A DNA stretch of 64,000 nt, from NCBI GenBank assembly GCA_024280855.1, contig JAJRPG010000046.1, forward strand, positions 1 through 64,000, given 5' to 3'. Source of the stretch: Planctomycetota bacterium (lineage in GTDB: Bacteria > Planctomycetota > Phycisphaerae > UBA1845). The translations under genes and the position numbers were made by a program. The notes under the pieces were generated by a model. It saw nothing but the letters and a program-made list of their open reading frames with translations. It ran no database searches and was not told the origin of the DNA. This document shows positions 1-64,000 of this stretch, piece after piece (the first letter of the stretch is position 1; every line of letters begins with the position of its first letter).

Positions 1-228
1 CTGGTTACGCGAGTTTCTAGTTCATCGAATCCAATTGCCCAATTTTTGGCCTCAGAAATTGAAATGGGCTACGCCAGCTTACACGTCCGCCCATATCTGA
101 ACGATGGCTGAAAATGAGGATTCTTCAACAGGCTGCTAGGCAACGAACCCAAAGCTCCGCAGAAGAAAAAACCCAAGCCATATAGTCGCTCGCTGGCAGA
201 TTATGGTGTTGAGGGTGCAGACTGGCTT
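1..228. other. Window edge, disrupted 5' region of the barrel gene
   Basis: No complete gene lies here. In the frame of the downstream barrel gene the sequence is open only from position 118; TGA codons occur at 109 and 115 in that frame. The stretch 118-228 encodes a plausible continuation of the barrel protein (Lys/Pro-rich, then SLADYGVEGADWLL), yet holds no ATG, GTG or TTG in frame. A signal peptide was not found in any of the three forward frames. A frameshift or decayed 5' end is the simplest reading. Confidence 0.4.
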
Positions 229-1416
229 TTGATCGGCGCGGAAACGCGATGGCGATATGAAAATGTGGAGAATCATCGTCGTAGGCGATTTAAGGATCAT
301 AATTCTCATTGGCTATCGCGTACACGTTTTAAGCTTGGGGTTCGCGAAATTTTTGATCCAATACGAATTATGATTGAGTTTCAAGATTCACGCGAGTACG
401 GAAGCGAGTTCCCAAACACATTAGGGAATAGCGATCAAACGGACCTTATCCAGGCTTATGTCGAGTGGTTTGATGCGAAGCGGATTGACGGTCGTCCGAT
501 GCGAATACAAATTGGTCGACTGACCATGAACTATGGTCGCGGTCGGCTAGTCGCACGAAATGGGTTTCGTAACACAACGAATGCCTTCGACGGCATTCGC
601 CTTCAACTCGGTGACAAGAAGAGCAAGTTTAGCCTTGACCTATTCGCGACTCAACCTGTTGAAAGATTCGTTCAACAGTTCGATCATGGTGATGATGAAC
701 GTTTGTTCGTCGGTGCGATGGGTGCGTGGAGGCCGAAAGAAGGGCTTACAATAGAACCATACTATCTCTATCTCGGCACCAATCGCAAAGCGATTGATAG
801 ACCCGATAGCCGACTCCATACAATTGGCGCGCATGCGTTTGGGGCCATGGCATGTAAAGACATGGACTTCGATGTCGAAGGCGCGTTTCAATTTGGAAAT
901 AATCGAGGCACGCGTCATCGAGCGGCTGCGATACATTTGGAATTAGGATACACTTTCACCTCGCACCCGTGGAAACCTAGAATAGCGGTACAATACGATT
1001 ATGCCACGGGAGATAAGTCACCTACTGATTCCAGCAACCAAGGGTTCAATGACTTGTTTGAAAAAAGACGAGCTCAGTTTGGCGTATTGTCCTATTTTTC
1101 CTGGAGAAACATTAATTCCCCAGCCATTTTAGCTACGTTTCGTCCGACAAAAAAAGTGAAGGGTGAGTTCCGCTACCGAGCTGCTTGGCTAGCGCGTACT
1201 CGCGATTCCTGGAATAGAGGTGTCGTGCGAGACGTCACGGGAAGTAGTGGCGATTTCATTGGGCAGGAAATTGACATTCGCGTACGCACCGCATTTACAG
1301 AAAATTTCGAGGTTATGGTGGGTTATTCGAAGTTTTTACCCGGCGATTATCTCGACAATGCTGACCCGCGCGATGAAACGGATTTTTTCTATGTTCAATC
1401 GACGATTCGATTTTAG
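229..1416 (+). CDS. Alginate-export-family outer membrane beta-barrel protein, N-terminus unresolved
   Basis: Resembles the alginate export (AlgE-like) porin family. Seen: alternating aromatic/charged strands throughout, the family-like stretch GRLTMNYGRGRLVARNGFRN followed by FDGIRL, YDYATGD near the middle of the barrel, and a C-terminal phenylalanine (STIRF), the usual outer-membrane insertion signal. The TTG at 229 is the first in-frame start after the stops at 109 and 115, but it would begin inside the first strand with no signal peptide, so the true product probably starts upstream of a frameshift, or the gene is broken. Substrate is unknown; export of a polysaccharide or small anion is an inference from the family. 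It converges on the VOC gene 28 bp downstream. Confidence 0.65.
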   Translation: MIGAETRWRYENVENHRRRRFKDHNSHWLSRTRFKLGVREIFDPIRIMIEFQDSREYGSEFPNTLGNSDQTDLIQAYVEWFDAKRIDGRPMRIQIGRLTMNYGRGRLVARNGFRNTTNAFDGIRLQLGDKKSKFSLDLFATQPVERFVQQFDHGDDERLFVGAMGAWRPKEGLTIEPYYLYLGTNRKAIDRPDSRLHTIGAHAFGAMACKDMDFDVEGAFQFGNNRGTRHRAAAIHLELGYTFTSHPWKPRIAVQYDYATGDKSPTDSSNQGFNDLFEKRRAQFGVLSYFSWRNINSPAILATFRPTKKVKGEFRYRAAWLARTRDSWNRGVVRDVTGSSGDFIGQEIDIRVRTAFTENFEVMVGYSKFLPGDYLDNADPRDETDFFYVQSTIRF

Positions 1417-1444
1417 TAAATCGCCTGGCACAACGTGATCGTAT

Positions 1445-1897
1445 TTATTCCGCCGTATTTTCAAAAAGCTTGGCTGCTGCGGCTTTGATTTCGTCTTGTG
1501 TCATTTCTCGTAGTCGCGTGGCTATGCCCCATTCGTGGCCAAACGGGTCTTTCACGCGGGCGAATCGTTCTCCCCAGAACATATCCTCTGGCTCCATCAG
1601 GACTTCCGCACCGCCATCTTTCATTGATGCCACCATCACGTCACAATCATCTACATATAGATGGATAGATACGGTTGTGCCTTTTAGTGATGCGGGGCTT
1701 GGCGTGCCTCCGTGTTCGGGGAATTCTTCACTCACGAAAAATTTCGCTGAACCAACCGTAAACTCGCAGTGCATGACCCGGCCATCTGGCATGTTCAATA
1801 GAAGAGATGGCTCAACGCCGAATACGCGAGAATAAAATGCTACGGCTTCTTTGGCGTTAGTTACGCTGAGATATGGTACGAATGCTTGAATTTTCAT
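1445..1897 (-). CDS. VOC family protein (PhnB/glyoxalase-like)
   Basis: A 150-residue vicinal oxygen chelate protein with two beta-alpha-beta-beta-beta halves. Seen: N-terminal FVPYLSVTNAKEAVAFYSRV (helix carrying the AxxFY pattern), VSIHLYVDDCD opening the second half, and the late KDPFGHEWGIATR typical of PhnB-like members, followed by a short acidic helix. These proteins bind a metal or small ligand and include glyoxalase-type enzymes and antibiotic-binding proteins; the exact substrate cannot be read. It stands alone, transcribed away from the helicase region; the 5' flank holds a weak TGTAGGT/ACCTACA inverted repeat at 1991-2019. Confidence 0.8.
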   Translation of the reverse strand: MKIQAFVPYLSVTNAKEAVAFYSRVFGVEPSLLLNMPDGRVMHCEFTVGSAKFFVSEEFPEHGGTPSPASLKGTTVSIHLYVDDCDVMVASMKDGGAEVLMEPEDMFWGERFARVKDPFGHEWGIATRLREMTQDEIKAAAAKLFENTAE

Positions 1898-2206
1898 CGT
1901 ATGGTTTTCTACATGTATAATAAATATGCACTATCACACTAGACTGCCATGACGTCGCAATTCATCTTACGGTCACGACTAGAATGTCAATGTAGGTTAA
2001 CGACCTAATCTCACCTACAATCGAAATGCGCATCATCTACCCTCGTTATGCCCGCGCAGGCGGGCATCCAGTCTTCGTAAGCGACATACCGCCGCTGGAT
2101 ACCCGCCTGCGCGGGTATGACAATTGGCTAATAAGTGCCTTGATACTTCAAAGCGGGCCTATGCTAATGTTCATGCAATTCGTTGTGAAGCATTCGTCTC
2201 TATGAG
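1898..2206. other. Intergenic region with a REPIN-like repeat
   Basis: No gene is supported. It contains the upstream region of the VOC gene, a small inverted repeat at 1991-2019 and the palindromic repeat at 2045-2123. The plus-strand open frame across the helicase end is a shadow of the Ser/Gly/Asn-rich tail of the helicase. Confidence 0.6.
2045..2123. repeat. REPIN-like palindromic repeat (copy 1)
   Basis: Two inverted arms of about 27 bp, each with its own inner palindrome (CCCGCGCAGGCGGG), enclose a short centre starting TCTTCG. Left arm ends GGGCATCCAG, right arm starts CTGGATACCC and ends GTATGACAA. A second copy lies at 61648-61727 with the same arrangement and the same ATCCAGTCTTCG junction. 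The arms differ by paired changes that keep the stem. The layout matches REP doublets (REPINs), which are moved by RAYT transposases encoded elsewhere. Confidence 0.75.
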
Positions 2207-3652
2207 CTACTCCGCTGCGGTGGTCGTCTCACGTTTTGGCGTAGTCGCTCGACGACGAGAGCCAGCGTTCTTGTTGGCGAAACGTGGCTTAGGTCTATTG
2301 CTGCTGTTGCCAGCGCGCGGGCTACCACCACTTCGTGGACTGTTTGCACTTTGTGAGCTGCCACCACTGCGCGTGCTGTTACCATTACGAGAATTGTTGC
2401 CGCTGCGATAACCCTGGCTATGGCGTTGGCTGGCATTACGCCGTCTGTCAGATTGCCCTCGCCCGTTACCGTTTGGTCTTTCCGCTTGAGGAGGAGGCGC
2501 AACATAACCTGGTATATCAGCCGCTGGCTGCAACTGCATACGAATCAAACGCTCTATCGCGCGTAGCTTGCCTCGGTCTTCGCCGCTGACGAAGGACAAG
2601 GCTGTACCCGTAGCACCTGCCCGACCGGTTCTGCCAATACGGTGGACGTAAGTCTCTGGCTCGGCTGTTAAATCATAGTTAATTACGTGAGAGATATTGT
2701 TAATGTCCAACCCGCGGGCAGCGATGTCGGTGGCGACTAACACATCTGTCTTGCCAGAACGAAATCCTGCGAGCGCTCGGGCGCGTGCGTTTTGACTTTT
2801 GTTGCCATGAATCGTATCGGCTGAAATGCCTGCTTTATCCAAATGACGGGCGACCTTATCAGCGCCGTGCTTGGTTTTAGTAAACACCAAAGCTCTTGTG
2901 AACGGGGTAGCATTTAGAACGCTGCACAACAAGCCTGGTTTTTCAGACTTTTCAACTCGATAGGACCAGTGCTCGACATTTTCGGCAGGAGAGGAAACTC
3001 TTGCGGCTTCCACAGATACCGGATTATCCAAAATTTCGCTTGCCAGCACTCGAATGGACGAGGGCATCGTCGCTGATAGGAGCAATGTCTGACGTTTCTT
3101 AGGAATCTTAGAAATAATTCGCTTAATATCTGGCAGGAAGCCCATGTCTAGCATGTTGTCGGCTTCGTCCAAAACTAAAATTTCGACGTTATTTAGTTTG
3201 ACGGTTCCATCTGACATATGGTCTAACAAACGGCCTGGGGTAGCGACAAGAACGTCAACACCCTGACGCAAAGTGCGCATTTGCGGGCGTTTGTTGACGC
3301 CGCCGTAAACGACCGTACGTTTAACCTTGGTGTAACGACCGTACGTTTGAAAGCTATCCGAAATCTGCTGGGCAAGCTCACGAGTCGGAGCGAGGACCAA
3401 GCAGCGAATGTTTCGGAAATGATGACGCTCACCAGCTTTAAGCTTGGGCAGCTCGACGGCACTTAATCGTTCAATAATAGGTAATGCAAACGCAGCAGTC
3501 TTACCCGTGCCGGTCTGGGCACAGCCTAGAACATCCTTACCTTCGAGGGCCAAGGGGATAACCTGGGCTTGAATTTGTGTAGGGGTCTCGTATCCAGCGG
3601 TACGAACCGCATCCAATAGCCTCTTGCTGAGGCTCAAATCTTCAAATTTCAT
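2207..3652 (-). CDS. rhlE: DEAD-box ATP-dependent RNA helicase, RhlE type
   Basis: Unwinds RNA duplexes with ATP in the cytoplasm, with likely roles in ribosome assembly or RNA decay. Seen, numbered from the chosen start: Q-motif PTQIQ (about 24-28), Walker A AQTGTGKT (45-52), PTREL (89-93), DEAD (162-165), SAT (193-195) and, late in domain 2, HRIGRTGRAG. After about residue 390 comes a basic, Ser/Gly/Asn/Arg-rich repetitive tail, common in RhlE proteins. The start at 3652 (MKFEDLSLS) is preferred because the 16 residues upstream fit no helicase and family members begin this way; an open frame extends to 3700. The gene is monocistronic. Confidence 0.93.
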   Translation of the reverse strand: MKFEDLSLSKRLLDAVRTAGYETPTQIQAQVIPLALEGKDVLGCAQTGTGKTAAFALPIIERLSAVELPKLKAGERHHFRNIRCLVLAPTRELAQQISDSFQTYGRYTKVKRTVVYGGVNKRPQMRTLRQGVDVLVATPGRLLDHMSDGTVKLNNVEILVLDEADNMLDMGFLPDIKRIISKIPKKRQTLLLSATMPSSIRVLASEILDNPVSVEAARVSSPAENVEHWSYRVEKSEKPGLLCSVLNATPFTRALVFTKTKHGADKVARHLDKAGISADTIHGNKSQNARARALAGFRSGKTDVLVATDIAARGLDINNISHVINYDLTAEPETYVHRIGRTGRAGATGTALSFVSGEDRGKLRAIERLIRMQLQPAADIPGYVAPPPQAERPNGNGRGQSDRRRNASQRHSQGYRSGNNSRNGNSTRSGGSSQSANSPRSGGSPRAGNSSNRPKPRFANKNAGSRRRATTPKRETTTAAE

Positions 3653-4051
3653 ATACGCAGTCTTTCTAAGGAATCTACAGGCGGGATGTGTCAAACGCAC
3701 TATGCATCTGCCATAGCCGTTTTTTATTGCCTGGCTGTCAAAAGCTAATTTTCACCCGGAAAACCAGGTTCTGGGCATATCTTATTGGTAATAACGTACT
3801 TTGTCAACGCCTGATATCGCCCCCCTGACAATAGCACCGGACTGACACTCCCCCGTCGCTTTGGCCTGGGTTTCGCGTTTCGTGACACAAGTTCTTGCTG
3901 CTATCGTCAGTTCTATGGCATTTACAGTAGCTCTGTCTAATCATTTGGTTCAACTAATTGCCTCGTGCCAAAGATGCACAGAACGCGCGAAGTGGGTACA
4001 ATAGTGGCAGTGTTAGATTTAATGAGTTGGTCCAGACAGAGGTGACATTCG
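3653..4051. other. Divergent intergenic region, rhlE / psd
   Basis: About 400 bp between divergent genes, so both promoters should lie here. A TACAAT hexamer at 3997-4002 could be the -10 of psd, but no good -35 accompanies it. A strong Shine-Dalgarno (AGAGGTGA, about 4037-4044) precedes the psd ATG by a normal spacing. No RNA gene or further coding sequence is apparent. Confidence 0.4.
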
Positions 4052-4783
4052 ATGCCCATTGCCCGCGAAGGCTTACGAGAAATGCTCCTTTCAACACTTG
4101 TGTTGGGGATAGTGGGCCTTGGATTTGCGTACCTTGCGTGGCCTTTGGCTTTGCCATTTGTCGTGGTCTGGATCTGGGTAATCGCATTTTTTCGTGACCC
4201 CAAACGAGTACGTACTTATGCACCAGGTGATCTATGCGCTCCGGCGGATGGGACCGTGACTGAAATCGTTGAGTTTGAAGACAACGAGCATATCGGCGGC
4301 CCGGCTGTGCGAATTGGCATATTTTTGAGCCTGTTCAATGTCCATATTAACCGAAGCCCGTGTGCTGGCTGCATACGGTCGATGGCGTATTTCAAGGGTG
4401 AGTTTCTGGACGCCAGACACCCAGAATCGGGGCAGCGCAACGAATCCAACATGCTGGTCATTGACCCGGAGGCCAAGATGCCAGGCCCGGTGATTGTTCG
4501 ACAAGTAGCGGGGCTGGTTGCAAGACGGATCATATGCAATGCTCAAGTAAATGACCAAATGACGATTGGGCATAGATTCGGGCTTATTAAATTCGGATCA
4601 AGGACTGAGTTAATCATCCCTAGACTCGAAGGAACCCAAATTCTGGTGTCTATCGGTCAGGCTGTTAAGGGCGGACTTACGATTATGGCGACGCAACCGA
4701 TAGCCGCTCCCGACAAACATGACGAGAAAGCTGACGCATCAGAGAAAAAGTCGGCTGATGATAGCCAAGTCGCCACTCGTTAA
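4052..4783 (+). CDS. psd: Phosphatidylserine decarboxylase, short (PSD-A) type
   Basis: Converts phosphatidylserine to phosphatidylethanolamine at the membrane, using a pyruvoyl group made by self-cleavage. Seen: an N-terminal hydrophobic pair of helices (about 14-45), FFRDPKR, APADGTV, FLSLFNVHINRSP (His of the active-site region), NESN, and the cleavage site in KFGSR, where the Ser after Gly becomes pyruvate. At 243 residues with FGS rather than LGST it is the short form shared by many bacteria and archaea. The acidic/Lys-rich tail after residue 220 is extra. The next gene, 24 bp on, makes its substrate, so the two form a phosphatidylethanolamine operon. Confidence 0.93.
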   Translation: MPIAREGLREMLLSTLVLGIVGLGFAYLAWPLALPFVVVWIWVIAFFRDPKRVRTYAPGDLCAPADGTVTEIVEFEDNEHIGGPAVRIGIFLSLFNVHINRSPCAGCIRSMAYFKGEFLDARHPESGQRNESNMLVIDPEAKMPGPVIVRQVAGLVARRIICNAQVNDQMTIGHRFGLIKFGSRTELIIPRLEGTQILVSIGQAVKGGLTIMATQPIAAPDKHDEKADASEKKSADDSQVATR

Positions 4784-4807
4784 TGACACTGGAAAAAGTA
4801 GTATTTC

Positions 4808-5761
4808 ATGACAACGATTTTGAAACATCCTAAGACTGAACTACCGGGGCATGGCCGAAAACGGTTGCGGAATTTAGCCTTCCTGCCGACGATGATTACG
4901 CTCGGTAATCTGATATGCGGATTCTCGGCCATCTATTTTGGCATGCGCGCGATGCAGGATTTTGGCGCAAACGTTGCGCCGAGCGCCAACCAAACTTTGC
5001 ATAGCGCCATGGTCGAAAGACTATTGCCATCTTTTCTTTCGGTGGGCGCGGGGCTTGTCATCTTGGGGATGATTTTCGATATGTTCGACGGGTTGGTTGC
5101 CCGGGCGACGCGTAGCACGACCAACTTCGGCGGCCAATTAGATTCACTCGCAGATGTCGTAACCTGCGGCGTGGCACCGGCTATCCTGATGGTTGCGTTC
5201 ATGACTCAGGAACTAGCGGCGAATGCCATTCAGCCGTCACCCATTAGCGACACATTTTTGGGGCGAGCGTGCTGGGCTTCGGCGGCAATGTATGTCGCCT
5301 TCGCAGCGGTTCGACTGGCGAGGTTTAACGTTGAAAATGCCGAGTCAGACCATGACCACAGAACATTTCGAGGCCTGCCTTCTCCAGGAGCGGCGGGCAT
5401 TGTGGTATCTTTGATTTTGTTTCAAGATCAACTGGGAGACTTAGGGCGTCGCTACGTAGCTTATGCCCTACCCATCGTCGCGGTTTGCACAGCTTTTTTG
5501 ATGATTAGCCGTGTGCCCTATCGCCGATTTCATCGGGCGTATGTCTTACAAAAAAAGCCTTTTGGCCAATTGGTTATCGGCGTTATCGTGCTAACTGTAT
5601 TTGTATCCTATAAAGCGCCGACGTTGGTCGTACTGGTTTTTTGGTACGGCGTTAGTGGTCCGGTGTTATTGCTGATTAAGAATTTTCGAGATCGCGGCAA
5701 AGCGCAGCCTATTGCAGACCAGTCCCAAACCGACCATAAACAATCATCCCGCCAGGCATAG
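4808..5761 (+). CDS. pssA: CDP-diacylglycerol--serine O-phosphatidyltransferase
   Basis: Joins serine to CDP-diacylglycerol to give phosphatidylserine, the substrate of psd just upstream. Seen: the CDP-alcohol phosphotransferase signature DG-x2-AR-x8-G-x3-D-x3-D, starting at FDGLVARATRS and ending QLDSLAD, within the first third; LPTMITLGNLICGF before it; and about seven hydrophobic membrane segments up to residue 290. The length of 317 residues is on the long side because of an inserted loop after the first helix and a polar C-terminal tail. It follows psd by 24 bp and is very likely co-transcribed. Confidence 0.93.
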   Translation: MTTILKHPKTELPGHGRKRLRNLAFLPTMITLGNLICGFSAIYFGMRAMQDFGANVAPSANQTLHSAMVERLLPSFLSVGAGLVILGMIFDMFDGLVARATRSTTNFGGQLDSLADVVTCGVAPAILMVAFMTQELAANAIQPSPISDTFLGRACWASAAMYVAFAAVRLARFNVENAESDHDHRTFRGLPSPGAAGIVVSLILFQDQLGDLGRRYVAYALPIVAVCTAFLMISRVPYRRFHRAYVLQKKPFGQLVIGVIVLTVFVSYKAPTLVVLVFWYGVSGPVLLLIKNFRDRGKAQPIADQSQTDHKQSSRQA

Positions 5762-6014
5762 CAGCATCACCTGACTCACTTAGTCGTTCAGGTCCGATCA
5801 AAATTTGCTACACACTTTCTCATGTCTCTGCTTGACCTAAACACAGGGCACAACAGCCAGTAGAGATATTCTTCACACATATTTTCGGACTTCACAAGAG
5901 AAACATCCCATCGGACAGCTTTCCTATCACATTGTATTAGATACTTGCATAGGTGATGTATTCAAGTTGTGTGCCCCGGCGGGTCGGGATGCCGCACTGT
6001 CTTCTTTGCAAGTG

Positions 6015-8084
6015 ATGCGAAAAACTATGACAGATTCAACCAACAGAAACGAGACAGGATCGTTCACCAAAATAAATGCGGCAGCCCTTCGCGCTTTAGC
6101 TGAGCAAGGCATGGGCGACGTAGAAATTTTCCTGCCCAATGCGCAAGGCGGCGATGCTGTTTTGTATCGACGTGCTGGCGCTGGAGTTTCAGCCATAAAC
6201 CTGGATCGCCTGGCGAGCAATGGGGTATCAGAAGTATTCCTACGCCTAGATGATTTTCACCGCTGCGCAGACGAATTGGAATCAAAGCTAACTGATCTGC
6301 TTACAAATCCTCACATTTCCAGTCCTGATAAAGCACAAATTGCGAACACGGCTGGTTTGTCCGTCGCTAAAGACCTAATTCACGTTACGCCTGATAAAGA
6401 ATCCATTTCACGCGTGGATCAAGTAGTATCCAGTTTATCTCAGGGCGTGTTACAAGACCCCGCTATGGGCGCGTACTTGCTGCAAATGGCTGGACACGAA
6501 CGATCCACCGCTAGTCACATGTTCATGGTTGCAACGTTGGCGATGCTTCTCGCGGCCGAAGTGTTTGGCGATGACGAAGAACGCATACAAGCGGTCGGTG
6601 TGGCAGGTATGCTTCATGATCTTGGTAAATTAGTTATCCCAGTTGAGATTTTGAATAAGCCGACGCCATTGACACGAGAAGAATTGCAACTAATCCAGCA
6701 GCATCCGATCGAGTCAGCACGATTATTAGGTAATGATCCAAAAATTACTGACGACATCCGACAGATGATTTTGCAACACCACGAACGCGTCGATGGCCGG
6801 GGTTATCCTATTGGTGTACCGGAAAGTGAACTCTTGGAAGAGAGTAAACTACTGGCCATCGTTGACTCGTTTCATGCGCTCATCGGTCGACGTAACTATC
6901 GAAAATCATTGGAATTGGAACAGGCGAATCGTGTGCTGTCGACTCAGGCAGGTACACAATTTGATGCGGATATTCTGAAAATCTGGACCAAACTTTGTAC
7001 GAAATTCGTGTCAGAACATCTCGAAGAAGGCTCCATAGAAATTTGCGGTGAGCCTGAGGAGATTTCTACGCGCCACGAACATCGCGTTCTTACGGCGGCG
7101 CCAGCTAACACCGCCCTTCGTCCTCCACGATTCGTTTCTCATGGCGCAACGATGGTAAACTGTAGCTATGCGGGACAACTCATGAGCGACGAAGGCTCAC
7201 AGGAACATTTTCGCGCTTTAGTACGCGACGTTTCGCGTGGCGGATTGTGTATTGAAACGGCTCATGCCATGTACCGGGGCGAAATCGTACACGTTCAGAT
7301 GGATGCCAATCAGCAAAAAATATGGGTGCGTAGCGCAGTGGCGTGGTGTCAGCAGTTGGATGCTGATGTTTTTCGCACGGGTATTCGATTCATTGCCCGC
7401 GTCAAGGAAGAGGAAGCAGATCAACGATTTGATGTGGAAGGTTTAGATATGGAAAATGAACCAAAAGTCAATGCTAAAAAATCCCGTGCTCGTAAAACAC
7501 CAACGACGCAGGAAGCCCCAACAGCGTCGGACACACTCACGAAAGACGCTACCAAAGAAAACAATGTACCTCTGCGCCGACGGGATAATGCATTAGCAGC
7601 ATTAACAGCATTGAAAACGACTAAGCGTCGTGACCGGGATGCGCAGCGAATCGTCGTCACGCTGTCCATGTCCGGCGATTTGTCGGTACGATTCAAAGCG
7701 ATCGAGCTATTAATCGAATTTCGTACGCGCATGGCTCGTGAAGCGATTGTCCTACTACTTAGAGACCCACATCCGCAAATGCGCGATCGTGCGATGGAAG
7801 GTGTCACCACGTTGCGCATTACAGAAGCAGCAGACACGTTGCGCAAGATGCTAAGCGAAGAAGACATCACCACAGCCTTGCAAGCGGCAGGCGCCCTCGG
7901 AAAACTTGGACATCATGCTGGTATGAGTTTGGTCGCAGAAACACTCTTGAAAGGCGGGCCTCAAGCCAGATTGGCGACGCGGGCGCTAGGTGAAATTACA
8001 GGCCATCGTTTTGCCGCCAATGACGATGGCGTCAAGTCAGCTAAGCGTTACCTCGCCGGTAAAAAACTTCTGCCAACTGCGTGA
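6015..8084 (+). CDS. HD-GYP phosphodiesterase with PilZ-like and HEAT-repeat domains
   Basis: Predicted cytoplasmic cyclic-di-GMP regulator of about 690 residues. Order seen: a degenerate N-terminal domain (about 20-100), an HD-GYP domain (about 120-340) with GMLHDLGK and HHERVDGRGYP, all catalytic residues apparently present, then a PilZ-like segment (about 400-470) with RDVSRGGLCIE, and a C-terminal alpha-helical HEAT-like region (about 540-690, DPHPQMRDRAMEGV). The usual RxxxR half of the PilZ site is not obvious, so cyclic-di-GMP binding there is uncertain. Starts at 6015, 6027 (ATG) and 5967 (TTG, preceded by AGGTGATG) are all possible. The gene is monocistronic. Confidence 0.85.
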   Translation: MRKTMTDSTNRNETGSFTKINAAALRALAEQGMGDVEIFLPNAQGGDAVLYRRAGAGVSAINLDRLASNGVSEVFLRLDDFHRCADELESKLTDLLTNPHISSPDKAQIANTAGLSVAKDLIHVTPDKESISRVDQVVSSLSQGVLQDPAMGAYLLQMAGHERSTASHMFMVATLAMLLAAEVFGDDEERIQAVGVAGMLHDLGKLVIPVEILNKPTPLTREELQLIQQHPIESARLLGNDPKITDDIRQMILQHHERVDGRGYPIGVPESELLEESKLLAIVDSFHALIGRRNYRKSLELEQANRVLSTQAGTQFDADILKIWTKLCTKFVSEHLEEGSIEICGEPEEISTRHEHRVLTAAPANTALRPPRFVSHGATMVNCSYAGQLMSDEGSQEHFRALVRDVSRGGLCIETAHAMYRGEIVHVQMDANQQKIWVRSAVAWCQQLDADVFRTGIRFIARVKEEEADQRFDVEGLDMENEPKVNAKKSRARKTPTTQEAPTASDTLTKDATKENNVPLRRRDNALAALTALKTTKRRDRDAQRIVVTLSMSGDLSVRFKAIELLIEFRTRMAREAIVLLLRDPHPQMRDRAMEGVTTLRITEAADTLRKMLSEEDITTALQAAGALGKLGHHAGMSLVAETLLKGGPQARLATRALGEITGHRFAANDDGVKSAKRYLAGKKLLPTA

Positions 8085-8137
8085 TCGAAACTTTAGATAC
8101 CACATAGGTTTCTAATCTTGAGTAGCGTATGCAACCA

Positions 8138-9529
8138 TTACCTCGACACCAACGCACAGACCTCATCAGCGGTGCGAGGCAGATACTCAGACAAGACTTC
8201 AGGCTTGCCTGACTCTTTTACGACAATGACTTCTTCAATTCTAATGCCGCCGAAATTGTCTTTTAATAACGCATCTACAGCAGGGCGATTTATCACATCT
8301 TGAAACGGTTTAATCATTTCTTCGTTAGCCCATAAGGCTGGGACTAAATAGATGCCCGGCTCTATAGTCAAAGCATACCCGGCTTGGAGGTCTCTATCGA
8401 GTCGTAAGAATTTATCGCCGAATGGTTCACGCCGCGTGCGCCCGGAAGCATACCCCGCTAAGTCTCCGAACTCTTCCATATCGTGAACGTCCAATCCAAT
8501 AAGATGACCAAGTCCATGACAGAAAAACAATGTGTGCGCACGCCTTGCGACTAAATCGTCAATATCTCCTTGCAAGCATTCTGCCTCAACTAACCCTTCA
8601 CAAATAGCCCGCGCAGCTAGGTCATGAATATCTCGATAGCGCGCGCCTGATACGCAAGCAGCGATAGCTAACTGTTGTGCCCTCAGTACAGTGTCGTACA
8701 ATTGTCTCTGGATTGAAGTAAATTCGCCGCTAACCGGAAGCGTGCGCGTGAAATCCGAGGCGTATCCCGAAAGCGTCTCAGCCCCTGAATCTACTAACAA
8801 AAGATCGCCAGCCTTTAATTGATTCGAGTAAACGTGGGAGTGTAAAATTTCTCCCCGAATACTTACTATAGGTGTAAACGATGGGTCGCATTCGTTCGCG
8901 GTGTATACGCTCATAATCGCTGCGGCGACATCAGCTTCCCGTTGGCCAACGGCACAGGCGTGCATAGCAGCGATGTGTGCTTCAATGCCCACGCGGGCAG
9001 CTTCACGCATCGCCACCAATTCATGTTCACCTTTAACCAGACGCAATTCTATAATGGCTAGTTGAACCTCTGCCCCAGCTGGCTGAATGTTTGCGGAGTT
9101 CATCCACTGCGAAGTCGTTGGACAAGGTGGGCACAAACCTTGGGCGTCGCGTTTTTCGACCGTCTTAGCTAACAAGTCTACTTCGACCAACGAGGCTATA
9201 TCTATGCCGGACGCCCGAGAAATTTCTTCGTCGCACGCACTATCTCCCGTCCAAAGGATTTCGTCGAAGTCCGGGCGAGAGCGAAACAGTGTGCATCCGG
9301 TCGAACCATCGCTGCCGGGTTCGATGAGTAGGGCAGCGCCTTCGATGGGCGGGCCGCCAAAATACAAATAATTACTAGCGGCGCGAAAAGGTTGCACGTT
9401 GGTGGCATATTTTCTAGCCCGCGCACACCCGGCAAAAATGACCACAGGACGAGTAATTTTATCCGCAAACTCCTTACGTCTATCACGATAAATCGCGGGT
9501 GGCGCTGGCATGGAAAATGATGTTGACAA
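8138..9529 (-). CDS. pepP: Xaa-Pro aminopeptidase (M24B family)
   Basis: Removes N-terminal residues that precede proline; cytosolic metallopeptidase with two metal ions. Seen: N-terminal aminopeptidase-P domain (IYRDRRKEFADKI ... NYLYFGG), then the creatinase fold with the metal ligands in order: Asp of LLVDSGAE, Asp of ASDFTRT, His of FFCHGLGHLIG, Glu of IEPGIY and Glu of RIEEVIVV. The 463-residue length fits PepP. MPAPPAIY, six residues in, is an alternative start. The plus-strand frames inside it are shadows. The gene converges on the HD-GYP gene 53 bp away. Confidence 0.92.
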   Translation of the reverse strand: MSTSFSMPAPPAIYRDRRKEFADKITRPVVIFAGCARARKYATNVQPFRAASNYLYFGGPPIEGAALLIEPGSDGSTGCTLFRSRPDFDEILWTGDSACDEEISRASGIDIASLVEVDLLAKTVEKRDAQGLCPPCPTTSQWMNSANIQPAGAEVQLAIIELRLVKGEHELVAMREAARVGIEAHIAAMHACAVGQREADVAAAIMSVYTANECDPSFTPIVSIRGEILHSHVYSNQLKAGDLLLVDSGAETLSGYASDFTRTLPVSGEFTSIQRQLYDTVLRAQQLAIAACVSGARYRDIHDLAARAICEGLVEAECLQGDIDDLVARRAHTLFFCHGLGHLIGLDVHDMEEFGDLAGYASGRTRREPFGDKFLRLDRDLQAGYALTIEPGIYLVPALWANEEMIKPFQDVINRPAVDALLKDNFGGIRIEEVIVVKESGKPEVLSEYLPRTADEVCALVSR

Positions 9530-9642
9530 TTGCTTAAACCTTTCGCATAAAACATTTCAAGGCCTGTCACAATACTACGATTGCCAAGCAGACGCAAAGC
9601 TTTGGATGCGATTGACTTAAAAAATAGCGATAGGGTGGTGAT

Positions 9643-11136
9643 TTATGTGATTGGAATATGTGTGGAAGGCGTAGCTGGTTTCGTTAAGAGACTCGATAAA
9701 TCGTCATGCTCACGGATTCCCATCGAAAGGCGCATGTACGCTGTTGCACGATATACAAAGATATGAACCAGAACAGCGAGAATTGGCGTCGTAAAATCCT
9801 GCGTGAACAAGCTCGCCCCTTGCTCGAACATAGCCGCACGACAGGCTACAAACGCAATCAACCACCCGGATATGACACCGGCATCTATGATTCTCATGCG
9901 TCGCATGAACGTCACCAATGGCCAACTCAAACAGCTATAGCAGACGAAAATAGTCATAAGGTTACCCAACGCAGCGCGCAGTGAACCTTGCCACATAGCC
10001 CTGAAAGGTAGTTGAAAACCGGCTAATTGCGACACGTCCCATTGATGGGTCTTGCCCTTGAGATATGCGTTGATAAGCAAAACCGACGCTTGAATTCCAA
10101 TGGCAACTAGAAGTAAAGTCTTGGATAATATGGGCGCGCGATTGACCGACTCGCGACGCATGGCGATTGGCCGAAAACAGGCTCGTGCGATGCTTGCGCC
10201 TATAGCTGTCGCGAGACTTCTTATAATAATGTCTGTACTTTCAAAGACGTGCGACAACGTGAATAGTTGCAGAAATTCGATCACCACGACAAGTATAAAT
10301 CCATGACGTAACGTAGACACCATCGCCTGGCTAAGTGAACTCGTATGCTCCATGCGACCGACGAAAAACAAGTAGCCTAACAGTACAAACCACGCGGTAC
10401 TCTCAAGATGCGCAAGGGCAGTTGACGAATCCGCGATCCAATATGTCGGGTTGATCATACCCAAAATTTGCCAATCAGCGCGAAGAAAACCTGTTTTCAT
10501 TTGGCTTGTCGAATGAACGAAATCAAATGGAAACAAGTGAAAAATACACAACGCCATCGTGATTCCCAAGGCAAGAGACGAATATGGATAGAAGAACACG
10601 CGATCTCTTACATGGGCGCTAAATCGGCTCGTGAAAATACTTGCAGCCCAGGCAGAAATGGCCCCAACAAACATCCCCGCAACATCGCTGGCCACGTCAA
10701 ACCATGAAGCCACGCGCGAAAGTGTCGCCGACTGACACGATTCGACCGCTACACTTATCAATGCACCAACGAGTAGTGTCGCAATTAAAGCGCTAGTTGC
10801 GCGATAGCGGATATTTCGCATCGCTGAAAAGGTAACATAACCCAAAACTGCGTAGACTAAAAGATTGGTAATGAAATCTTCAATCGAGGACGGATACCAT
10901 GTAATCAGCATTAAACCGAAACCGTTCTTGATTGATAACAAACCGGACTGAAATCGAAAGGGAATCAACGACCCATAAATGGTCAAGCCTATGATCGTAA
11001 TTAGCCAGCCGACACCAATCATCGGTTGAGTTGCTGGCGAGGTCTGCAGGCTCATTATCTCTGTCGATACTGGCCTTCTGGTAACAGAAATATCCTGTCG
11101 AAACATCCTTCTACCCCCATCCTGATCGAACACCAA
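9643..11136 (-). CDS. Integral membrane protein with two VanZ-like domains
   Basis: A 497-residue membrane protein with roughly ten to twelve hydrophobic helices. Two VanZ-like units are visible: the first with IYGSLIPFRF, DFITNLLVYAVLGYV and VAVESCQ (about 50-135), the second with FHLFPFDF, AWFVLLGYLFF and VVVIEFLQLFTLSHVFESTD (about 200-320). A third hydrophobic block follows. VanZ-like proteins are linked to glycopeptide resistance or envelope functions, but most are uncharacterised. Met at 11106 or 11055 may be the real start, since the first 27 residues are polar. It is divergent from the oxidoreductase. Confidence 0.75.
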   Translation of the reverse strand: MVFDQDGGRRMFRQDISVTRRPVSTEIMSLQTSPATQPMIGVGWLITIIGLTIYGSLIPFRFQSGLLSIKNGFGLMLITWYPSSIEDFITNLLVYAVLGYVTFSAMRNIRYRATSALIATLLVGALISVAVESCQSATLSRVASWFDVASDVAGMFVGAISAWAASIFTSRFSAHVRDRVFFYPYSSLALGITMALCIFHLFPFDFVHSTSQMKTGFLRADWQILGMINPTYWIADSSTALAHLESTAWFVLLGYLFFVGRMEHTSSLSQAMVSTLRHGFILVVVIEFLQLFTLSHVFESTDIIIRSLATAIGASIARACFRPIAMRRESVNRAPILSKTLLLVAIGIQASVLLINAYLKGKTHQWDVSQLAGFQLPFRAMWQGSLRAALGNLMTIFVCYSCLSWPLVTFMRRMRIIDAGVISGWLIAFVACRAAMFEQGASLFTQDFTTPILAVLVHIFVYRATAYMRLSMGIREHDDLSSLLTKPATPSTHIPIT

Positions 11137-11331
11137 GCGTGTCTCAGCAACCCGTACTTGTTTTCAGGCAATCCGCGTGGCTAGGTTTTAGAAGAGGCAA
11201 TGACACCAGGAATCCTTGAGTAGCACCGATAATCGCAGTGCCGCCGTCCACCATTGGCTTTGCAACCGAACATCATTGGCTACGATGTTAAGATGTGACG
11301 GATGTAGCGGTTGCTCGTATTGTGGTGGCTG

Positions 11332-11363
11332 GTTGCGTTAAAGACGCAACGCTTCAACGCAAC
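11332..11363. promoter_or_regulatory. Possible operator: three GTTGCGT half-sites
   Basis: GTTGCGT (11332-11338) and its inverse ACGCAAC (11344-11350) form a hairpin/palindrome with a 5-nt centre, and a second ACGCAAC follows at 11357-11363. It sits 45-76 bp before the start of the oxidoreductase gene, where a repressor would act. No regulator gene is adjacent, so this is only a suggestion. Confidence 0.3.
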
Positions 11364-11407
11364 GATGCGAAAATACGTCGCTGATTCGCAACGCGAACAA
11401 ACTGGAA

Positions 11408-12445
11408 ATGAATGACACGATGAAGGCAGCAGTGATACACGAGTTCGGTGCAGAGGACGTGCTGAAGTACGAAGACGTCGCCCGCCCTGAGCCTGGCGCT
11501 GGAGATGTTGTAATCAAGGTGGCGGCGTGCGGCATTAATCGCTACGACCTATATCTCCGCATGGGAGCCGTGTTTTCGGACATAACTTTTCCACATGTGC
11601 TTGGCGCTGACATCGCGGGAACGATCTCAGCCGTTAGTGATGATGTGGCCAACTGGCAAGTGGGCGATAAGGTCATCGCGGCTCCGGGATATCCGGTTAA
11701 TCCAGCGGATTGGGACATCAAGCCTGAAAACCAAGCGCCTAGCTTTGAAGTGACGGGGACACATACTTGGGGCGGCAATGCTGAGTATGTGCGTATGCCC
11801 TCACGATTTGTATACAAGGATGACACCGGGCTTCCCGCACAAGAAGTAGCGGCGATGCCTTTGGTGCTGATGACAGCCGTTCATGCGGTGGAGACATTGG
11901 GTGAAGTTCGCAGCGGCATGAAAATACTCGTGCAAGCCGGCGCTTCGGGTAGTGGAAATGCTTGCATTCAGGTAGCTCGCGCGCTTGGCGCAGAAGTCGT
12001 TACAACGGTTGGCTCTACGGAGAAAGTCGAAACAGCCATTCAGGCCGGCGCGACACGAGTCATCAATTACAATGAATGCAACTTCGCAGATGAGGTACTA
12101 GATTGGACAGCAGGCCAAGGCGTGGACGTGGTTATCGACAATGTCGGCGCGAGCGTTTTGGAAGAAAATTTACGATCACTGCGTCTTGGGGGTATTTTCG
12201 TAAATTTCGGACTCGTGGGAGGCTACAAAGCACAACTGAACATACGCGATCTTTTCTTCCGGCAACATCAACTTCGAGGATCATTCATGGGAAGCCTGGA
12301 CGAATTTCAACGCGGCCTAAACCTGCTCCGTGACGGGAAGGTCAAAGCCATGATCGATAAAACATTTCCACTCAACGAAGCAGCCCAGGCCCATCGATAT
12401 ATCGAATCTCGCGCAGTTCGTGGTAAGGTCGTTCTTATCCCATAA
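11408..12445 (+). CDS. Quinone oxidoreductase / zinc-type alcohol dehydrogenase family (MDR)
   Basis: NAD(P)H-dependent medium-chain dehydrogenase/reductase of 345 residues. Seen: GroES-like N-terminal domain (MKAAVIHEFG, AACGINRYDLYLRMG, FPHVLGADIAG), nucleotide-binding Rossmann segment LVQAGASGSGNACIQVARALGAE at about 175-197 (family pattern AGxSGxG), then GVDVVIDNVG and a family-like C-terminus AQAHRYIESRAVRGKVVL. It could be a quinone reductase, crotonyl-CoA-reductase-like or alcohol dehydrogenase; the substrate cannot be decided. MKAAVIHEFG at 11420 is an equally good start. It stands alone. Confidence 0.88.
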   Translation: MNDTMKAAVIHEFGAEDVLKYEDVARPEPGAGDVVIKVAACGINRYDLYLRMGAVFSDITFPHVLGADIAGTISAVSDDVANWQVGDKVIAAPGYPVNPADWDIKPENQAPSFEVTGTHTWGGNAEYVRMPSRFVYKDDTGLPAQEVAAMPLVLMTAVHAVETLGEVRSGMKILVQAGASGSGNACIQVARALGAEVVTTVGSTEKVETAIQAGATRVINYNECNFADEVLDWTAGQGVDVVIDNVGASVLEENLRSLRLGGIFVNFGLVGGYKAQLNIRDLFFRQHQLRGSFMGSLDEFQRGLNLLRDGKVKAMIDKTFPLNEAAQAHRYIESRAVRGKVVLIP

Positions 12446-12557
12446 ACTGTAGCTTCATCATAAACTGCCAAAAAAACAGATGAAACATACTCCCCTTAAC
12501 CGGGCCAGCGCACATGACTGGGTGGTTTAGGCGGACTGGCCTTGGCATACGGTAAAG

Positions 12558-13025
12558 TCAATTGACTATCTGCGTCCACGATCCGGGCACCTCGGTAATC
12601 AAGCCATTCACGTCCTGTAACTTCATTTGAAGTATATATTTCGCATCGCCTTTTAATGCCGTGGCTGTTAACACCACGAAATTGTTGGGGGCTAAGGATA
12701 TGTCGTCGTCTTCAGGATCGGTTACGACCAGCGTGAAGGTTCCGTCACCAATGATTTGATTTGTGACCCACGCGCCGGTCGTAGGTCGATTGGTTCGCCA
12801 AGCCGTATCGCTGCGCATCCAGTAGAAGCCCATTTCGATGGCTGAATGTGCGTAGGCACGGGCTAGCATAAAGTCGCTGCCTGTTTGAATAGCACGCCGC
12901 TCTACGCGCACGGCCATTAGCGCCGCTAAGCCAATGACCATAACCGTTAATGAGCTTCCCATGACCAGGATGTAGACTATGCCTCGCCTGCGCATGGTGG
13001 ATCGTTTTTTTGAATTCATTTTCAT
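12558..13025 (-). CDS. PilX/GspK-like minor pilin
   Basis: Last gene of the pseudopilus cluster. Seen: a basic leader ending RRRG, then a hydrophobic helix (IVYILVMGSSLTVMVIG) and a helix continuing RVERRAIQTGSDFMLARAYAHSAIEMGFYWM. The helix lacks the Glu at position 5 of the mature protein, as in GspK and PilX, which sit at the filament tip. At 155 residues it is shorter than GspK and closer to PilX. Processed by a prepilin peptidase that is not in this window. It follows the GspI/PilV-like gene by 74 bp. Confidence 0.75.
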   Translation of the reverse strand: MKMNSKKRSTMRRRGIVYILVMGSSLTVMVIGLAALMAVRVERRAIQTGSDFMLARAYAHSAIEMGFYWMRSDTAWRTNRPTTGAWVTNQIIGDGTFTLVVTDPEDDDISLAPNNFVVLTATALKGDAKYILQMKLQDVNGLITEVPGSWTQIVN

Positions 13026-13099
13026 TTGAAAGACTTATTATCATCCATCTCTATTGCTATCCATCTCCGCGCACGCTGAAGCATGCGGCTCGAAATTAT

Positions 13100-14278
13100 C
13101 TATGGCGTATCCAATCCTCCGGCCCAGGCAACGGATCGTTGCATGATCGTTTGTCCATTGGCGCTTAGTGAATTGAAATCAAACGCAGATTGCCCCCAGG
13201 GAAGATGTACGCGGCGTCCGGCGGTGATCCCTCCGCCCTGCATAGATGCGCCAGTATTTAAGATTCCAAAACCAGCAAAGGAGGTCGCTCCACCTCCATT
13301 AGAGGTACCACCAAGATATAAGATATCCGTCGATGTGGCCCCGTTAAACACTTGGACAGGCTGACTTGAAGTATATATCGTCATCCATCCCAACACAAAC
13401 GGTGTAGTGATGTAATGTGTGTTGTCCCAGATATTAAGTCTCGTGGTTGAAACTGCAGAATAGCTTAAACTAAATCCAAAGTCATCTAATAAATCTGGAT
13501 TTTCATTGATAATCCCTTTTGACGTAGTTGAGAAATCGGCCCGCATTTGGGCGGGATTTACTTCGGAAGAGATGTAAATAGCTACAACATCTGCTGCTTG
13601 TAGATCCACATCTGATTGAAATTCGGAAACGGAAATCGTGACAACCTCATACCCCCATAACTCCAACAAAGAGATTCGTGCTAGTTCCGTTGTTGTCGCG
13701 GTATTGATAGTCATTCCCTTAGTTAGGTATAAAATTTTAGGTGGCGATGGCGCATCTGGCGGGCCTGGTGTGCGGATGCCTATGAAAGAAGCCATCTCAA
13801 CGGAATTGTAAAATATTGATACCGTAATTCGCTTAACATCAGTGGCCGATACTGATGTCGTAGCTAAGTCGGCTGGTGATACCCAATCAACAAGGACTTT
13901 ACGCGACCAGTTAGCCATGCCTAGCAATGGATCGCCATTCCTTTTTTCCAATGCCACTCGGTTCCAATCGTCGTAATCATCGACGTCGTCAAAACCTAAA
14001 CGATTGGCACTATTTTCAGCTGGTTCCAGACCAAATGTAGGCGTCTGGTCAGGGTCTTCGTAGGGCAAAGCCATGATCTCAGATAACATGGCTTGACCAA
14101 TACCGTGGGCCATGGCCTTTCTGCTGACCTGCGAACGACCTGTGGTTGTTGCACCTACTGTATTAAGGGCTGCGACCATGAGAGTACCAACGATGACAAT
14201 AGAGATCAGGCTTTCGGCTAGGCTAAATCCTTTGCGACGCGATCTAAAATGTCGAAATGTTGCCATAGCTTTACTCAC
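13100..14278 (-). CDS. GspI/PilV-like minor pilin fused to a GATase-like extracellular domain
   Basis: N-terminal class III signal: leader to RRKG, then FSLAESLISIVIVG with Glu5, as in GspI/PilV. The pilin part runs to about residue 180 (RKAMAHGIGQAMLSEIMALP is typical of the family). Residues about 185-392 are extra: KILYLTKGMTINTATTTELA, LLELWGYEVVTIS, ADVVAIYISSEV, LLDDFGFSLS and a final IMQRSVAWAGG. That order resembles the flavodoxin/GATase-like domain found in many secreted proteins (judged by eye). It would be displayed at the filament tip. The gene overlaps the upstream gene by 4 bp. Confidence 0.8.
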   Translation of the reverse strand: MSKAMATFRHFRSRRKGFSLAESLISIVIVGTLMVAALNTVGATTTGRSQVSRKAMAHGIGQAMLSEIMALPYEDPDQTPTFGLEPAENSANRLGFDDVDDYDDWNRVALEKRNGDPLLGMANWSRKVLVDWVSPADLATTSVSATDVKRITVSIFYNSVEMASFIGIRTPGPPDAPSPPKILYLTKGMTINTATTTELARISLLELWGYEVVTISVSEFQSDVDLQAADVVAIYISSEVNPAQMRADFSTTSKGIINENPDLLDDFGFSLSYSAVSTTRLNIWDNTHYITTPFVLGWMTIYTSSQPVQVFNGATSTDILYLGGTSNGGGATSFAGFGILNTGASMQGGGITAGRRVHLPWGQSAFDFNSLSANGQTIMQRSVAWAGGLDTP

Positions 14279-15378
14279 TGAACGGTCACGCTCGGATGGT
14301 TTAGTACGTTTGTAGACGTGGCATGCGTCATGTTCGTGCCACCATCTATTTGAAGCTCGATGGTTACGGTATTCAGTTTGTTTGTAGCTGGTGGAAGTCC
14401 TGCATTGTTATTAATCCTGGCTGTACCGTATACATAAAAGCCAGTCAGGGTAGTCGACAATACTTGTACCCAGGCCCCACCTGCATCGTTTGATGTGAAT
14501 AGCTTCACGTTAGTCCGAGCTACGGAAGGCTGTTGATATAATATCACGCTAGTAACCGGATCTGAACCTATGACTGGCGTTAGCGTGACACAAATCCCCT
14601 GATCTGGATTTAGCCACGGCGAGAGTGTGTAATCGATCGTGGCTGCAGTCCAATTTTTACCTAGCGAGCTTTCCAGGAGTTGCACACTTTCGATGGCCGT
14701 CGTATTAGGTCGACCATTGCCACTATCGTTCCTCAGCTCTACATTGGTGATGCCTTTCTTCTTCCCGGAATTCTTTCCCCGAAATACGACTTGATCGAGC
14801 TTCCATTTTGTCGTATTAGCCGGGAGTATCGCAGGGTCTGGGACGACATACTGCGATAGCCAAGTTGTGTCTGTAATATTATAGGAGAACTCTGTAGCAC
14901 CGGCATCTATATCGATACTCGAAAAAAGCGTAAATGGCCGGTCGGTTGTACCGGCACCGCCACCGGCACCGCCAGCTGCATCTATATCGAAAGCCATTTC
15001 AAATCGATTCACATTTTCCAATACTGTGACCGCAGGCAATAAGTTATATTTTCGTGTTAATGGATCACCCAGTACACCGGACCATTCGTAGCGAATCGTT
15101 TCGGCGACGGCATTAGCATCTCGATCAGCCACGGTGAACTCTATTGCGTTCAGAGAGGCTAGTGTAAAAGACTGAGCCACTGATATTTCGTTGGACATTT
15201 TTTCAAGAATTTTATAACTTGCGATCGATTGAGAAAGCTTGTTCGACGAGCTTGGCAACGCGCGACTTGCTAGCACCATAGAAGAACCAATGCCTAGTAG
15301 TACAAGAGATGCGATGGACATACTCACGACCAGCTCGATCAACGTTACGCCGCGACGAACATGGGTATATTTGTTCAT
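14275..15378 (-). CDS. PilW/GspJ-like minor pilin
   Basis: A 367-residue pilin-like protein. Seen: leader ending VRRG, cleavage before VTLIELVVSMSIASLVLLGIG (Glu5 present), a helix with SKLSQSIASYKILEKMSNEIS, then a long beta-rich region with repeated Thr/Ser/Asn strands (about 90-365). This size and layout fit PilW or GspJ of the tip complex, though the globular part is longer than usual GspJ and its fold cannot be read. It is followed, with a 4-bp overlap, by the GspI/PilV-like gene, implying translational coupling. Confidence 0.8.
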   Translation of the reverse strand: MNKYTHVRRGVTLIELVVSMSIASLVLLGIGSSMVLASRALPSSSNKLSQSIASYKILEKMSNEISVAQSFTLASLNAIEFTVADRDANAVAETIRYEWSGVLGDPLTRKYNLLPAVTVLENVNRFEMAFDIDAAGGAGGGAGTTDRPFTLFSSIDIDAGATEFSYNITDTTWLSQYVVPDPAILPANTTKWKLDQVVFRGKNSGKKKGITNVELRNDSGNGRPNTTAIESVQLLESSLGKNWTAATIDYTLSPWLNPDQGICVTLTPVIGSDPVTSVILYQQPSVARTNVKLFTSNDAGGAWVQVLSTTLTGFYVYGTARINNNAGLPPATNKLNTVTIELQIDGGTNMTHATSTNVLNHPSVTVQ

Positions 15379-15405
15379 GAGTGGTTATCCAATCCTAGTG
15401 TGGTA

Positions 15406-15936
15406 CTAATTCACGACTATGGGTACAGGAATATCTACCTGTAATGGCACTGGAACAGCTACCTGAATTATTTTTGTCCCAATGTTGATTCGAGACGATT
15501 GGTTCCCGATCTGAAGATCGACATAGCCTGAGGTGACTATTTCGCCGTATCCGTCGTAGGTAAGTTTCGCTACGCCCCCAAAATCAGCGGCGATGATTTT
15601 AACTTGGTAAGGTTCCTCCAATAAAGAAACTTTATAGAAATTACCAGGGTGGTCTGGATCTTCAATCGCGTTGATACGATACTCATTCGCTACTAAATCT
15701 ACCCAAACGGTAATCGACGTGCTTGTAGTTCTAGCACGATCGCTTACACGATTCAGGTCGGTGATAACTCTCCTCACGGCTCCGTCTAATCGCTGACGTG
15801 CGGAGGCCTGGGCATATCGAGGGACTGCGACGGCTGATATCGTGCCGATGATAACCAGGACGATGAGCATTTCCGCCATCGAGAAAGCATGCCGTCGTGA
15901 TTCGGCCTTCTGATGATGTGACTGATTCGATTTCAT
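15406..15936 (-). CDS. GspH/FimT-like minor pseudopilin
   Basis: A 176-residue pseudopilin. Seen: leader with SRRHA, cleavage before FSMAEMLIVLVIIGTISAVA (Ala rather than Gly at -1, which prepilin peptidases tolerate), then the GspH/FimT pattern RQRLDGAVRRVITDLNRVSDRARTTS and a beta-sandwich rich region (ITVWVDLVANEYRI, YDGYGEIVTSGYVDLQIG). The helix ends VPRYAQASAR as in type II minor pseudopilins. It lies between the major-type pseudopilins and PilW/GspJ, the usual order in such operons. Confidence 0.82.
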   Translation of the reverse strand: MKSNQSHHQKAESRRHAFSMAEMLIVLVIIGTISAVAVPRYAQASARQRLDGAVRRVITDLNRVSDRARTTSTSITVWVDLVANEYRINAIEDPDHPGNFYKVSLLEEPYQVKIIAADFGGVAKLTYDGYGEIVTSGYVDLQIGNQSSRINIGTKIIQVAVPVPLQVDIPVPIVVN

Positions 15937-15959
15937 ACGCCGTCCAGATCGTGACCGTT

Positions 15960-16544
15960 CTATTTCACCATCATATCAACTTTTTTCGCATCCAAAACGC
16001 CCACTCCGTTTAGCTTTGCCGTGGTTGTTGAGATGTAAAACGCCCCGTCGGCTAACACCGCAACCCAGCCTACCGTTCCTTTGGCGGGGTCCGCGTCGGC
16101 CTTGACTGCCTTGACCTTAACGTCTCTTAAATTGTTAAAGGGATTTGTTGGAAACGGCGGTCTGAGATATGGACCATACAAGTATGTGGATGACCCCAAA
16201 GGGTTCACTGCCCCCGATTCACTGGAGTATTGCATGAGCTGCCGCACAAACATGACGTTGTCGGGCGTTGTGGTTCCCGGCGTATAGCCGGGGTACTTTC
16301 CATGCTCGGCATAGTACACGTCAACGGCTTTGCGCACGTTAGCAAGCGTTGCCATGAGTGCTTCGGCTTTGGCACCTTTAGCAGCAGAAGAGATTCGTGG
16401 GACAGCTACGGCGGAGATCACGCCTATGATGACAACCACGATGACTAACTCCACCAAGCTAAACGCTCGATGATGAGCCTGGCGCCAAACAAGTCGCTTG
16501 GCCTGACCACTCACTGAACAGGTTTTCCGTGCTAAGGCGTTCAT
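15960..16544 (-). CDS. Major-type pseudopilin (GspG/PilA-like) 2
   Basis: The second of two neighbouring GspG-like subunits. Start at 16544 (MNALARK) gives a leader to HHRA, then FSLVELVIVVVIIGVISAVA, Glu5 present and Ala at -1. The helix is followed by ALMATLANVRKAVDVYYAEHGKYPG, the classical GspG start, then YGPYLRPPFPTNPF. A longer open frame reaches 16610 but adds an unlikely leader. The last 40 residues carry a small strand pair (GWVAVLADGAFYIS). It probably assembles into the filament with, or instead of, the other major-type subunit. Confidence 0.85.
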   Translation of the reverse strand: MNALARKTCSVSGQAKRLVWRQAHHRAFSLVELVIVVVIIGVISAVAVPRISSAAKGAKAEALMATLANVRKAVDVYYAEHGKYPGYTPGTTTPDNVMFVRQLMQYSSESGAVNPLGSSTYLYGPYLRPPFPTNPFNNLRDVKVKAVKADADPAKGTVGWVAVLADGAFYISTTTAKLNGVGVLDAKKVDMMVK

Positions 16545-16658
16545 GACAATTGCATGTTCCCCAAAAGGATGGCCGCTTGGTCGCCATGAAAGGCAATACC
16601 TCGCGGCCAATTGGACTTATCGCCCTTAATTGATTTATCCTGCCAACCGACCGGACAA

Positions 16659-17150
16659 CTAGTAACTACTGTAAGTGACTGAATTGTCGTCTGATAGCAA
16701 AGAGTTAATTACAATGGACCCCTTATCGGTGCTATAAATCCAACCTTCACCAGTAGCTACGGAAGCGGCGTCTGGCGCGGGAACGCCCGTCGTTATAATA
16801 ATTGTCGCATTACCCTTGTTTTCACCAACCGAAGCTGGCGGAAAACCAGAACGCAGGTACGGTCCATAATCAGTACCCGCTGCACCAGCAAAATCAGTTG
16901 TCTCGACCAATTTCAGTTCGATCGCTGCCTGGTTGGCACCAGCCGGGAACACGCCGCCATGCTCAGCGGCATACATGTCGATGGCATTACGCAAACCGGC
17001 CAAGCTGGCACGTAGCGCTGCGTCACCCGCCCCCTTTGCACCACGACTGATTCTTGGTACTGCCACTGCGGCGATAACGCCAATGATGACGACCACGATT
17101 ACCAATTCGACCAAACTAAAGCCGCCAACCTTCTTTGTATTTTTCATCAT
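16659..17150 (-). CDS. Major-type pseudopilin (GspG/PilA-like) 1
   Basis: Short leader MMKNTKKVGG, then FSLVELVIVVVIIGVIAAVA with Glu5, and VPRISRGAKGAGDAALRASL, nearly identical in plan to its neighbour. RNAIDMYAAEHGGVFPAG matches GspG, and YGPYLRSGFPPASVGENKG occurs in both subunits. The start at 17150 follows GCAGGCGAGAAA, a plausible Shine-Dalgarno; an open frame reaches 17177. Being first of the pilin genes and having the stronger upstream gap (151 bp), it is the likelier main filament subunit. Confidence 0.87.
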   Translation of the reverse strand: MMKNTKKVGGFSLVELVIVVVIIGVIAAVAVPRISRGAKGAGDAALRASLAGLRNAIDMYAAEHGGVFPAGANQAAIELKLVETTDFAGAAGTDYGPYLRSGFPPASVGENKGNATIIITTGVPAPDAASVATGEGWIYSTDKGSIVINSLLSDDNSVTYSSY

Positions 17151-17301
17151 TATTTTCTCGCCTGCAGAAAGTTCCACTCGTCCACTATTTTTTTTATAAG
17201 GAAAACCATTTTCTAACCGTTGCCATTTCCCTCTTACAGTCTACGAAACAAGACTGCCCCCGACTACCCCAACCATCTATCGTCTGCTCATAAGCACAGG
17301 T

Positions 17302-17847
17302 TTAATCTTGCAATAAAGTTGAAACGCTTATCACACTTAGTGTCGCGATCCCGTCACTGCATTCAAAACGTGCGATATTATCTGTTAATTTACTTAACTT
17401 ACAGCCGTCTAAAGATTGCCCTAGTTGCACCCAGCTTCCATTGATGATGGCTACATGAAATTTCGGACTAAGCATGACCGCGTCGAGCGTATATGTAGAT
17501 TCAAACGTCAGATAATCATTTTTTCCGAGAGTTTTTTGCGTGAGATTATTTATATCAGACGCTTCATCATCTTGCTCAGACGCCGATGATCGATGCCTAA
17601 GCGTTGGCGGCATGAAAAAATCTACAAACTCGCTAGGCCCCAATGCCTCCACGAGCTGGGGGAATGGCAACTCTGGAATTGAATCGATAGCAGCGACTGC
17701 GGATGAATCATCAGGCAAGATGGCTGAGGGGGCAGGGGCGGCGATGGCTACCTCGGGCGCGTACCCGACTGCCACGCGGTCGATAATCAAGGCTATCACG
17801 CCACATGCTAATATGGCGATGTAGAGACGCTTTTTTTGTGGCGTCAT
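17302..17847 (-). CDS. GspC/PilP-like periplasmic protein
   Basis: Unrecognised at family level by name, but the plan fits GspC/PilP: one N-terminal membrane helix (about 8-26, IAILACGVIALIIDRVAVG), a Pro/Ala/acidic linker (30-120), and a small C-terminal beta domain (VAIINGSWVQLGQSLDGCKL ... IARFECSDGIATLSV), the HR-type fold that contacts a secretin in known systems. The two Cys (KLxxC pattern, FEC) may form a disulfide. It overlaps the PilO-like gene by 4 bp, matching the PilM-N-O-P order. The partner secretin is not in the window. Confidence 0.6.
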   Translation of the reverse strand: MTPQKKRLYIAILACGVIALIIDRVAVGYAPEVAIAAPAPSAILPDDSSAVAAIDSIPELPFPQLVEALGPSEFVDFFMPPTLRHRSSASEQDDEASDINNLTQKTLGKNDYLTFESTYTLDAVMLSPKFHVAIINGSWVQLGQSLDGCKLSKLTDNIARFECSDGIATLSVISVSTLLQD

Positions 17848-18440
17848 GATGAGCCGTCCTTTGGCTGGCCTGCGTCCGAAGCCTGCGCCGAAAACATGCT
17901 GATCGTAAATTTCGCATTTCGCTTGAGCGAAGATGTCTCACCGCCTTGGGCCAATGAGAAAAAACCAACATCCGCCCAATAAGCACTCTTCTCAATGGAT
18001 TCAAAAAACGCTAAAATCGCCTGCAAAGATCCCGATATTTCAAATTGCGAGCGCTCTTCCACCAAGCCAGGATATTGAGCTGCGACCATTGGCACTTGGC
18101 TTTGAATCGTAACGCCTGCCTCCGCAGCCAGCGTCGTCAGGTTCTCGAAATAATCATCAGACGGGAACTGATTGGGCAGCGTGCCTCGTTCAACTAAATC
18201 TACGGTTTGCTGCTGAATCTCAGATTGCTGCGCTGTATTAGATACTTGCAATGTCGCCAATGTCTGTCGAGCGCGGCCTAATTCGTCCCTCATGCCTACC
18301 ATTTCCTGGCCAGAGCGATCGAAGTACGTGACTAAAAGCCACAGCGCAACACATGATAATGTCGCAACTATGGCACCGCAGATTAAGTCCACACCCCAAA
18401 TCGACCAGCGCACATTGTTAGATAATTTTACCATGCGCAA
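17844..18440 (-). CDS. pilO: PilO/GspM-like inner membrane assembly protein
   Basis: A 198-residue bitopic membrane protein: helix about 14-38 (GVDLICGAIVATLSCVALWLL), coiled coil about 40-85 rich in Gln (TLATLQVSNTAQQSEIQQQ), then a ferredoxin-like domain (DDYFENLTTLAAEAGVTIQS, FEISGSLQAILAFFESIEKS, AKFTISMFSA). This is the PilO plan; PilO pairs with PilN to link the cytoplasmic PilM ring to the outer-membrane channel. It overlaps PilN by 13 bp and the GspC/PilP-like gene by 4 bp. Confidence 0.78.
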   Translation of the reverse strand: MRMVKLSNNVRWSIWGVDLICGAIVATLSCVALWLLVTYFDRSGQEMVGMRDELGRARQTLATLQVSNTAQQSEIQQQTVDLVERGTLPNQFPSDDYFENLTTLAAEAGVTIQSQVPMVAAQYPGLVEERSQFEISGSLQAILAFFESIEKSAYWADVGFFSLAQGGETSSLKRNAKFTISMFSAQASDAGQPKDGSS

Positions 18441-19048
18441 ATCACCTCAAATCGAAAATAGGAACCGTCGAGTACATCTTGACGACGCGAATGGGTTAAG
18501 GTGACGGATTTAAATATACCAGAAGTTTTTAATCGTCGAACCAAATCATGTGGTTCACCAGCGCCAGCGGTGTAACCTAACAACCGTAGCTTTCTAGCTG
18601 CGTCAATGGTCACTACTTCATCGCACTTTATGGCATTGCCTGCTTGTATTGATGCTGACTGCGTGCGACGAACTTTGGATGGCGACGTAGGGTCCGTGCT
18701 AATAGAGGTTAGCCAAGCTGACTTGGGTAGACATTGCGTCACCACCGCGATAATTTTTGTCCACGCCCGCTTACCCCGCAGCGAATCAGCTCGTTCCATT
18801 TGATCCCGAAGCTGCACACTCTTCGCCTTCGCCTCTTTAAGCTTCTGTTGAAACGTTTTAACCTGGGCCAAAAACTGATCTGTTTGCGACTGAACATCAC
18901 TCGCTTCTACGCGCTGACTAAACGTTAGCCACAACATCATCAATACGCACATAAGCGCAACAGCCATGGGCGCTAACCATCGCTGTAAATGACGTCGGCG
19001 CTGCTGCCGAGTCATAATATATTCTGGAATTAAGTTAATACGAGCCAT
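18428..19048 (-). CDS. pilN: PilN-like inner membrane assembly protein
   Basis: Start at 19048 is chosen because it yields MARINLIPEYI, the conserved N-terminal INLxP motif by which PilN docks onto PilM. Then one membrane helix (about 29-48), a Lys/Gln coiled coil (55-95) and a C-terminal ferredoxin-like domain (LRLLGYTAGAGEPHDLVRRL, RFEVICAW). The linker with KSAWLTSISTDPTSP resembles GspL/PilN. It starts 4 bp after the PilM stop and overlaps PilO by 13 bp. A longer frame to 19066 would lack INLIP at the end. Confidence 0.82.
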   Translation of the reverse strand: MARINLIPEYIMTRQQRRRHLQRWLAPMAVALMCVLMMLWLTFSQRVEASDVQSQTDQFLAQVKTFQQKLKEAKAKSVQLRDQMERADSLRGKRAWTKIIAVVTQCLPKSAWLTSISTDPTSPSKVRRTQSASIQAGNAIKCDEVVTIDAARKLRLLGYTAGAGEPHDLVRRLKTSGIFKSVTLTHSRRQDVLDGSYFRFEVICAW

Positions 19049-19052
19049 GTGC

Positions 19053-20141
19053 TCACTCATCCTCAATCGCTAAACCAATAGCCAAGCCAAACATCTCCAA
19101 GGGCAGGTTTTTTCCACTGCTAAAATTAATCCGACAGTCGGTAGCCTCTAAATAATCACTGGCAGACCGCACTTCGATGCCCAATCCTTGGGCGAAGTAT
19201 TCTGAAACACCTCGCACACATGCTCCTCGCCCTACCAAAACTAAATCGTCAGCTTGGCGTTTTGGAAAACTGCTCAATACATATTCGTAAGACCGACTAA
19301 TCTCTGAAGTCAAATCATGAAGTAGCCGGCGTAAATAGCCGCCAAGCATTTCTGAAAGCTCATTTCCAGATGTTTCTCCGGCGATGGTTTTTCCACGATT
19401 CGACAGAGATACGCCATGATCGAATAACTGAATACGCGCCGTAGACTCACTAACTTTTAACGCCGTTGAGATGGCACTTATCCACTCACCCACTCCCGTG
19501 CCTACACGACGGACGAGAACAGGCACATGATCCACATATATAATTAGCCGAGCTTGTCGCTGCCCAACATCTAAAACACCCCAAACGGAAGACGCAGGCC
19601 AAGGCTTGAGCTTACCCACGAAGCGACCTAACGCGGTCGGCGCAACATCCACGCACTGGCAATTGAACCCCGCTTGTTCGCATGCATCCAGCGCCTGCTC
19701 GATATACAGCGTGGGTGCTGCAACACTCATGACATTAGGAACTGGCGCAGGCGTATCTGGCAACATCCAATAATTTATTTCCATCTGATCTGTAGCATTA
19801 TTCGCCATGCGCAGCGCCTCATTCTTGATGGCTTCATGCATCTCATCGACTTGCTGCTTTTTCATGTCGAGTGCGTGAAACTCCACTTCCGGGCTGCTGA
19901 GACCAAAAACGATCTTCTTCCCGCGAAATCCGGCGCTAGACAATAAGCGTTTAAGCGATGAAGATTCCACCTCTGGCTTCTCGCCCTGTTCATCAGCGCT
20001 AGGCCTGTCGGACTGTACGACGCTTACGACTTCTGCCATGCCACGGCGATTGATCACTTGTGCGGCGCGAATCGCGCTATCACCAAAGTCCAGGCCAATG
20101 GCACTGACGCGGGAAACTTTTTTTGTAGCCAGTTTCAACAT
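19053..20141 (-). CDS. pilM: PilM-like actin-fold assembly protein
   Basis: Cytoplasmic ATP-binding protein that forms a ring under the PilN/PilO complex. Seen: phosphate-1 motif AIGLDFGDSAIRAAQV (about 15-30), the long middle region with helices around DEMHEAIKNEALR, VWGVLDVGQRQARLIIY (second actin-fold strand set, about 190), and near the C-terminus DDLVLVGRGACVRGVSEYFAQGLGIEV, the adenosine-type motif. Length 362 is normal for PilM (about 350). It precedes PilN by 4 bp. Confidence 0.88.
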   Translation of the reverse strand: MLKLATKKVSRVSAIGLDFGDSAIRAAQVINRRGMAEVVSVVQSDRPSADEQGEKPEVESSSLKRLLSSAGFRGKKIVFGLSSPEVEFHALDMKKQQVDEMHEAIKNEALRMANNATDQMEINYWMLPDTPAPVPNVMSVAAPTLYIEQALDACEQAGFNCQCVDVAPTALGRFVGKLKPWPASSVWGVLDVGQRQARLIIYVDHVPVLVRRVGTGVGEWISAISTALKVSESTARIQLFDHGVSLSNRGKTIAGETSGNELSEMLGGYLRRLLHDLTSEISRSYEYVLSSFPKRQADDLVLVGRGACVRGVSEYFAQGLGIEVRSASDYLEATDCRINFSSGKNLPLEMFGLAIGLAIEDE

Positions 20142-20165
20142 AATCGATACTCGACACCCTGATAG

Positions 20166-21341
20166 TTACATAGCTGATGTCATGTCAAACATTGGAATAA
20201 ATAAGGACAAACAAACGGCACCAACGACCACACCCATACCGAGTAAAATGATAGGCTCGATCAATCGTGCGACGACGTCCACCGCCTCAGTATTTGACTC
20301 ATCCAGCATGTCTGCCGCGAAAAGTAAAGCGCCATCTATATTTCCACATTCTTCACCCGTGCGCACGGCTTGACATAAATAAGGTTCCACTATCCCAGAA
20401 GCCTCCAAGGCATAACTGATCGACCCACCGGAAGTTACGGAATCTTCTAAGTCCTTAAACATTTTCTGAAATGCGCTATTCGATGTTGCCCCTCTAATCA
20501 GCGCGATGGAATCAAGTAGGCCCACCTTACTTTGAAGTAGTAGCCCTAACGTTCGGAATACGCTGCCTTGAATAAGCTTGGAACGTAACTTTCCTACTAT
20601 GGGAATGGATAGCTGAAAATCGGCCAACCATTGTCGGCCCTTTTTTGAAATGACAACCCAGGCTATTCCCGCGCCACAAGCAAGTATACAGCCGAGTAAA
20701 ATGGCCCAATGCTCGCTTATGAACTTGCCAGATGACAACATGAATTGCGTACTGGCTGGAATTTCAACGTCTAGTTGCACAAACATGTCTGCAAAGCGCG
20801 GCATCACAAATAGCATTAAGCCGAGAATAATATGTATACACATGAATATGAGCAATATCGGATAAGCCATCGCCCCGCCTATCTTATTTCTCATCGCACG
20901 CTGTTTACCCACAATAGCGGCTAATCGTTCAAACATTTGCGGTAACATCGCCCCGGCTTCGCCTGCGGCTACGATGGCACAAAAAACTGAATCAAACGTT
21001 CTGGGATGTTTCTTAAACGATTCTGTTAGAGATACCCCTTCTTCCAAATCTTCCGCGACATTATTGAGCAAATCTTTCTGCGCTGGCTTGCTCATTTGCT
21101 TAGCGATGGATTGTATCGCAGGAACCAGACCACTACCTGACCGAAGGAGCATAGACATTTGTCGTGTGAACAAAGCCAGTACCTTGATAGACAGTCGTTC
21201 TTCTTTCGCAGGCTTTAATGACGCAGGTTTTTTTTCGTTAATGCTAGCGACTCGTTTAGCCTCGCGCTTTGTAGACGCGCGATCGGCACGCGTTTTCGCT
21301 GCGTGGTCCTGAGCCTGTATCCCTCGAGTCGCGCCGATCAT
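20166..21341 (-). CDS. Inner membrane platform protein GspF/PilC
   Basis: Polytopic platform protein of type II secretion / type IV pili that couples the ATPase to filament growth. Seen: two T2SSF repeats, first at about 60-175 (FTRQMSMLLRSGSGLVPAIQSI; CAIVAAGEAGAMLPQMFERL), second at about 260-385 (FRTLGLLLQSKVGLLDSIALI; CQAVRTGEECGNIDGALLF), with membrane segments near 155-180, 208-230 and 360-385. The first 50 residues are Lys/Ala-rich and variable. It follows the ATPase gene with a 4-bp overlap. Confidence 0.93.
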   Translation of the reverse strand: MIGATRGIQAQDHAAKTRADRASTKREAKRVASINEKKPASLKPAKEERLSIKVLALFTRQMSMLLRSGSGLVPAIQSIAKQMSKPAQKDLLNNVAEDLEEGVSLTESFKKHPRTFDSVFCAIVAAGEAGAMLPQMFERLAAIVGKQRAMRNKIGGAMAYPILLIFMCIHIILGLMLFVMPRFADMFVQLDVEIPASTQFMLSSGKFISEHWAILLGCILACGAGIAWVVISKKGRQWLADFQLSIPIVGKLRSKLIQGSVFRTLGLLLQSKVGLLDSIALIRGATSNSAFQKMFKDLEDSVTSGGSISYALEASGIVEPYLCQAVRTGEECGNIDGALLFAADMLDESNTEAVDVVARLIEPIILLGMGVVVGAVCLSLFIPMFDMTSAM

Positions 21342-23098
21342 GTTAGATTCTCCATACCTGCGCCACTAGGATCGCCACATTCCATCGCTTCAGAACGCGA
21401 TACGCGAACTACTTCTTCAAGCGTGGACTTACCAGCTTCAACCAAATCCAAAGCTTTCTCTCGCAGCGTCCGCCATCCTGTTTGCTTGAGATACATACGC
21501 ACGTCCTGCTCCGATGCCTCTTCCTGTACCAACCGCTTGAGTTCAGTGTCCATCACCATGACTTCATAAATACCAACTCGCCCACGAAAGCCGCTGTTAT
21601 TACATTCACGGCAGCCTTCTCCCTTTTGGAAAACTTCGTTGGTGCGATGCTCCCAGCCAACCTTTCTAAGCAAGGACTCTGGCGGGTAATATGACGTGCG
21701 ACATGATGGGCATATTTTTCTCGCAAGCCGCTGAGCCACGAAACCCAATAGCGATGAGCTAATCAGGAACGGCTCTACGCCCATATCAAGCAAACGCATG
21801 ATCGCACCCGGGCAGTCATTGGTATGCAGCGTTGATAACACGAGGTGGCCAGTCAGTGCCGCCTGGATGGCGATGCGCGCAGTCTCCTGGTCTCGAATCT
21901 CTCCCACCATAACCACGTCAGGGTCTTGCCGAAGTATTGATCGAAGCGCACGCACGAAAGTTAGCCCCACCTGTTCATTAACCTGTATCTGATTAATGAG
22001 GGGTAATTGATATTCAACGGGATCCTCAATCGTCGTGATATTCGTAGCTTCGTTACGCAATAAATCCAGTGCAGAATAAAGTGTCGTCGTCTTGCCACTT
22101 CCCGTCGGGCCTGTCACCAGCATCAGGCCATAAGGACTACGAATCATGGATTCAACAGCGATGCGATCCTGGCCAACAATACCTAAGTCTTCCAGATTAA
22201 AGCTCAATTGAGACTTATCTAAAATTCGCAGTACAATTTTTTCACCAAGCACCGTGGGCATGGACGATACGCGCAGATCGATCTCTCGACCGTCAGCCAT
22301 GATATGCACGCGGCCCTCTTGCGGAAGCCTTTTTTCCGCGATATCCATACGACCAATGACTTTCACACGCGATACGACTGAAGCGTGCATGCCTTTGGGA
22401 GGGCGAAGAATTTCGCGCAATTGGCCATCCACCCGAGCGCGAATATGCGTGGCGTCACGATCAGGTTCAATATGAATATCACTCGCACCCGCTCGAAGCG
22501 CGGTAAGAATAGCCAAGTTCACAAGATTGACGACCGGACTACCATCGATCATCTTATCGAGGTCCGTCACTGGCCCTTCATCTATCGCCTCATGTTCCGA
22601 AATCTGGATATCGCTTTCATCCATTGACGCGAGGAACGAATCGACGTTGACTTCTTCAGCTAAATACTTCTTTTGATACTCCTGCAAATTCTCTTCGATC
22701 ACCAATACCGCGCGAATTTGGCAACCAGTCAAATTTCGTATGCGGTCTAGCGTGGGCAGCGACTGCGGATCGACCATAGCGACGGTCAAATCATCTTTGA
22801 CACGAAACAATGGGAGTACGCGCATACGTTCAGCTTCTTCTCGTGGCAAGAGCTTCGCAATGGCAGGATCAATCAAGCCATGCCTCAAGACGCACCCTTT
22901 TACTTGTAATCGTTTTGATAAGGCATCGACAAGTGCCCCAGCCGTTAGCGAACCCTCGTCAACCAGCAACTGGCCAATACGTCCGCCGCTTTCTTCCTGG
23001 CGAGATAGCGCATCCGTAAGCTGTTCCTCGTTGATGATTCCATCACGAACCAACTGCTCGCCTAATCGAACCGCAGAAGATGTTTTAATCGTAGCCAT
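21338..23098 (-). CDS. Secretion/assembly ATPase GspE/PilB
   Basis: Hexameric cytoplasmic ATPase that powers pilus or pseudopilus growth. Seen, in a 586-residue protein: N-terminal MshEN domain with RLGEQLV...GGRIGQLLVDEG (about 11-50), a second MshEN-like unit to about 145, Walker A GPTGSGKT (330-337), Asp box IEDPVEY (357-363), Walker B VVMVGEIRD (395-403), His box LSTLHTND (421-428), and a zinc motif formed by C463-x2-C466 and C496-x2-C499. The MshEN domain binds cyclic-di-GMP in characterised members, which fits the HD-GYP and GGDEF genes upstream. Confidence 0.94.
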   Translation of the reverse strand: MATIKTSSAVRLGEQLVRDGIINEEQLTDALSRQEESGGRIGQLLVDEGSLTAGALVDALSKRLQVKGCVLRHGLIDPAIAKLLPREEAERMRVLPLFRVKDDLTVAMVDPQSLPTLDRIRNLTGCQIRAVLVIEENLQEYQKKYLAEEVNVDSFLASMDESDIQISEHEAIDEGPVTDLDKMIDGSPVVNLVNLAILTALRAGASDIHIEPDRDATHIRARVDGQLREILRPPKGMHASVVSRVKVIGRMDIAEKRLPQEGRVHIMADGREIDLRVSSMPTVLGEKIVLRILDKSQLSFNLEDLGIVGQDRIAVESMIRSPYGLMLVTGPTGSGKTTTLYSALDLLRNEATNITTIEDPVEYQLPLINQIQVNEQVGLTFVRALRSILRQDPDVVMVGEIRDQETARIAIQAALTGHLVLSTLHTNDCPGAIMRLLDMGVEPFLISSSLLGFVAQRLARKICPSCRTSYYPPESLLRKVGWEHRTNEVFQKGEGCRECNNSGFRGRVGIYEVMVMDTELKRLVQEEASEQDVRMYLKQTGWRTLREKALDLVEAGKSTLEEVVRVSRSEAMECGDPSGAGMENLT

Positions 23099-23138
23099 GC
23101 GTAATACAATCGATAAGTAAATCTATGCGGATCGGAAA

Positions 23139-23474
23139 CTACAAATAGCTTTTCACCGCATCTTCAACTTCGTTAAACAAACGAAAATGGGACGTTGTCC
23201 CAGTTAATTCCAACACTTCGCGACAGATTTGTGGCACTTGCGCGAGCTTCAATTCTTCGGCGCGTTCGGCCAACTCTTCACTAACCAGAACAAGCGTTTC
23301 GAGTGCAACGCTGTCCAGATAAGGCACATGCTGCAAAGACACGACAACGTGAGGATTCGTTACATGAAGTTTTTCGCGTAGAATGCTACCAAAATGGTGG
23401 GCATCGTCATCGACGAGAGGCCCTATAGGCGCAATGACATCTACGGACCCCATCTTCACCGAATCGATCTTCAT
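23139..23474 (-). CDS. STAS-domain protein (anti-sigma factor antagonist type)
   Basis: A 111-residue single STAS domain: beta strand MGSVDVIAPIGPLVDDDA, strand PHVVVSLQHVPYLDSVALE with a Ser in the usual phospho-acceptor site (DSVAL), then helix LVLVSEELAERAEELK and strand KLAQVPQICREVLE. Known proteins of this type switch partner proteins by Ser phosphorylation. No PP2C phosphatase or anti-sigma kinase is next to it; the partner is unknown. The start overlaps the end of the GGDEF gene by 4 bp and the ATPase gene follows 40 bp on. Confidence 0.85.
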   Translation of the reverse strand: MKIDSVKMGSVDVIAPIGPLVDDDAHHFGSILREKLHVTNPHVVVSLQHVPYLDSVALETLVLVSEELAERAEELKLAQVPQICREVLELTGTTSHFRLFNEVEDAVKSYL

Positions 23475-24802
23475 AAAGCAGCCTCCGTGGCTATATTGAC
23501 CTCATCAGGTCTCGTCACCAACGATACGCCATCAATTCTTGCTGATCGCCATGTCGATAAAGCACTGGAGAGTAAAGTACGCACATCTGTTTGATCTGGT
23601 CCGGCAGTGACGACGCCGCATCGTATACCAACCTCTCCGCCCCATCGCTGACTATTTCCAACCACTTCTTCGAGGCGTGCGACCAATTGGGTAGCGACCA
23701 ACGTCGTCAGCTCGGCATCTACTCGTCGTAAGAACACAACGATACGAGACTCGTCGAATCGGCCGATACAATCGTCGGTGCGTATCTTTTTTCGGACGAC
23801 ATCGCTAGCGGCCCGAACGATTTCATCTACAACTTCCCATCGCCCCGAATCCGACAATTGACGCAGTCTCTCTAAAGCAACAATAACCATGGCCACTGGC
23901 TCATTGTTATCATTCGACTGCTTTAGCGCTCGTTGAGCGGATTGAATAAACGCCTCTCTTGTAAGCAATCCTGACACGGGGTCGGTTTGACCTAGTTTCG
24001 CGCCTACAGCCGCATCGTAAACTGTATTCCAAAATTGACCTATCAATCGCTCAACGCAGGTAAGCATTTTTTCCTGTTGAGAATGGGATGCATCTATCGT
24101 TCCCACTTCAATCACGCCAATGCATGCCCCGCTTCGAATGACCGGGAAGCACCAGGTTGCGCCCCGTGATTGAGCATCCTGGTCTCGCACCGCATAGTCA
24201 GAACTAGCAGAACTCGGTTTCAGGTAACGAGACTTACTTCGCATTATTTGTGCAGGAAGCCCCACAGTCGATGACACAACGGGAACATCATCCCAGACCT
24301 CCGGCACACGCAAAGGCACTAAACCTGTCGCATCGTCAATGGTTCGGTAAGGACGTATGTGTGTGGCATGGCACAATCTAGCCAATACCGATCGTACATA
24401 TTCGTCAAAGTCATCCCAAATATCACTTCGCTCTCGATGGTCATCAAGCCATGTATCAAAGCGAAACAATTCTTCGCCCAATAAAGACCATGAAGAATGA
24501 TCCTCTAGCTGAGGCGTGACATTTCGATTTTCAACTTCCTTCGTCATTCTCGTTTTCACAGGCGATTCATAGCTACTCGACCATTTACCCATTACGACGA
24601 TTACAACGGCTCCCCCCAAAAGCGCAACCAACGTACTTGCATTCATCTTGGCTAAGGAACCCACTGAACCTTGTACCAACATGAACCAAAACAATGCGCA
24701 CAACACTCCCAACCAATGGCCGCGCCGATGCTCAAGCAGGCGACCGCCAAGTCCGGCGACCAGGACTACAGGGAACCAGGTAAGAATTAGCAAGGTCATC
24801 AT
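23471..24802 (-). CDS. Membrane protein with GAF-like and degenerate GGDEF domains
   Basis: A 443-residue protein: two to three membrane helices in residues 1-75, a GAF-like sensor (about 130-270, TWCFPVIRSGACIGVIEVG) and a GGDEF domain (about 285-435, DPVSGLLTREAF). The active site is lost: where RYGGDEF is expected the sequence reads GRFDESRIVVFL. It is therefore unlikely to make cyclic-di-GMP and may act as a ligand- or protein-binding relay. It is placed between the HD-GYP gene (4-bp overlap) and the STAS gene (4-bp overlap). Confidence 0.87.
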   Translation of the reverse strand: MMTLLILTWFPVVLVAGLGGRLLEHRRGHWLGVLCALFWFMLVQGSVGSLAKMNASTLVALLGGAVVIVVMGKWSSSYESPVKTRMTKEVENRNVTPQLEDHSSWSLLGEELFRFDTWLDDHRERSDIWDDFDEYVRSVLARLCHATHIRPYRTIDDATGLVPLRVPEVWDDVPVVSSTVGLPAQIMRSKSRYLKPSSASSDYAVRDQDAQSRGATWCFPVIRSGACIGVIEVGTIDASHSQQEKMLTCVERLIGQFWNTVYDAAVGAKLGQTDPVSGLLTREAFIQSAQRALKQSNDNNEPVAMVIVALERLRQLSDSGRWEVVDEIVRAASDVVRKKIRTDDCIGRFDESRIVVFLRRVDAELTTLVATQLVARLEEVVGNSQRWGGEVGIRCGVVTAGPDQTDVRTLLSSALSTWRSARIDGVSLVTRPDEVNIATEAAL

Positions 24803-26112
24803 GCTGGCATAATCCCGATTGAGTTACAAATTGAATCCGTTTCCTGCAAGAAATTTTCGGAATCTTTCAACAACGTCTTCCAAGCGTTCTCGTCATGACT
24901 AAGAAGGTTTTTCATCATCGTAATGAATGTCGCTGTTAAAGTAGGGTCGCACGTCTCACCGGCTTCGTTGTCAAGAATATCCAGCGCCTCCTTCCAGGAA
25001 TATGCGCCTCGATATGAACGGTTAGATGTAAGCGCATCAAAAATATCTGCAATCTGAATAAGCCTAGCCTGCAGTGGAATACCCTCACCCTTAAGGCCGG
25101 CAGGATAACCTTTGCCATTGAATTTTTCGTGATGGTGCAATACCCCCGGTAGCGCACCGGCCAACTTGGGAATTTCTTTAACAACTTGATAACTGCGCGT
25201 GGGATGCTCTTTCATGTGGGTAAACTCTTCGTCTGTGAGCTTACCCTCTTTCTTGAGAACCTCATCTCGAATGCCAATTTTTCCAACGTCGTGCAGCAAC
25301 GCACTCCATTGAAGCATCTGAAGATCGTGACCAGTCAAGCCGATGCGTTGCCCCAACAACATGGAGAAAAATCCTACGCGGACAGAATGGCCAGAGGTGT
25401 ATTCGTCTTTTTGGTCAACCGCATTAACCAGCGCACGCACCATAGATAACGATATGCCGCGTAATTCCAATACGAGTCTATGATTTCGAATCACATCTCC
25501 ACAATAATTACACAGCGCCTCCACCATGGTCATATCGCAAGCTCGAAACTGCGATTCCTTTTCGCTTCGAGAGACGACGATGACGCAAACAAATTCATCA
25601 CCAGCCATCACCGGACCTACCAAAATTTGCACTGTACCGTTATTAAATTCGCCGGTTGGTGCATGCTCCACAAGTACACGCATTTCCTTAGCGGCGCGAT
25701 CTACAGTCTTATCGATCCAATCTGAATACGTTTTTTCACCACCAAGAATTTCGTCAAACTCGCAAGCCTGACTTGCTCCCGTATATACGTCACAACCAAC
25801 ATAACTCCGTTGCAATCCATCGATAAATACATCCAACACCTGCGATTCATCACACGCAATTGACAACCGCCGCGTGACTTCGAACACTACGCCAAGAAGT
25901 TCGTAAGCTGCAAGCAGTTCCTCGCCCATGCCCAAGTGCTCATCAAGCACCTTTTGCAGCATTTTCTGCACAACACTAAAAGCCGATTCGCAATCAAACG
26001 GTGCAACGCCATTGGCTACAGTTGCTTTCAGTAGCGTCAATGCCTCTTGTGCGTCCTTGGGCTTTTGGCAAGTCGCAGAGATATTTTCCTGGTGGCCGCT
26101 CAATCCGCACAC
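24799..26112 (-). CDS. GAF/HD-GYP cyclic-di-GMP phosphodiesterase
   Basis: A 437-residue cytoplasmic protein: a leading helical region, a GAF-like domain (about 70-210) and an HD-GYP domain (about 225-420). Seen: ALLHDVGKIG with H274/D275, EHPTRSYQVV, HHHEKFNGKGYPAGL (326-340) and IADIFDALTSNRSYR, so the metal and GYP residues are intact. Expected reaction: hydrolysis of cyclic-di-GMP to pGpG/GMP. It overlaps the receiver gene by 13 bp and the GGDEF gene by 4 bp, so it probably acts with the kinase and receiver upstream. Confidence 0.92.
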   Translation of the reverse strand: MCGLSGHQENISATCQKPKDAQEALTLLKATVANGVAPFDCESAFSVVQKMLQKVLDEHLGMGEELLAAYELLGVVFEVTRRLSIACDESQVLDVFIDGLQRSYVGCDVYTGASQACEFDEILGGEKTYSDWIDKTVDRAAKEMRVLVEHAPTGEFNNGTVQILVGPVMAGDEFVCVIVVSRSEKESQFRACDMTMVEALCNYCGDVIRNHRLVLELRGISLSMVRALVNAVDQKDEYTSGHSVRVGFFSMLLGQRIGLTGHDLQMLQWSALLHDVGKIGIRDEVLKKEGKLTDEEFTHMKEHPTRSYQVVKEIPKLAGALPGVLHHHEKFNGKGYPAGLKGEGIPLQARLIQIADIFDALTSNRSYRGAYSWKEALDILDNEAGETCDPTLTATFITMMKNLLSHDENAWKTLLKDSENFLQETDSICNSIGIMPA

Positions 26113-26495
26113 TCCGTTCCAGCCGGAGCTGGATGATTTTCTAATAATCGCGAGATGTCATCGACCAGCCGTGACGGCGTAAACGGTTTAGCGCGAAGAT
26201 TGACATCCAAACCGGCTGACTGCTGTAACAGCTCTGTTTGATCGCATCGCGCAGAAAGTAAAATGATGGGCATCGACATCTTTAATTCGTCTCGAACTGC
26301 GTGAACAAGTTGCAAGCCATCCATCTCAGGCATGTTCATGTCAGTGATGAGCAGATCAACTGGATTCTCACGCAAAAAAGCCAATGCCAATGCGCCATTG
26401 GCCGCATCATTAACATCATGACCATGACGCTCAAGCCACATGTGCATAATCCGTATGATGTGCGGTTCATCTTCTGCTAATAATATATAAGCCAT
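26100..26495 (-). CDS. Response regulator, single receiver domain
   Basis: A 131-residue CheY-like stand-alone receiver. Seen: acidic pair AEDEPH near residue 8, phospho-acceptor Asp in LLITDMNMPEMDG (about 52), ILLSAR with the conserved Ser/Thr position, and the Lys in RAKPFTPSRLV. No DNA-binding or enzymatic output follows, so the output is likely the HD-GYP protein encoded by the next gene, which overlaps by 13 bp. The gene starts one base after the kinase gene ends, so the pair is a two-component system. Confidence 0.93.
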   Translation of the reverse strand: MAYILLAEDEPHIIRIMHMWLERHGHDVNDAANGALALAFLRENPVDLLITDMNMPEMDGLQLVHAVRDELKMSMPIILLSARCDQTELLQQSAGLDVNLRAKPFTPSRLVDDISRLLENHPAPAGTECAD

Positions 26496-26496
26496 G

Positions 26497-28434
26497 TTAT
26501 GATTCCTTCGTTACTGTCATAGCCGTGGCACGACTTACCTGGTGCGGTAATTTCACCATAAACGTAGACCCGTTACCTTTTTCGCTCATCACCGAGATTT
26601 CCCCGCCGTGTCTTCGCACCATTTCACGAGCGGTATACAAGCCAACGCCCGTTCCGGTAATGTTCCGAACTTCCGGATCATCCACGCGCTGAAATTTCTC
26701 GAAAATTCGTGCGTGATCTTTAGCGTCAATCCCCATACCGTTATCCTTCACGGTAATCATGACGCAGTCCTCAGTCTGCTGACATGCAACAATCACCACG
26801 CCATCTGCCGGGGTATATTTTATCGCGTTCCCCAAGAGGTTATTAAGCACCACGGCTAGCTTGTCTCGGTCCGCGTTGATGTTTTCCATTTTCGCGGGAA
26901 CCACGACTTGAAGATCAATGTGCTTCTCATCTGCAAGTCCGCGAATATCTCGCACGCTATCACTGACTAAAGTTTTGACATCCACATCGTTCATAGATAA
27001 CGCAATCGAACCAACTTCCAGTTGCGAAACGTTAAGAATGTCTTCAATCAATCGTGATAATCGACGTGTCTCTTTTGTGATTACGTTATAACATTCGGTA
27101 ATAACCTTGGGATCATCAAACATACCGCTGGAGAGTGTTTCCGCATATGCACGGATATTGGTCAATGGAGTTCGCAATTCATGCGTGACCTGGGTGACAA
27201 AATCTTCGCGCGCTCGGTCTGTTCGCAATTGTTGGCTTACATCACGAATGGTAATCACACAGCCGTTACCAGCCGCAGATTTACGCATGGGCTGTATAGA
27301 CACGCGATAAGAGCTGGCATCTTCGTCTTCCGGCGCTCCGTCTTTGACGTTTTCGCTACACGATCGATATGTTCCATCAGCCGTTTGAGACGATATCGCC
27401 AGTTCACGGACTTTGTCGCCGATCCCGGACAACTTCTGCCCTTGCAATGAATGATCGTCTTGCTCGTCCCACGAAATCCCCAACAGACGCTGCGCGTTCG
27501 CATTGATATATTGAATTCGATCTACATCTGAAATGTAAATGATACCATCCGACACCGAATTAAGCGCATCCGCAAGCGCCCCCCCGTGAGAACGTTTTAG
27601 CACGCCGGCTAATTCGTCGTTGGCTTTATTTTTGTCCGCTGCACTCGCGCAAGATTGCGCCAAATCGATTAACTCATTCCAGGCGTTTGTAATGACATCT
27701 GTCGCATCATGAAATCGAAGCGTACCCAAGTTTTTTTCCATGCGCGAATAGTTGCTGTGTAGCCGATCACCTATCCGGGCGACACTTCGCATCTGAACAC
27801 GAAGCCTTCGGTAAATAACAAAAAGCACGCCCAACACCACAAGCACAACGATCACAGTATCTGCATGAGTTGAGAGCATGGTAGCCGAATGCTCGAAAGG
27901 TAGTAGATGTATATCCAGCAGTAAATCTGACGATTCACTTTCGTCCTCAATTTTCGCTCCAGCACGCGACACATATATCGGCGCACGAATGATAGAGACA
28001 GGCACTCCCAACGCTCCATTAGTTACAGACATGAGGGACATAGCCTTAGGCCAGCTTACGTCAGACGTATCATCAACAAATATTTGCCCCAGCTCATTTT
28101 CATTTATCGATGCGATAATCATTCGATCACGATCGATCAAGCGTAAAGTGTCTACCGACATATGAGAAGAAAATTCATATAAGGCGTGTTGCCGAGATAG
28201 CTGACGCATACTCTCGGAACCGTCAATGGCACTTAATTGAGACACCAAAGCCGTCACCGCATAACGATATGATGACTCATACTCCTGGGCGGCTAGTTCC
28301 CTGGTTTTGGAAATCCCCAAGTAGGATACTGCTCCCAGCCCGAACAGGTAACTGATGACCAGCGATAGTCCGAACCATCGCGGCACTTCCTCTGCGTTTA
28401 AGAACGCTCTAATTGTATTCAGTCCTGCGCGCAA
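26497..28434 (-). CDS. Membrane sensor histidine kinase with PAS domain
   Basis: First gene of the cluster. 645 residues: membrane helix about 20-41, an extracytoplasmic sensor region 42-190, a second helix about 192-210, a linker, a PAS domain (about 285-405, NSVSDGIIYISDVDRIQYIN), HisKA with H418 in VTHELRTP, and HATPase_c (NLLGNAIKY N-box, DNGMGI, GTGVGLYTAREMV). The start is TTG at 28434, preceded by AGGAG eight bases upstream. Its phosphate target is probably the receiver next to it. The signal sensed is unknown. Confidence 0.93.
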   Translation of the reverse strand: MRAGLNTIRAFLNAEEVPRWFGLSLVISYLFGLGAVSYLGISKTRELAAQEYESSYRYAVTALVSQLSAIDGSESMRQLSRQHALYEFSSHMSVDTLRLIDRDRMIIASINENELGQIFVDDTSDVSWPKAMSLMSVTNGALGVPVSIIRAPIYVSRAGAKIEDESESSDLLLDIHLLPFEHSATMLSTHADTVIVVLVVLGVLFVIYRRLRVQMRSVARIGDRLHSNYSRMEKNLGTLRFHDATDVITNAWNELIDLAQSCASAADKNKANDELAGVLKRSHGGALADALNSVSDGIIYISDVDRIQYINANAQRLLGISWDEQDDHSLQGQKLSGIGDKVRELAISSQTADGTYRSCSENVKDGAPEDEDASSYRVSIQPMRKSAAGNGCVITIRDVSQQLRTDRAREDFVTQVTHELRTPLTNIRAYAETLSSGMFDDPKVITECYNVITKETRRLSRLIEDILNVSQLEVGSIALSMNDVDVKTLVSDSVRDIRGLADEKHIDLQVVVPAKMENINADRDKLAVVLNNLLGNAIKYTPADGVVIVACQQTEDCVMITVKDNGMGIDAKDHARIFEKFQRVDDPEVRNITGTGVGLYTAREMVRRHGGEISVMSEKGNGSTFMVKLPHQVSRATAMTVTKES

Positions 28435-28872
28435 ACTGCCGGCTCCTAAATAACATACCCTAATACTTATGATGCTCTACGGAGGTTATCGTTTCACGAG
28501 GGCGTTCGCTTAATCCGCTTATGATGCAAATTCAGAACTGAAAATCATGGTCCGATTTCCCGCTAACTCCTATAAATATAGACGACGAAATCGTCCGCGT
28601 AATATCGTGTTCTCATAACGCTTACGGTCATGATAAAATCTTTCGTTTCGCAGTTCTTGACTTTCGGACCCTGCCATCATCTAGCACGACTCATAACAAA
28701 GAAATTTCGGATACAGATAAGATGAAAATTAAGTGAGTTATCGCACCAACCCCAGCCAGGAAACCGTCAGACTCGACCCATCAGCAACCTTCGACTATCA
28801 TAGCCCAAGCATAATCGCTTCTATGCTGCAACGTAGACGTTTGGAGGCGACTCATACGAATAGGATCATGAA
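28435..28872. other. Divergent intergenic region upstream of the signalling/pseudopilus cluster
   Basis: 438 bp separate the TTG of the kinase gene and the ATG of the aminotransferase, so both promoters should lie here. Only the Shine-Dalgarno elements are clear: AGGAG before 28434 (minus strand) and AGGA at 28862-28865 before 28873. No tRNA, no hairpin-T terminator and no conserved ORF were seen. Confidence 0.4.
28442..28450 (-). promoter_or_regulatory. Ribosome binding site deciding a TTG start
   Basis: AGGAG on the minus strand, eight bases before TTG (28434). It supports TTG initiation of the sensor kinase, since the family usually begins with a short basic segment just before the first membrane helix, as here. 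Confidence 0.55.
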
Positions 28873-30237
28873 ATGGATACGAAATCCTCGACCAATAAGA
28901 TGCCGCAGTGCGATCACCAGCCGCAACCTTACGATGGGCCACCGAGGAACGAGGTCATATCGCTAAGAAAACAATATGTGTCACCAGGCGTGTTCACTTA
29001 TTATAAAGACCCGCTCATGATCGTCGAAGGGCACATGCAATACCTTTGGGATGAAGCAGGAAAAAGATACCTCGACGGCATCGGCGGCATTGTCACCGTT
29101 TCCGTCGGACACTGTCACCCACACGTCGTCGAAGCCGTCAAAAAACAAGTCGGAAAACTATTCCACACAACCACCATCTACCTACACCCTCACATGGCTC
29201 AGTTTGCCAAAAAACTAGCCGAACATTTTCCAGACGATAGCGGACTGGAAGCAACTTACTTCACCAACTCAGGCACAGAGTCAAACGAAATAGCCGTACT
29301 CATGGCCCGCCTACATACAGGCAACCACGACATCATCTCATTACGCAATGGCTATCACGGCGGGTCGCAGGCGACGATGGGCCTGACAGGTATGGGCAAT
29401 TGGAAATTCCCACTACCGCAATTAGGCGGCGTTCGTCATGCCATGCCTGGGTATTGTTACCGCTGCCCATTAGGTCTTGAATTCCCCTCTTGCAACACAA
29501 AATGCGCACAAGACGTAGCCCAACTAATTGACCACGAAACATCTGGAAAAATAGCCGCGTTCATCGCAGAACCCATTCAAGGCGCAGGCGGCGTAGTCGA
29601 CCCACCAGAAGAGTACTTCAAAATCATTTACGACATTGTCCGCGCTCACGAAGGCTTGTGTATTTCCGATGAAGTGCAAACTGGTTTTGGCCGAACCGGT
29701 GAGTATTTCTGGGGCTTTGAAAATTACGGCGTCACCCCAGACATCGTCACCATGGCTAAGGGCATAGGCAACGGCGCACCACTTGGCGCAGTGACAACCA
29801 AACACAATATCGCCGAGCAACTAAAACAAAAACTTCACTTTAGCACCTTCGGCGGCAACCCAGTCACCATGGCACAAGGACTCGCCACCCTTGAAGTCAT
29901 CGACCAGGATAACGTACAGCAAAACGCTGCGACGGTCGGCGCATACCTCAAGCAGCAACTCAAAGATTTACAAACTCGCCAGCCGTTAATTGGCGATGTT
30001 CGAGGCAAGGGATTGCTTTTGGGCGTAGAATTAGTACGAAACCTCGACACAAAAGAGCCAGCCAATACCGAAGCCGTTGAAGTTCTGGAACGTACCCGAA
30101 CCGCAGGCTTACTCATTGGCCGAGGCGGCGTTTATGGAAACGTGATGCGCATCAAACCACCCATGTGCATTACGAAGCAAGATGTAGATTATCTGGTAGA
30201 TACGTTAGAAGAAGCCATTGCAGCCACGCAGCGGTAA
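28873..30237 (+). CDS. Class III PLP aminotransferase (AGXT2-like)
   Basis: A 454-residue aminotransferase of fold type I. Seen: GGIVTVSVGHCHPHVVEAV, NSGTESNEIA, GAGGVVDPPEEYF, DEVQTGFGRTG (Asp that holds the PLP pyridine) and the PLP lysine in VTMAKGIGNGAPLGA; STFGGNPV follows. The order and spacing fit alanine--glyoxylate aminotransferase 2 or 3-amino-2-methylpropionate/beta-alanine--pyruvate transaminases, which transfer amino groups from amines or amino acids to pyruvate or glyoxylate. Substrate not decided. Start ATG 28873 follows AGGA by 7 bases. It stands alone, converging on the next gene. Confidence 0.9.
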   Translation: MDTKSSTNKMPQCDHQPQPYDGPPRNEVISLRKQYVSPGVFTYYKDPLMIVEGHMQYLWDEAGKRYLDGIGGIVTVSVGHCHPHVVEAVKKQVGKLFHTTTIYLHPHMAQFAKKLAEHFPDDSGLEATYFTNSGTESNEIAVLMARLHTGNHDIISLRNGYHGGSQATMGLTGMGNWKFPLPQLGGVRHAMPGYCYRCPLGLEFPSCNTKCAQDVAQLIDHETSGKIAAFIAEPIQGAGGVVDPPEEYFKIIYDIVRAHEGLCISDEVQTGFGRTGEYFWGFENYGVTPDIVTMAKGIGNGAPLGAVTTKHNIAEQLKQKLHFSTFGGNPVTMAQGLATLEVIDQDNVQQNAATVGAYLKQQLKDLQTRQPLIGDVRGKGLLLGVELVRNLDTKEPANTEAVEVLERTRTAGLLIGRGGVYGNVMRIKPPMCITKQDVDYLVDTLEEAIAATQR

Positions 30238-30250
30238 AATACTGCGAAAC

Positions 30251-31363
30251 TTATCGTCGGGTACGTTTCGTCGTTACCGATTTCACCTTCTTACCAGACA
30301 ACTCAAAAAAACCATGAATGATCTGCCTTTCGTGCGGTATAGATAGCGAACCGCTATTTTGCCCATTCACACTCAACGTCCAAGGCTTCAAAGCTCGCGC
30401 ATGTTGCAAAGCTCGTTCAAGCATAGTAGGCGGAAGCCAATTCTTATCCTCCAGCCGAATCTTACCGGCAGCAGTAATGAAAGCCTGCGCATCTAGAAAT
30501 GACATACCTTGTGCAACGCCTCTCGCCAGAAAACTCGTCAGCGTAGCCACGGTAGCTTCCACATATAAACCGGTCCCATGTTGCTTTGGCAGATTCAACC
30601 AATACTGCCCCCACCGGGATGCTAAGGCTTTTTTATTACTCCCGAAATTAGTATCCCACGCCTGGTCCGCGCCCATCCGGCTAATGTCGCGCATGAAATG
30701 GTCAAATCGAGTTCGATATTTTCCATTATCGGCGTGCGCCAAAAAATGAACCAGTGACCAGGCCTGATCGTAATTCACGCGAGATAATTGTTCGTTCCAT
30801 TCATTCCGCGTAATGCGCATGAATTTTACCATATCTGAAAATTCGTGCTTAACGATGTGTTTTTTTATCCTCTTCTTCCGTAAGCCAGGAACGAGACCAG
30901 CCACGAATCCATCCCCTGTAAACATCGACTCTGCAAAATATTCCGCCAGCCCCTCATCCAACCATACCGGCATATCTCCACCAATTACAATATCGACGAA
31001 CTGATGAAATCCTTCATGTTGCAAGGCTCGCCAGAGTTGAGATAAGGGCCGCCCCCCCACAAACGCCATCAACTTATGGCCTGTATAAACACCCGAACTA
31101 CCTTGTAATCCGCCAGCCGCGAGATAATCTGATTCGTGACGATAGATGTACAATGGAAATTTTGACGTGATAGCGCCGGCAAAAGCTTTCGTCCGAGCAT
31201 GATACTCCTCAGCCATGCGGGTCATGCGCAGCGAAGCTTCACGAACGATGATCTCGTCCACGTCAGAGTAAATATCATAATACTTGGAAGAGTAAACAGG
31301 CAGCGAACTATTGAGCTGCGCATTCGTAGCCACGCAAGAAAACATCAAACACAAAGCGATCAA
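30251..31363 (-). CDS. Secreted DUF1570-type metallopeptidase-like protein
   Basis: A 370-residue protein with an N-terminal signal (MIALCLMFSCVATNAQL) and a gluzincin-like zinc site: H116-E117-x2-H120 in LQHEGFHQFV, followed by WLDEGLAEYF, whose first Glu (about 137) would be the third ligand. This is the pattern of the DUF1570 proteins that are frequent in Planctomycetota; activity has not been shown for this one. After about residue 200 the sequence becomes helical and basic. It sits 33 bp after the DUF481 barrel gene, on the same strand. Confidence 0.75.
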   Translation of the reverse strand: MIALCLMFSCVATNAQLNSSLPVYSSKYYDIYSDVDEIIVREASLRMTRMAEEYHARTKAFAGAITSKFPLYIYRHESDYLAAGGLQGSSGVYTGHKLMAFVGGRPLSQLWRALQHEGFHQFVDIVIGGDMPVWLDEGLAEYFAESMFTGDGFVAGLVPGLRKKRIKKHIVKHEFSDMVKFMRITRNEWNEQLSRVNYDQAWSLVHFLAHADNGKYRTRFDHFMRDISRMGADQAWDTNFGSNKKALASRWGQYWLNLPKQHGTGLYVEATVATLTSFLARGVAQGMSFLDAQAFITAAGKIRLEDKNWLPPTMLERALQHARALKPWTLSVNGQNSGSLSIPHERQIIHGFFELSGKKVKSVTTKRTRR

Positions 31364-31396
31364 CGGCGCACATCCTTCCAGCTACAATCCGCCCGA

Positions 31397-32476
31397 TCAC
31401 TTGCCACCAGTCAACGACATGACGATATTCGCGTAGAAAGTATTATCCAGTCGTTCCAAACCCGGTTGAGGCCGCGAATTATATTCATTCCGAATACCGA
31501 GCTTCAACTTCCATTCATCTTTTTTAAGTGGAAAAACTATGGCCGTATCGAAATCCAGGCGATAATCGCTCGTATCTTCAATATCAGGACTAAATCTTGT
31601 CACCTGCGTAAACTGTGCCCAGTCTCCTAAATCCTGGCGAAAATTAACCGCGAAATCAATGACCGCAGCCCCGTTTGATACCCCCGTGTTGTATGTTTCA
31701 TGACGAAGACCAAAACCGTACAGCGTCTTCAACTCCCGTGGCTCTTCCTTAATCCAATAGTACCCACCACCCACGGCTACGGTTGTACGCAAATCCAAAT
31801 CCTCAAATTCATCAAACTCAAGTTCGAGTCGCGTATACCAAAGCCTTCGCTCGTCTATATTATTCTCATACTTGATGCCGCCATAATACTCGTTCGTTGT
31901 ACGTACTTTGTTCGTTTCGGAATAATTACCAACCAGATAAAAATTAAGCATGTCGTCAGAAGTTTTCCGAACCACATCCAATCGGCCACGACCCTGAAGC
32001 GTGTCCGTATTGCCATCCGTGCGAGAACCACCAGCCTCGATCGTCGTCGTCCACTTGGGAATAGACGCCAGCCGCACCTTCTCCGCCTCAGCTTTGACCT
32101 CCACCAACACCGGACTCTCAACACCTTCAGGCCAAACGCTTACCATCTTCTTGGATTCAACCGGCAAATCACCCAGCGCAGTGTGCATCGTCGCGCTTGA
32201 TTGATCCGATGAAACAGCAATAGTTCCCACAAGCCGATCACCACTATCAAATTCCACCGTCATCGCGTCATTCGCTTCGATAGCTACAATCTGACTTGAT
32301 TCAATCGTTAGCGTACCCGCTACCACCGTCTCAATCGTCAACTTACCCTTATACATCTGCCTAATCTGGCCAACGAGTTTACTACCATCCACGGTGTAAA
32401 CCGCATCAGCCTGTAACGTCTGCGCGACAGCAAGAATCAACATGCCAACTAAAACTGAAAGTCGTTTATCCCACAT
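31397..32476 (-). CDS. DUF481 (YdiY-like) outer membrane beta-barrel protein
   Basis: Seen: N-terminal signal (LSVLVGMLILAVAQTLQADA), a small repeated beta region at 30-110 (VDGSKLVGQI; GTLTIESSQIVAIE; GDRLVGTI), then a barrel with the DUF481 pattern TIEAGGSRTDGNTDTLQGRG, YYGGIKYENN and a late Phe/Tyr-rich end (FYANIVMSL). Outer-membrane location is inferred. The start at 32476 follows GGAAAG by four bases; an open frame reaches 32491. It lies downstream of the lipoprotein gene and upstream of the DUF1570 gene on the same strand. Confidence 0.82.
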   Translation of the reverse strand: MWDKRLSVLVGMLILAVAQTLQADAVYTVDGSKLVGQIRQMYKGKLTIETVVAGTLTIESSQIVAIEANDAMTVEFDSGDRLVGTIAVSSDQSSATMHTALGDLPVESKKMVSVWPEGVESPVLVEVKAEAEKVRLASIPKWTTTIEAGGSRTDGNTDTLQGRGRLDVVRKTSDDMLNFYLVGNYSETNKVRTTNEYYGGIKYENNIDERRLWYTRLELEFDEFEDLDLRTTVAVGGGYYWIKEEPRELKTLYGFGLRHETYNTGVSNGAAVIDFAVNFRQDLGDWAQFTQVTRFSPDIEDTSDYRLDFDTAIVFPLKKDEWKLKLGIRNEYNSRPQPGLERLDNTFYANIVMSLTGGK

Positions 32477-32537
32477 AACACTTTCCATCAAATAATGAAA
32501 GCCGAAATCAAAACCATTTGTTTCATTCGCTTAATGA

Positions 32538-32759
32538 CTAACTTCCGTCATTAAACAAACCACTCACCGTATCGTTGATAAACTCATTAAGCGGGCCTGT
32601 GATCGCGCCGCGAACTAACGTGGTAATGATTTCTTCGCCGCTAAGTGTTACGGTAGCGTTGATTTGACCAAAATCGCAGCCACTCAACTGAAACATCATA
32701 CCTCCGCTGCACACCAACGCCGCCAGTTTGCCACGGCTTAATCGTTGAAAACGTCTCAT
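32538..32759 (-). CDS. Small lipoprotein, hypothetical
   Basis: 73 residues with a basic N-terminus, a hydrophobic stretch and a lipobox (FQLSGC, Cys about 28), so the mature protein is lipid-anchored. The remaining 45 residues (INATVTLSGEEIITTLVRGA) show no known domain. The short length and the signal make it a credible gene despite lack of homology evidence. It lies upstream of the DUF481 gene; 62 bp separate them. Confidence 0.65.
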   Translation of the reverse strand: MRRFQRLSRGKLAALVCSGGMMFQLSGCDFGQINATVTLSGEEIITTLVRGAITGPLNEFINDTVSGLFNDGS

Positions 32760-32971
32760 CGTAAATATCTCCTAAATCGGCCCAACAATCGTCTAACGCC
32801 TTCAATCGCACATGACGAGAGCAGCCATGCTAGACGACTCATCGCGCGCGTCAACGCGAAACACCGTCAATCGCTACCTAAAAATAGGGATTTAATCTAA
32901 AACTTTGAAGTACAAGAATTGGAAATCGTCGAAAAACACTAGCTCAATGGGTAAAGACGGCGAAAATACGA

Positions 32972-33982
32972 TTAATCCTTGTCAGGCGATCCGTCCAGAC
33001 TCTCAAATTCTAAAGGTCCATCGTCATCTTCACCCAACCCCAACGCCTCAGCCAAGGCGTCACCAAGCCCGCCGTCAACCTTCTCACCCTTCGCGGCTTC
33101 GCGTTCTTCTTCCAAGTCGTGTTCAGGGTCGTCGTCCATGATCTCGCCCTGCTCAGCCTGCCGTTCAATAACCGACTGAACCATTTTGAGACGCTCAATC
33201 AAAGTCGGCATATCACGAAGCCGATTCACCGGATCACTTTGGCAACAATCGTTGATTAGCCGCGCGATGCTAAGCGGTAAATCCTCCATCGTAGCCTTTT
33301 GAATCTGCGACACCCGCTTACCCACTAACCCCTGCGAGTGAATATCGAGGTTCTGATTCATCTCCGTCATCACGGCTTTACCTGTCACCACGCGATGAAT
33401 CGCAGCACCCAAACCAAATATATCAGTCCGCTCGTCAAGAATCCCACGCTGCGCCTGCTCCGGAGCCATGTAATCTATGGTCCCCTGAATCTTAGCTTTC
33501 GCCTCACGGATTTTTGAACTTTGCCCCAGATCGATCAGCTTAATCTCATCTTCGGGCGTCACCATAATGTTGTTAGGCTTGAGGTCTGCATGAACATAAC
33601 CCGCGCGATGCATCTCATGCAAGCCCTCAGCTACGACCTTAAATACCGCAAGCAGCTCTGGCAGCGAACGATGAAATTCCCTGGCTGACATCGGAATGCC
33701 AGGGACGTACTCCATAAACAAAATCGCCCCGCGAACACGAAGACGCTGACGGAGAATACGTAACTCGTACACTTTCCGCACAATAGGATGGTCGATAGCA
33801 CTACCGATAGCTAGTTCCGAGCGAAGCAACTCAATAAAGCCTGTATGTTCAGGCCTAACCACCTTGATAATCTTAACGGCGTAGTCCTCGCCAGTACGCA
33901 TACATCGCGCGCGATAAATCTTCGTCTCAGCCCCTTCGCCAAGCAACTCCAACACACGATAATTAGGTATGTCAACCGACAT
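32972..33982 (-). CDS. Soluble Ser/Thr protein kinase with acidic tail
   Basis: A 336-residue Hanks-type kinase. Seen: glycine loop GEGAETKIY (third Gly replaced by Thr), VAIK-type Lys37 in YAVKII, catalytic loop HADLKPNN (Asp133, in place of HRD), DLG at about 151 in place of DFG, and APE at 173-175, then ERTDIFGLGAAIHRVV. All catalytic residues remain. After about 275 comes an acidic Glu/Asp-rich tail (DDDPEHDLEEE). No membrane helix or sensor domain is present, so the substrate and signal are unknown. Confidence 0.87.
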   Translation of the reverse strand: MSVDIPNYRVLELLGEGAETKIYRARCMRTGEDYAVKIIKVVRPEHTGFIELLRSELAIGSAIDHPIVRKVYELRILRQRLRVRGAILFMEYVPGIPMSAREFHRSLPELLAVFKVVAEGLHEMHRAGYVHADLKPNNIMVTPEDEIKLIDLGQSSKIREAKAKIQGTIDYMAPEQAQRGILDERTDIFGLGAAIHRVVTGKAVMTEMNQNLDIHSQGLVGKRVSQIQKATMEDLPLSIARLINDCCQSDPVNRLRDMPTLIERLKMVQSVIERQAEQGEIMDDDPEHDLEEEREAAKGEKVDGGLGDALAEALGLGEDDDGPLEFESLDGSPDKD

Positions 33983-34291
33983 TCAATATCACCAAAAACA
34001 CGCGACAGGTTCCCCCGCACGCATCACAAATCCAAATCACACGAATAGCCAAAATTAAAAACAGGAAAGATTGAGGACACAGTTATGCATAATCACAACG
34101 CCAAGACCAACAATCAGCCAAGGCGGACGCTCCCTCCCAGCCCTATCTTCTTCGCAATCAAGCTCTACTGAGTATAGAAATCAGATATCGGGCGGTCAAT
34201 GGAAATAACCAAGTATGCCAAAGCCCAATAATTTCACACCCCCTGCAAGCTAAAGGGCCACCATCAACCCAAATGTTAGGACCGATATTTA
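33983..34291. other. Intergenic region, no feature seen
   Basis: 309 bp upstream of the kinase gene (minus strand) and downstream of cysK (same strand). It is AT-rich, with no ORF longer than a few tens of codons, no hairpin and no RNA gene visible. It should carry the kinase promoter. Confidence 0.4.
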
Positions 34292-35236
34292 TTATTTATC
34301 AGAAAACAATGGCGTAGAAAGATACCGCTCGCCCGCACTAGGCAACACAGCCACGATGACCTTACCCTTATATTCCGACAGATTCGCAAGGCGATTAGCT
34401 ACGCACAGCGCAGCCCCGGAGGAAATACCGCACATAATCCCTTCGCGTAGCGACGCCATTCGCGCCCATTCAAAGGCTTCCTCGTTGGTCACATGTTGCA
34501 CATCATCAATAACATCCAGATTAAGTACGCCAGGAATAAACCCGGCACCAATCCCCTGAATCATATGCTTGCCAGGCTGAAGAGCATCACCCGCCCGTGT
34601 CTGCGCAATCACTGGAGATGCTTCAGGCTCAATAGCGATGCACCGAAACGAAGACTTGCGAGATTTTAATTCTTCGCCGGTCCCTGTAATCGTACCGCCC
34701 GTGCCCACACCCGAAATCAAAACATCCGCCTTGCCATCCGTATCATCCCAAATTTCAACCGCAGTTGTTCGGCGATGAATTTCCGGGTTCGCGGGATTTT
34801 GAAATTGTTGTGGCATGAAAGCATCGTCAGATTCCTTCACAATTTTAATAGCTGCGTCTATCGCACCCTTCATCCCATCCGCAGCCGGGGTCAATACAAG
34901 CTTCGCTCCCAACGCTTTGAGAATCGTTCGACGTTCCATCGACATGCTCTCCGGCATTGTCAACGTCAAGTGATACCCCTTACTTGCACACACGAACGCC
35001 AGCGAAATGCCCGTATTACCCGAAGTAGGTTCAACGACCATCGTCTTGGGACTAATGCGGCCTTCCTTCTCAGCCGCTTCGATCATGGCGTTGCCGATAC
35101 GATCTTTCACGCTGGAAAGCGGATTGAAAAACTCAATCTTCGCATACACCTCAGCCGGTGCGTCGATAATTCGATTAATCTTCACTAGCGGTGTCCGCCC
35201 AATCGTTTGTGCTATGTTAGCAAAGCAACCTGCCAT
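34292..35236 (-). CDS. cysK: Cysteine synthase (O-acetylserine sulfhydrylase)
   Basis: PLP enzyme that makes cysteine from O-acetylserine and sulfide, or from a sulfur carrier if CysM-like. Seen: LVKINRI, NPLSSVKDRIGNAMI (PLP Lys), PTSGNTGISLAF, TGGTITGTGEEL (phosphate loop) and CGISSGAALCVA. Length 314 is normal. The tail is YLSTPLFSDK. It is near a JAMM peptidase and an E1-like enzyme on the same strand, the components that in Mycobacterium feed a CysO-type carrier into CysM, so the sulfur source is worth checking. Confidence 0.93.
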   Translation of the reverse strand: MAGCFANIAQTIGRTPLVKINRIIDAPAEVYAKIEFFNPLSSVKDRIGNAMIEAAEKEGRISPKTMVVEPTSGNTGISLAFVCASKGYHLTLTMPESMSMERRTILKALGAKLVLTPAADGMKGAIDAAIKIVKESDDAFMPQQFQNPANPEIHRRTTAVEIWDDTDGKADVLISGVGTGGTITGTGEELKSRKSSFRCIAIEPEASPVIAQTRAGDALQPGKHMIQGIGAGFIPGVLNLDVIDDVQHVTNEEAFEWARMASLREGIMCGISSGAALCVANRLANLSEYKGKVIVAVLPSAGERYLSTPLFSDK

Positions 35237-35348
35237 GACTCAATCTCCATTAGATGCAATAATGACTCTGTCAGCCCAGTAGTCCACCATAAATAACCGA
35301 CTCTATCGTGTCAACGAATCTCAGTACGCTCAACCATTCCCACGTGCA

Positions 35349-35425
35349 GGTGCCCCATTCTTCGCGTCACCTTATGACGCACCGTTAAGTTATATGGACG
35401 ATCAGTGACGCGAAGGGTGGGGGAC
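35349..35425 (+). repeat. Hairpin repeat B, copy 1 (long loop)
   Basis: GGTGCCCCATTCTTCG then CGTCAC, a 35-nt loop, GTGACG and CGAAGGGTGGGGGAC. Outer arms pair with two G-U wobbles and one mismatch in RNA of this strand. Part of a four-copy family; see copies at 35444, 61739 and 63301. Confidence 0.7.
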
Positions 35426-35443
35426 GCCCGTTCTCGATTGTCC

Positions 35444-35482
35444 GTCCCCCACCCTTCGGGAGTACCCGAAGAATGGGGCACC
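35444..35482 (-). repeat. Hairpin repeat B, copy 2
   Basis: Same element in opposite orientation, directly after copy 1. On the minus strand: GGTGCCCCATTCTTCGGG, loop TACT, then CCCGAAGGGTGGGGGAC. The two copies together form a larger inverted pair between cysK and the JAMM gene. Confidence 0.75.
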
Positions 35483-35499
35483 CAACCGACTCCACGCCG

Positions 35500-36009
35500 T
35501 CAACGAGAGACCTTTCTCTCAAGCGTTTCACACGAAAAAGGTGCCCCCTCCGCCATCACACGCCAACTAGCCATCGCCGTCATCTCGCCCCCGGTAACGC
35601 CAACAATCACATATGAATAGTCGATCCACGCATCCCGCAGGTCTGAAATTGAAGGCTTACATGATCCATCCGGATGCGAATGATAAAACCCGACAATCTC
35701 CTCCAAGCTGTCCCGCGTCTGCCGGACGGCCTGAAATAGCGACTCCCAATCTACCTGATATTGCCTGCACCGATCACCCGCTGCGACATTTTTCGCACCC
35801 ACAACACGATTAACGATAATCCCAGACGCATCCCTAACCCCAATCAATATACCGCAACACTCCTCCGGATAGGCTCGCTCCGATTCCCGCTCAATCTGAA
35901 TAGCCAAGCTTTCCGGCAACAATAACCGTTGCTGCGTAACAATTTCATTTTCGAGAGTTGTCTCAAACACTTTCCCACGCCCTCGCCTACGCACCAAAAT
36001 ACTTGGCAT
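35500..36009 (-). CDS. JAMM/MPN+ metallopeptidase (Mec-like)
   Basis: A 169-residue JAB1/MPN-domain isopeptidase. Seen: Glu in YPEECCGILIG (about 49-50) and the zinc motif H110-S-H112-P-x9-S-x2-D123, read as FYHSHPDGSCKPSISD. All metal residues are present. In Mycobacterium the relative Mec cleaves cysteine from the CysO carrier. It overlaps the E1-like gene by 23 bp (start 36009) and lies next to cysK. Other prokaryotic JAMM proteins act on ubiquitin-like conjugates, so a ubiquitin-like partner is expected but not seen nearby. Confidence 0.85.
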   Translation of the reverse strand: MPSILVRRRGRGKVFETTLENEIVTQQRLLLPESLAIQIERESERAYPEECCGILIGVRDASGIIVNRVVGAKNVAAGDRCRQYQVDWESLFQAVRQTRDSLEEIVGFYHSHPDGSCKPSISDLRDAWIDYSYVIVGVTGGEMTAMASWRVMAEGAPFSCETLERKVSR

Positions 36010-37048
36010 AAAGCGACTTAGCCATATCTACATCATCAGTGCCCTGCACGATCGCTCTACCATCCGCAAAAAGCGTAAGCGAATAATCTCCCACCCGAGC
36101 CTTCAATAAATACCTGTTATGCGAAACCTCCCCATCAACGACAGGCCCAAGTTTTTTAGCCATCGCCGCAAAATCAATCTCTCGCTTCGACCCCGGCTGA
36201 ATCTGCACAGCATTTCGTCCGCACAGCGCATCAATCGTACTAACCGTCCTGCCATCCAAATACGAAAAATCTCGTTGACAACAACACGCGCACGTCCCCG
36301 CCTCGCGCGAAGCATCTACATTTAGATTTACCACCCTCCCCGTCCAAACATCGATACTCATCAGTGAACGATTCAGCGCATCAGCCTTGCCGCACAACAG
36401 CTTGATCGCTTCAACCGCTTGAAACCCCGCGATAATGCTCACCGCCGGACCGATGACCCCAGCCGTGTCACAAGTCGGATTCAGTTCCGCCGGCGGCGCT
36501 TGATCAAACACACATCTCAGACAGGGCGTTTCACCCGGCACGATAGGCATCACCAGACCGCTCGCACCAATCACCGCACCATAAATCCAGGGCCGCTGCG
36601 TTTTGACAGCTACATCATTTATCAAATACCGCGTCTCGAAATTATCCGTACCATCAAGAAGCAAATCCGCCCCTTCTAACAGTCGCTCAATGTTGCGATG
36701 ATTCACATCCACAACCTCAGCCTCAACCGTCACACTGGGATTCATCCGCCGCAGCTTCTTAGTCGCAGCTATCGCCTTAGGCAAATTCAAGGCTAGGTCA
36801 TCTTCGTCAAAGAGTTGCTGCCGTTGCAGATTATTTCGCTCGATGTAGTCACGATCACAAATGCGCAAATGACCAACCCCAGCCCGAACCAGCGTCTGAG
36901 CCAGGTTCGTCCCCAACGCGCCGCAACCAACCAACAACACCCGCGATTTCGCAAGCTTTCGCTGCCCCTCAACCCCAATAGGCTCATACAATATCTGCCG
37001 CGAATAGCGATCATTAAAGTCTTCAGGTGATTTTATAAACTCAGTCAT
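35987..37048 (-). CDS. E1-like adenylyltransferase (ThiF/MoeB family)
   Basis: Activates the C-terminus of a ubiquitin-like carrier by adenylation. Numbered from the frame at 37105: GCGALG nucleotide loop at 60-65, Arg of NNLQRQ (95), Asp of DGTDNFETRY (about 151-156), PTCDTAGVIGP with the candidate catalytic Cys212, and zinc ligands CLRC (195-198) and CACC (272-275). No rhodanese domain; instead an 80-residue C-terminal segment (HNRYLLKARVGDYSLTLFADGR) of a type I cannot name. Start 37048 (MTEFIKSPEDF) is chosen over 37105 because the upstream part is not conserved in style. Confidence 0.88.
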   Translation of the reverse strand: MTEFIKSPEDFNDRYSRQILYEPIGVEGQRKLAKSRVLLVGCGALGTNLAQTLVRAGVGHLRICDRDYIERNNLQRQQLFDEDDLALNLPKAIAATKKLRRMNPSVTVEAEVVDVNHRNIERLLEGADLLLDGTDNFETRYLINDVAVKTQRPWIYGAVIGASGLVMPIVPGETPCLRCVFDQAPPAELNPTCDTAGVIGPAVSIIAGFQAVEAIKLLCGKADALNRSLMSIDVWTGRVVNLNVDASREAGTCACCCQRDFSYLDGRTVSTIDALCGRNAVQIQPGSKREIDFAAMAKKLGPVVDGEVSHNRYLLKARVGDYSLTLFADGRAIVQGTDDVDMAKSLYAKYFGA

Positions 37049-37106
37049 TACGCCCATTTCATAAACAAGTGTATCAACAAAAATTATACAAACATCGGGT
37101 GGCATG

Positions 37107-37162
37107 GGTACGTCCCGCCTCTGATCCCGATGTTAATCGGCATCAGAGGCGGGACTTACCCG
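37107..37162. repeat. Long intergenic hairpin (family C)
   Basis: GTCCCGCCTCTGAT (37113-37126) pairs exactly with ATCAGAGGCGGGAC (37143-37156), and the inside continues CCGAT-GTTA-ATCGG. Outside, GGGTA and TACCC pair as well, giving about 24 bp of stem in 56 nt. No T-run follows, so it is not a standard terminator. It lies between two minus-strand genes. Confidence 0.7.
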
Positions 37163-37264
37163 TGGAGAACGACTTCGCGCTAGCGCATCATAAAACATTC
37201 GCGCCGCAAACATTTTAATACGTCACGATCCGTTAAGCCAGTAGAGTTGAAAATCGCAGAAAAT

Positions 37265-37987
37265 TTAAGGTGTAGGTCGAGTTGGCGGACGCCTCTTGCG
37301 TGACAAATCAGCCAAATAACCCTGTGGTGGTGGAGAATCCCGCTTGGCTGCGTCCTTTTTAGCCGCAGGTAGATCATCCAAATTTATCACATCATCCGCA
37401 GACCCTGCTGAAGTAGGCCGGATGGAAACTGATTTCTTATTCGTCTGCAAAATAATCGGCGCACGTTCCTGAGAGCCAGCCTGTTCGCTACCATCATCCA
37501 AAGCACTGGATAAATCAGACTTCCCGCCAAAGGGCTGGTCAAACGCCTCTAACACTTCGCCGCTAAGTCCGTCATCACCATAAACACGAGGCAGTTTTCC
37601 ATAATCGCGCCAATTGCGTAAACCAGCCGTAACCAAGGTGAACCCGCTGATAAAATATATGACGTAATTGAAATTAAGCTCAGTGGCCGCACTCATAAGT
37701 GCAGCACTTACACACAACGACAAACCAACAAGCCCCGAAACAATCGCATCCGTAAACAAAGCATAAGGCGTACCAATAGCCGACATGACTACAACCGCGA
37801 CCATCGCTAAACCGCCTAATTGCAGGGCGTAGTGAAACAATGTGTCACCAGCAAGAAACATACCCTCGCCAGTGGGGCCATCAAACATCATAAATCCGAA
37901 AAATATGAGCATACCCGAAGTGAGCGCAGCCGGCGTAGTATTACCCCGGACCCTGGCTTCCACATCGATACAATGACTCTCAGACAA
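37265..37987 (-). CDS. Membrane protein, hypothetical, with long polar tail
   Basis: Not recognised. 240 residues: four hydrophobic helices between about 20 and 125 (MLIFFGFMMFDGPTGEGMF; GLAMVAVVVMSAIG; SGLVGLSLCVSAAL; YVIYFISGFTLVTAG), then a 110-residue Ser/Asp/Lys/Pro-rich tail (DDVINLDDLPAAKKD; PPPQGYLADLSRKRRPP), likely disordered and cytoplasmic. Start ATG 37987. The gene lies 30 bp downstream of the UspA gene on the same strand. Confidence 0.6.
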   Translation of the reverse strand: MSESHCIDVEARVRGNTTPAALTSGMLIFFGFMMFDGPTGEGMFLAGDTLFHYALQLGGLAMVAVVVMSAIGTPYALFTDAIVSGLVGLSLCVSAALMSAATELNFNYVIYFISGFTLVTAGLRNWRDYGKLPRVYGDDGLSGEVLEAFDQPFGGKSDLSSALDDGSEQAGSQERAPIILQTNKKSVSIRPTSAGSADDVINLDDLPAAKKDAAKRDSPPPQGYLADLSRKRRPPTRPTP

Positions 37988-38018
37988 AATTCACCTTCTC
38001 GTTAGTTATCACTCAATC

Positions 38019-38492
38019 TTACGGATGAACAAACTCACCCTCAGCCGTGCGCACTGTAAGCACCGCACAATGTGCCTTACGAACAACTTTCTCAGCCGTA
38101 CTGCCGAGCAAAACGTGGGCAATCCCACCTCGGCCATGCGTCGCCATGACAATCATATCAATTCCATGCTCGCGGGCATACTGTACAATTCCCGCAAACG
38201 GGCGACCAAGCATCACATGCGTCGTTGGTGCTGGCGACAAATCAGCCATGTAATCCGAAACAAATCGCACCATCCGCTGCCGACCAATTTCTAACAACTC
38301 ATCAGGCGGAGGACCAACCGGAACACTCTCAGGACTAACACCTGTCCAATACTGATAAGCCTCGTCAACAACATGTATACAGTGCAACGAAGCACCAAAC
38401 TGCTTAGCCATCCCCTTCGCGGAATCTAAAGCGCGCAACGATAACTCAGAAAAGTCAGCGGGGAACAAGATGGCTGAAAACGCTACGGACAT
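38019..38492 (-). CDS. Universal stress protein, UspA family
   Basis: A 157-residue single UspA domain. Seen: ILFPADFSELSLRALDSAKGMA at the N-terminus, the His-rich strand LHCIHVVDEAY, and the ATP-binding pattern MATHGRGGIAHVLLGSTAEKVVRKA, then VLTVR. It is thus of the ATP-binding type. Such proteins help survival under starvation or stress; the specific role is unknown. Located 201 bp from lipA, divergent. Confidence 0.92.
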   Translation of the reverse strand: MSVAFSAILFPADFSELSLRALDSAKGMAKQFGASLHCIHVVDEAYQYWTGVSPESVPVGPPPDELLEIGRQRMVRFVSDYMADLSPAPTTHVMLGRPFAGIVQYAREHGIDMIVMATHGRGGIAHVLLGSTAEKVVRKAHCAVLTVRTAEGEFVHP

Positions 38493-38576
38493 GTGATTTT
38501 CATCCGACGCAAGTAGTACACTATATTATAAACTCTCATCGACACAGGGTCAAATGATTCTATAACCAGAAACGTG

Positions 38577-38602
38577 TTCAAATCACCATTTTAAGCTATA
38601 AT
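38577..38602 (+). promoter_or_regulatory. Possible promoter for lipA-tmk-holB
   Basis: A perfect TATAAT at 38597-38602 lies about 90 bp before the lipA start. The -35 is weak (TTCAAA at 38577-38582, 14-bp spacing), so only the -10 is convincing. Confidence 0.35.
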
Positions 38603-38693
38603 CATACCTGAATCGTGGACCCAGGCCGCATTAAGAGTTTGTTAAGATTCTTATCATCGCAGCCAACAACGCTTAGTCGCTGGAGAATGTCGC

Positions 38694-39608
38694 GTGGAAC
38701 TCAATATCTTAGCTCCTGCTTCCCCTAAACCCAAGCGCAGACTCCCTCCCTGGCTCAAAAGACCGCTACCTTCCGGAGATTTTGCGCGAACCTCAAACAT
38801 CGTTTCCCAAAGCGGTGTGTCCACCGTCTGCGAAGAGGCCCGCTGCCCCAATTTATCAGAATGCTGGGCCAAGCGCCACGCAACTTTTATGATACTCGGA
38901 GACAAATGCACCAGAAGATGCCATTACTGCGCCGTCTCCACCGCCAAGCCTGACGCCCCTGAAATTGACGAACCCCAGCGACTCGCAGACGCAGTCGCCG
39001 AACTTGCCCTACGCCACGTCGTTGTCACTGCCGTCGCCCGCGACGACTTGAAAGATGAAGGCTCATCACACTTCGCCGCATGTGTCACAGCTATCCACGC
39101 TAAATCTCCAGATACAACCGTCGAAGTTTTACCCGCAGATTTCCACGAGCGAGAAGACCTGATTCGCACCCTCTGCGACGCAGGCCCGGAACTGTACAAT
39201 CACAACATTGAAATGGTAGAACGACTCACGCCCAAGATTCGCCCTCAAGGCAACTACAAACGTTCACTAGCCGTCCTCCGAATCGTCAAAGAAATCGCGC
39301 CGCACATCATCACCAAATCAGGACTCATGGTAGGCCTGGGCGAAACGACAGATGAGTTACATCAAACTTTCCGAGACCTGCGCGATGCCGGGTGTGATGC
39401 GCTAACCGTAGGCCAATACCTACAACCCACGCGAGATTCTCACCACCCGGTCCAACGCTACTATCCCCCAGCTGAGTTCGACGAACTCGCAGCTTGCGCC
39501 CGCTCGCTCGGATTTTTAAGCGTGGCTTCTGGCCCATTCGTGAGATCGAGTTATAACGCCGTAGAAGTATTCGACGAAAGTCGTCGACGTTTAGCTTCTA
39601 CAAAATGA
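38694..39608 (+). CDS. lipA: Lipoyl synthase (radical SAM)
   Basis: Inserts two sulfurs into octanoyl-protein to form lipoyl groups on pyruvate and 2-oxoglutarate dehydrogenase complexes. Seen: auxiliary cluster CEEARCPNLSEC, radical SAM CTRRCHYCAV (C-x3-C-x2-C), HNIEMVERL, and the final RSSYNA where the second auxiliary cluster ligand Ser lies. 304 residues, normal. Start GTG at 38694 is backed by GGAG eight bases upstream (38682-38685). Overlaps tmk by 4 bp (ATGA). Confidence 0.95.
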   Translation: MELNILAPASPKPKRRLPPWLKRPLPSGDFARTSNIVSQSGVSTVCEEARCPNLSECWAKRHATFMILGDKCTRRCHYCAVSTAKPDAPEIDEPQRLADAVAELALRHVVVTAVARDDLKDEGSSHFAACVTAIHAKSPDTTVEVLPADFHEREDLIRTLCDAGPELYNHNIEMVERLTPKIRPQGNYKRSLAVLRIVKEIAPHIITKSGLMVGLGETTDELHQTFRDLRDAGCDALTVGQYLQPTRDSHHPVQRYYPPAEFDELAACARSLGFLSVASGPFVRSSYNAVEVFDESRRRLASTK

Positions 39609-40348
39609 GTGAACCATTATCCATGACAGGTGCAGCCTTGAGTAAGACCGATTCACAACTTGCTAAAGTGATGCAAGGAAAATTCATCGTCTTTGATGGC
39701 CCGGACGGCGCAGGGAAATCCACCCAACGCGAGGCCTGCGACAAAGCGCTCCGTGCTGGGGGCGCAGAAGTCGTTTCTTGCCGAGACCCCGGCGGAACCA
39801 CCATCGGCGACCGCATCCGTAGCGTGCTACTCGATTTCGACTTAGTCACCATGAACGTAAACTGCGAGACCCTGCTATTCATGGCCTCTCGCGCACAACT
39901 GGTCCACGAAATCATCGCACCTGCATTAGCCGAAGGGAAAACCGTCCTCAGCGACCGCTTCATCACCTCCACCTGCGCCTATCAAGGTGCAGCGGGCTTT
40001 GACCCCAAGCGTGTCATTGAGCTAGCCCACTTCGCCGTCGGCGACCATTGGCCTGACCTCACCATCATTTTCGACGTGGACGCCGAAGAAGGATTCAAAC
40101 GCATCGGTCGAAAACCTCACCACGCAGGGAAAAACAGAAAAAAAGACGCCGGTGCAGCTAGCCTGTTCGATGGAAGCCAAACCGACGCGATGGAAGCCCG
40201 CTCGCTGGATTTTCATCGACGTGTTAGAAAAAGGTTTCTCGAAGTTCACGACTATTACCCCACACCGGTTGTCACCGTAGACGCGCGAGGCTCCGTAGAC
40301 GAAATCCACCAACGCACCACAGAGGCAATCATCCATGCCCTTGGCTGA
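39605..40348 (+). CDS. tmk: Thymidylate kinase
   Basis: Phosphorylates dTMP to dTDP for DNA synthesis. Seen: P-loop FDGPDGAGKSTQ (about 28-39), CRDPGGTTIGDRIR, DRFITSTCAYQG, and RIGRKPHH, with a Lys/Gly-rich LID insertion (GKNRKKDAGAASLFDG). At 247 residues it is longer than the usual 205-215, mainly through an N-terminal extension of about 25 residues and the LID. An internal Met near residue 23 could be the true start. Overlaps lipA by 4 bp and holB by 14 bp. Confidence 0.92.
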   Translation: MSEPLSMTGAALSKTDSQLAKVMQGKFIVFDGPDGAGKSTQREACDKALRAGGAEVVSCRDPGGTTIGDRIRSVLLDFDLVTMNVNCETLLFMASRAQLVHEIIAPALAEGKTVLSDRFITSTCAYQGAAGFDPKRVIELAHFAVGDHWPDLTIIFDVDAEEGFKRIGRKPHHAGKNRKKDAGAASLFDGSQTDAMEARSLDFHRRVRKRFLEVHDYYPTPVVTVDARGSVDEIHQRTTEAIIHALG

Positions 40349-41480
40349 CATTCACCATCAAAACCACGCACACCGACAAGTGCAACGTGCGATTTCCCAA
40401 GGACGCTTAGCCCACGCCTACATATTCCACGGACCCGACGGTGTTGGTAAAGAAATGTTCGCCCGCGCACTCGCCCAATTATTACTTTGCGATAAAGCCG
40501 TCGAAGCAACGCTGGAACTATCTACGGATATGAAAACTATCCAGCAAGGCTGCGGCAAGTGCCAGGAATGTGTCGCTGTCACCAACAACACCCACCCAGA
40601 CATTCACTCAATCTATCGGCAGCTTATCCGCGAACATCCAGACTCCGCATTACGAAAACGCAAGGCACTCGAATTGGGCGTAGACGTCATTAGACACTTC
40701 ATTGTTGACAAGGCCTCCTTCACCCCGTTACGCGGCAAGATCAAAATATTCATCATCCGCGAAGCAGACCGCATCACCGTCGCCGCCCAAAACGCCCTGC
40801 TAAAAACCCTTGAAGAACCCCCCGGCGCAACCCTAATCATCCTCCTAGCCACCGACCTTTCCAGACTATTACCCACCACACTCTCGCGCTGCCAGGTACT
40901 CCCCTTTAATCCCTTGCCCGACGAATTCGTGCGGCAAACCCTAAGCGAATCTCAGCCAGACCTTTTACCAGAACGCGCCAACTGGTACGCACGCATCGCC
41001 GGAGGCAGCATGGGCATCGCCACCATCGCCTGCGCCGACAATCATTACGACATCAACATGAAACTCATCGAACAACTGGTTTCGCTAAACGCACAAACGA
41101 GCAGTGGAATCAGCCGCGCGTGGATTGAAGAATCAAAATCGATGAGCAGCCTATTTCGTCAGCGAGACCCTGACATCTCCGACTCCGAAGCCACCCGTCG
41201 TGGCCTACTACTCCTCATCAAACTCTCCGCGACTTGGTACAGCGACATCCTACATCTTCTCGCCAACGACGAAGCCGGACTGATAAACGCTCATCAAAAA
41301 AAGCTATTACAAAAAGCCAGCCAACGCATGTCATGCGATTACGCCATAGGCGCCATAAGGCGATGCAGCCTAACTGAGTACCACCTACAGCGTAACGCCA
41401 ACACCCAGCTATCTATCGAAACGTTGGTAAACGACCTAGCCCGACTAAGCACGGGCAAACAAGCCATCAGCGCCGCCTAA
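40335..41480 (+). CDS. holB: DNA polymerase III subunit delta prime
   Basis: Clamp-loader subunit. Seen: N-terminal P-loop-like HGPDGVGKEMFAR (the Walker A is incomplete in delta prime, as is usual), zinc ligands CGKCQEC preceded by LLLCDK, IIREADRITVAAQNALLKTLEEPP, and SRC in LSRCQVLPF (the arginine finger). Length 381 fits. It shares tmk's 14-bp overlap and the classic tmk-holB pairing. The last 100 residues are helical. Confidence 0.93.
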   Translation: MPLADIHHQNHAHRQVQRAISQGRLAHAYIFHGPDGVGKEMFARALAQLLLCDKAVEATLELSTDMKTIQQGCGKCQECVAVTNNTHPDIHSIYRQLIREHPDSALRKRKALELGVDVIRHFIVDKASFTPLRGKIKIFIIREADRITVAAQNALLKTLEEPPGATLIILLATDLSRLLPTTLSRCQVLPFNPLPDEFVRQTLSESQPDLLPERANWYARIAGGSMGIATIACADNHYDINMKLIEQLVSLNAQTSSGISRAWIEESKSMSSLFRQRDPDISDSEATRRGLLLLIKLSATWYSDILHLLANDEAGLINAHQKKLLQKASQRMSCDYAIGAIRRCSLTEYHLQRNANTQLSIETLVNDLARLSTGKQAISAA

Positions 41481-41494
41481 CATGAAGGAGACGA

Positions 41495-42055
41495 TCAGAC
41501 ATCATATTTCTTGCGCCGCTCGTCTCGCTTGGCGCGATACTCATCCAGCAATTCGTCCGTAAAATCATTCAAATCCGGTGGCGGTGGATGTTTTTTCAAG
41601 ATGCCGGAACTGTAACACGCAAGCATAAATAGGCCGATGCTTCCAACGAGCAATGAAGCTGCGACTAAGCCAATCCCCCAAAAACCTTCTCTCAAAAAGA
41701 GAGTAGCTGACAACGCGCCGAAGAGGCCGGCCATGATTCCGGTGACGCCCATTGCCCAATAGCCACTCGACGGTTTCTCGCCCTGCAACCCGACGCCCAC
41801 AGCGGCTAACCCGATGCCACCGACCAGGCACGTTACCAATCCTAGTGTTATGTAAGCTGCGGCGGATGAGGATGAGTTTAGGTAGTCCGTCCAGGTTTCA
41901 ACTGGTGCGTCAGCTTTATCGATAAAAAAGGCGCTGAATAGCCACACGCCGCACGCGCCGAGCATGAAGACCATGCCTGCGCCTTGTAGTACGAATCCTG
42001 TGCCGGTGACGAACGCTCGCGGGTTGTCTTGTTCGGTGTCGTGGTTAGTTGGCAT
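41495..42055 (-). CDS. Membrane protein, hypothetical
   Basis: Not recognised. 186 residues with four hydrophobic helices (about 24-46, 68-88, 102-122, 126-150) and a basic, charged C-terminal tail (DELLDEYRAKRDERRKKYDV, likely cytoplasmic). Start ATG 42055. Converges on holB 14 bp away. A hairpin with CGCGGGT/ACCCGCG lies just upstream (42112-42129). A function cannot be assigned. Confidence 0.6.
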   Translation of the reverse strand: MPTNHDTEQDNPRAFVTGTGFVLQGAGMVFMLGACGVWLFSAFFIDKADAPVETWTDYLNSSSSAAAYITLGLVTCLVGGIGLAAVGVGLQGEKPSSGYWAMGVTGIMAGLFGALSATLFLREGFWGIGLVAASLLVGSIGLFMLACYSSGILKKHPPPPDLNDFTDELLDEYRAKRDERRKKYDV

Positions 42056-42102
42056 TGTAAAAACCTTAGCTTAGATAGTTATCCGCAACGCTTATTATCA
42101 TT

Positions 42103-42142
42103 GTAGTTCCGCGCGGGTTGAAACCCGCGGCTCGGTAGATTG
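42103..42142. repeat. Short hairpin repeat (family F)
   Basis: CGCGGGT-TGAA-ACCCGCG (stem 7 bp or more, 42112-42129) flanked by GTAGTTCC and GGCTCGGTAG. It lies between two minus-strand genes. Only one copy occurs here; the GCGGGTTGAAACCCGC core resembles a kind of short palindrome common in some genomes. Confidence 0.4.
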
Positions 42143-42174
42143 GCATACGCAACTTGCTAATCATCGACGTCATT

Positions 42175-42675
42175 CTACTCTGTTACATGACTCACTTTAC
42201 TTACGACCACGGCATCGCCCTGCGCTCGACATCTATCTGCAGGGCCTCGCTCGTGACGCACGTTGATGACAGCGTTAGCCCCTTTCATCGCAGCTAGGGC
42301 TTTTAACCCTTCTAAAGCATCTTCGGGATGACGGAAGCCATCGACGAATATGGCTTCGACTTGCTGGACAACATCGTATCCTACAATCTCAATCATGCTT
42401 GAGGTCGCCACGATTTTCGCAGCTTCCGCGCGACGCTTGGCTGTTAGTTCAACGCTAGGCGGGGCGCTTTCTTGGCCATATTTTTGTAGCTTGGGGTGAA
42501 TTGTTGGGGGGCGACGGCGTCTGAAAATTCGTGAAATGCGCCGTACGAACCAAAGCACGATGGTGAGAGCAAGCAGTGCGAGCAATACCCGAAATTTCCA
42601 ACCGTTCAGATCGAACCAACTGGATGGGTCTTCTTTACGGATTTGTTCAAAGACTTCTGTGACCTCTTCAGGCAT
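42175..42675 (-). CDS. YbjQ/UPF0145-like protein with one membrane helix
   Basis: 166 residues: N-terminal membrane helix (about 28-45, VLLALLALTIVLWFV), a basic linker, and a C-terminal domain (about 85-160) resembling YbjQ/UPF0145: TSSMIEIVGYDVVQQVEAIFV, ALEGLKALAAMKGANAVINV and GDAVVVSKV. Family function is unknown, with proposed roles in metal or lipid binding. Start ATG 42675. Nearly abuts the glycosyltransferase gene (gap 4 bp), so the two are likely co-transcribed. Confidence 0.65.
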   Translation of the reverse strand: MPEEVTEVFEQIRKEDPSSWFDLNGWKFRVLLALLALTIVLWFVRRISRIFRRRRPPTIHPKLQKYGQESAPPSVELTAKRRAEAAKIVATSSMIEIVGYDVVQQVEAIFVDGFRHPEDALEGLKALAAMKGANAVINVRHERGPADRCRAQGDAVVVSKVSHVTE

Positions 42676-42679
42676 TCGA

Positions 42680-43957
42680 CTACGACTCCTTCACGGCTGA
42701 GGTTTGTGGCGTAGTGACATCGTCCTTGCACTCGCTCGAAGGCGATGCTGCGTCGTTACCAACTAGACGATTGCCTACATAAGTCGTACCCCGCCAAGTT
42801 GTCGAGCCTGCGCCGAGCGATCTCATGAACGCGCGGAATAAAACGATGAGCGTCAGGCAAACGCCGAACCAATAAAAGATTGACCATATGGGAGGAATGC
42901 GCATGGGATGATAAGATCGCCAAATCACGAGGTGCATGAGCATCACAGCTAAGCCCCATTCTATTGTGAGCAGTTTCCAAACCCACGCGACATCGGCACT
43001 GGCGAGCGACCAGCCATAAGCACTTGCGAGAGCGCTGGGCCAAGTGAGGAATGAAAAGAATCCTACCATGAAAAAAGCCGTGGCGAGGCGTCGCGGTAGG
43101 CCCAGGCTTCCATAAAAAATTCGACTCCAACCTTGCATCGCGATACTGAAGGAGCTGTACATGCGTGTCCAATATAAGCCGTTGTTTTCCGCGACGCGAA
43201 GTCGATAGCCTTCCTGTTTGGTGAATCGAGCCATGTGTATGTCTTCGTTGACCTCGGTCTTGACGCGGTCGTGGCCACCGATGCCCTCGTAGCACGCGCG
43301 ACGCAGCATCATGAAAGCGCCGTTGGCATAGGCTGTGGTTCGTCGCGGATTGTTCACCCGCTCCGGTAGGAACCAAATAATCAGGGCTAGGGCACAAACT
43401 GGCTGAAGAATTTTCTCCCAAAAAGTCGGCGTTTCAAGCATGGGCGTGATGGATAGAAAATCTGCTTCGCGGTGCTGCATTTCTCCTACAGCTATGGTTA
43501 GCGTTCGCTCGCAGATAAATTCGCAATCGGCATCAGAAAAACATAGCCAATCGCCGCGGCTGGCTTCGATGCCGACGCGCATAGCATTATTTTTTCCGAA
43601 CCAGCCATCTTTGAGCGATTCGACGGTGATGACTCGCAATTTTCCGCCAGCTTGAGATTCCATTTCTTGCAATAATTGGGGTGTTCGGTCGGAGGAGCGG
43701 TCGTCTACAATGATTAGTTCGTAGTCGGGATAGTCTTGTTTCAAGAGGCTTTTGACGCAGGATTCAATGTTGTCTTCTTCGTCTTTCGCTGCGACGATAA
43801 CGGATAAGCTGGGTTTTTCACTTAGTGGAGATGAGTGAGAATCAGGGCCTAGCACGATACGGCGGCGCATGACGCGCACCATAGCGATGAGTCTCACCAG
43901 CCACATGAGACCGACAAGAACCGCTGCGGCTAACCATAATCCTAAAACCAAGCTCAT
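42680..43957 (-). CDS. Family 2 glycosyltransferase, membrane-bound
   Basis: A 425-residue inverting glycosyltransferase. Seen: N-terminal helix (5-28), SVIVAAKDEEDNIESCV, VDDRSSDRT (nucleotide-sugar binding), FSDADCEF (DxD-type metal site), VNEDIHMARFTKQEGYRLRV (acceptor/acidic catalytic region), and QGWSRIFYG (QxxRW-like), followed by four C-terminal helices. This plan resembles HpnI/HpnB-type hopanoid and ceramide glucosyltransferases. Substrate not decided. It precedes the YbjQ-like gene in the transcript. Confidence 0.87.
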   Translation of the reverse strand: MSLVLGLWLAAAVLVGLMWLVRLIAMVRVMRRRIVLGPDSHSSPLSEKPSLSVIVAAKDEEDNIESCVKSLLKQDYPDYELIIVDDRSSDRTPQLLQEMESQAGGKLRVITVESLKDGWFGKNNAMRVGIEASRGDWLCFSDADCEFICERTLTIAVGEMQHREADFLSITPMLETPTFWEKILQPVCALALIIWFLPERVNNPRRTTAYANGAFMMLRRACYEGIGGHDRVKTEVNEDIHMARFTKQEGYRLRVAENNGLYWTRMYSSFSIAMQGWSRIFYGSLGLPRRLATAFFMVGFFSFLTWPSALASAYGWSLASADVAWVWKLLTIEWGLAVMLMHLVIWRSYHPMRIPPIWSIFYWFGVCLTLIVLFRAFMRSLGAGSTTWRGTTYVGNRLVGNDAASPSSECKDDVTTPQTSAVKES

Positions 43958-44105
43958 ACTGCACTACCTCGAATCGGTAACTCAAAACAATCCCCGATGA
44001 CACACTAGGCGGCATTATCCGCGAAGGCTGGTGTCAAGGCAACTTTGCCCAGTTTGGATTTGAATTACTTGTCACCCACTCGCAATCGGGTTATGCAAGC
44101 GTATC

Positions 44106-46832
44106 GTGGCTAACATGTCTTCATATTTAGGTAGCAGTTCATGGCTAATGCGGCGTGTGCCTCTCGCCCCGATGGCTATCGGTTTGATAATCGGGATCGT
44201 GCTAGACCATCGATATGACATTCCGCTGCCCGCGCCAGTCATCGCACTCGTCTTAGCTACGGCACTCATCATTTACAGAAGGACACGGCTAACTTGTCCG
44301 AGCTTTATAATCACTTTCGCAGCTTTGGCTACGGGGGCTTTGTGCCATTCGATACAGCATACTGACGCGGTTCGATATGACCTCGCGCGATATGTTTCAG
44401 CCGAGCGAATACTGGTTAGGCTTGAAGGCCGAGTTGTTGCAGAGCCTCGTATAGCTGATAAAATTCATCTACCATTTTCTCGTTGGCGATATGCCCCGGA
44501 AAAGACGAGCTTCCTGCTTGAGGTCACGCGCATTGAGCTAGGCGATGGTTATCACGAGACGCAGGGACGAGTTAGTGTGTCGATAAGCGAAGCCGTACTC
44601 GATCTGCAATCTGGTGATCGCGTGAGGCTACTCGGCTGGTTTTATGGATACTCAAAGCCGAGAAACCCTGGCTCGTTTGACTGGGCGGCGCAGCGTAAAC
44701 GACAGGGGGTTGTCGCGGGGCTGAGCGTGAAGCGCCGCGAAGCGATTCAACATCTACCCGAAGATTCCGTCGAACCCGCATCCTGGATAGCACAACTACG
44801 CGACTATTCTCGTCACATGCTCACCAGCGATTTATCCAGCGGTTCATCTGAGCACGCCGGGCTATTGCAAGCGATGATCCTTGGCCATCGTTCCGCAGTT
44901 GATCGGCGACTCAACGAAATTTTCGTGCGGGCAGGATGCATTCACTTTCTCGCGGTCAGCGGCATTCATGTGGGCATCGTCATGCTATTGATACGCCTGG
45001 CGATTCAGCCCATTCCGTTCCTCTTTAATAAACGATATTGGATTATGGGCCTGGGCATTATCGTATATGTGGTTTTAGCGGAACCTCGGCCATCTATACT
45101 TCGTGCAGCTACGATGGGGATTTTGTTTTGCGCTGCGAGACTGCTCGGCAGACAGCGAGGCCTTATCAACGCCATCGCGGCAGCTGCGGTGCTACTCCTA
45201 ACTATCGACGCAGAAAGTTTATTTGATGTAGGCTTTCAACTTTCCTTTGCAGCGGTCTTCGGTATTGCGATCATCTCGCCCGTCCTCTTGCATCACATAC
45301 GCACCATCGCTCATTGGATTAGATTAACCATCACGCGAACGAGTATTGAAGAGGATGCCGCGATCAAGGCACAGCTTAATGTCTCTCCGCCATCCTGGTC
45401 TAGGCGACTGTGGAGACAATCAGGGTATTGGCTTGCTGGTGGTTTGGCGGTTTCGTTATCATGCTGGCTAATCGCCCTGCCCATCGTTGTTTTACATTTT
45501 CAACGCGTGCCCACCTGGGGTGCGATAAACTCGCTAATCGTATTACCGATCGTCACGTTGGTCATGGGGCTGGGGTTCGCCAAGATGCTCCTGCTGCTCG
45601 TCGCTCCCTGGCTTGCATGGCCAATTGGTTTTCTGTTGCTGACTTCTGAATCAATCTTGATCTATGTCGTCGATCAGTTGGCGACATTGCCAGGGTCCGT
45701 CGTCTATGTAGCTATGCCATCAACGATTACGATTGTGCTTTATTACATGCTTTTAATGGCATTATCCTGGCTCGGTTATATTAGAAAATCGCAGGCTCAA
45801 ATCCTACTAGCAAGCGACGCGATGGCTATGAGTGGAAAACGTGTTACCCCAAATAATGATCGGACAGATAACACGACCTTGCAGCAATACGGCGATTTCA
45901 TAGCTGACCCGAATGGCCTTGAACCTTCGTCACAAAAAATAGTCGCAGGGCGTAAAAGTATATCGCAAGTGAGTCTATTGGTAATAGCCTTGGCTGCGGT
46001 TTTCGTGGCTTCGTTATTGCCTTGGTCAAAGTGGACGACTACATCGCCGAATCTTCGAGTTACGTTTCTATCGGTGGGAGCGGGATCAGCTACTGTGATT
46101 GAAATGCCGGACGGGCAAACCTGGATTTATGACGCAGGCACTTCATCCAATTATGACCTAGCTCGTAGCACGCTTTTACCGTATCTGAGTTCGCGCGGCA
46201 TCTCGCACATTGATCGAATTATTTTGAGCCATCCTAACCTGGATCATTACAGCGCGTTGCCAAGCCTTCTTGATACGATTGATTGCGGGCCTGTTGTAGT
46301 GAATCGCTTTTTTCAAAACCTCGCCTCGCAAAACGGTGCGGGGCGAGAGCTGCTTGAGACATTGAACTCATATCATCATCCGATCGAAACGAGCCTAGCT
46401 CAAACATTTTCTCATTTACCCGCTGCTGTTCAATTGGAACAAGTTTGGCCAACACCCGAATCGCCGGCGTCTCTCTCAGCTAATGATACATCAACGGTGC
46501 TGAAACTAACTTTCGCGGGGTGTTCGCTGCTGCTCACAGGGGATATTGAAAACAATGCGTTACGAAAGTTGGCTAGGCTAGATGATATTCAGGCCGACGT
46601 GTTAGCCTTGCCCCATCATGGCGATGTCGAACCGAGTACGCGGGCATTTCTTGAGGCTGTCCGAGCTAAGTCATTTATTCGGTCGAGCCATCAACGATCC
46701 AAGAATACGAAGAATGGCCTAATGCAACTCGTGAATCAAGATCAAATGTACAACACCGCTGAGGTTGGTGCGGTGACAGTCGTGATGAATGAATATGGCA
46801 TTCAAATAATCTCGCATTTACCCAAAAAGTAG
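44106..46832 (+). CDS. comEC: ComEC/Rec2-like DNA-uptake channel
   Basis: Imports single-stranded DNA across the inner membrane in natural transformation. Seen, over 908 residues: N-terminal helices and DUF4131-like domain (20-240), the Competence domain with CIHFLAVSGIHVGIVMLLIR and PSILRAATMGILF (about 275-540), and a metallo-beta-lactamase-like C-terminal domain with SVGAGSATVIEMPDGQTW, ILSHPNLDHYSAL (HxxxDH) and LALPHHGDVEPST. GTG 44106 or ATG 44115 may start it. The TAG stop (46830-46832) lies in the left arm of the 195-bp inverted repeat. No pilus genes adjoin it. Confidence 0.88.
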   Translation: MANMSSYLGSSSWLMRRVPLAPMAIGLIIGIVLDHRYDIPLPAPVIALVLATALIIYRRTRLTCPSFIITFAALATGALCHSIQHTDAVRYDLARYVSAERILVRLEGRVVAEPRIADKIHLPFSRWRYAPEKTSFLLEVTRIELGDGYHETQGRVSVSISEAVLDLQSGDRVRLLGWFYGYSKPRNPGSFDWAAQRKRQGVVAGLSVKRREAIQHLPEDSVEPASWIAQLRDYSRHMLTSDLSSGSSEHAGLLQAMILGHRSAVDRRLNEIFVRAGCIHFLAVSGIHVGIVMLLIRLAIQPIPFLFNKRYWIMGLGIIVYVVLAEPRPSILRAATMGILFCAARLLGRQRGLINAIAAAAVLLLTIDAESLFDVGFQLSFAAVFGIAIISPVLLHHIRTIAHWIRLTITRTSIEEDAAIKAQLNVSPPSWSRRLWRQSGYWLAGGLAVSLSCWLIALPIVVLHFQRVPTWGAINSLIVLPIVTLVMGLGFAKMLLLLVAPWLAWPIGFLLLTSESILIYVVDQLATLPGSVVYVAMPSTITIVLYYMLLMALSWLGYIRKSQAQILLASDAMAMSGKRVTPNNDRTDNTTLQQYGDFIADPNGLEPSSQKIVAGRKSISQVSLLVIALAAVFVASLLPWSKWTTTSPNLRVTFLSVGAGSATVIEMPDGQTWIYDAGTSSNYDLARSTLLPYLSSRGISHIDRIILSHPNLDHYSALPSLLDTIDCGPVVVNRFFQNLASQNGAGRELLETLNSYHHPIETSLAQTFSHLPAAVQLEQVWPTPESPASLSANDTSTVLKLTFAGCSLLLTGDIENNALRKLARLDDIQADVLALPHHGDVEPSTRAFLEAVRAKSFIRSSHQRSKNTKNGLMQLVNQDQMYNTAEVGAVTVVMNEYGIQIISHLPKK

Positions 46833-47023
46833 GGCACGGTCGTTCTTTCGCCTACTAGCGAAAGGTTGACCTGGCCTCAACTATCGACAGGCCGTCATGC
46901 TTACACATCCGCAAAAAGTACCGTCCAGCGATGCCACCCAGCGCAACGTCTAGTAATAATCCGAGGCAATGGTGAAGGCAGGTCAACCTTCCACCAGTAG
47001 GCGAAAGAACGACCGTGCCCTAC
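46829..47023. repeat. 195-bp element with long terminal inverted repeats (family D)
   Basis: Left arm begins GTAGGGCACGGTCGTTCTTT, right arm is its near-perfect inverse ending GACCGTGCCCTAC. The arms match for about 48 bp with only a few changes. Between them lie roughly 100 bp with no ORF. It looks like a MITE-type non-coding element, or a large hairpin. Target-site duplications were not established. The left arm holds the comEC stop codon. Confidence 0.65.
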
Positions 47024-47210
47024 AAAACTAGCCTGACAGACAACTTCCCACAGGTTCGCACGCTAGAAAGACACATGAGGCATAGCCGTACATTGCATGG
47101 ACCCTAACCCCGCGATATAGTGCCCACAGGCGGTCGCATATGCGTCATCATAGCTGAGCGTCGAGTCTCAGTAACGTCAAAAAGAACATGCAGCCGGAGA
47201 TACGCTGGTT
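47024..47210 (+). promoter_or_regulatory. Upstream region of ald with a good sigma70-like promoter
   Basis: TTGCAT at 47093-47098 and TATAGT at 47116-47121 are 17 bp apart, fitting the sigma70 pattern (4/6 and 5/6). A GGAG (47196-47199) lies 11 bp before ATG 47211. Nothing else is visible in the 378 bp after comEC except the inverted repeat described separately. Confidence 0.5.
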
Positions 47211-48323
47211 ATGATTGTTGGTGTACCTAAAGAAACAAAAACTCACGAATATCGCGTTAGTCTAACGCCGGGATGTGCCGATGCCTTGGTGCGTCGCGGG
47301 CATACTGTGCTTATCGAAAATGACGCGGGTATTGGCTCTGGCATTCACAATGACGAATACGCATCCGTTGGAGCGCGCATCGTTGATACTGCCAAGGAAG
47401 TTTTTTCCGAAGCGGAGATGATTGTTAAAGTGAAAGAGCCTCAAACGCCAGAGCGTGACATGATGCGCGAGGGGCAGGTTATGTTCACCTACTTTCACTT
47501 CGCCGCGGATCGTGAACTGACCGATCATATTATCAAGACGAAATCCATAGCTATCGCTTATGAAACGATAACAGACACCAGCGGCAGGTTGCCATTGCTT
47601 ACGCCGATGAGTGAAGTCGCTGGCAAGATGAGCATTCAAGAAGGCGCGAAGTTTCTTGAAAGGCCAATGATGGGTCGTGGCATTTTGCTTGGCGGCGTTC
47701 CCGGCGTGGAACCTGCGAAGGTCGTGATTCTTGGCGGCGGAGTCGTTGGGACCAATGCGGCGAAGGTCGCCGCTGGTTTGGGCGCTCGCGTGGTTATCAT
47801 GGACGTCAGTCTTGACCGGTTACGATATCTTAGTGATGTCATGCCAGCCAATGTACAAACCATTTTCAGCGAACGATTATCTCTGCAAAATCATTTAGCC
47901 ACGGCGGATCTTGTGGTCGGAGCCGTGTTGATTCCTGGCGCACGCTGCCCGGTTTTGATTACAAAAGATATGCTTGGCGGCATGCCCTTTGGCTCGGTCA
48001 TTGTCGATGTCGGCGTGGATCAGGGGGGCTGTTGCGAAACGATTCACCCGACGACGCATGAAGACCCGACCTATATCGTTGATAATATCGTGCATTATGG
48101 TGTTGCGAATATGCCAGGCGCGGTGGGCCGAACTTCGACATATGCACTCACCAACGCCACTTTACCCTATACCTTAAAGCTGGCAGACCTGGGCTATCGT
48201 CAAGCGTGCAAGGAAGATGCTGGCTTAGCCGAGGGAATAAACATCGAATCAGGACGAATAACCAACCAGGCAGTGGCTCAAACTTTTGATCTTGATTACG
48301 AGCCATCGTCAGCCGCAGGATAA
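47211..48323 (+). CDS. ald: Alanine dehydrogenase
   Basis: NAD-dependent interconversion of alanine and pyruvate plus ammonia. Seen: MIVGVPKETKTHEYRVSLTP (N-terminal alanine dehydrogenase/PNT signature), EMIVKVKEPQ, TYFHFAADRELTDHI, NAD-binding loop LGGGVVGTNAAKVAAGLGA (about 172-190), and GGCCETIHPTTHEDP. Length 370 matches Ald. The gene stands alone with a strong upstream promoter. The paralogous transhydrogenase alpha subunit would be longer or differently ended, so Ald is preferred. Confidence 0.94.
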   Translation: MIVGVPKETKTHEYRVSLTPGCADALVRRGHTVLIENDAGIGSGIHNDEYASVGARIVDTAKEVFSEAEMIVKVKEPQTPERDMMREGQVMFTYFHFAADRELTDHIIKTKSIAIAYETITDTSGRLPLLTPMSEVAGKMSIQEGAKFLERPMMGRGILLGGVPGVEPAKVVILGGGVVGTNAAKVAAGLGARVVIMDVSLDRLRYLSDVMPANVQTIFSERLSLQNHLATADLVVGAVLIPGARCPVLITKDMLGGMPFGSVIVDVGVDQGGCCETIHPTTHEDPTYIVDNIVHYGVANMPGAVGRTSTYALTNATLPYTLKLADLGYRQACKEDAGLAEGINIESGRITNQAVAQTFDLDYEPSSAAG

Positions 48324-48427
48324 CTGTCATTAAAATGTTATACCAGCGGCACTGGGCCTTTGGCTTTATTCACGGTATCAGAATCAAAAAGACCTAAAGA
48401 CAAGGATGTCGAAAGCAGGCACGAGCT

Positions 48428-49777
48428 ATGAAAAATGTCGTCATTGCCATCTTATTCGTAACCACAATTGTTGGGGGTTACATCGCTGCAACGAGCAAAC
48501 TTCGGCTTCACCTTGAGGGCTTGGAAGGTGAAACGAAAAAAATCTCCCGTGGTGACTTAACACTACCCATTAACGCTACGGGACAAATACGACCTGCACT
48601 GCGCGTTGAAATTAAATCAAAAGCCAGCGGCGAAGTTATCGAAATCGCCCGCCGGGCCGGAGACCGCGTCGTCACGGGGGAGCTGTTAATCCGCCTTGAC
48701 CCCGCGAATGAGCAACGTAGCGTCTCACGGGCAGAACTTGATCTGGTCGCAGCTCAATCTCGTGTGGAAGACTCCAAAATCACACTACAGCAAACCAAGA
48801 GTCAAGTTGACGCCGCCATCGCTGGCGTCGCCCAATTACAATCAAGCTTGGATTTCTCTCTATTTCGAAAAGAAAAAATTGAGGCCTTGCCACCGGAGCA
48901 GCGCAACGACGAAGAAGTCATGCAACGTCGCACTACTTACGAAGGCCAACGAGCACAATGGCAGCGATCCAAGGCTGATTTGGAATTAGCCAAACTTAAA
49001 GGACCACAAGCCAAGCAAGCGTTACGTCAGGCAGAAGCGACGCTGGAGACCATGAAAAATAATTTACATGATGCTCAGCAACGGCTCCGCGAAACGGATA
49101 TATATTGCCCTATCGATGGCGTAGTCGCCGATGTGAATACTCAAACTGGCGAGGTCATTCAGGGTGGCAAGTCTACATTCACAGGCGGTACGGTCTTAGC
49201 TGTGGTCATTAGCACGGACAGGATTTTGGTCAAAGCCGAGGTTGACGAATCTGATATTGGCCAGGTACTAAAAATCGCGCCTCCGTGGGCGACTCCTGGT
49301 CACGCGAGTCATTTGACCATGCCCGAAGATTTAGACCAAGCCATCGCCCAGGCTGGTCAGTCGCCACTTGTCACGGTGGAATCTTTTCGCGACCAGGAAT
49401 TCATGGGCGTTATCGAGCGGATTTATCCAGAGCCTCGCAACATCAGTAACGTCGTCACTTATCTGGTCGATGTGGTTATCACCAGCGACAATCGGAATTT
49501 GTTGTTGCCGGGCATGAGGGCTGACGTCCGCTTCACGGCTGAGGAGCGGACTGATATCGTCCTCTGTCCTAACGAAGCGATTCGTGAAGGTCCACAGGGG
49601 CAACTCGGCGTGTATATCCCCAGGCCTAACTCCCCTGCAGAGTTGCGTGAGACAGATTTCATCGCCTGCAAATTGGGTTTAGACAATGGTAGCAACACAG
49701 AAATCATAGACGGATTAACTGTTGGCATGACGGTCTACACGAAATTGCCGTCTAAAAAGAAAGATGATGACGACTAA
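48428..49777 (+). CDS. MacA-like periplasmic adaptor (membrane fusion protein)
   Basis: Links an inner-membrane ABC exporter to an outer channel. Seen: N-terminal anchor helix (2-24), biotinyl-lipoyl half-motif IKSKASGEVIEIARRAGDRV, a long coiled coil (about 95-215, Gln/Leu/Lys-rich, AELDLVAAQSRVEDSK), then TDIYCPIDGVVADVNTQTGEV and beta-barrel TDRILVKAEVDESDIGQV. Length 449. 53 bp ahead of the ABC ATPase gene, making a macA-macB-like operon. An outer-membrane factor is not in the window. Confidence 0.88.
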   Translation: MKNVVIAILFVTTIVGGYIAATSKLRLHLEGLEGETKKISRGDLTLPINATGQIRPALRVEIKSKASGEVIEIARRAGDRVVTGELLIRLDPANEQRSVSRAELDLVAAQSRVEDSKITLQQTKSQVDAAIAGVAQLQSSLDFSLFRKEKIEALPPEQRNDEEVMQRRTTYEGQRAQWQRSKADLELAKLKGPQAKQALRQAEATLETMKNNLHDAQQRLRETDIYCPIDGVVADVNTQTGEVIQGGKSTFTGGTVLAVVISTDRILVKAEVDESDIGQVLKIAPPWATPGHASHLTMPEDLDQAIAQAGQSPLVTVESFRDQEFMGVIERIYPEPRNISNVVTYLVDVVITSDNRNLLLPGMRADVRFTAEERTDIVLCPNEAIREGPQGQLGVYIPRPNSPAELRETDFIACKLGLDNGSNTEIIDGLTVGMTVYTKLPSKKKDDDD

Positions 49778-49830
49778 CTAAGCGGTGGCTATGTCACCCT
49801 GCAAAACATTGGCTTCGAGATAATTATTAA

Positions 49831-50619
49831 ATGATACGCGCGTCACAAATCAGCAAGCATTACCACATGGGCGACTCAACCGTCCGTGCGCTGGACTGCG
49901 TAGACCTTCATATTCCGCAAGGCCAATTTGTTAGCATCATAGGCTCATCGGGCAGCGGCAAAAGCACCATGATGCACCTCATCGGATGCCTGGACCACCC
50001 CACTTCCGGCACCATCGAAATCCATGGCCAGGATGTCAACGCGATGAGTGAAAAGCGGATGGCACTACTCCGTAACAACGAAATCGGATTCGTCTTTCAA
50101 ACCTTTAACTTAATCTCCAGAACCACCGCCTTAGATAACGTGGTCGTCCCCTTAATGTATACACGGAAATCTTTCAGCACTAAACCCGCTATCCAAGCTT
50201 TGGAACGCGTGGGATTGAGCAAACGAATTAAGCACAAGCCCTCCGAAATGTCAGGTGGCGAATGTCAGCGCGTAGCTATCGCCCGCGCCATCGTGAATAA
50301 ACCCAAGTTACTATTAGCCGACGAACCCACAGGAAATCTCGACACGAAAACCGGCACGCAAATTATGGATATCGTTCACGAACTTCACGCAGAAGGGATG
50401 ACGGTGGTACTTGTTACGCACGAAATGGATATCGCTGTCCAAGCCGAGCGTATGATTGAAATGAAAGATGGCAAAATCGTAGCAGACACAGCCGTCGACG
50501 CCGCGCGGCGGGCAGAGATTCTAACACTCAATCACGAGGCACACCAATCACTGTTTAGAAAAAAATCCTTGCATTCTCCTTCGTCAAAACCACTGCCACC
50601 ACAAATGGAAGCGAAATAA
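49831..50619 (+). CDS. MacB/LolD-like ABC transporter ATPase
   Basis: ATPase subunit of the tripartite exporter. Seen: Walker A GSSGSGKST (about 37-45), Q-loop FVFQTFN, signature MSGGECQRVAIARA, Walker B LLLADEPTGNLD, and H-loop VLVTHEM. Length 262, with a Ser/Lys-rich tail. It is separate from the permease, as in LolCDE-type systems, and is followed 24 bp on by the FtsX-type permease gene. Confidence 0.94.
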   Translation: MIRASQISKHYHMGDSTVRALDCVDLHIPQGQFVSIIGSSGSGKSTMMHLIGCLDHPTSGTIEIHGQDVNAMSEKRMALLRNNEIGFVFQTFNLISRTTALDNVVVPLMYTRKSFSTKPAIQALERVGLSKRIKHKPSEMSGGECQRVAIARAIVNKPKLLLADEPTGNLDTKTGTQIMDIVHELHAEGMTVVLVTHEMDIAVQAERMIEMKDGKIVADTAVDAARRAEILTLNHEAHQSLFRKKSLHSPSSKPLPPQMEAK

Positions 50620-50643
50620 CCCTAGCTATTTGAGATAAACACC

Positions 50644-51855
50644 ATGTTCCACTTACAACTAATCATCACAGCTATACGAGGGTTACAGCAAAATCTGTTA
50701 CGTTCCACTTTGGCGACTATCGGCGTCATCATCGGCGTCGGCGCAGTGGTGTCAGCCGTGTCCATTTTGCAGGGGGCACAACGCGATGTACTCGACCAAT
50801 TTGAATCGCTTGGCGCGGACCAACTCATCGTCGTAGACGGTAAACGAGAGCATGGCGGGGTAACCTCATCGGTACAGGCACTTGTCCCCGGCGACGCGGA
50901 AAAAATTCAACAAGAATATCCCGACCTAATCCTTCGCGTATCGCCACAGTATCAAGGCGCAGGCCAAATAAAATATTTCCAGCAAAACGTCAACGGCTTC
51001 GTCCTCGGCGTGACCGAAACTTACGCCCCGATGAATAGCTACGAGGTTGAAATCGGACGCTTTATCACGCGTGCCGATGTACGCGGCAGCACTATGGTCA
51101 CAGTATTAGGCTATGGCGTAGCCAAGGATTTGTTCGGCGCACTTCCTGCTGTCGGCAAAAACGTAAAAATAAACGGTAAGAGCTTCGTCGTGATTGGTGT
51201 GATGGAAAAAAAAGGCACGCTGGGATTCCTAAACGTAGACGAGCAGGCCATCATTCCGCTTAGCACCTCCATGTCACGCATGTTTGGCCAAAAGTATTTG
51301 AGCATGTTAAACGTGCAATGTGCGTCCGCCACTGCTATCCCCGCCTGCATGGAAGGCGTGAAAAAAACGCTGCGAGTCAGCCATCGCATCCGCTCGGGCT
51401 CCAAAGACGATTTCACCATCTACACGCAAGAAGAGATGAAACAACGTTTCGCGCAAGTGGCGAAAATTTTCGGCGTCGTACTGTATAGCATCGCTGGAAT
51501 TTCTTTGCTTGTTGGCGCCATCGGCATCATGAACATCATGCTGGTTTCCGTCACGGAGCGCACGCGAGAAATCGGCGTGCGCCTAGCTGTCGGTGCCCGC
51601 CGTTTTGATATACTCAAACAATTCCTCATCGAAGCCAGTATCATTAGCCTGTTCGGCGGAGCCTTAGGTGTCGTCGCAGGGTGGGCAATGGCTAACTTTC
51701 TCGGAGAATTTACGCAGGTCATAAAGACCTACACGCCGCCAAGCATCATCTTAGCCTCGCTCATCATGGCTATCTTCGTCGGCGTCGTCAGCGGCATCTA
51801 CCCCGCTATCCGCGCAGCTAGATTAGACCCCGTCCAAGCGCTGCGCTACGAATAA
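50644..51855 (+). CDS. MacB-like FtsX-family ABC permease
   Basis: Permease of the same exporter, 403 residues. Seen: N-terminal helix with LLRSTLATIGVIIGVGAVVS, a long periplasmic MacB_PCD domain (about 45-270), then three helices (SIAGISLLVGAIGIMNIMLV; LFGGALGVVAGWAMA; LIMAIFVGVVSGIYPA) in an FtsX domain with TERTREIGVRLAVGARRFDI. Ends RLDPVQALRYE, the usual end for MacB. It could export peptides, lipoproteins or macrolides. Confidence 0.93.
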   Translation: MFHLQLIITAIRGLQQNLLRSTLATIGVIIGVGAVVSAVSILQGAQRDVLDQFESLGADQLIVVDGKREHGGVTSSVQALVPGDAEKIQQEYPDLILRVSPQYQGAGQIKYFQQNVNGFVLGVTETYAPMNSYEVEIGRFITRADVRGSTMVTVLGYGVAKDLFGALPAVGKNVKINGKSFVVIGVMEKKGTLGFLNVDEQAIIPLSTSMSRMFGQKYLSMLNVQCASATAIPACMEGVKKTLRVSHRIRSGSKDDFTIYTQEEMKQRFAQVAKIFGVVLYSIAGISLLVGAIGIMNIMLVSVTERTREIGVRLAVGARRFDILKQFLIEASIISLFGGALGVVAGWAMANFLGEFTQVIKTYTPPSIILASLIMAIFVGVVSGIYPAIRAARLDPVQALRYE

Positions 51856-51974
51856 ACGAGCCACATGCTTTAGCTTGCGAGGTCTCCCGATGTTTATACC
51901 TGTCAGTCGTTTTCGTTATGCAATAGTTTAACCTACGCCGCTGCTATCTCTTGGGCACAATCGGATAGGCAAGA

Positions 51975-53318
51975 ATGTTAGTTTGCAAGTCAGGATTCTC
52001 ACGATATAAAAAGTGCATGACACAAAGGCAACACCGATTATGCTTGGGCGCCCTGCTCGTAGTAGCTTTTACGTTACGAATCGGATATTGCTCCGTAACA
52101 TCTGGTCTAGGCGAGATGCGTCCTAGCTATCGGGAATATGTTACAGCAGGCCAACGTCTATTGACCCGCCACACGTTGGAAAGCCCTTTAGTGCCTTTGT
52201 CGATTGCGAGTAAGCCATCTGCGCTCATGCCTCCATTATATGCTGGCATCGTAGCTACAATTTATGGGCTAACGGGTATCGAGTCCTATTGGTCTATACT
52301 AATACTGAAAAGTGTAAACATACTGGCTTCGACGATGACCGTATGGCTAGTGTTTATGATTATGCTGCGCATAACTGCGCAGCCAACATATAGTTGGATT
52401 GCAGCGATCGTCGTCACAATAAATCCAGCCATGATAGGATTCACTGACTTCATATGGGATACGAATCTATTCGCGTTCGCAGCGACGCTCACCATATGGT
52501 TCGCTATTCACCTTTCCAATCAGCCCTTCACCTGGACCAGGTGGAGCGGATACGGTTTTTGGCTTGGTGGACTTGCCCTCCTCAACCCTGCATTGACTAT
52601 GGCTTACCCGCTTCTAGTTCTTTGGCCTCTTCATCGCTCCGGTAGACTTCAACCGCGCGTAGTGTGCCGCGCGGTAACATTTTGTGTCTGCGGCTGGCTT
52701 ATTGCCATCGCACCTTGGACTATTCGCAACTACATTCAATTTGATAAGGTCATGTATATCCGCAGTGGGCTGGGATTGGAATTTTGGCTCGGCGCATGCC
52801 CGGAGGCCGACACAAATGGAGCAGAGGTATACAATGCCCAATACCCACTCAATAACCAAAGCATCCAAGCACACGTTTCCCAAGTTGGAGAGAACCATTT
52901 CATTGCCGAATGTGGAAAACGCGCAAGCGACGCGATTAAAAGAGACCCGATCCGCTACACTCGTTTGGTCGCAATTCGTACCCTAGATTTTTGGTTAGGA
53001 AGCGCGTTTAGTCATGCTAAGCCCGGCCAGTGGGGGTGGCCACGATCCATGGCGCGGGGCGCTATTTCCCTATTCCTGTCGGCTGAAATGTTTCTCATAT
53101 GTTGGTGCATCCTACTAACACGCAAAGTCAATATCGATCTATTATGGCTGGTAGGCATGGCTCTCTCATTCTCCGCAATCTATTGTCTAACCCACATTCA
53201 AGTGCGCTATCGCGCACCGATCGAGCCTATGATGGCCGTGATATTAGCTATGGCAATTGCACAAGTGTTCGCGCCGAAGGCAAATCAAAACAGTCAGGTA
53301 GGTCAGGCTATTGCCTGA
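51975..53318 (+). CDS. GT39/ArnT-like membrane glycosyltransferase
   Basis: A 447-residue membrane protein with about ten helices and the family 39-like start: MRPSYREYVTAGQRLLTR, PPLYAGIVATIYGL, WLVFMIMLRI, then WDTNLFAFAATLTIWFAIHL. It resembles undecaprenyl-linked sugar transferases, but no motif fixes the substrate. The last nine codons (QVGQAIA) and the TGA stop come from the family-E repeat, so the C-terminal end may be recently acquired. ATG 52017 is an alternative start; ATG 51975 has AGGCAAGA before it. Confidence 0.7.
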   Translation: MLVCKSGFSRYKKCMTQRQHRLCLGALLVVAFTLRIGYCSVTSGLGEMRPSYREYVTAGQRLLTRHTLESPLVPLSIASKPSALMPPLYAGIVATIYGLTGIESYWSILILKSVNILASTMTVWLVFMIMLRITAQPTYSWIAAIVVTINPAMIGFTDFIWDTNLFAFAATLTIWFAIHLSNQPFTWTRWSGYGFWLGGLALLNPALTMAYPLLVLWPLHRSGRLQPRVVCRAVTFCVCGWLIAIAPWTIRNYIQFDKVMYIRSGLGLEFWLGACPEADTNGAEVYNAQYPLNNQSIQAHVSQVGENHFIAECGKRASDAIKRDPIRYTRLVAIRTLDFWLGSAFSHAKPGQWGWPRSMARGAISLFLSAEMFLICWCILLTRKVNIDLLWLVGMALSFSAIYCLTHIQVRYRAPIEPMMAVILAMAIAQVFAPKANQNSQVGQAIA

Positions 53319-53337
53319 CGAAACAGAAGCAGGCCAA
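53298..53337 (+). repeat. 40-bp palindromic repeat E, copy 1
   Basis: Begins GTAGGTCAGGCTATTGCCTG and ends GCAGGCCAA. GTCAGGC-TATT-GCCTGAC forms a 7-bp hairpin. It matches copy 2 (54095-54134) at 37 of 40 positions. It encodes the last codons and the stop of the membrane glycosyltransferase. A partial third copy lies near 63260. Confidence 0.7.
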
Positions 53338-53400
53338 CCTATCGGAATTTATATATGTTTCGACAAAACCTCAACGACAAGCAAAAATAATAATTGATGG

Positions 53401-53416
53401 TATGAACATGTTCATA
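53401..53416. other. Perfect 16-bp palindrome
   Basis: TATGAACATGTTCATA between two convergent genes. A core GAACATGTTC could bind a dimeric regulator, but no promoter is nearby. No further copy was seen in the window. It may be chance. Confidence 0.3.
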
Positions 53417-53458
53417 GTGCTTCGATTAATACAGGATTTTTTTTTGTAATAGTTCTTG

Positions 53459-54055
53459 TCATGCAGCATGACCTGCGCCGCTTTTGTTCTCCATGTTTAA
53501 CAAATCACACCAAGATATCCTCAGGTTGAACGAACCCTCCATTGGATCAATTTTGCTGACTGACAGCATATAAACTCCGGGCTTGCTGGGTGCGAGGCTT
53601 TTCTCGGGAGTAAATTCATCTCCTCTTGGCGTCCTGATCATTTTTTCAATTTCTGGACTTGTCGCATGAGTCTGCTTAAATAGACCAATCCCAATTTTTA
53701 CGGAACGTCCCCCCCAAGCCCTTTGCTTAACTCCTACAAGTATTGCTTGCCCACGCTCGAATGATACCATGCTCAATTCTTTCCATGATGCATCGTCAAG
53801 CGTTACAAATTCTTTTGACCACTTCCCGGTGAGTATAGCTTCTCCATTGCGAAAGGCTTTGACTATATTGTCAAATGCAAGAACGCCAAGCAATATTAAG
53901 AACGCATGCCAAACAATCATAAACAAAAGTGATGATTCGATAGTCGCCGGCAAATCCCCTGATTTATTCCAAGTAAATGGTACGACGCATATTAAAGTAG
54001 TCACGATAACAATCATAACTACGCACCCAGTGACTTTTTTTGACGGGCGTAACAT
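53459..54055 (-). CDS. Membrane protein, hypothetical
   Basis: Not recognised. Start at 54055 (MLRPSKKVTG) is fixed by AAAGGA with normal spacing; an open frame to 54166 crosses the family-E repeat and is spurious. 198 residues with two helices (about 9-27, CVVMIVIVTTLICVVPF; about 40-65, SLLFMIVWHAFLILLGVLAF), then a soluble domain (FRNGEAILTGKWSKEF; VSFERGQAILVGVKQRAWGG; FNLRISWCDLLNM). The beta-rich end looks like a small periplasmic domain. It lies between the glycosyltransferase and the TldE gene. Confidence 0.6.
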   Translation of the reverse strand: MLRPSKKVTGCVVMIVIVTTLICVVPFTWNKSGDLPATIESSLLFMIVWHAFLILLGVLAFDNIVKAFRNGEAILTGKWSKEFVTLDDASWKELSMVSFERGQAILVGVKQRAWGGRSVKIGIGLFKQTHATSPEIEKMIRTPRGDEFTPEKSLAPSKPGVYMLSVSKIDPMEGSFNLRISWCDLLNMENKSGAGHAA

Positions 54056-54066
54056 CGTAATCATCC
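54056..54066 (-). promoter_or_regulatory. Ribosome binding site deciding the 54055 start
   Basis: GAAAGGATG on the minus strand a few bases before ATG 54055. This argues against the upstream Met codons. Confidence 0.45.
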
Positions 54067-54094
54067 TTTCGTATATATATTCGGGGCTAGCCAA

Positions 54095-54134
54095 GTAGGT
54101 CAGGCTATTGCCTGACGAAACGAAAGTAGGCCAA
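54095..54134 (+). repeat. 40-bp palindromic repeat E, copy 2
   Basis: Same element as at 53298 (37 of 40 identical), lying upstream of the membrane protein gene and downstream of the TldE gene. The first 27 bases are identical in the two copies; the differences cluster near the end. Confidence 0.75.
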
Positions 54135-54191
54135 ATAACGAACCTTGAAAATGTGAATCGAACCAATCGCCATACGCGTTTGATTTGAATC

Positions 54192-55514
54192 CTAAAACTT
54201 AGTCACACTAGACATATGAAAATCCGGTAGGCGCACAGCAGGCAATAACATCTTCGCCCCATTAATAGTAATCCCATGCGTCGGGGCTGTCGCGGCATCG
54301 ACCTGCTTAAAACAACGTAACGGGCTATCATGAAATCGAAAGTTTTTTAATCCCGCGACGATTCGGCCATCTTCCACCAGGAAAGTGCCATCGCGTGTCA
54401 TTCCGGTCAAGGTAATATCAGTGCGATCAACAAAACGAATATACCAAAAATTCGTCACAAGAATGGCTCTATCAGCCTGAGCAATCAAAGAATCCACGCT
54501 ATCAGCCGTTTCGCCTTGAAATGCCAGCACCGACGCACTTGGGCGAGGATTATGCGATACGTTATGCTTGGACGCGGTAAAACGATCGTAGTACAACTGC
54601 TTGAGAACGCCCTTCTCAACCCACGTTTGGTTTCTAGTAGCCATCCCATCTGAAGCGAACGGTGAGCCTAATAAATCAGGATGATCGGGGTTACTAGAAA
54701 GCGTAAGGCGTGGGTCCAACACGAGCGAGTTTAAGTTACCGCTGAAGGGAGAATCACCGCGATGATATCGTTTCGCACTAAGCGACCTGATAAACGGCGA
54801 AAAAATGCCTGCGACCGCAGCCGGTTCAAAAATAACGGGATAATGGCCTGGCGCTAATTCTCTCGGATTACGCGAAGCAAGAGCCTTCATCACCGCAGAC
54901 CGCGTCATGCCCAAGAGATCAATCGAATCCATATCACGATGAGCATTTAGCACCCAACCCGAACTATCCTCCCCCGTAGCTGTCAGCGAAAAACGGGATT
55001 CGGTACTTTCATGAAAACCAAACAAACCTGAAGACGCCGCGACGCCTCTAGCCTGCACATGACGACTCATAATCCCCGCGCCAACCAAACCCTTATCAAC
55101 ACATTGATCGACAACAGGCTTGGTACGTTTAGCTAGGTCCATAGACGTTGCATTCGCAGTTCGCGCGATGCGTGAATTCATAGGCTGATAAGATTGCGGG
55201 CCAAGCGGTGAAAGATATTCAGGATCATCAGGTGCGAGATACGCAATCTGCTCAGCCTGGCGCAAGGCCGAGATTAGTGAAGCATTGTCCAGGCGATTGG
55301 TGCTAGCAGAACCGAACTTTGATCCAAACGCTGCTCGAATCGTCAACTTAGGCCGACGCACAGCTACATGTTGCACCACCTGATTATTCGCAAAACGCAG
55401 CGTGGTATCGTCAGAATCGTTAAGCGAAACAAACACATCGTCCGCCCGCGATGAGCTTATGATGACCTCACTCATGCGCCGAAAATCTTTCTCTAAGATA
55501 AGATCAGCAGCCAT
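54192..55514 (-). CDS. TldE/PmbA-like protein (TldD partner)
   Basis: 440 residues resembling PmbA/TldE: ANNQVVQHVAVRRPKLTIRAAFG at the N-terminus and, late, PGHYPVIFEPAAVAGIFSPFI and a GMATRNQTWVEKGVLKQLYYDRF core. TldE lacks the HExxxH zinc motif, as here, and supports TldD. Known pairs process peptides such as microcin B17 and CcdA. No export signal is evident, unlike the TldD gene upstream. ATG 55475 (MSEVIISSSR) may be the start. Follows TldD by 54 bp. Confidence 0.82.
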   Translation of the reverse strand: MAADLILEKDFRRMSEVIISSSRADDVFVSLNDSDDTTLRFANNQVVQHVAVRRPKLTIRAAFGSKFGSASTNRLDNASLISALRQAEQIAYLAPDDPEYLSPLGPQSYQPMNSRIARTANATSMDLAKRTKPVVDQCVDKGLVGAGIMSRHVQARGVAASSGLFGFHESTESRFSLTATGEDSSGWVLNAHRDMDSIDLLGMTRSAVMKALASRNPRELAPGHYPVIFEPAAVAGIFSPFIRSLSAKRYHRGDSPFSGNLNSLVLDPRLTLSSNPDHPDLLGSPFASDGMATRNQTWVEKGVLKQLYYDRFTASKHNVSHNPRPSASVLAFQGETADSVDSLIAQADRAILVTNFWYIRFVDRTDITLTGMTRDGTFLVEDGRIVAGLKNFRFHDSPLRCFKQVDAATAPTHGITINGAKMLLPAVRLPDFHMSSVTKF

Positions 55515-55568
55515 AATCGATTCTCAACAAGTTGAAAAAAATCCAAAAAAACCACAGGGCAATAAATC

Positions 55569-57161
55569 TTATGCCTTGGGGTCGATCACATTTATCTGCC
55601 TAAAACGAGCAGGGCTAGCCGCGTGCGTCATCCAACCAGATTGGCCTGGCTGACCTTTACCACAGGTAATAAAGCCATATTCACGCCAGGTATCACGATT
55701 GCCCACACCATCACAGCTATTCCAAAACTCAGGCGTGATGCCGTTATACACCACGTTTTTCAACATTCGGCCACGCTTGCCGTTTTTAATTTCCCAAAAA
55801 GCATCGCCGCCAAATTGAAAATTATAACGCTTCTGATCTATACTAAAGCTACCGCGACCTTCGATGTAAATGCCATCTTTCACTTCGCCTATCAACGAAT
55901 CCAGTGACTCGTTTCCAGGCTCAAGACCGACGTTGGCTATCCGCACGATGGGCACACTCGCCCAGCTATCCGCGCGGCAGGAACCACGAGAACGCTTGTC
56001 ACCAATCGCACTAGCCACCTCACGGCTCGTCGAATATCCGCGAAAAATACCACGCTCGACAATTGGCCATCGCTGCCCAGCTACGCCATCGTCATCGTAG
56101 CCCGTGGTAGCCATGTGCCCCTGACGGGTGTTGTCTGCGATCAAATTGACGTGCCGACTACCATATTGAAAATGCCCTAGCTTTTCCGGAGTGAGAAAAC
56201 TCGTGCCCGCATAGTTGGCTTCATAACCCCGCGCACGATCCAATTCGCTAGGATGGCCACAACTTTCGTGAATAGTTAAGGCGAGATGCGCGGGGTCCAA
56301 TACCAAATCATACTTACCCGGCGCGGGCTGCGTCGCATGAACTTTTTCGATAGCCTCCTCCGCAATGCGGTCGGCGTGCGACACCATGTCATGTTGTAAA
56401 ATATGCTCATAGCCAGTGCGGTAGAAAGGCACGATATAATTTCGTGATTGAAAGTCGTCCTCCCCCTTAGCCGTCGCACCAAAACTTCCGCCAACCGCGA
56501 GCAAATCAAAATTGAGCTTGGTTCCTTCCGTAGAGGCGAAAAACTTCACGTCCCGCTGCATCCAGAGGAAGCCGTCGGTACGAATAATGCCTTTACGTTT
56601 ATGCAGAACATCACTCACACGCAGCAGTAGCTCAGCTTTGTCCTCCAGCGAAACCTCAAAAGGATCGATACGTCGATGTGTCACGACCTTGTCAACATGA
56701 ATCGGCTCATCCGCAAGTTTAACCGGAGACTTCATCAACAAATGAGAGGCCCGCGCGACTTCGACAGCCTTAGCTGCTGTGCGCTCAACCTCTTCTTGAG
56801 AAAATACGGAAGAAGCTGCAAAACCCCAAGCGCCTTTGTAGAGCGCACGAATTCCATAGCCACTATCAAATCGCTCACGAATACCAGAGATGCGGCGGTC
56901 TTCCGCTCGCAATGATTGATTGCGAGATTCCATCAAACGAATATCGCCATATCCGCATCCGCCCCGTTTAATTTTTTCTAAGGCAAGAGAAGCCATCGCC
57001 GACCAATGACGATGGTCCTCGGCTGTACCAGACTTGTGATGCCCGGTCGTCATAAAATTTTCACCCGATGAAAGCGAACAACCTCCCAAACAAACGGCGG
57101 CTGTCGTTCCCGCAGCGGATATAATAAAATCTCGTCTATTAGGTATATGTGACGTGCCCAT
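55569..57161 (-). CDS. TldD metallopeptidase with a Tat/lipoprotein signal
   Basis: 530-residue TldD family protease. The zinc site HExxxH is present in LTIHESCGHPSELDRARGYEA (H274-E275 and H279 as counted by eye), with further conserved TGYDDDGVAGQRWPIVERG and GSCRADSWASVPIVRIANV. The N-terminus NRRDFIISAAGTTAAVCLGGC has a twin-arginine motif and a lipobox-like LGGC, unusual for a family that is normally cytosolic. It may be exported as a lipoprotein. Its partner TldE, 54 bp on, lacks a signal. Confidence 0.85.
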   Translation of the reverse strand: MGTSHIPNRRDFIISAAGTTAAVCLGGCSLSSGENFMTTGHHKSGTAEDHRHWSAMASLALEKIKRGGCGYGDIRLMESRNQSLRAEDRRISGIRERFDSGYGIRALYKGAWGFAASSVFSQEEVERTAAKAVEVARASHLLMKSPVKLADEPIHVDKVVTHRRIDPFEVSLEDKAELLLRVSDVLHKRKGIIRTDGFLWMQRDVKFFASTEGTKLNFDLLAVGGSFGATAKGEDDFQSRNYIVPFYRTGYEHILQHDMVSHADRIAEEAIEKVHATQPAPGKYDLVLDPAHLALTIHESCGHPSELDRARGYEANYAGTSFLTPEKLGHFQYGSRHVNLIADNTRQGHMATTGYDDDGVAGQRWPIVERGIFRGYSTSREVASAIGDKRSRGSCRADSWASVPIVRIANVGLEPGNESLDSLIGEVKDGIYIEGRGSFSIDQKRYNFQFGGDAFWEIKNGKRGRMLKNVVYNGITPEFWNSCDGVGNRDTWREYGFITCGKGQPGQSGWMTHAASPARFRQINVIDPKA

Positions 57162-57244
57162 AAAAGTTCCTCGCTTGCCCGGCAGAAACCAACAGAGCGA
57201 GGCTAACCTATTTCACCATGCATGTCGATAGGTGATGAGCCTTC

Positions 57245-59251
57245 TTACGGACAACTTGGCACACAAGTACCCGTCAAACAATTTACAACGTCAAAACCAA
57301 AGGGCATGCCTGCGAAACCACGCACGGCTCGCAAGATATCGTTACTGGCAATGATAGTATTTGGTACTTTTCCGTCAGTATCCACACGAGCAAGCAGTGG
57401 TGGACCAATGAGATTGGCAAACTTTTGTACGACAGCAACAATATCATTAGCTGACACTAAACCATCAGCTTCTGTCCATTCGCTATTCACCAATGAACCA
57501 ACCGTATCTCCATAGTGACGACTCGCAGAAAATTGAGGCACAGTGGTCAACACAGAAAGTGGTAATGAAAACGATACATCATCCTGCGTGGCATCAACCA
57601 TATATTCATTTCCGGGCACAATTTCGCAGCCAGTCACATGAATCACCTCTCGTGACCATACACAAAAGTCTGGCGTCTGAATCAGTGCGCTAATGATCCC
57701 ATCCAATCCATGATCAGTAACCGCGCAACTTACATACCACGGCGTAGCGGCCCCGACGCGATTCACGCGCAGGGCCAATGGCACTGTCGCCAGAGTCGCC
57801 GGCATAAAAGAAATGTATTTCTCCTTCGCAAAACCAGCCTCGCCAGACGCAGGCGCAACATCCAACAAAACCGGAGTAGCACAATCCACCCCGCTCCAGC
57901 CAGGATCACAAGAACAAGTCGCCGTCGTACCCGGCACACAAACACCATTCACACAGGCCGGCGCACAATTTGTCTGACAGGCATTCGGCGCTCCATCTGC
58001 AATGATGCGAAATACCTCACCGCCAATATCACAAATATACATTTCGCCAAATGCGTCTACACCGAACGAAGAGATTAAACCAATCGTTGCCCCCGACGGC
58101 GCCAACTCTGCGGTACGATCCTGAAAGTCCGTCACTACGCCGCCAACAACTTGAAAACTCCAAATGATAGCACTACAAAAATCGGCAAAGAAATAAGTCC
58201 CGCCAAGATCAGCAATACCACAGCCTCGATAAACCTCGCCGCCCGTTATTGAACAACCAAAGGCGTGCGAGTATTCATGGATAGGGTCTAAAAGCATAGC
58301 CGTATCACAACCAGTCGTCGTCCCAGAAGCAAAATCATTCGCCCCCTCCCGACAACGCCAGCCCCAATTCTCTCCGCCCGTGCTACTCGCTAATTGAAAG
58401 TCAATTTCTTCCCAGGCGTTTTGCCCGACATCCGCAATAAACAAATCGCCGGTTTCCCGATCAAACGCATTTCGCCAGGGGTTACGCAAGCCATACGCCC
58501 AAATCTCATCGTCACCCGTCACACCGACAAACGGATTACTCGCTGGAATGCCATACATACCGTTAGACGAATTGTTCCCGTCAACATCGATACGCAGCAT
58601 TTTGCCCAACAGGTTATTCGTAATGTCCTGACTGTTACCAGTGTCAGGCGTGTGTCCCGCGCCTACATCATTAAAATTACCGCCATCACCTGTTCCGATG
58701 TACATAAATCCATCCACAGGACTAAAGCCAAGCCAGCCACCATTATGGTTTGTTTGAGGCTGCGAGATCATAAACAAATTAACTTCTGAATTGCTGTCAG
58801 CTATATCCGGATTGCCAACCGAAACCTGAAAGCGGGAAACGTTTGTATCGCCGTTTAGGCCCGAATAGTTCACATAGAAAAAACCATTGTTCGCATAATC
58901 CGGATGAAACGCCAACCCCAACAACCCGCGCTCATTAGCTAGGCTATTGACGCGAGAGACAATATCGAGAAACGGCGTGCCAACCAGCACAGGCGGGTTT
59001 TGCGAAATATCTAAAATACGAATCCGCCCAGGCTGCTCAATAATAAACACCCGGCCAAAATCGCCCGGAGCGTGAGTCACAAAAATAGGATTGACAAGAC
59101 CATCTGCCACAGCGACAACAACCTCAGTCGTCAACGGCTGCGGAATTCCCGCGCGAACCTTGACCGCACAACACGACAAGAACAAAAACGAAACTATAAC
59201 TAACCGAAATCGAATATTAAACACCGTCATTACTCCTGACAAATAAGACAT
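57245..59251 (-). CDS. PQQ-type sugar dehydrogenase with EGF-like and dockerin-like ends
   Basis: 668-residue secreted protein. Seen: signal peptide (RLVIVSFLFLSCCAVKVRAG), a glucose/sorbosone dehydrogenase beta-propeller (about 38-430; GRVFIIEQPGRIRI, DYANNGFFYVNYSG, GDGGNFNDVGAG, WAYGLRNPWRNAFDRETGD), an EGF-like Cys-rich segment (CAPACVNGVCVPGTTATCSC, about 455-480), and two dockerin-like repeats (SANDIVAVVQKFANL; SNDILRAVRGFAGMPFGF). The repeats lack full calcium loops. Typical of planctomycete secreted enzymes. ATG 59230 is an alternative start. Confidence 0.85.
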   Translation of the reverse strand: MSYLSGVMTVFNIRFRLVIVSFLFLSCCAVKVRAGIPQPLTTEVVVAVADGLVNPIFVTHAPGDFGRVFIIEQPGRIRILDISQNPPVLVGTPFLDIVSRVNSLANERGLLGLAFHPDYANNGFFYVNYSGLNGDTNVSRFQVSVGNPDIADSNSEVNLFMISQPQTNHNGGWLGFSPVDGFMYIGTGDGGNFNDVGAGHTPDTGNSQDITNNLLGKMLRIDVDGNNSSNGMYGIPASNPFVGVTGDDEIWAYGLRNPWRNAFDRETGDLFIADVGQNAWEEIDFQLASSTGGENWGWRCREGANDFASGTTTGCDTAMLLDPIHEYSHAFGCSITGGEVYRGCGIADLGGTYFFADFCSAIIWSFQVVGGVVTDFQDRTAELAPSGATIGLISSFGVDAFGEMYICDIGGEVFRIIADGAPNACQTNCAPACVNGVCVPGTTATCSCDPGWSGVDCATPVLLDVAPASGEAGFAKEKYISFMPATLATVPLALRVNRVGAATPWYVSCAVTDHGLDGIISALIQTPDFCVWSREVIHVTGCEIVPGNEYMVDATQDDVSFSLPLSVLTTVPQFSASRHYGDTVGSLVNSEWTEADGLVSANDIVAVVQKFANLIGPPLLARVDTDGKVPNTIIASNDILRAVRGFAGMPFGFDVVNCLTGTCVPSCP

Positions 59252-59367
59252 GGCTTGCTTCTATCCCACACCTTTTCGGATCGTCACACATTGTATCAAC
59301 TCAAACGGTTCGTATCCAAAACAAAATGGCCGATAATATGATATTTTTTTCGCGATAATCGCGCCTG

Positions 59368-60144
59368 CTAGCCCAATACATCCGTCATGGCGTACCAACT
59401 TGGCGATTTCCCAGCAATCCAAGACGCAGCCCGAAGCGCCCCCACCGCGAAAGTATGCCTCGAATGCACCTCATGACACAGCGTAAGGGTCTCCCCACAA
59501 CCGCTAAATTGAATCTCATGCCTACCTATTACGTCCCCCATACGCACGGCATGAATCCCGATTTGACCGCGAGGCCTAGCCCCGGTCTGCCCTTTTCGAC
59601 CATACACCACATCACGGTCGTCCACACCTTCTTTAGATAACGCATCTCGCAAAGCTAGCGCCGTCCCGCTTGGCGCATCCACTTTATTTCTGTGATGCGT
59701 CTCGACAATTTCTATATCGTACTCGTCCCCCAGTACCTCACGAAGCTTACCAATCATCCCCAACAACGCCGCGACCCCCGTACTGCAATTGGGTGCTTTT
59801 ACGATTGGAATTTCCTGCGAAGCATCTCGAAGCTTAGCCAACTGAGACTCATCATGCCCCGTCGCGCCGATCACCATGGCGATGCCACGTTCACGACACA
59901 CATCAAGCCAGGCCATCGTGCCACTGGCATTTGAAAAATCTATCAGTACATCACAGTCGCCAGTCAACGCCGAAGTGATAGCTACGTCTTGTGAACCCAC
60001 GCGAAGATGTTGGCCACAGTTCGCATCTTCATTTGTCGATAGCGCCGCGACGACTTGGAACCGTTCATCTGCAAGCGCAGCCTCTAGTGTCACCCGCCCG
60101 ACACGCCCCGTCGCACCCGCGATAGCCAATTTTAATTTTGCCAT
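59368..60144 (-). CDS. dapB: 4-hydroxy-tetrahydrodipicolinate reductase
   Basis: NAD(P)H-dependent step of lysine and diaminopimelate synthesis. Seen: KLAIAGATGRVGRVTL (nucleotide-binding loop), IDFSNASG, VIGATGHDE, APNCSTGVA, ETHHRNKVDAPSGTALALRDAL and HAVRMGDVIGRHEIQF. The 258-residue length fits. Starts 32 bp after the thrC stop and on the same strand, giving an aspartate-family pair: lysine/peptidoglycan branch and threonine branch. Confidence 0.95.
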   Translation of the reverse strand: MAKLKLAIAGATGRVGRVTLEAALADERFQVVAALSTNEDANCGQHLRVGSQDVAITSALTGDCDVLIDFSNASGTMAWLDVCRERGIAMVIGATGHDESQLAKLRDASQEIPIVKAPNCSTGVAALLGMIGKLREVLGDEYDIEIVETHHRNKVDAPSGTALALRDALSKEGVDDRDVVYGRKGQTGARPRGQIGIHAVRMGDVIGRHEIQFSGCGETLTLCHEVHSRHTFAVGALRAASWIAGKSPSWYAMTDVLG

Positions 60145-60176
60145 AACAACCGTCCTTGCGCCTGCCTCGACGCGGA

Positions 60177-61565
60177 CTACTCAGTCAATGCGTTTTTCAA
60201 AGACGCCAAATCAGCCTTTATTTTTATTGGCGGGTTTGCATAGCTGTTACTATGCTCCGTCGTGCCGGACGACGAATGATAACTCACTGTTACGCCAGAA
60301 TCTTTTAACCCATGCCCCGTGAGAATACACACGACGCGTTCATCTGGCGAAATAACTTTCTCCTGCAGCAGTAACTTCAAACCAGCGACCGACGCCCCAC
60401 TTGCAGGCTCGCATCCAAATCCATAACGACCCACCAAAGCTTTGCCGTCGAGAATTTCGTCGTCGTCAACCTGGCGGACCAAACCGTTCATCGCCTCCAA
60501 ACTACGCAGCGCCTTTGGCAAATTAACCGGATGACCAATCTCAATCGCACTAGCTACCGTATCAGCGACGACGCCATTTTTATCCATCTCATCATAATAT
60601 GTCTCGACCTTAGCACCATCGTAATTCCCGTCGTTATATCGCAAGCCACGTTGTTCAAATAATTCGTAAAGCGTATTAGCCCCTTGGGCATTGATAACCG
60701 CTAATCGGGGCAAACGATCAATCAACCCCAACTCGCGTAGCTCTACAAAAGCCTTCCCGAACGCACTGGTATTACCGAGATTCCCGCCCGGAACAACAAT
60801 CCAATCGGGCACTTCCCATCGCATGGCTTCCAAAACGCGATACATAATCGTCTTTTGACCTTCAAGACGAAACGGGTTTAGGGAGTTCATCAAATATAGA
60901 TTCAAAGCCTCTGCGTGTTCTTTTACTAATCGCATGCACACGTCAAAATCGCCATCAATCTGCAAAGTTTTCGCGCCATAGTCTAGCGCCTGCGACAGCT
61001 TGCCCATCGCAATACGATTTCCCCCGACTAAAACAATCGCCTCCATCGCCTGACCAGAAGCCGTCTTAGTCTGGTTCGCAAATAGCGCCAGCGCCGCGCT
61101 CGTATTCCCCGTAGACGCACAGGCTACGCGCTGTCGGTTCAATAATCGCGCCATCGTGAACGCCGCAGCCATCCCGTTATCTTTGAAGCTTCCGCTAGGA
61201 TTAAACCCCTCATATTGAAGATGCAATCGCCCGCAGCCCATACCCAACTCTTGGCCTAGATCATCCGCAACTTGCAACACCGTCCGCCCTTCGCCAATCG
61301 TCACCAGGTCTGCAGGACGAGCAAAAGGAAGCAGCTCACGAAACCGCCACACACCGCTATAATCTAATCGCGACTGGTCAGACTTCTGAGAAAAGTTTCG
61401 ACGTGAATCAAAAAAAGCTAACGACTTTGGCACTTCGCATTGCGACCAGTCATATCGCACATCCAACAGCGAGCCACACTGCGCACATTCAAAGCGCACC
61501 TCATCAATATCATGAGTGTTCCCGCAGGATGGCGAAATACATTGCAAATAAGCCGGCGAAGTCAT
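60177..61565 (-). CDS. thrC: Threonine synthase with N-terminal zinc ribbon
   Basis: PLP enzyme converting O-phosphohomoserine to threonine. Seen: a zinc-ribbon-like start CISPSCG...FECAQCG, then FNPSGSFKDNG (PLP Lys), ACASTGNTSAALALF, and PGGNLGNTSAFGKAF. The start at 61565 (MTSPAYLQC) is chosen; a frame to 61652 would include repeat sequence. The 463-residue length fits the long zinc-ribbon form. It is 32 bp from dapB. Confidence 0.93.
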   Translation of the reverse strand: MTSPAYLQCISPSCGNTHDIDEVRFECAQCGSLLDVRYDWSQCEVPKSLAFFDSRRNFSQKSDQSRLDYSGVWRFRELLPFARPADLVTIGEGRTVLQVADDLGQELGMGCGRLHLQYEGFNPSGSFKDNGMAAAFTMARLLNRQRVACASTGNTSAALALFANQTKTASGQAMEAIVLVGGNRIAMGKLSQALDYGAKTLQIDGDFDVCMRLVKEHAEALNLYLMNSLNPFRLEGQKTIMYRVLEAMRWEVPDWIVVPGGNLGNTSAFGKAFVELRELGLIDRLPRLAVINAQGANTLYELFEQRGLRYNDGNYDGAKVETYYDEMDKNGVVADTVASAIEIGHPVNLPKALRSLEAMNGLVRQVDDDEILDGKALVGRYGFGCEPASGASVAGLKLLLQEKVISPDERVVCILTGHGLKDSGVTVSYHSSSGTTEHSNSYANPPIKIKADLASLKNALTE

Positions 61566-61647
61566 AGACAACATCTTCGGCGAAACCCAGTAAACAGGCA
61601 ACGCCACCATCCCCGCATCACCATACACCATTCCCACGCCAACTACC

Positions 61648-61727
61648 GTCATTCACACGAAGGTGGGAATCCAGTCTTCGCACGATATTACCCTCGCCCT
61701 AGATTCCTGCCTGCGCGGGAATGACAA
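61648..61727. repeat. REPIN-like palindromic repeat (copy 2)
   Basis: Same organisation as 2045-2123: left arm GTCATTCACACGAAGGTGGG then AATCCAG-TCTTCG, right arm CTAGATTCCTGCCTGCGCGG then GAATGACAA. It has more changes in the left arm. Confidence 0.65.
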
Positions 61728-61738
61728 AACGCTGGCCG

Positions 61739-61778
61739 GGTGCCCCATTCTTTGCCTACCGGCAAAGGGTGGGGGAAG
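61739..61778 (+). repeat. Hairpin repeat B, copy 3
   Basis: GGTGCCCCATTCTTTGCC, loop TACC, GGCAAAGGGTGGGGGAAG. The central stem differs from the other copies, but stays paired. It lies between thrC and the zinc-ribbon membrane genes. Confidence 0.75.
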
Positions 61779-61964
61779 GACGATCGCAATCAATTGGCAG
61801 TATCAATCAACCGTTCAGCCTTCATCATGATCAACCGTGCGTTTATCTATGTTATTAGCTATAGTACTACATTGATCATAGACTCCCCTAGGTCCAAAAC
61901 GAATGACACAGACCACCCCAGCAACCAGCCGAAGCGATTGAAATTGCAGTCGTGTAGGCATACA

Positions 61965-62315
61965 TTACGCCGCTTTATCATCTTGCCCACAGTCAGAGTG
62001 TTTGCTGACGGCCAGGTAATTTAGAGGAAGCCCGCAATTCAAACATTTCCAACTAAATACATTACCGTATAAGCCTCGTAGAAAGAAAAAATTGTTGCAG
62101 CTGGGACATATAGATAATGAATGAATCAGCCACGTGAAACCAGAACCTATGAACCAACAAGTTCCTAGAATCGGAAAAATAGTAATTAAAGCAGAATGTT
62201 CGAAGAGAAAGGCAAATGCGCCGATACATGCAAAAGCAATCGGAACACCAGCGAAACTAAGTAAACGACGTCTTCGAATAATTCTTAGCTTTGCTATTAA
62301 CATCTTGTCACACAT
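61965..62315 (-). CDS. Membrane protein with zinc-ribbon-like Cys pairs
   Basis: Hypothetical, 116 residues from the start at 62315 (MCDKMLIAK), which begins one base after the upstream gene's stop (GCG TAA C ATG). Two helices (about 17-35, 40-62), then CPSCNNFFFLRG and WKCLNCGLPL, two C-x2-C pairs that could bind zinc. The tail is HSDCGQDDKAA. Translational coupling suggests partnership with the upstream gene. A longer frame to 62363 overlaps that gene. Confidence 0.6.
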   Translation of the reverse strand: MCDKMLIAKLRIIRRRRLLSFAGVPIAFACIGAFAFLFEHSALITIFPILGTCWFIGSGFTWLIHSLSICPSCNNFFFLRGLYGNVFSWKCLNCGLPLNYLAVSKHSDCGQDDKAA

Positions 62316-62316
62316 G

Positions 62317-62874
62317 TTACGCTCTCTTAGTTTCGGGTTGCTTGATGGCATCAATGATTGCACGACGTCGTTTCCGACATCCTCTTGAGAATGTCATGAT
62401 AGCGATGATCACAGCAGAGGCCGTAAGCAATGGACCTATACACATAACTATAAAGTTAGCATATACCAATCTAGTCAACCCAGTAGCTGTCGCCTGGGAT
62501 AACATATTCAACGGATTAATTTTGATGTAATATGCTAGGCACATCATGCTAAGAAACCCAGCAATCGGAAGAATCGAGCCAACAACAATGAGTCGCCAGT
62601 ACCACTTGTATGCTGTCGGGTATCGCCAACGAACGTCGTTTACAATGGAACCGTATAGCTTTACCAGCAATGCCCCTCGCACAAAATCAGTTCCGCATTC
62701 GGGGCACTTCCCATCTGGTAAGCCATTCAAACAATACTGGCACTTTGTGCAATGAGCAGGATATTCGTCCTCTGGAAATTGTGCCGGATCTACCGTAGCA
62801 TCATGTGGGATGACGGTAGTACCAAACAGCGGCTTCTTAAATACCGATGACAGAGTTTTCAAAATTCGTAACAT
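62317..62874 (-). CDS. Membrane protein with CxxC/CPECG zinc ribbon
   Basis: Hypothetical, 185 residues. Near the N-terminus HCTKCQYCLNGLPDGKCPECG (C-x2-C twice), a zinc-ribbon type frequent in Planctomycetota membrane proteins. Two helices follow (about 92-115, VVGSILPIAGFLSMMCLAYY; about 140-165, FIVMCIGPLLTASAVIIAIM). A basic tail ends KQPETKRA. Function unknown. It sits with the next gene as a two-gene unit. Confidence 0.65.
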   Translation of the reverse strand: MLRILKTLSSVFKKPLFGTTVIPHDATVDPAQFPEDEYPAHCTKCQYCLNGLPDGKCPECGTDFVRGALLVKLYGSIVNDVRWRYPTAYKWYWRLIVVGSILPIAGFLSMMCLAYYIKINPLNMLSQATATGLTRLVYANFIVMCIGPLLTASAVIIAIMTFSRGCRKRRRAIIDAIKQPETKRA

Positions 62875-63358
62875 AATAACTTCATCGAGCTAGCAACCCT
62901 TGGCAGCGTTAATAATGGCATCTGAAATTTTCTGGTTGTCATCATCCAGCACACGAAAAGGTCATACTTGCATACGTAAATACTATCCATGTTACAGCCC
63001 CAGACGCTGCATTTGATCAACCGTTATCTATTATACGGCTACATTCTGACTGAGGACATTATAAGATTCTCATGAGTCTATAACTCGTTACTATTTCATT
63101 ATGCCGGAAGCCCCAGGCCCTTCGTTTTGGACCAGAGGGAATTGATGATGGTTGTTCAACACTATGCCTCGCACACTTTCGCTAGTATCGTGAACCAAGC
63201 TAATCAATACACACAGTGTACCGCTTAATGTTTCGAAACATTCCGCGAGAGAAAGAATGTTAGGCAATAGCCTGCCCTGCGCGATGGGCGCTCGAATATC
63301 CTTCCCCCACCCTTCGAGAATACTCGAAGAATGGGGCACCCGAACGTGTAGAAAGTCG
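62875..63358. other. Intergenic region with repeats
   Basis: No gene is supported. It includes a partial family-E core near 63260 (AGGCAATAGCCTG) and hairpin repeat B copy 4. An open minus-strand frame from 63091 overlaps the site-2 protease and is a shadow. Confidence 0.5.
63301..63340 (-). repeat. Hairpin repeat B, copy 4
   Basis: On the minus strand: GGTGCCCCATTCTTCGAG, loop TATT, CTCGAAGGGTGGGGGAAG. It lies 19 bp after the stop of the site-2 protease gene. Confidence 0.75.
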
Positions 63359-64000
63359 TTAAGAATTAATCGACTGCTGCCGCTTAGTCTCTTCTTCAAG
63401 CACCCGTCGCTCAGCCGCTGAAAGCGAAGCCAATCCTGACGCCGAAACTTTCGACAGAATGCGCTCCACCTCTTTTTCAACAGAAGCCAATTTCGCGTGC
63501 TCGCGCTCTGCCTGCTCATCAGCCTTGCGAATTTTTCGCCGTTCAAAATACCCCGGCTTGCGCTCAGGCTCATTCCACGACTCGCTAAATTCGCCATGCG
63601 ACGAAAACCCGCCATCGCCAAAATCATCTTGATACTTAGCCATCCGCTTCGACTGCCAACATGTAATATAGCCAAACACCGCAATCATCAGCAGCAGACT
63701 TTCACTGGAAACAATCCCCCACAACCCAATCGCTATCGCACCACCCATGCCAATGCCCGTAGCTAATTCCATCGACGCCCGATACCCCTTGCGAGGCCAA
63801 AGCCAGGCTTGCAGTATGCGACCTCCATCAAACGGAAACACCGGCAGTAAATTTATCAGCAAAATAAAATAGCTAAGCCCATACACTTGCAATAGCCACC
63901 ACTGCCCTTCGCTCAGCACTATTGGTGATACCGGCGTAAAGGGATGCAGAGGATTCCAAGGCACAGCCCCGAGTTGCCCGGTCCACGCGACAATCGCCAA
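63359..64000 (-). CDS. Site-2 protease family zinc metallopeptidase (M50), C-terminal part
   Basis: Partial: the 5' end lies beyond the window, so the HExxH is not seen. Visible: an intramembrane segment with NLLPVFPFDGGRILQA (the NxxPxxxxDG motif that supplies the zinc Asp), helices about 35-60 and 75-130, then a soluble tail with coiled-coil character and SASGLASLSAAERRVLEEETK, a pattern seen at the ends of rhomboid- and M50-type proteins. It would cleave membrane-embedded substrates. Confidence 0.8.
   Translation of the reverse strand: MAIVAWTGQLGAVPWNPLHPFTPVSPIVLSEGQWWLLQVYGLSYFILLINLLPVFPFDGGRILQAWLWPRKGYRASMELATGIGMGGAIAIGLWGIVSSESLLLMIAVFGYITCWQSKRMAKYQDDFGDGGFSSHGEFSESWNEPERKPGYFERRKIRKADEQAEREHAKLASVEKEVERILSKVSASGLASLSAAERRVLEEETKRQQSINS

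Follow-up and report, generated by a model that had tools for sequence, protein, structure and literature searches.

A conserved signalling module precedes a type IV pilus-like machine in Planctomycetota and may be coupled to its assembly ATPase through a STAS protein

We describe a 17-gene cluster that encodes a type IV pilus-like machine together with a probable control module of its own, in which a single-domain STAS protein would couple the module to the assembly ATPase PilB. We give this reading a probability of roughly one half. It is very likely that the signalling block serves this motor as a dedicated control module, given the conservation of gene order described below. Control of PilB by cyclic di-GMP (c-di-GMP) is known in a few bacteria, where it acts through PilZ/FimX or MshEN. 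The arrangement suggests a conserved, under-described module through which pilus assembly would be turned on and off.

The stretch analysed (the window) comprises positions 1 to 64,000 of contig JAJRPG010000046.1 (C70) of a Phycisphaerae-type Planctomycetota MAG (4.56 Mb in 112 contigs). Near relatives of the host are JAJDDW010000103.1 (OFTM182) and JAJRWX010000087.1. The cluster is read on the minus strand from 28434 to 12558 and contains, in order, the following genes (Pfam evidence is given in brackets where a match was obtained):

26497..28434, minus strand: sensor histidine kinase (HK) with two TM segments and a variable extracytoplasmic part (Pfam: PAS, HisKA, HATPase_c)
26100..26495, minus strand: stand-alone receiver (REC) without output domain (Pfam)
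24799..26112, minus strand: HD-GYP phosphodiesterase with a weakly GAF-like N-terminus (Pfam)
23471..24802, minus strand: membrane-anchored degenerate GGDEF protein (dGGDEF), with D-E-S-R-I in place of GGDEF and an I-site R341-T-D-D344 (Pfam, residue table, alignment, TM segments)
23139..23474, minus strand: single-domain STAS protein with a D54-S55 motif (Pfam; PDB relatives TM1442 and SpoIIAA)
21338..23098, minus strand: PilB/GspE-type assembly ATPase with MshEN at its N-terminus (Pfam T2SSE and MshEN; NCBIfam TIGR02538 best but under cut-off; NF053729, residues 11-62, above cut-off)
20166..21341, minus strand: PilC/GspF platform protein (Pfam T2SSF)
19053..20141, minus strand: PilM (Pfam PilM_2)
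18428..19066, minus strand: PilN (Pfam)
17844..18440, minus strand: PilO-like protein (position, synteny, profile, one TM segment)
17302..17847, minus strand: PilP/GspC-like protein with a C-terminal HR-like domain (synteny, profile, one TM segment)
16659..17177, minus strand: type IV pilin 1, GspG/PilA-like (N_methyl; TIGR01710 weak); the real start is probably a few codons downstream
15960..16610, minus strand: type IV pilin 2 (N_methyl); the real start is probably near 16544
15406..15936, minus strand: GspH-like minor pilin (N_methyl)
14275..15378, minus strand: GspJ-like minor pilin with a large central insert (N_methyl)
13100..14278, minus strand: GspI-like minor pilin with a C-terminal extension of about 220 aa (N_methyl)
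12558..13025, minus strand: GspK/PilX-like minor pilin, assigned from sequence and position; its hydrophobic N-terminus lacks Glu5 and it has no family match

All of these open reading frames agree with the sequence-only reading that preceded this work, as do the domain calls. Its description of five signalling genes placed before a PilB-PilC-PilM-N-O machine with six pilins is matched by the domain searches, N_methyl being found in five of the six pilins and the sixth being recognized by sequence only. The Pfam search gave no match for the PilO-like and PilP-like proteins. Overlaps occur in both halves of the cluster: REC/HD-GYP (13 bp), HD-GYP/GGDEF and GGDEF/STAS (4 bp each) among the signalling genes and PilB/PilC (4 bp), PilM/N (14 bp), N/O (13 bp), O/P (4 bp) and GspJ/GspI (4 bp) in the machine. 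Gaps separate HK from REC (1 bp), STAS from PilB (40 bp), PilC from PilM (24 bp) and PilP from the first pilin (124 bp). A scan for promoters and terminators inside the block gave no signal above shuffled expectation.

To follow the gene order in relatives, we compared 40 loci (L080-L119), one from each of 40 genomes in the host's order, with orthologous PilB defined by an identity of 55% or more. Most genomes of the host's family have such a PilB, as do several further families within the order. In all 40 loci the signalling block lies immediately 5' of pilB and STAS is the gene adjoining pilB on its upstream side, while the 4 bp dGGDEF-STAS overlap recurs in most. Departures from the full order HK-REC-HD-GYP-dGGDEF-STAS-PilB-PilC-PilM-N-O-P-pilins are few: the three genomes of family f102 lack HD-GYP, L101 lacks REC, and L102 and L110 lack dGGDEF. 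In one further genome (G393, L093) dGGDEF is gone, with about 190 bp of non-coding DNA in its place, and most of the minor pilin block has been lost as well. Clearly, the gene order is not an accident of the host genome but is conserved at the level of genus, family and order, which supports the earlier proposal that a single signalling block is dedicated to a single pilus machine. The refuting condition attached to that proposal, absence of the order from relatives, does not hold.

Outside the host's order the arrangement loosens and its core remains. Loci from the other orders within the class (L188-L207) usually share the core HK-STAS-PilB-PilC-PilM-N-O-P, with HD-GYP and REC often neighbouring or divergent. 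The GGDEF gene is missing in many orders and an adjacent HD-GYP in some (L188-L201), which means that not every lineage needs the full circuit. The partial rearrangement, with HD-GYP and REC divergent in L198-L205, could be taken to mean that signalling genes and machine share a locus merely for co-expression, with no direct molecular link. We consider this improbable since the STAS-PilB adjacency is retained despite machine duplication, genome shuffling and class-level divergence. In other orders STAS immediately precedes pilB at each of the 19 readable loci (those whose contig reaches far enough), and the same is true of each of the 11 loci of a paralogous PilB cluster. This paralogous cluster reads PilM-N-O-P-secretin ... 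STAS-PilB-(PilT)-PilC in family f1 (L168-L175). In family f108 (L185-L187) an HK-REC-HD-GYP-STAS cassette precedes the paralogous PilB-PilC, indicating that the cassette travels with the motor and not with one locus.

The link extends to the phylum. When 343 genomes were searched with a STAS profile, the best 30 loci were all directly upstream of pilB, in a sample biased to the top ranks. Twenty larger regions taken from the same ranking showed the STAS-pilB link in families f32, f46, f69, f73, f82 and f18, which belong to other classes of Planctomycetota, and weakly in f27; lower-scoring, different STAS families among these regions had no pilB link. Family f46 carries a complete HK-REC-HD-GYP-GGDEF-STAS-PilB series. 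STAS-PilB is thus the deepest link of the arrangement. The combination had been called unusual; this holds relative to well-studied bacteria, but within Planctomycetota the arrangement is normal.

The STAS protein retains Ser55 in 68 of 68 sequences and Asp54 in 67 of 68. Its PDB relatives are of the SpoIIAA type, and it has the STAS fold with a phosphorylatable-type Ser after Asp that is expected of SpoIIAA/RsbV; a linked Ser kinase/anti-sigma factor and a PP2C phosphatase are absent from the cluster. These features could indicate an ordinary anti-sigma antagonist, the cassette then controlling transcription of the pilus genes via an RsbW-type kinase and a sigma factor. The genome does encode eight PP2C phosphatases and one clear RsbW-type kinase, but the latter lies on another contig next to a different STAS, no RsbW-type kinase was noticed in the related clusters, and the constant neighbour of STAS is a motor gene. 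We therefore regard this explanation as quite improbable. As the sole clear RsbW-type kinase is paired with another STAS, either it is shared or Ser55 has another role. Elsewhere in the genome (C30) a PP2C gene lies directly before a PilB-like gene.

Whether STAS is the motor-proximal element of the module is, in our estimate, evenly balanced. A more specific proposal, that STAS is a phylum-wide clutch whose Ser phosphorylation state decides PilB engagement, with the dGGDEF c-di-GMP receptor and the histidine kinase as inputs, is speculative and on balance unlikely. Type IV filaments are known to be controlled by c-di-GMP and two-component systems, and STAS would be a new element within that scheme: the papers searched include no account of a pilus motor acted on by a STAS protein and no paper combining STAS domain, type IV pili and GGDEF; PilB with STAS domain returned only an unrelated proteomics paper, and a PilB review is silent on STAS. 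There are related precedents for such proteins in other settings. In the HsbR-HsbA-HsbD system of P. aeruginosa a STAS-type antagonist, HsbA, binds the GGDEF protein HsbD through Ser56 in a manner dependent on its phospho-Ser state, although the targets there are flagellar sigma regulation and an active cyclase (PMC5085249). In the Nostoc Hmp partner switch the STAS protein HmpV is the output, with an undefined target, of a system controlling hormogonium development and motility; unlike the present cluster, this is Rsb-like partner switching with its own partners (hmpU-W), and the excerpted account reports no pilB linkage (PMC6495340).

A different route to the motor was suggested by the sequence-only reading, in which the cascade could act directly through PilB MshEN. 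In its strict form HD-GYP would tune local c-di-GMP, MshEN would bind it and gate the ATPase, and the other genes would only feed this route. There is a precedent in MshE, a motor ATPase with the same twin 24-residue motif, where the motif Gln contacts c-di-GMP (PMC5013675). In our PilB motif I is intact (RLGxxL..G..L..L..Q, with the 5-aa spacer), Arg40, Gly42, Leu45, Leu56 and Leu60 of motif II are kept in the family, and the NF053729 c-di-GMP motif model scores 56.2 against a cut-off of 38 bits. Unlike MshE, however, the last Gln of motif II is replaced by Arg in this PilB and by Arg or Lys in 22/22 family members; the residue is mixed across the order. The GSPII-A domain of Thermus PilF, with Arg in the Gln place and two more changes, is non-binding, and binding needed the Gln to be restored with two other residues (PMC12002112). 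In addition, PilB in other orders, like that in the paralogous cluster, mostly lacks both Arg40 and Gln while STAS is kept, so that MshEN binding is not the constant part. A c-di-GMP route through this domain is possible, but as the main route it is unlikely.

With STAS as the coupling element, the genes in front of it would form its input, and their residues are consistent with this. Key residues are invariant in HK (His418, 61/61 including the window) and in REC (D9 and K103 in all orthologues; E10 shows the usual acidic-site variation), and HD-GYP has intact HD, HHE, GYP and metal-site residues in 47/47. Nine other canonical GGDEF proteins in the genome indicate that c-di-GMP can be made. 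The dGGDEF itself is, from its residues, catalytically dead: the catalytic Glu is Arg in 34 of 38 sequences, and the signature reads D-(G/E)-S-R-F within the family and (S/A)-D-D-R-F elsewhere in the order, neither being that of an active cyclase. Its I-site is retained (R341 in 35/38, D344 in 37/38), giving an RxxD in a dead GGDEF as in PelD; R394 is kept in at least 90%. We lean slightly towards c-di-GMP binding at the I-site, although a structural role could also account for the conserved R and D.

Comparison between lineages adds to this picture. In family f102, where HD-GYP is lost in 3/3 genomes, the I-site Arg is lost in L100 and L101 and the whole dGGDEF in L102; HK, STAS and PilB stay. 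These joint losses would fit a single c-di-GMP arm made up of HD-GYP and the I-site, but f102 represents one clade, and a single event may account for them. In other classes the same slot is occupied by a TM protein with GGEEF that looks active in five of six cases (f27 has GGATF), and only one of these six carries the I-site Arg. This may be a case of a receptor filling a cyclase slot; a GGDEF tree had long branches and did not show descent of dGGDEF from the same-slot intact cyclases. A phylum search with dGGDEF alone returned only generic GGDEFs, as the domain diverges too fast, and an AF2 model from two sequences reached a pLDDT of 40, too low to be usable.

We infer the protein-protein and ligand steps of the circuit as follows. 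The membrane HK would sense an envelope signal and phosphorylate REC, which would set the activity of HD-GYP, and HD-GYP would lower c-di-GMP beside the machine. The membrane-anchored dGGDEF would read c-di-GMP via its I-site and control STAS, or be controlled by it. STAS, whose conserved Ser may be phosphorylated, would act on PilB as an adaptor or clutch. The whole circuit as drawn is tentative, and we put it below even odds.

Its logic would be that of the Xanthomonas PdeK-PdeR-FimX-PilZ-PilB pathway, realized with other components and with STAS taking the role of adaptor. Both have a kinase, a receiver-driven c-di-GMP phosphodiesterase, a degenerate GGDEF receptor, a small adaptor and PilB. 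In Xanthomonas, however, the phosphodiesterase is an EAL fused to REC, the GGDEF-EAL receptor binds through its EAL, the adaptor is PilZ and the pathway is not described as a single operon with the machine (PMC11656802). FimX of P. aeruginosa, likewise a degenerate GGDEF protein, binds PilB and thereby promotes assembly (PMC5595344). It is also the best PDB match of the dGGDEF profile, but barely above ordinary cyclases, so we do not claim membership; our protein has no EAL. PelD shares a degenerate GGDEF with RxxD after TM segments (PMC7112168). It has a GAF domain, which is only presumed in dGGDEF, belongs to an exopolysaccharide (Pel) operon and has a third Arg that is not clearly equivalent; the PDB profile search with dGGDEF gave no PelD match.

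The arrangement concerns a whole phylum with little-studied pili, in which the motor is tied to one constant partner, STAS, with exchangeable two-component and c-di-GMP genes in front. The reading proposed here would provide a candidate target class for STAS outputs with no known effector and, if the clutch proposal is true, suggest what HmpV-like outputs act on. The STAS-PilB, STAS-dGGDEF and REC-HD-GYP contacts are directly testable.

The nature of the machine bears on what is being controlled. The cluster has an assembly ATPase, a PilC/GspF protein and class III pilins, and the genome supplies a secretin and prepilin peptidase, as expected of a type IV filament. Secretin, prepilin peptidase and retraction ATPase had been noted as absent, which is true within the window. 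PilT-type ATPases are encoded on C57, C44 and C82; none is in this cluster, which thus lacks the PilT expected with a retractile type IVa pilus machine. This, together with GspH/I/J/K-like minor pilins, a PilC best identified as GspF and a PilB score near that of GspE, could point to a type II secretion system, with the cassette gating secretion. PilM, PilN, PilO and PilP are separate, however, PilB is identified best (though under cut-off) as a type IV-A PilB, and the STAS-carrying paralogous cluster has a PilT-type ATPase in several genomes. We hold secretion to be the unlikely option and retain a pilus-like machine.

A genome search located both remaining parts on other contigs. Prepilin peptidase gave three matches: a Tad-type over cut-off (C55) and the two halves of a 505-aa protein (C60), each just under the Pfam cut-off. 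Four secretin loci were found (C26, C55 (Tad), C78 and C7). The C78 secretin and its orthologues form one secretin family in a tree. They adjoin the window-type cluster in the sister families f104, f105 and f106, ruling out a machine that lacks a secretin. In f108 and some of f1 they also lie next to the paralogous cluster, which rules out a secretin belonging only to this cluster; elsewhere in f1 they stand alone. Of the four secretins, that on C78 is the likeliest to serve this machine, perhaps as a shared component.

In five loci from other classes of Planctomycetota (L267, L269, L270, L274 and L282), the gene preceding STAS-PilB encodes a transmembrane (TM)-GGEEF cyclase that is predicted to be intact. 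These cyclases usually lack the I-site arginine.

The GspI-like minor pilin of the cluster carries additional residues, which possibly form a tip domain:

Window 13100-14278, minus strand: GspI-like minor pilin with about 220 additional residues at the C-terminus

Its length is similar in two of the fetched loci (L085 and L092); in many relatives the protein is far shorter. Another of the fetched loci, L093 (genome G393, same genus), no longer has the gene for the dead GGDEF protein. Its minor pilin block is largely gone as well, with remnants of GspH and GspK remaining:

L093 7430-7626 and about 14600-15500, reverse strand: dead GGDEF and minor pilin losses

These losses may reflect either decay or an assembly error.

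Approximately 4.5 kb past the cluster end lies a further gene:

Window 5967-8084, plus strand: protein of 705 amino acids with HD-GYP, PilZ and HEAT domains

From its domain content, the product is a predicted second c-di-GMP phosphodiesterase, fused to a receptor domain.

Two loci lie on other contigs of the host genome:

L122 5651-9009 (contig C30): gene for an FHA-like and PP2C phosphatase protein, followed directly by a PilB-like gene, which is split by a stop codon

L124 8970-17999 (contig C26): two neighbouring proteins of about 1,500 residues each, the first with many repeated N-domains and then a C-terminal secretin domain

DNA uptake is a candidate job for the pilus machine. The 64-kb window includes, together with the pilus cluster, the following gene:

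Window 44106-46832, plus strand: ComEC-type DNA uptake channel with Competence, DUF4131 and Lactamase_B domains
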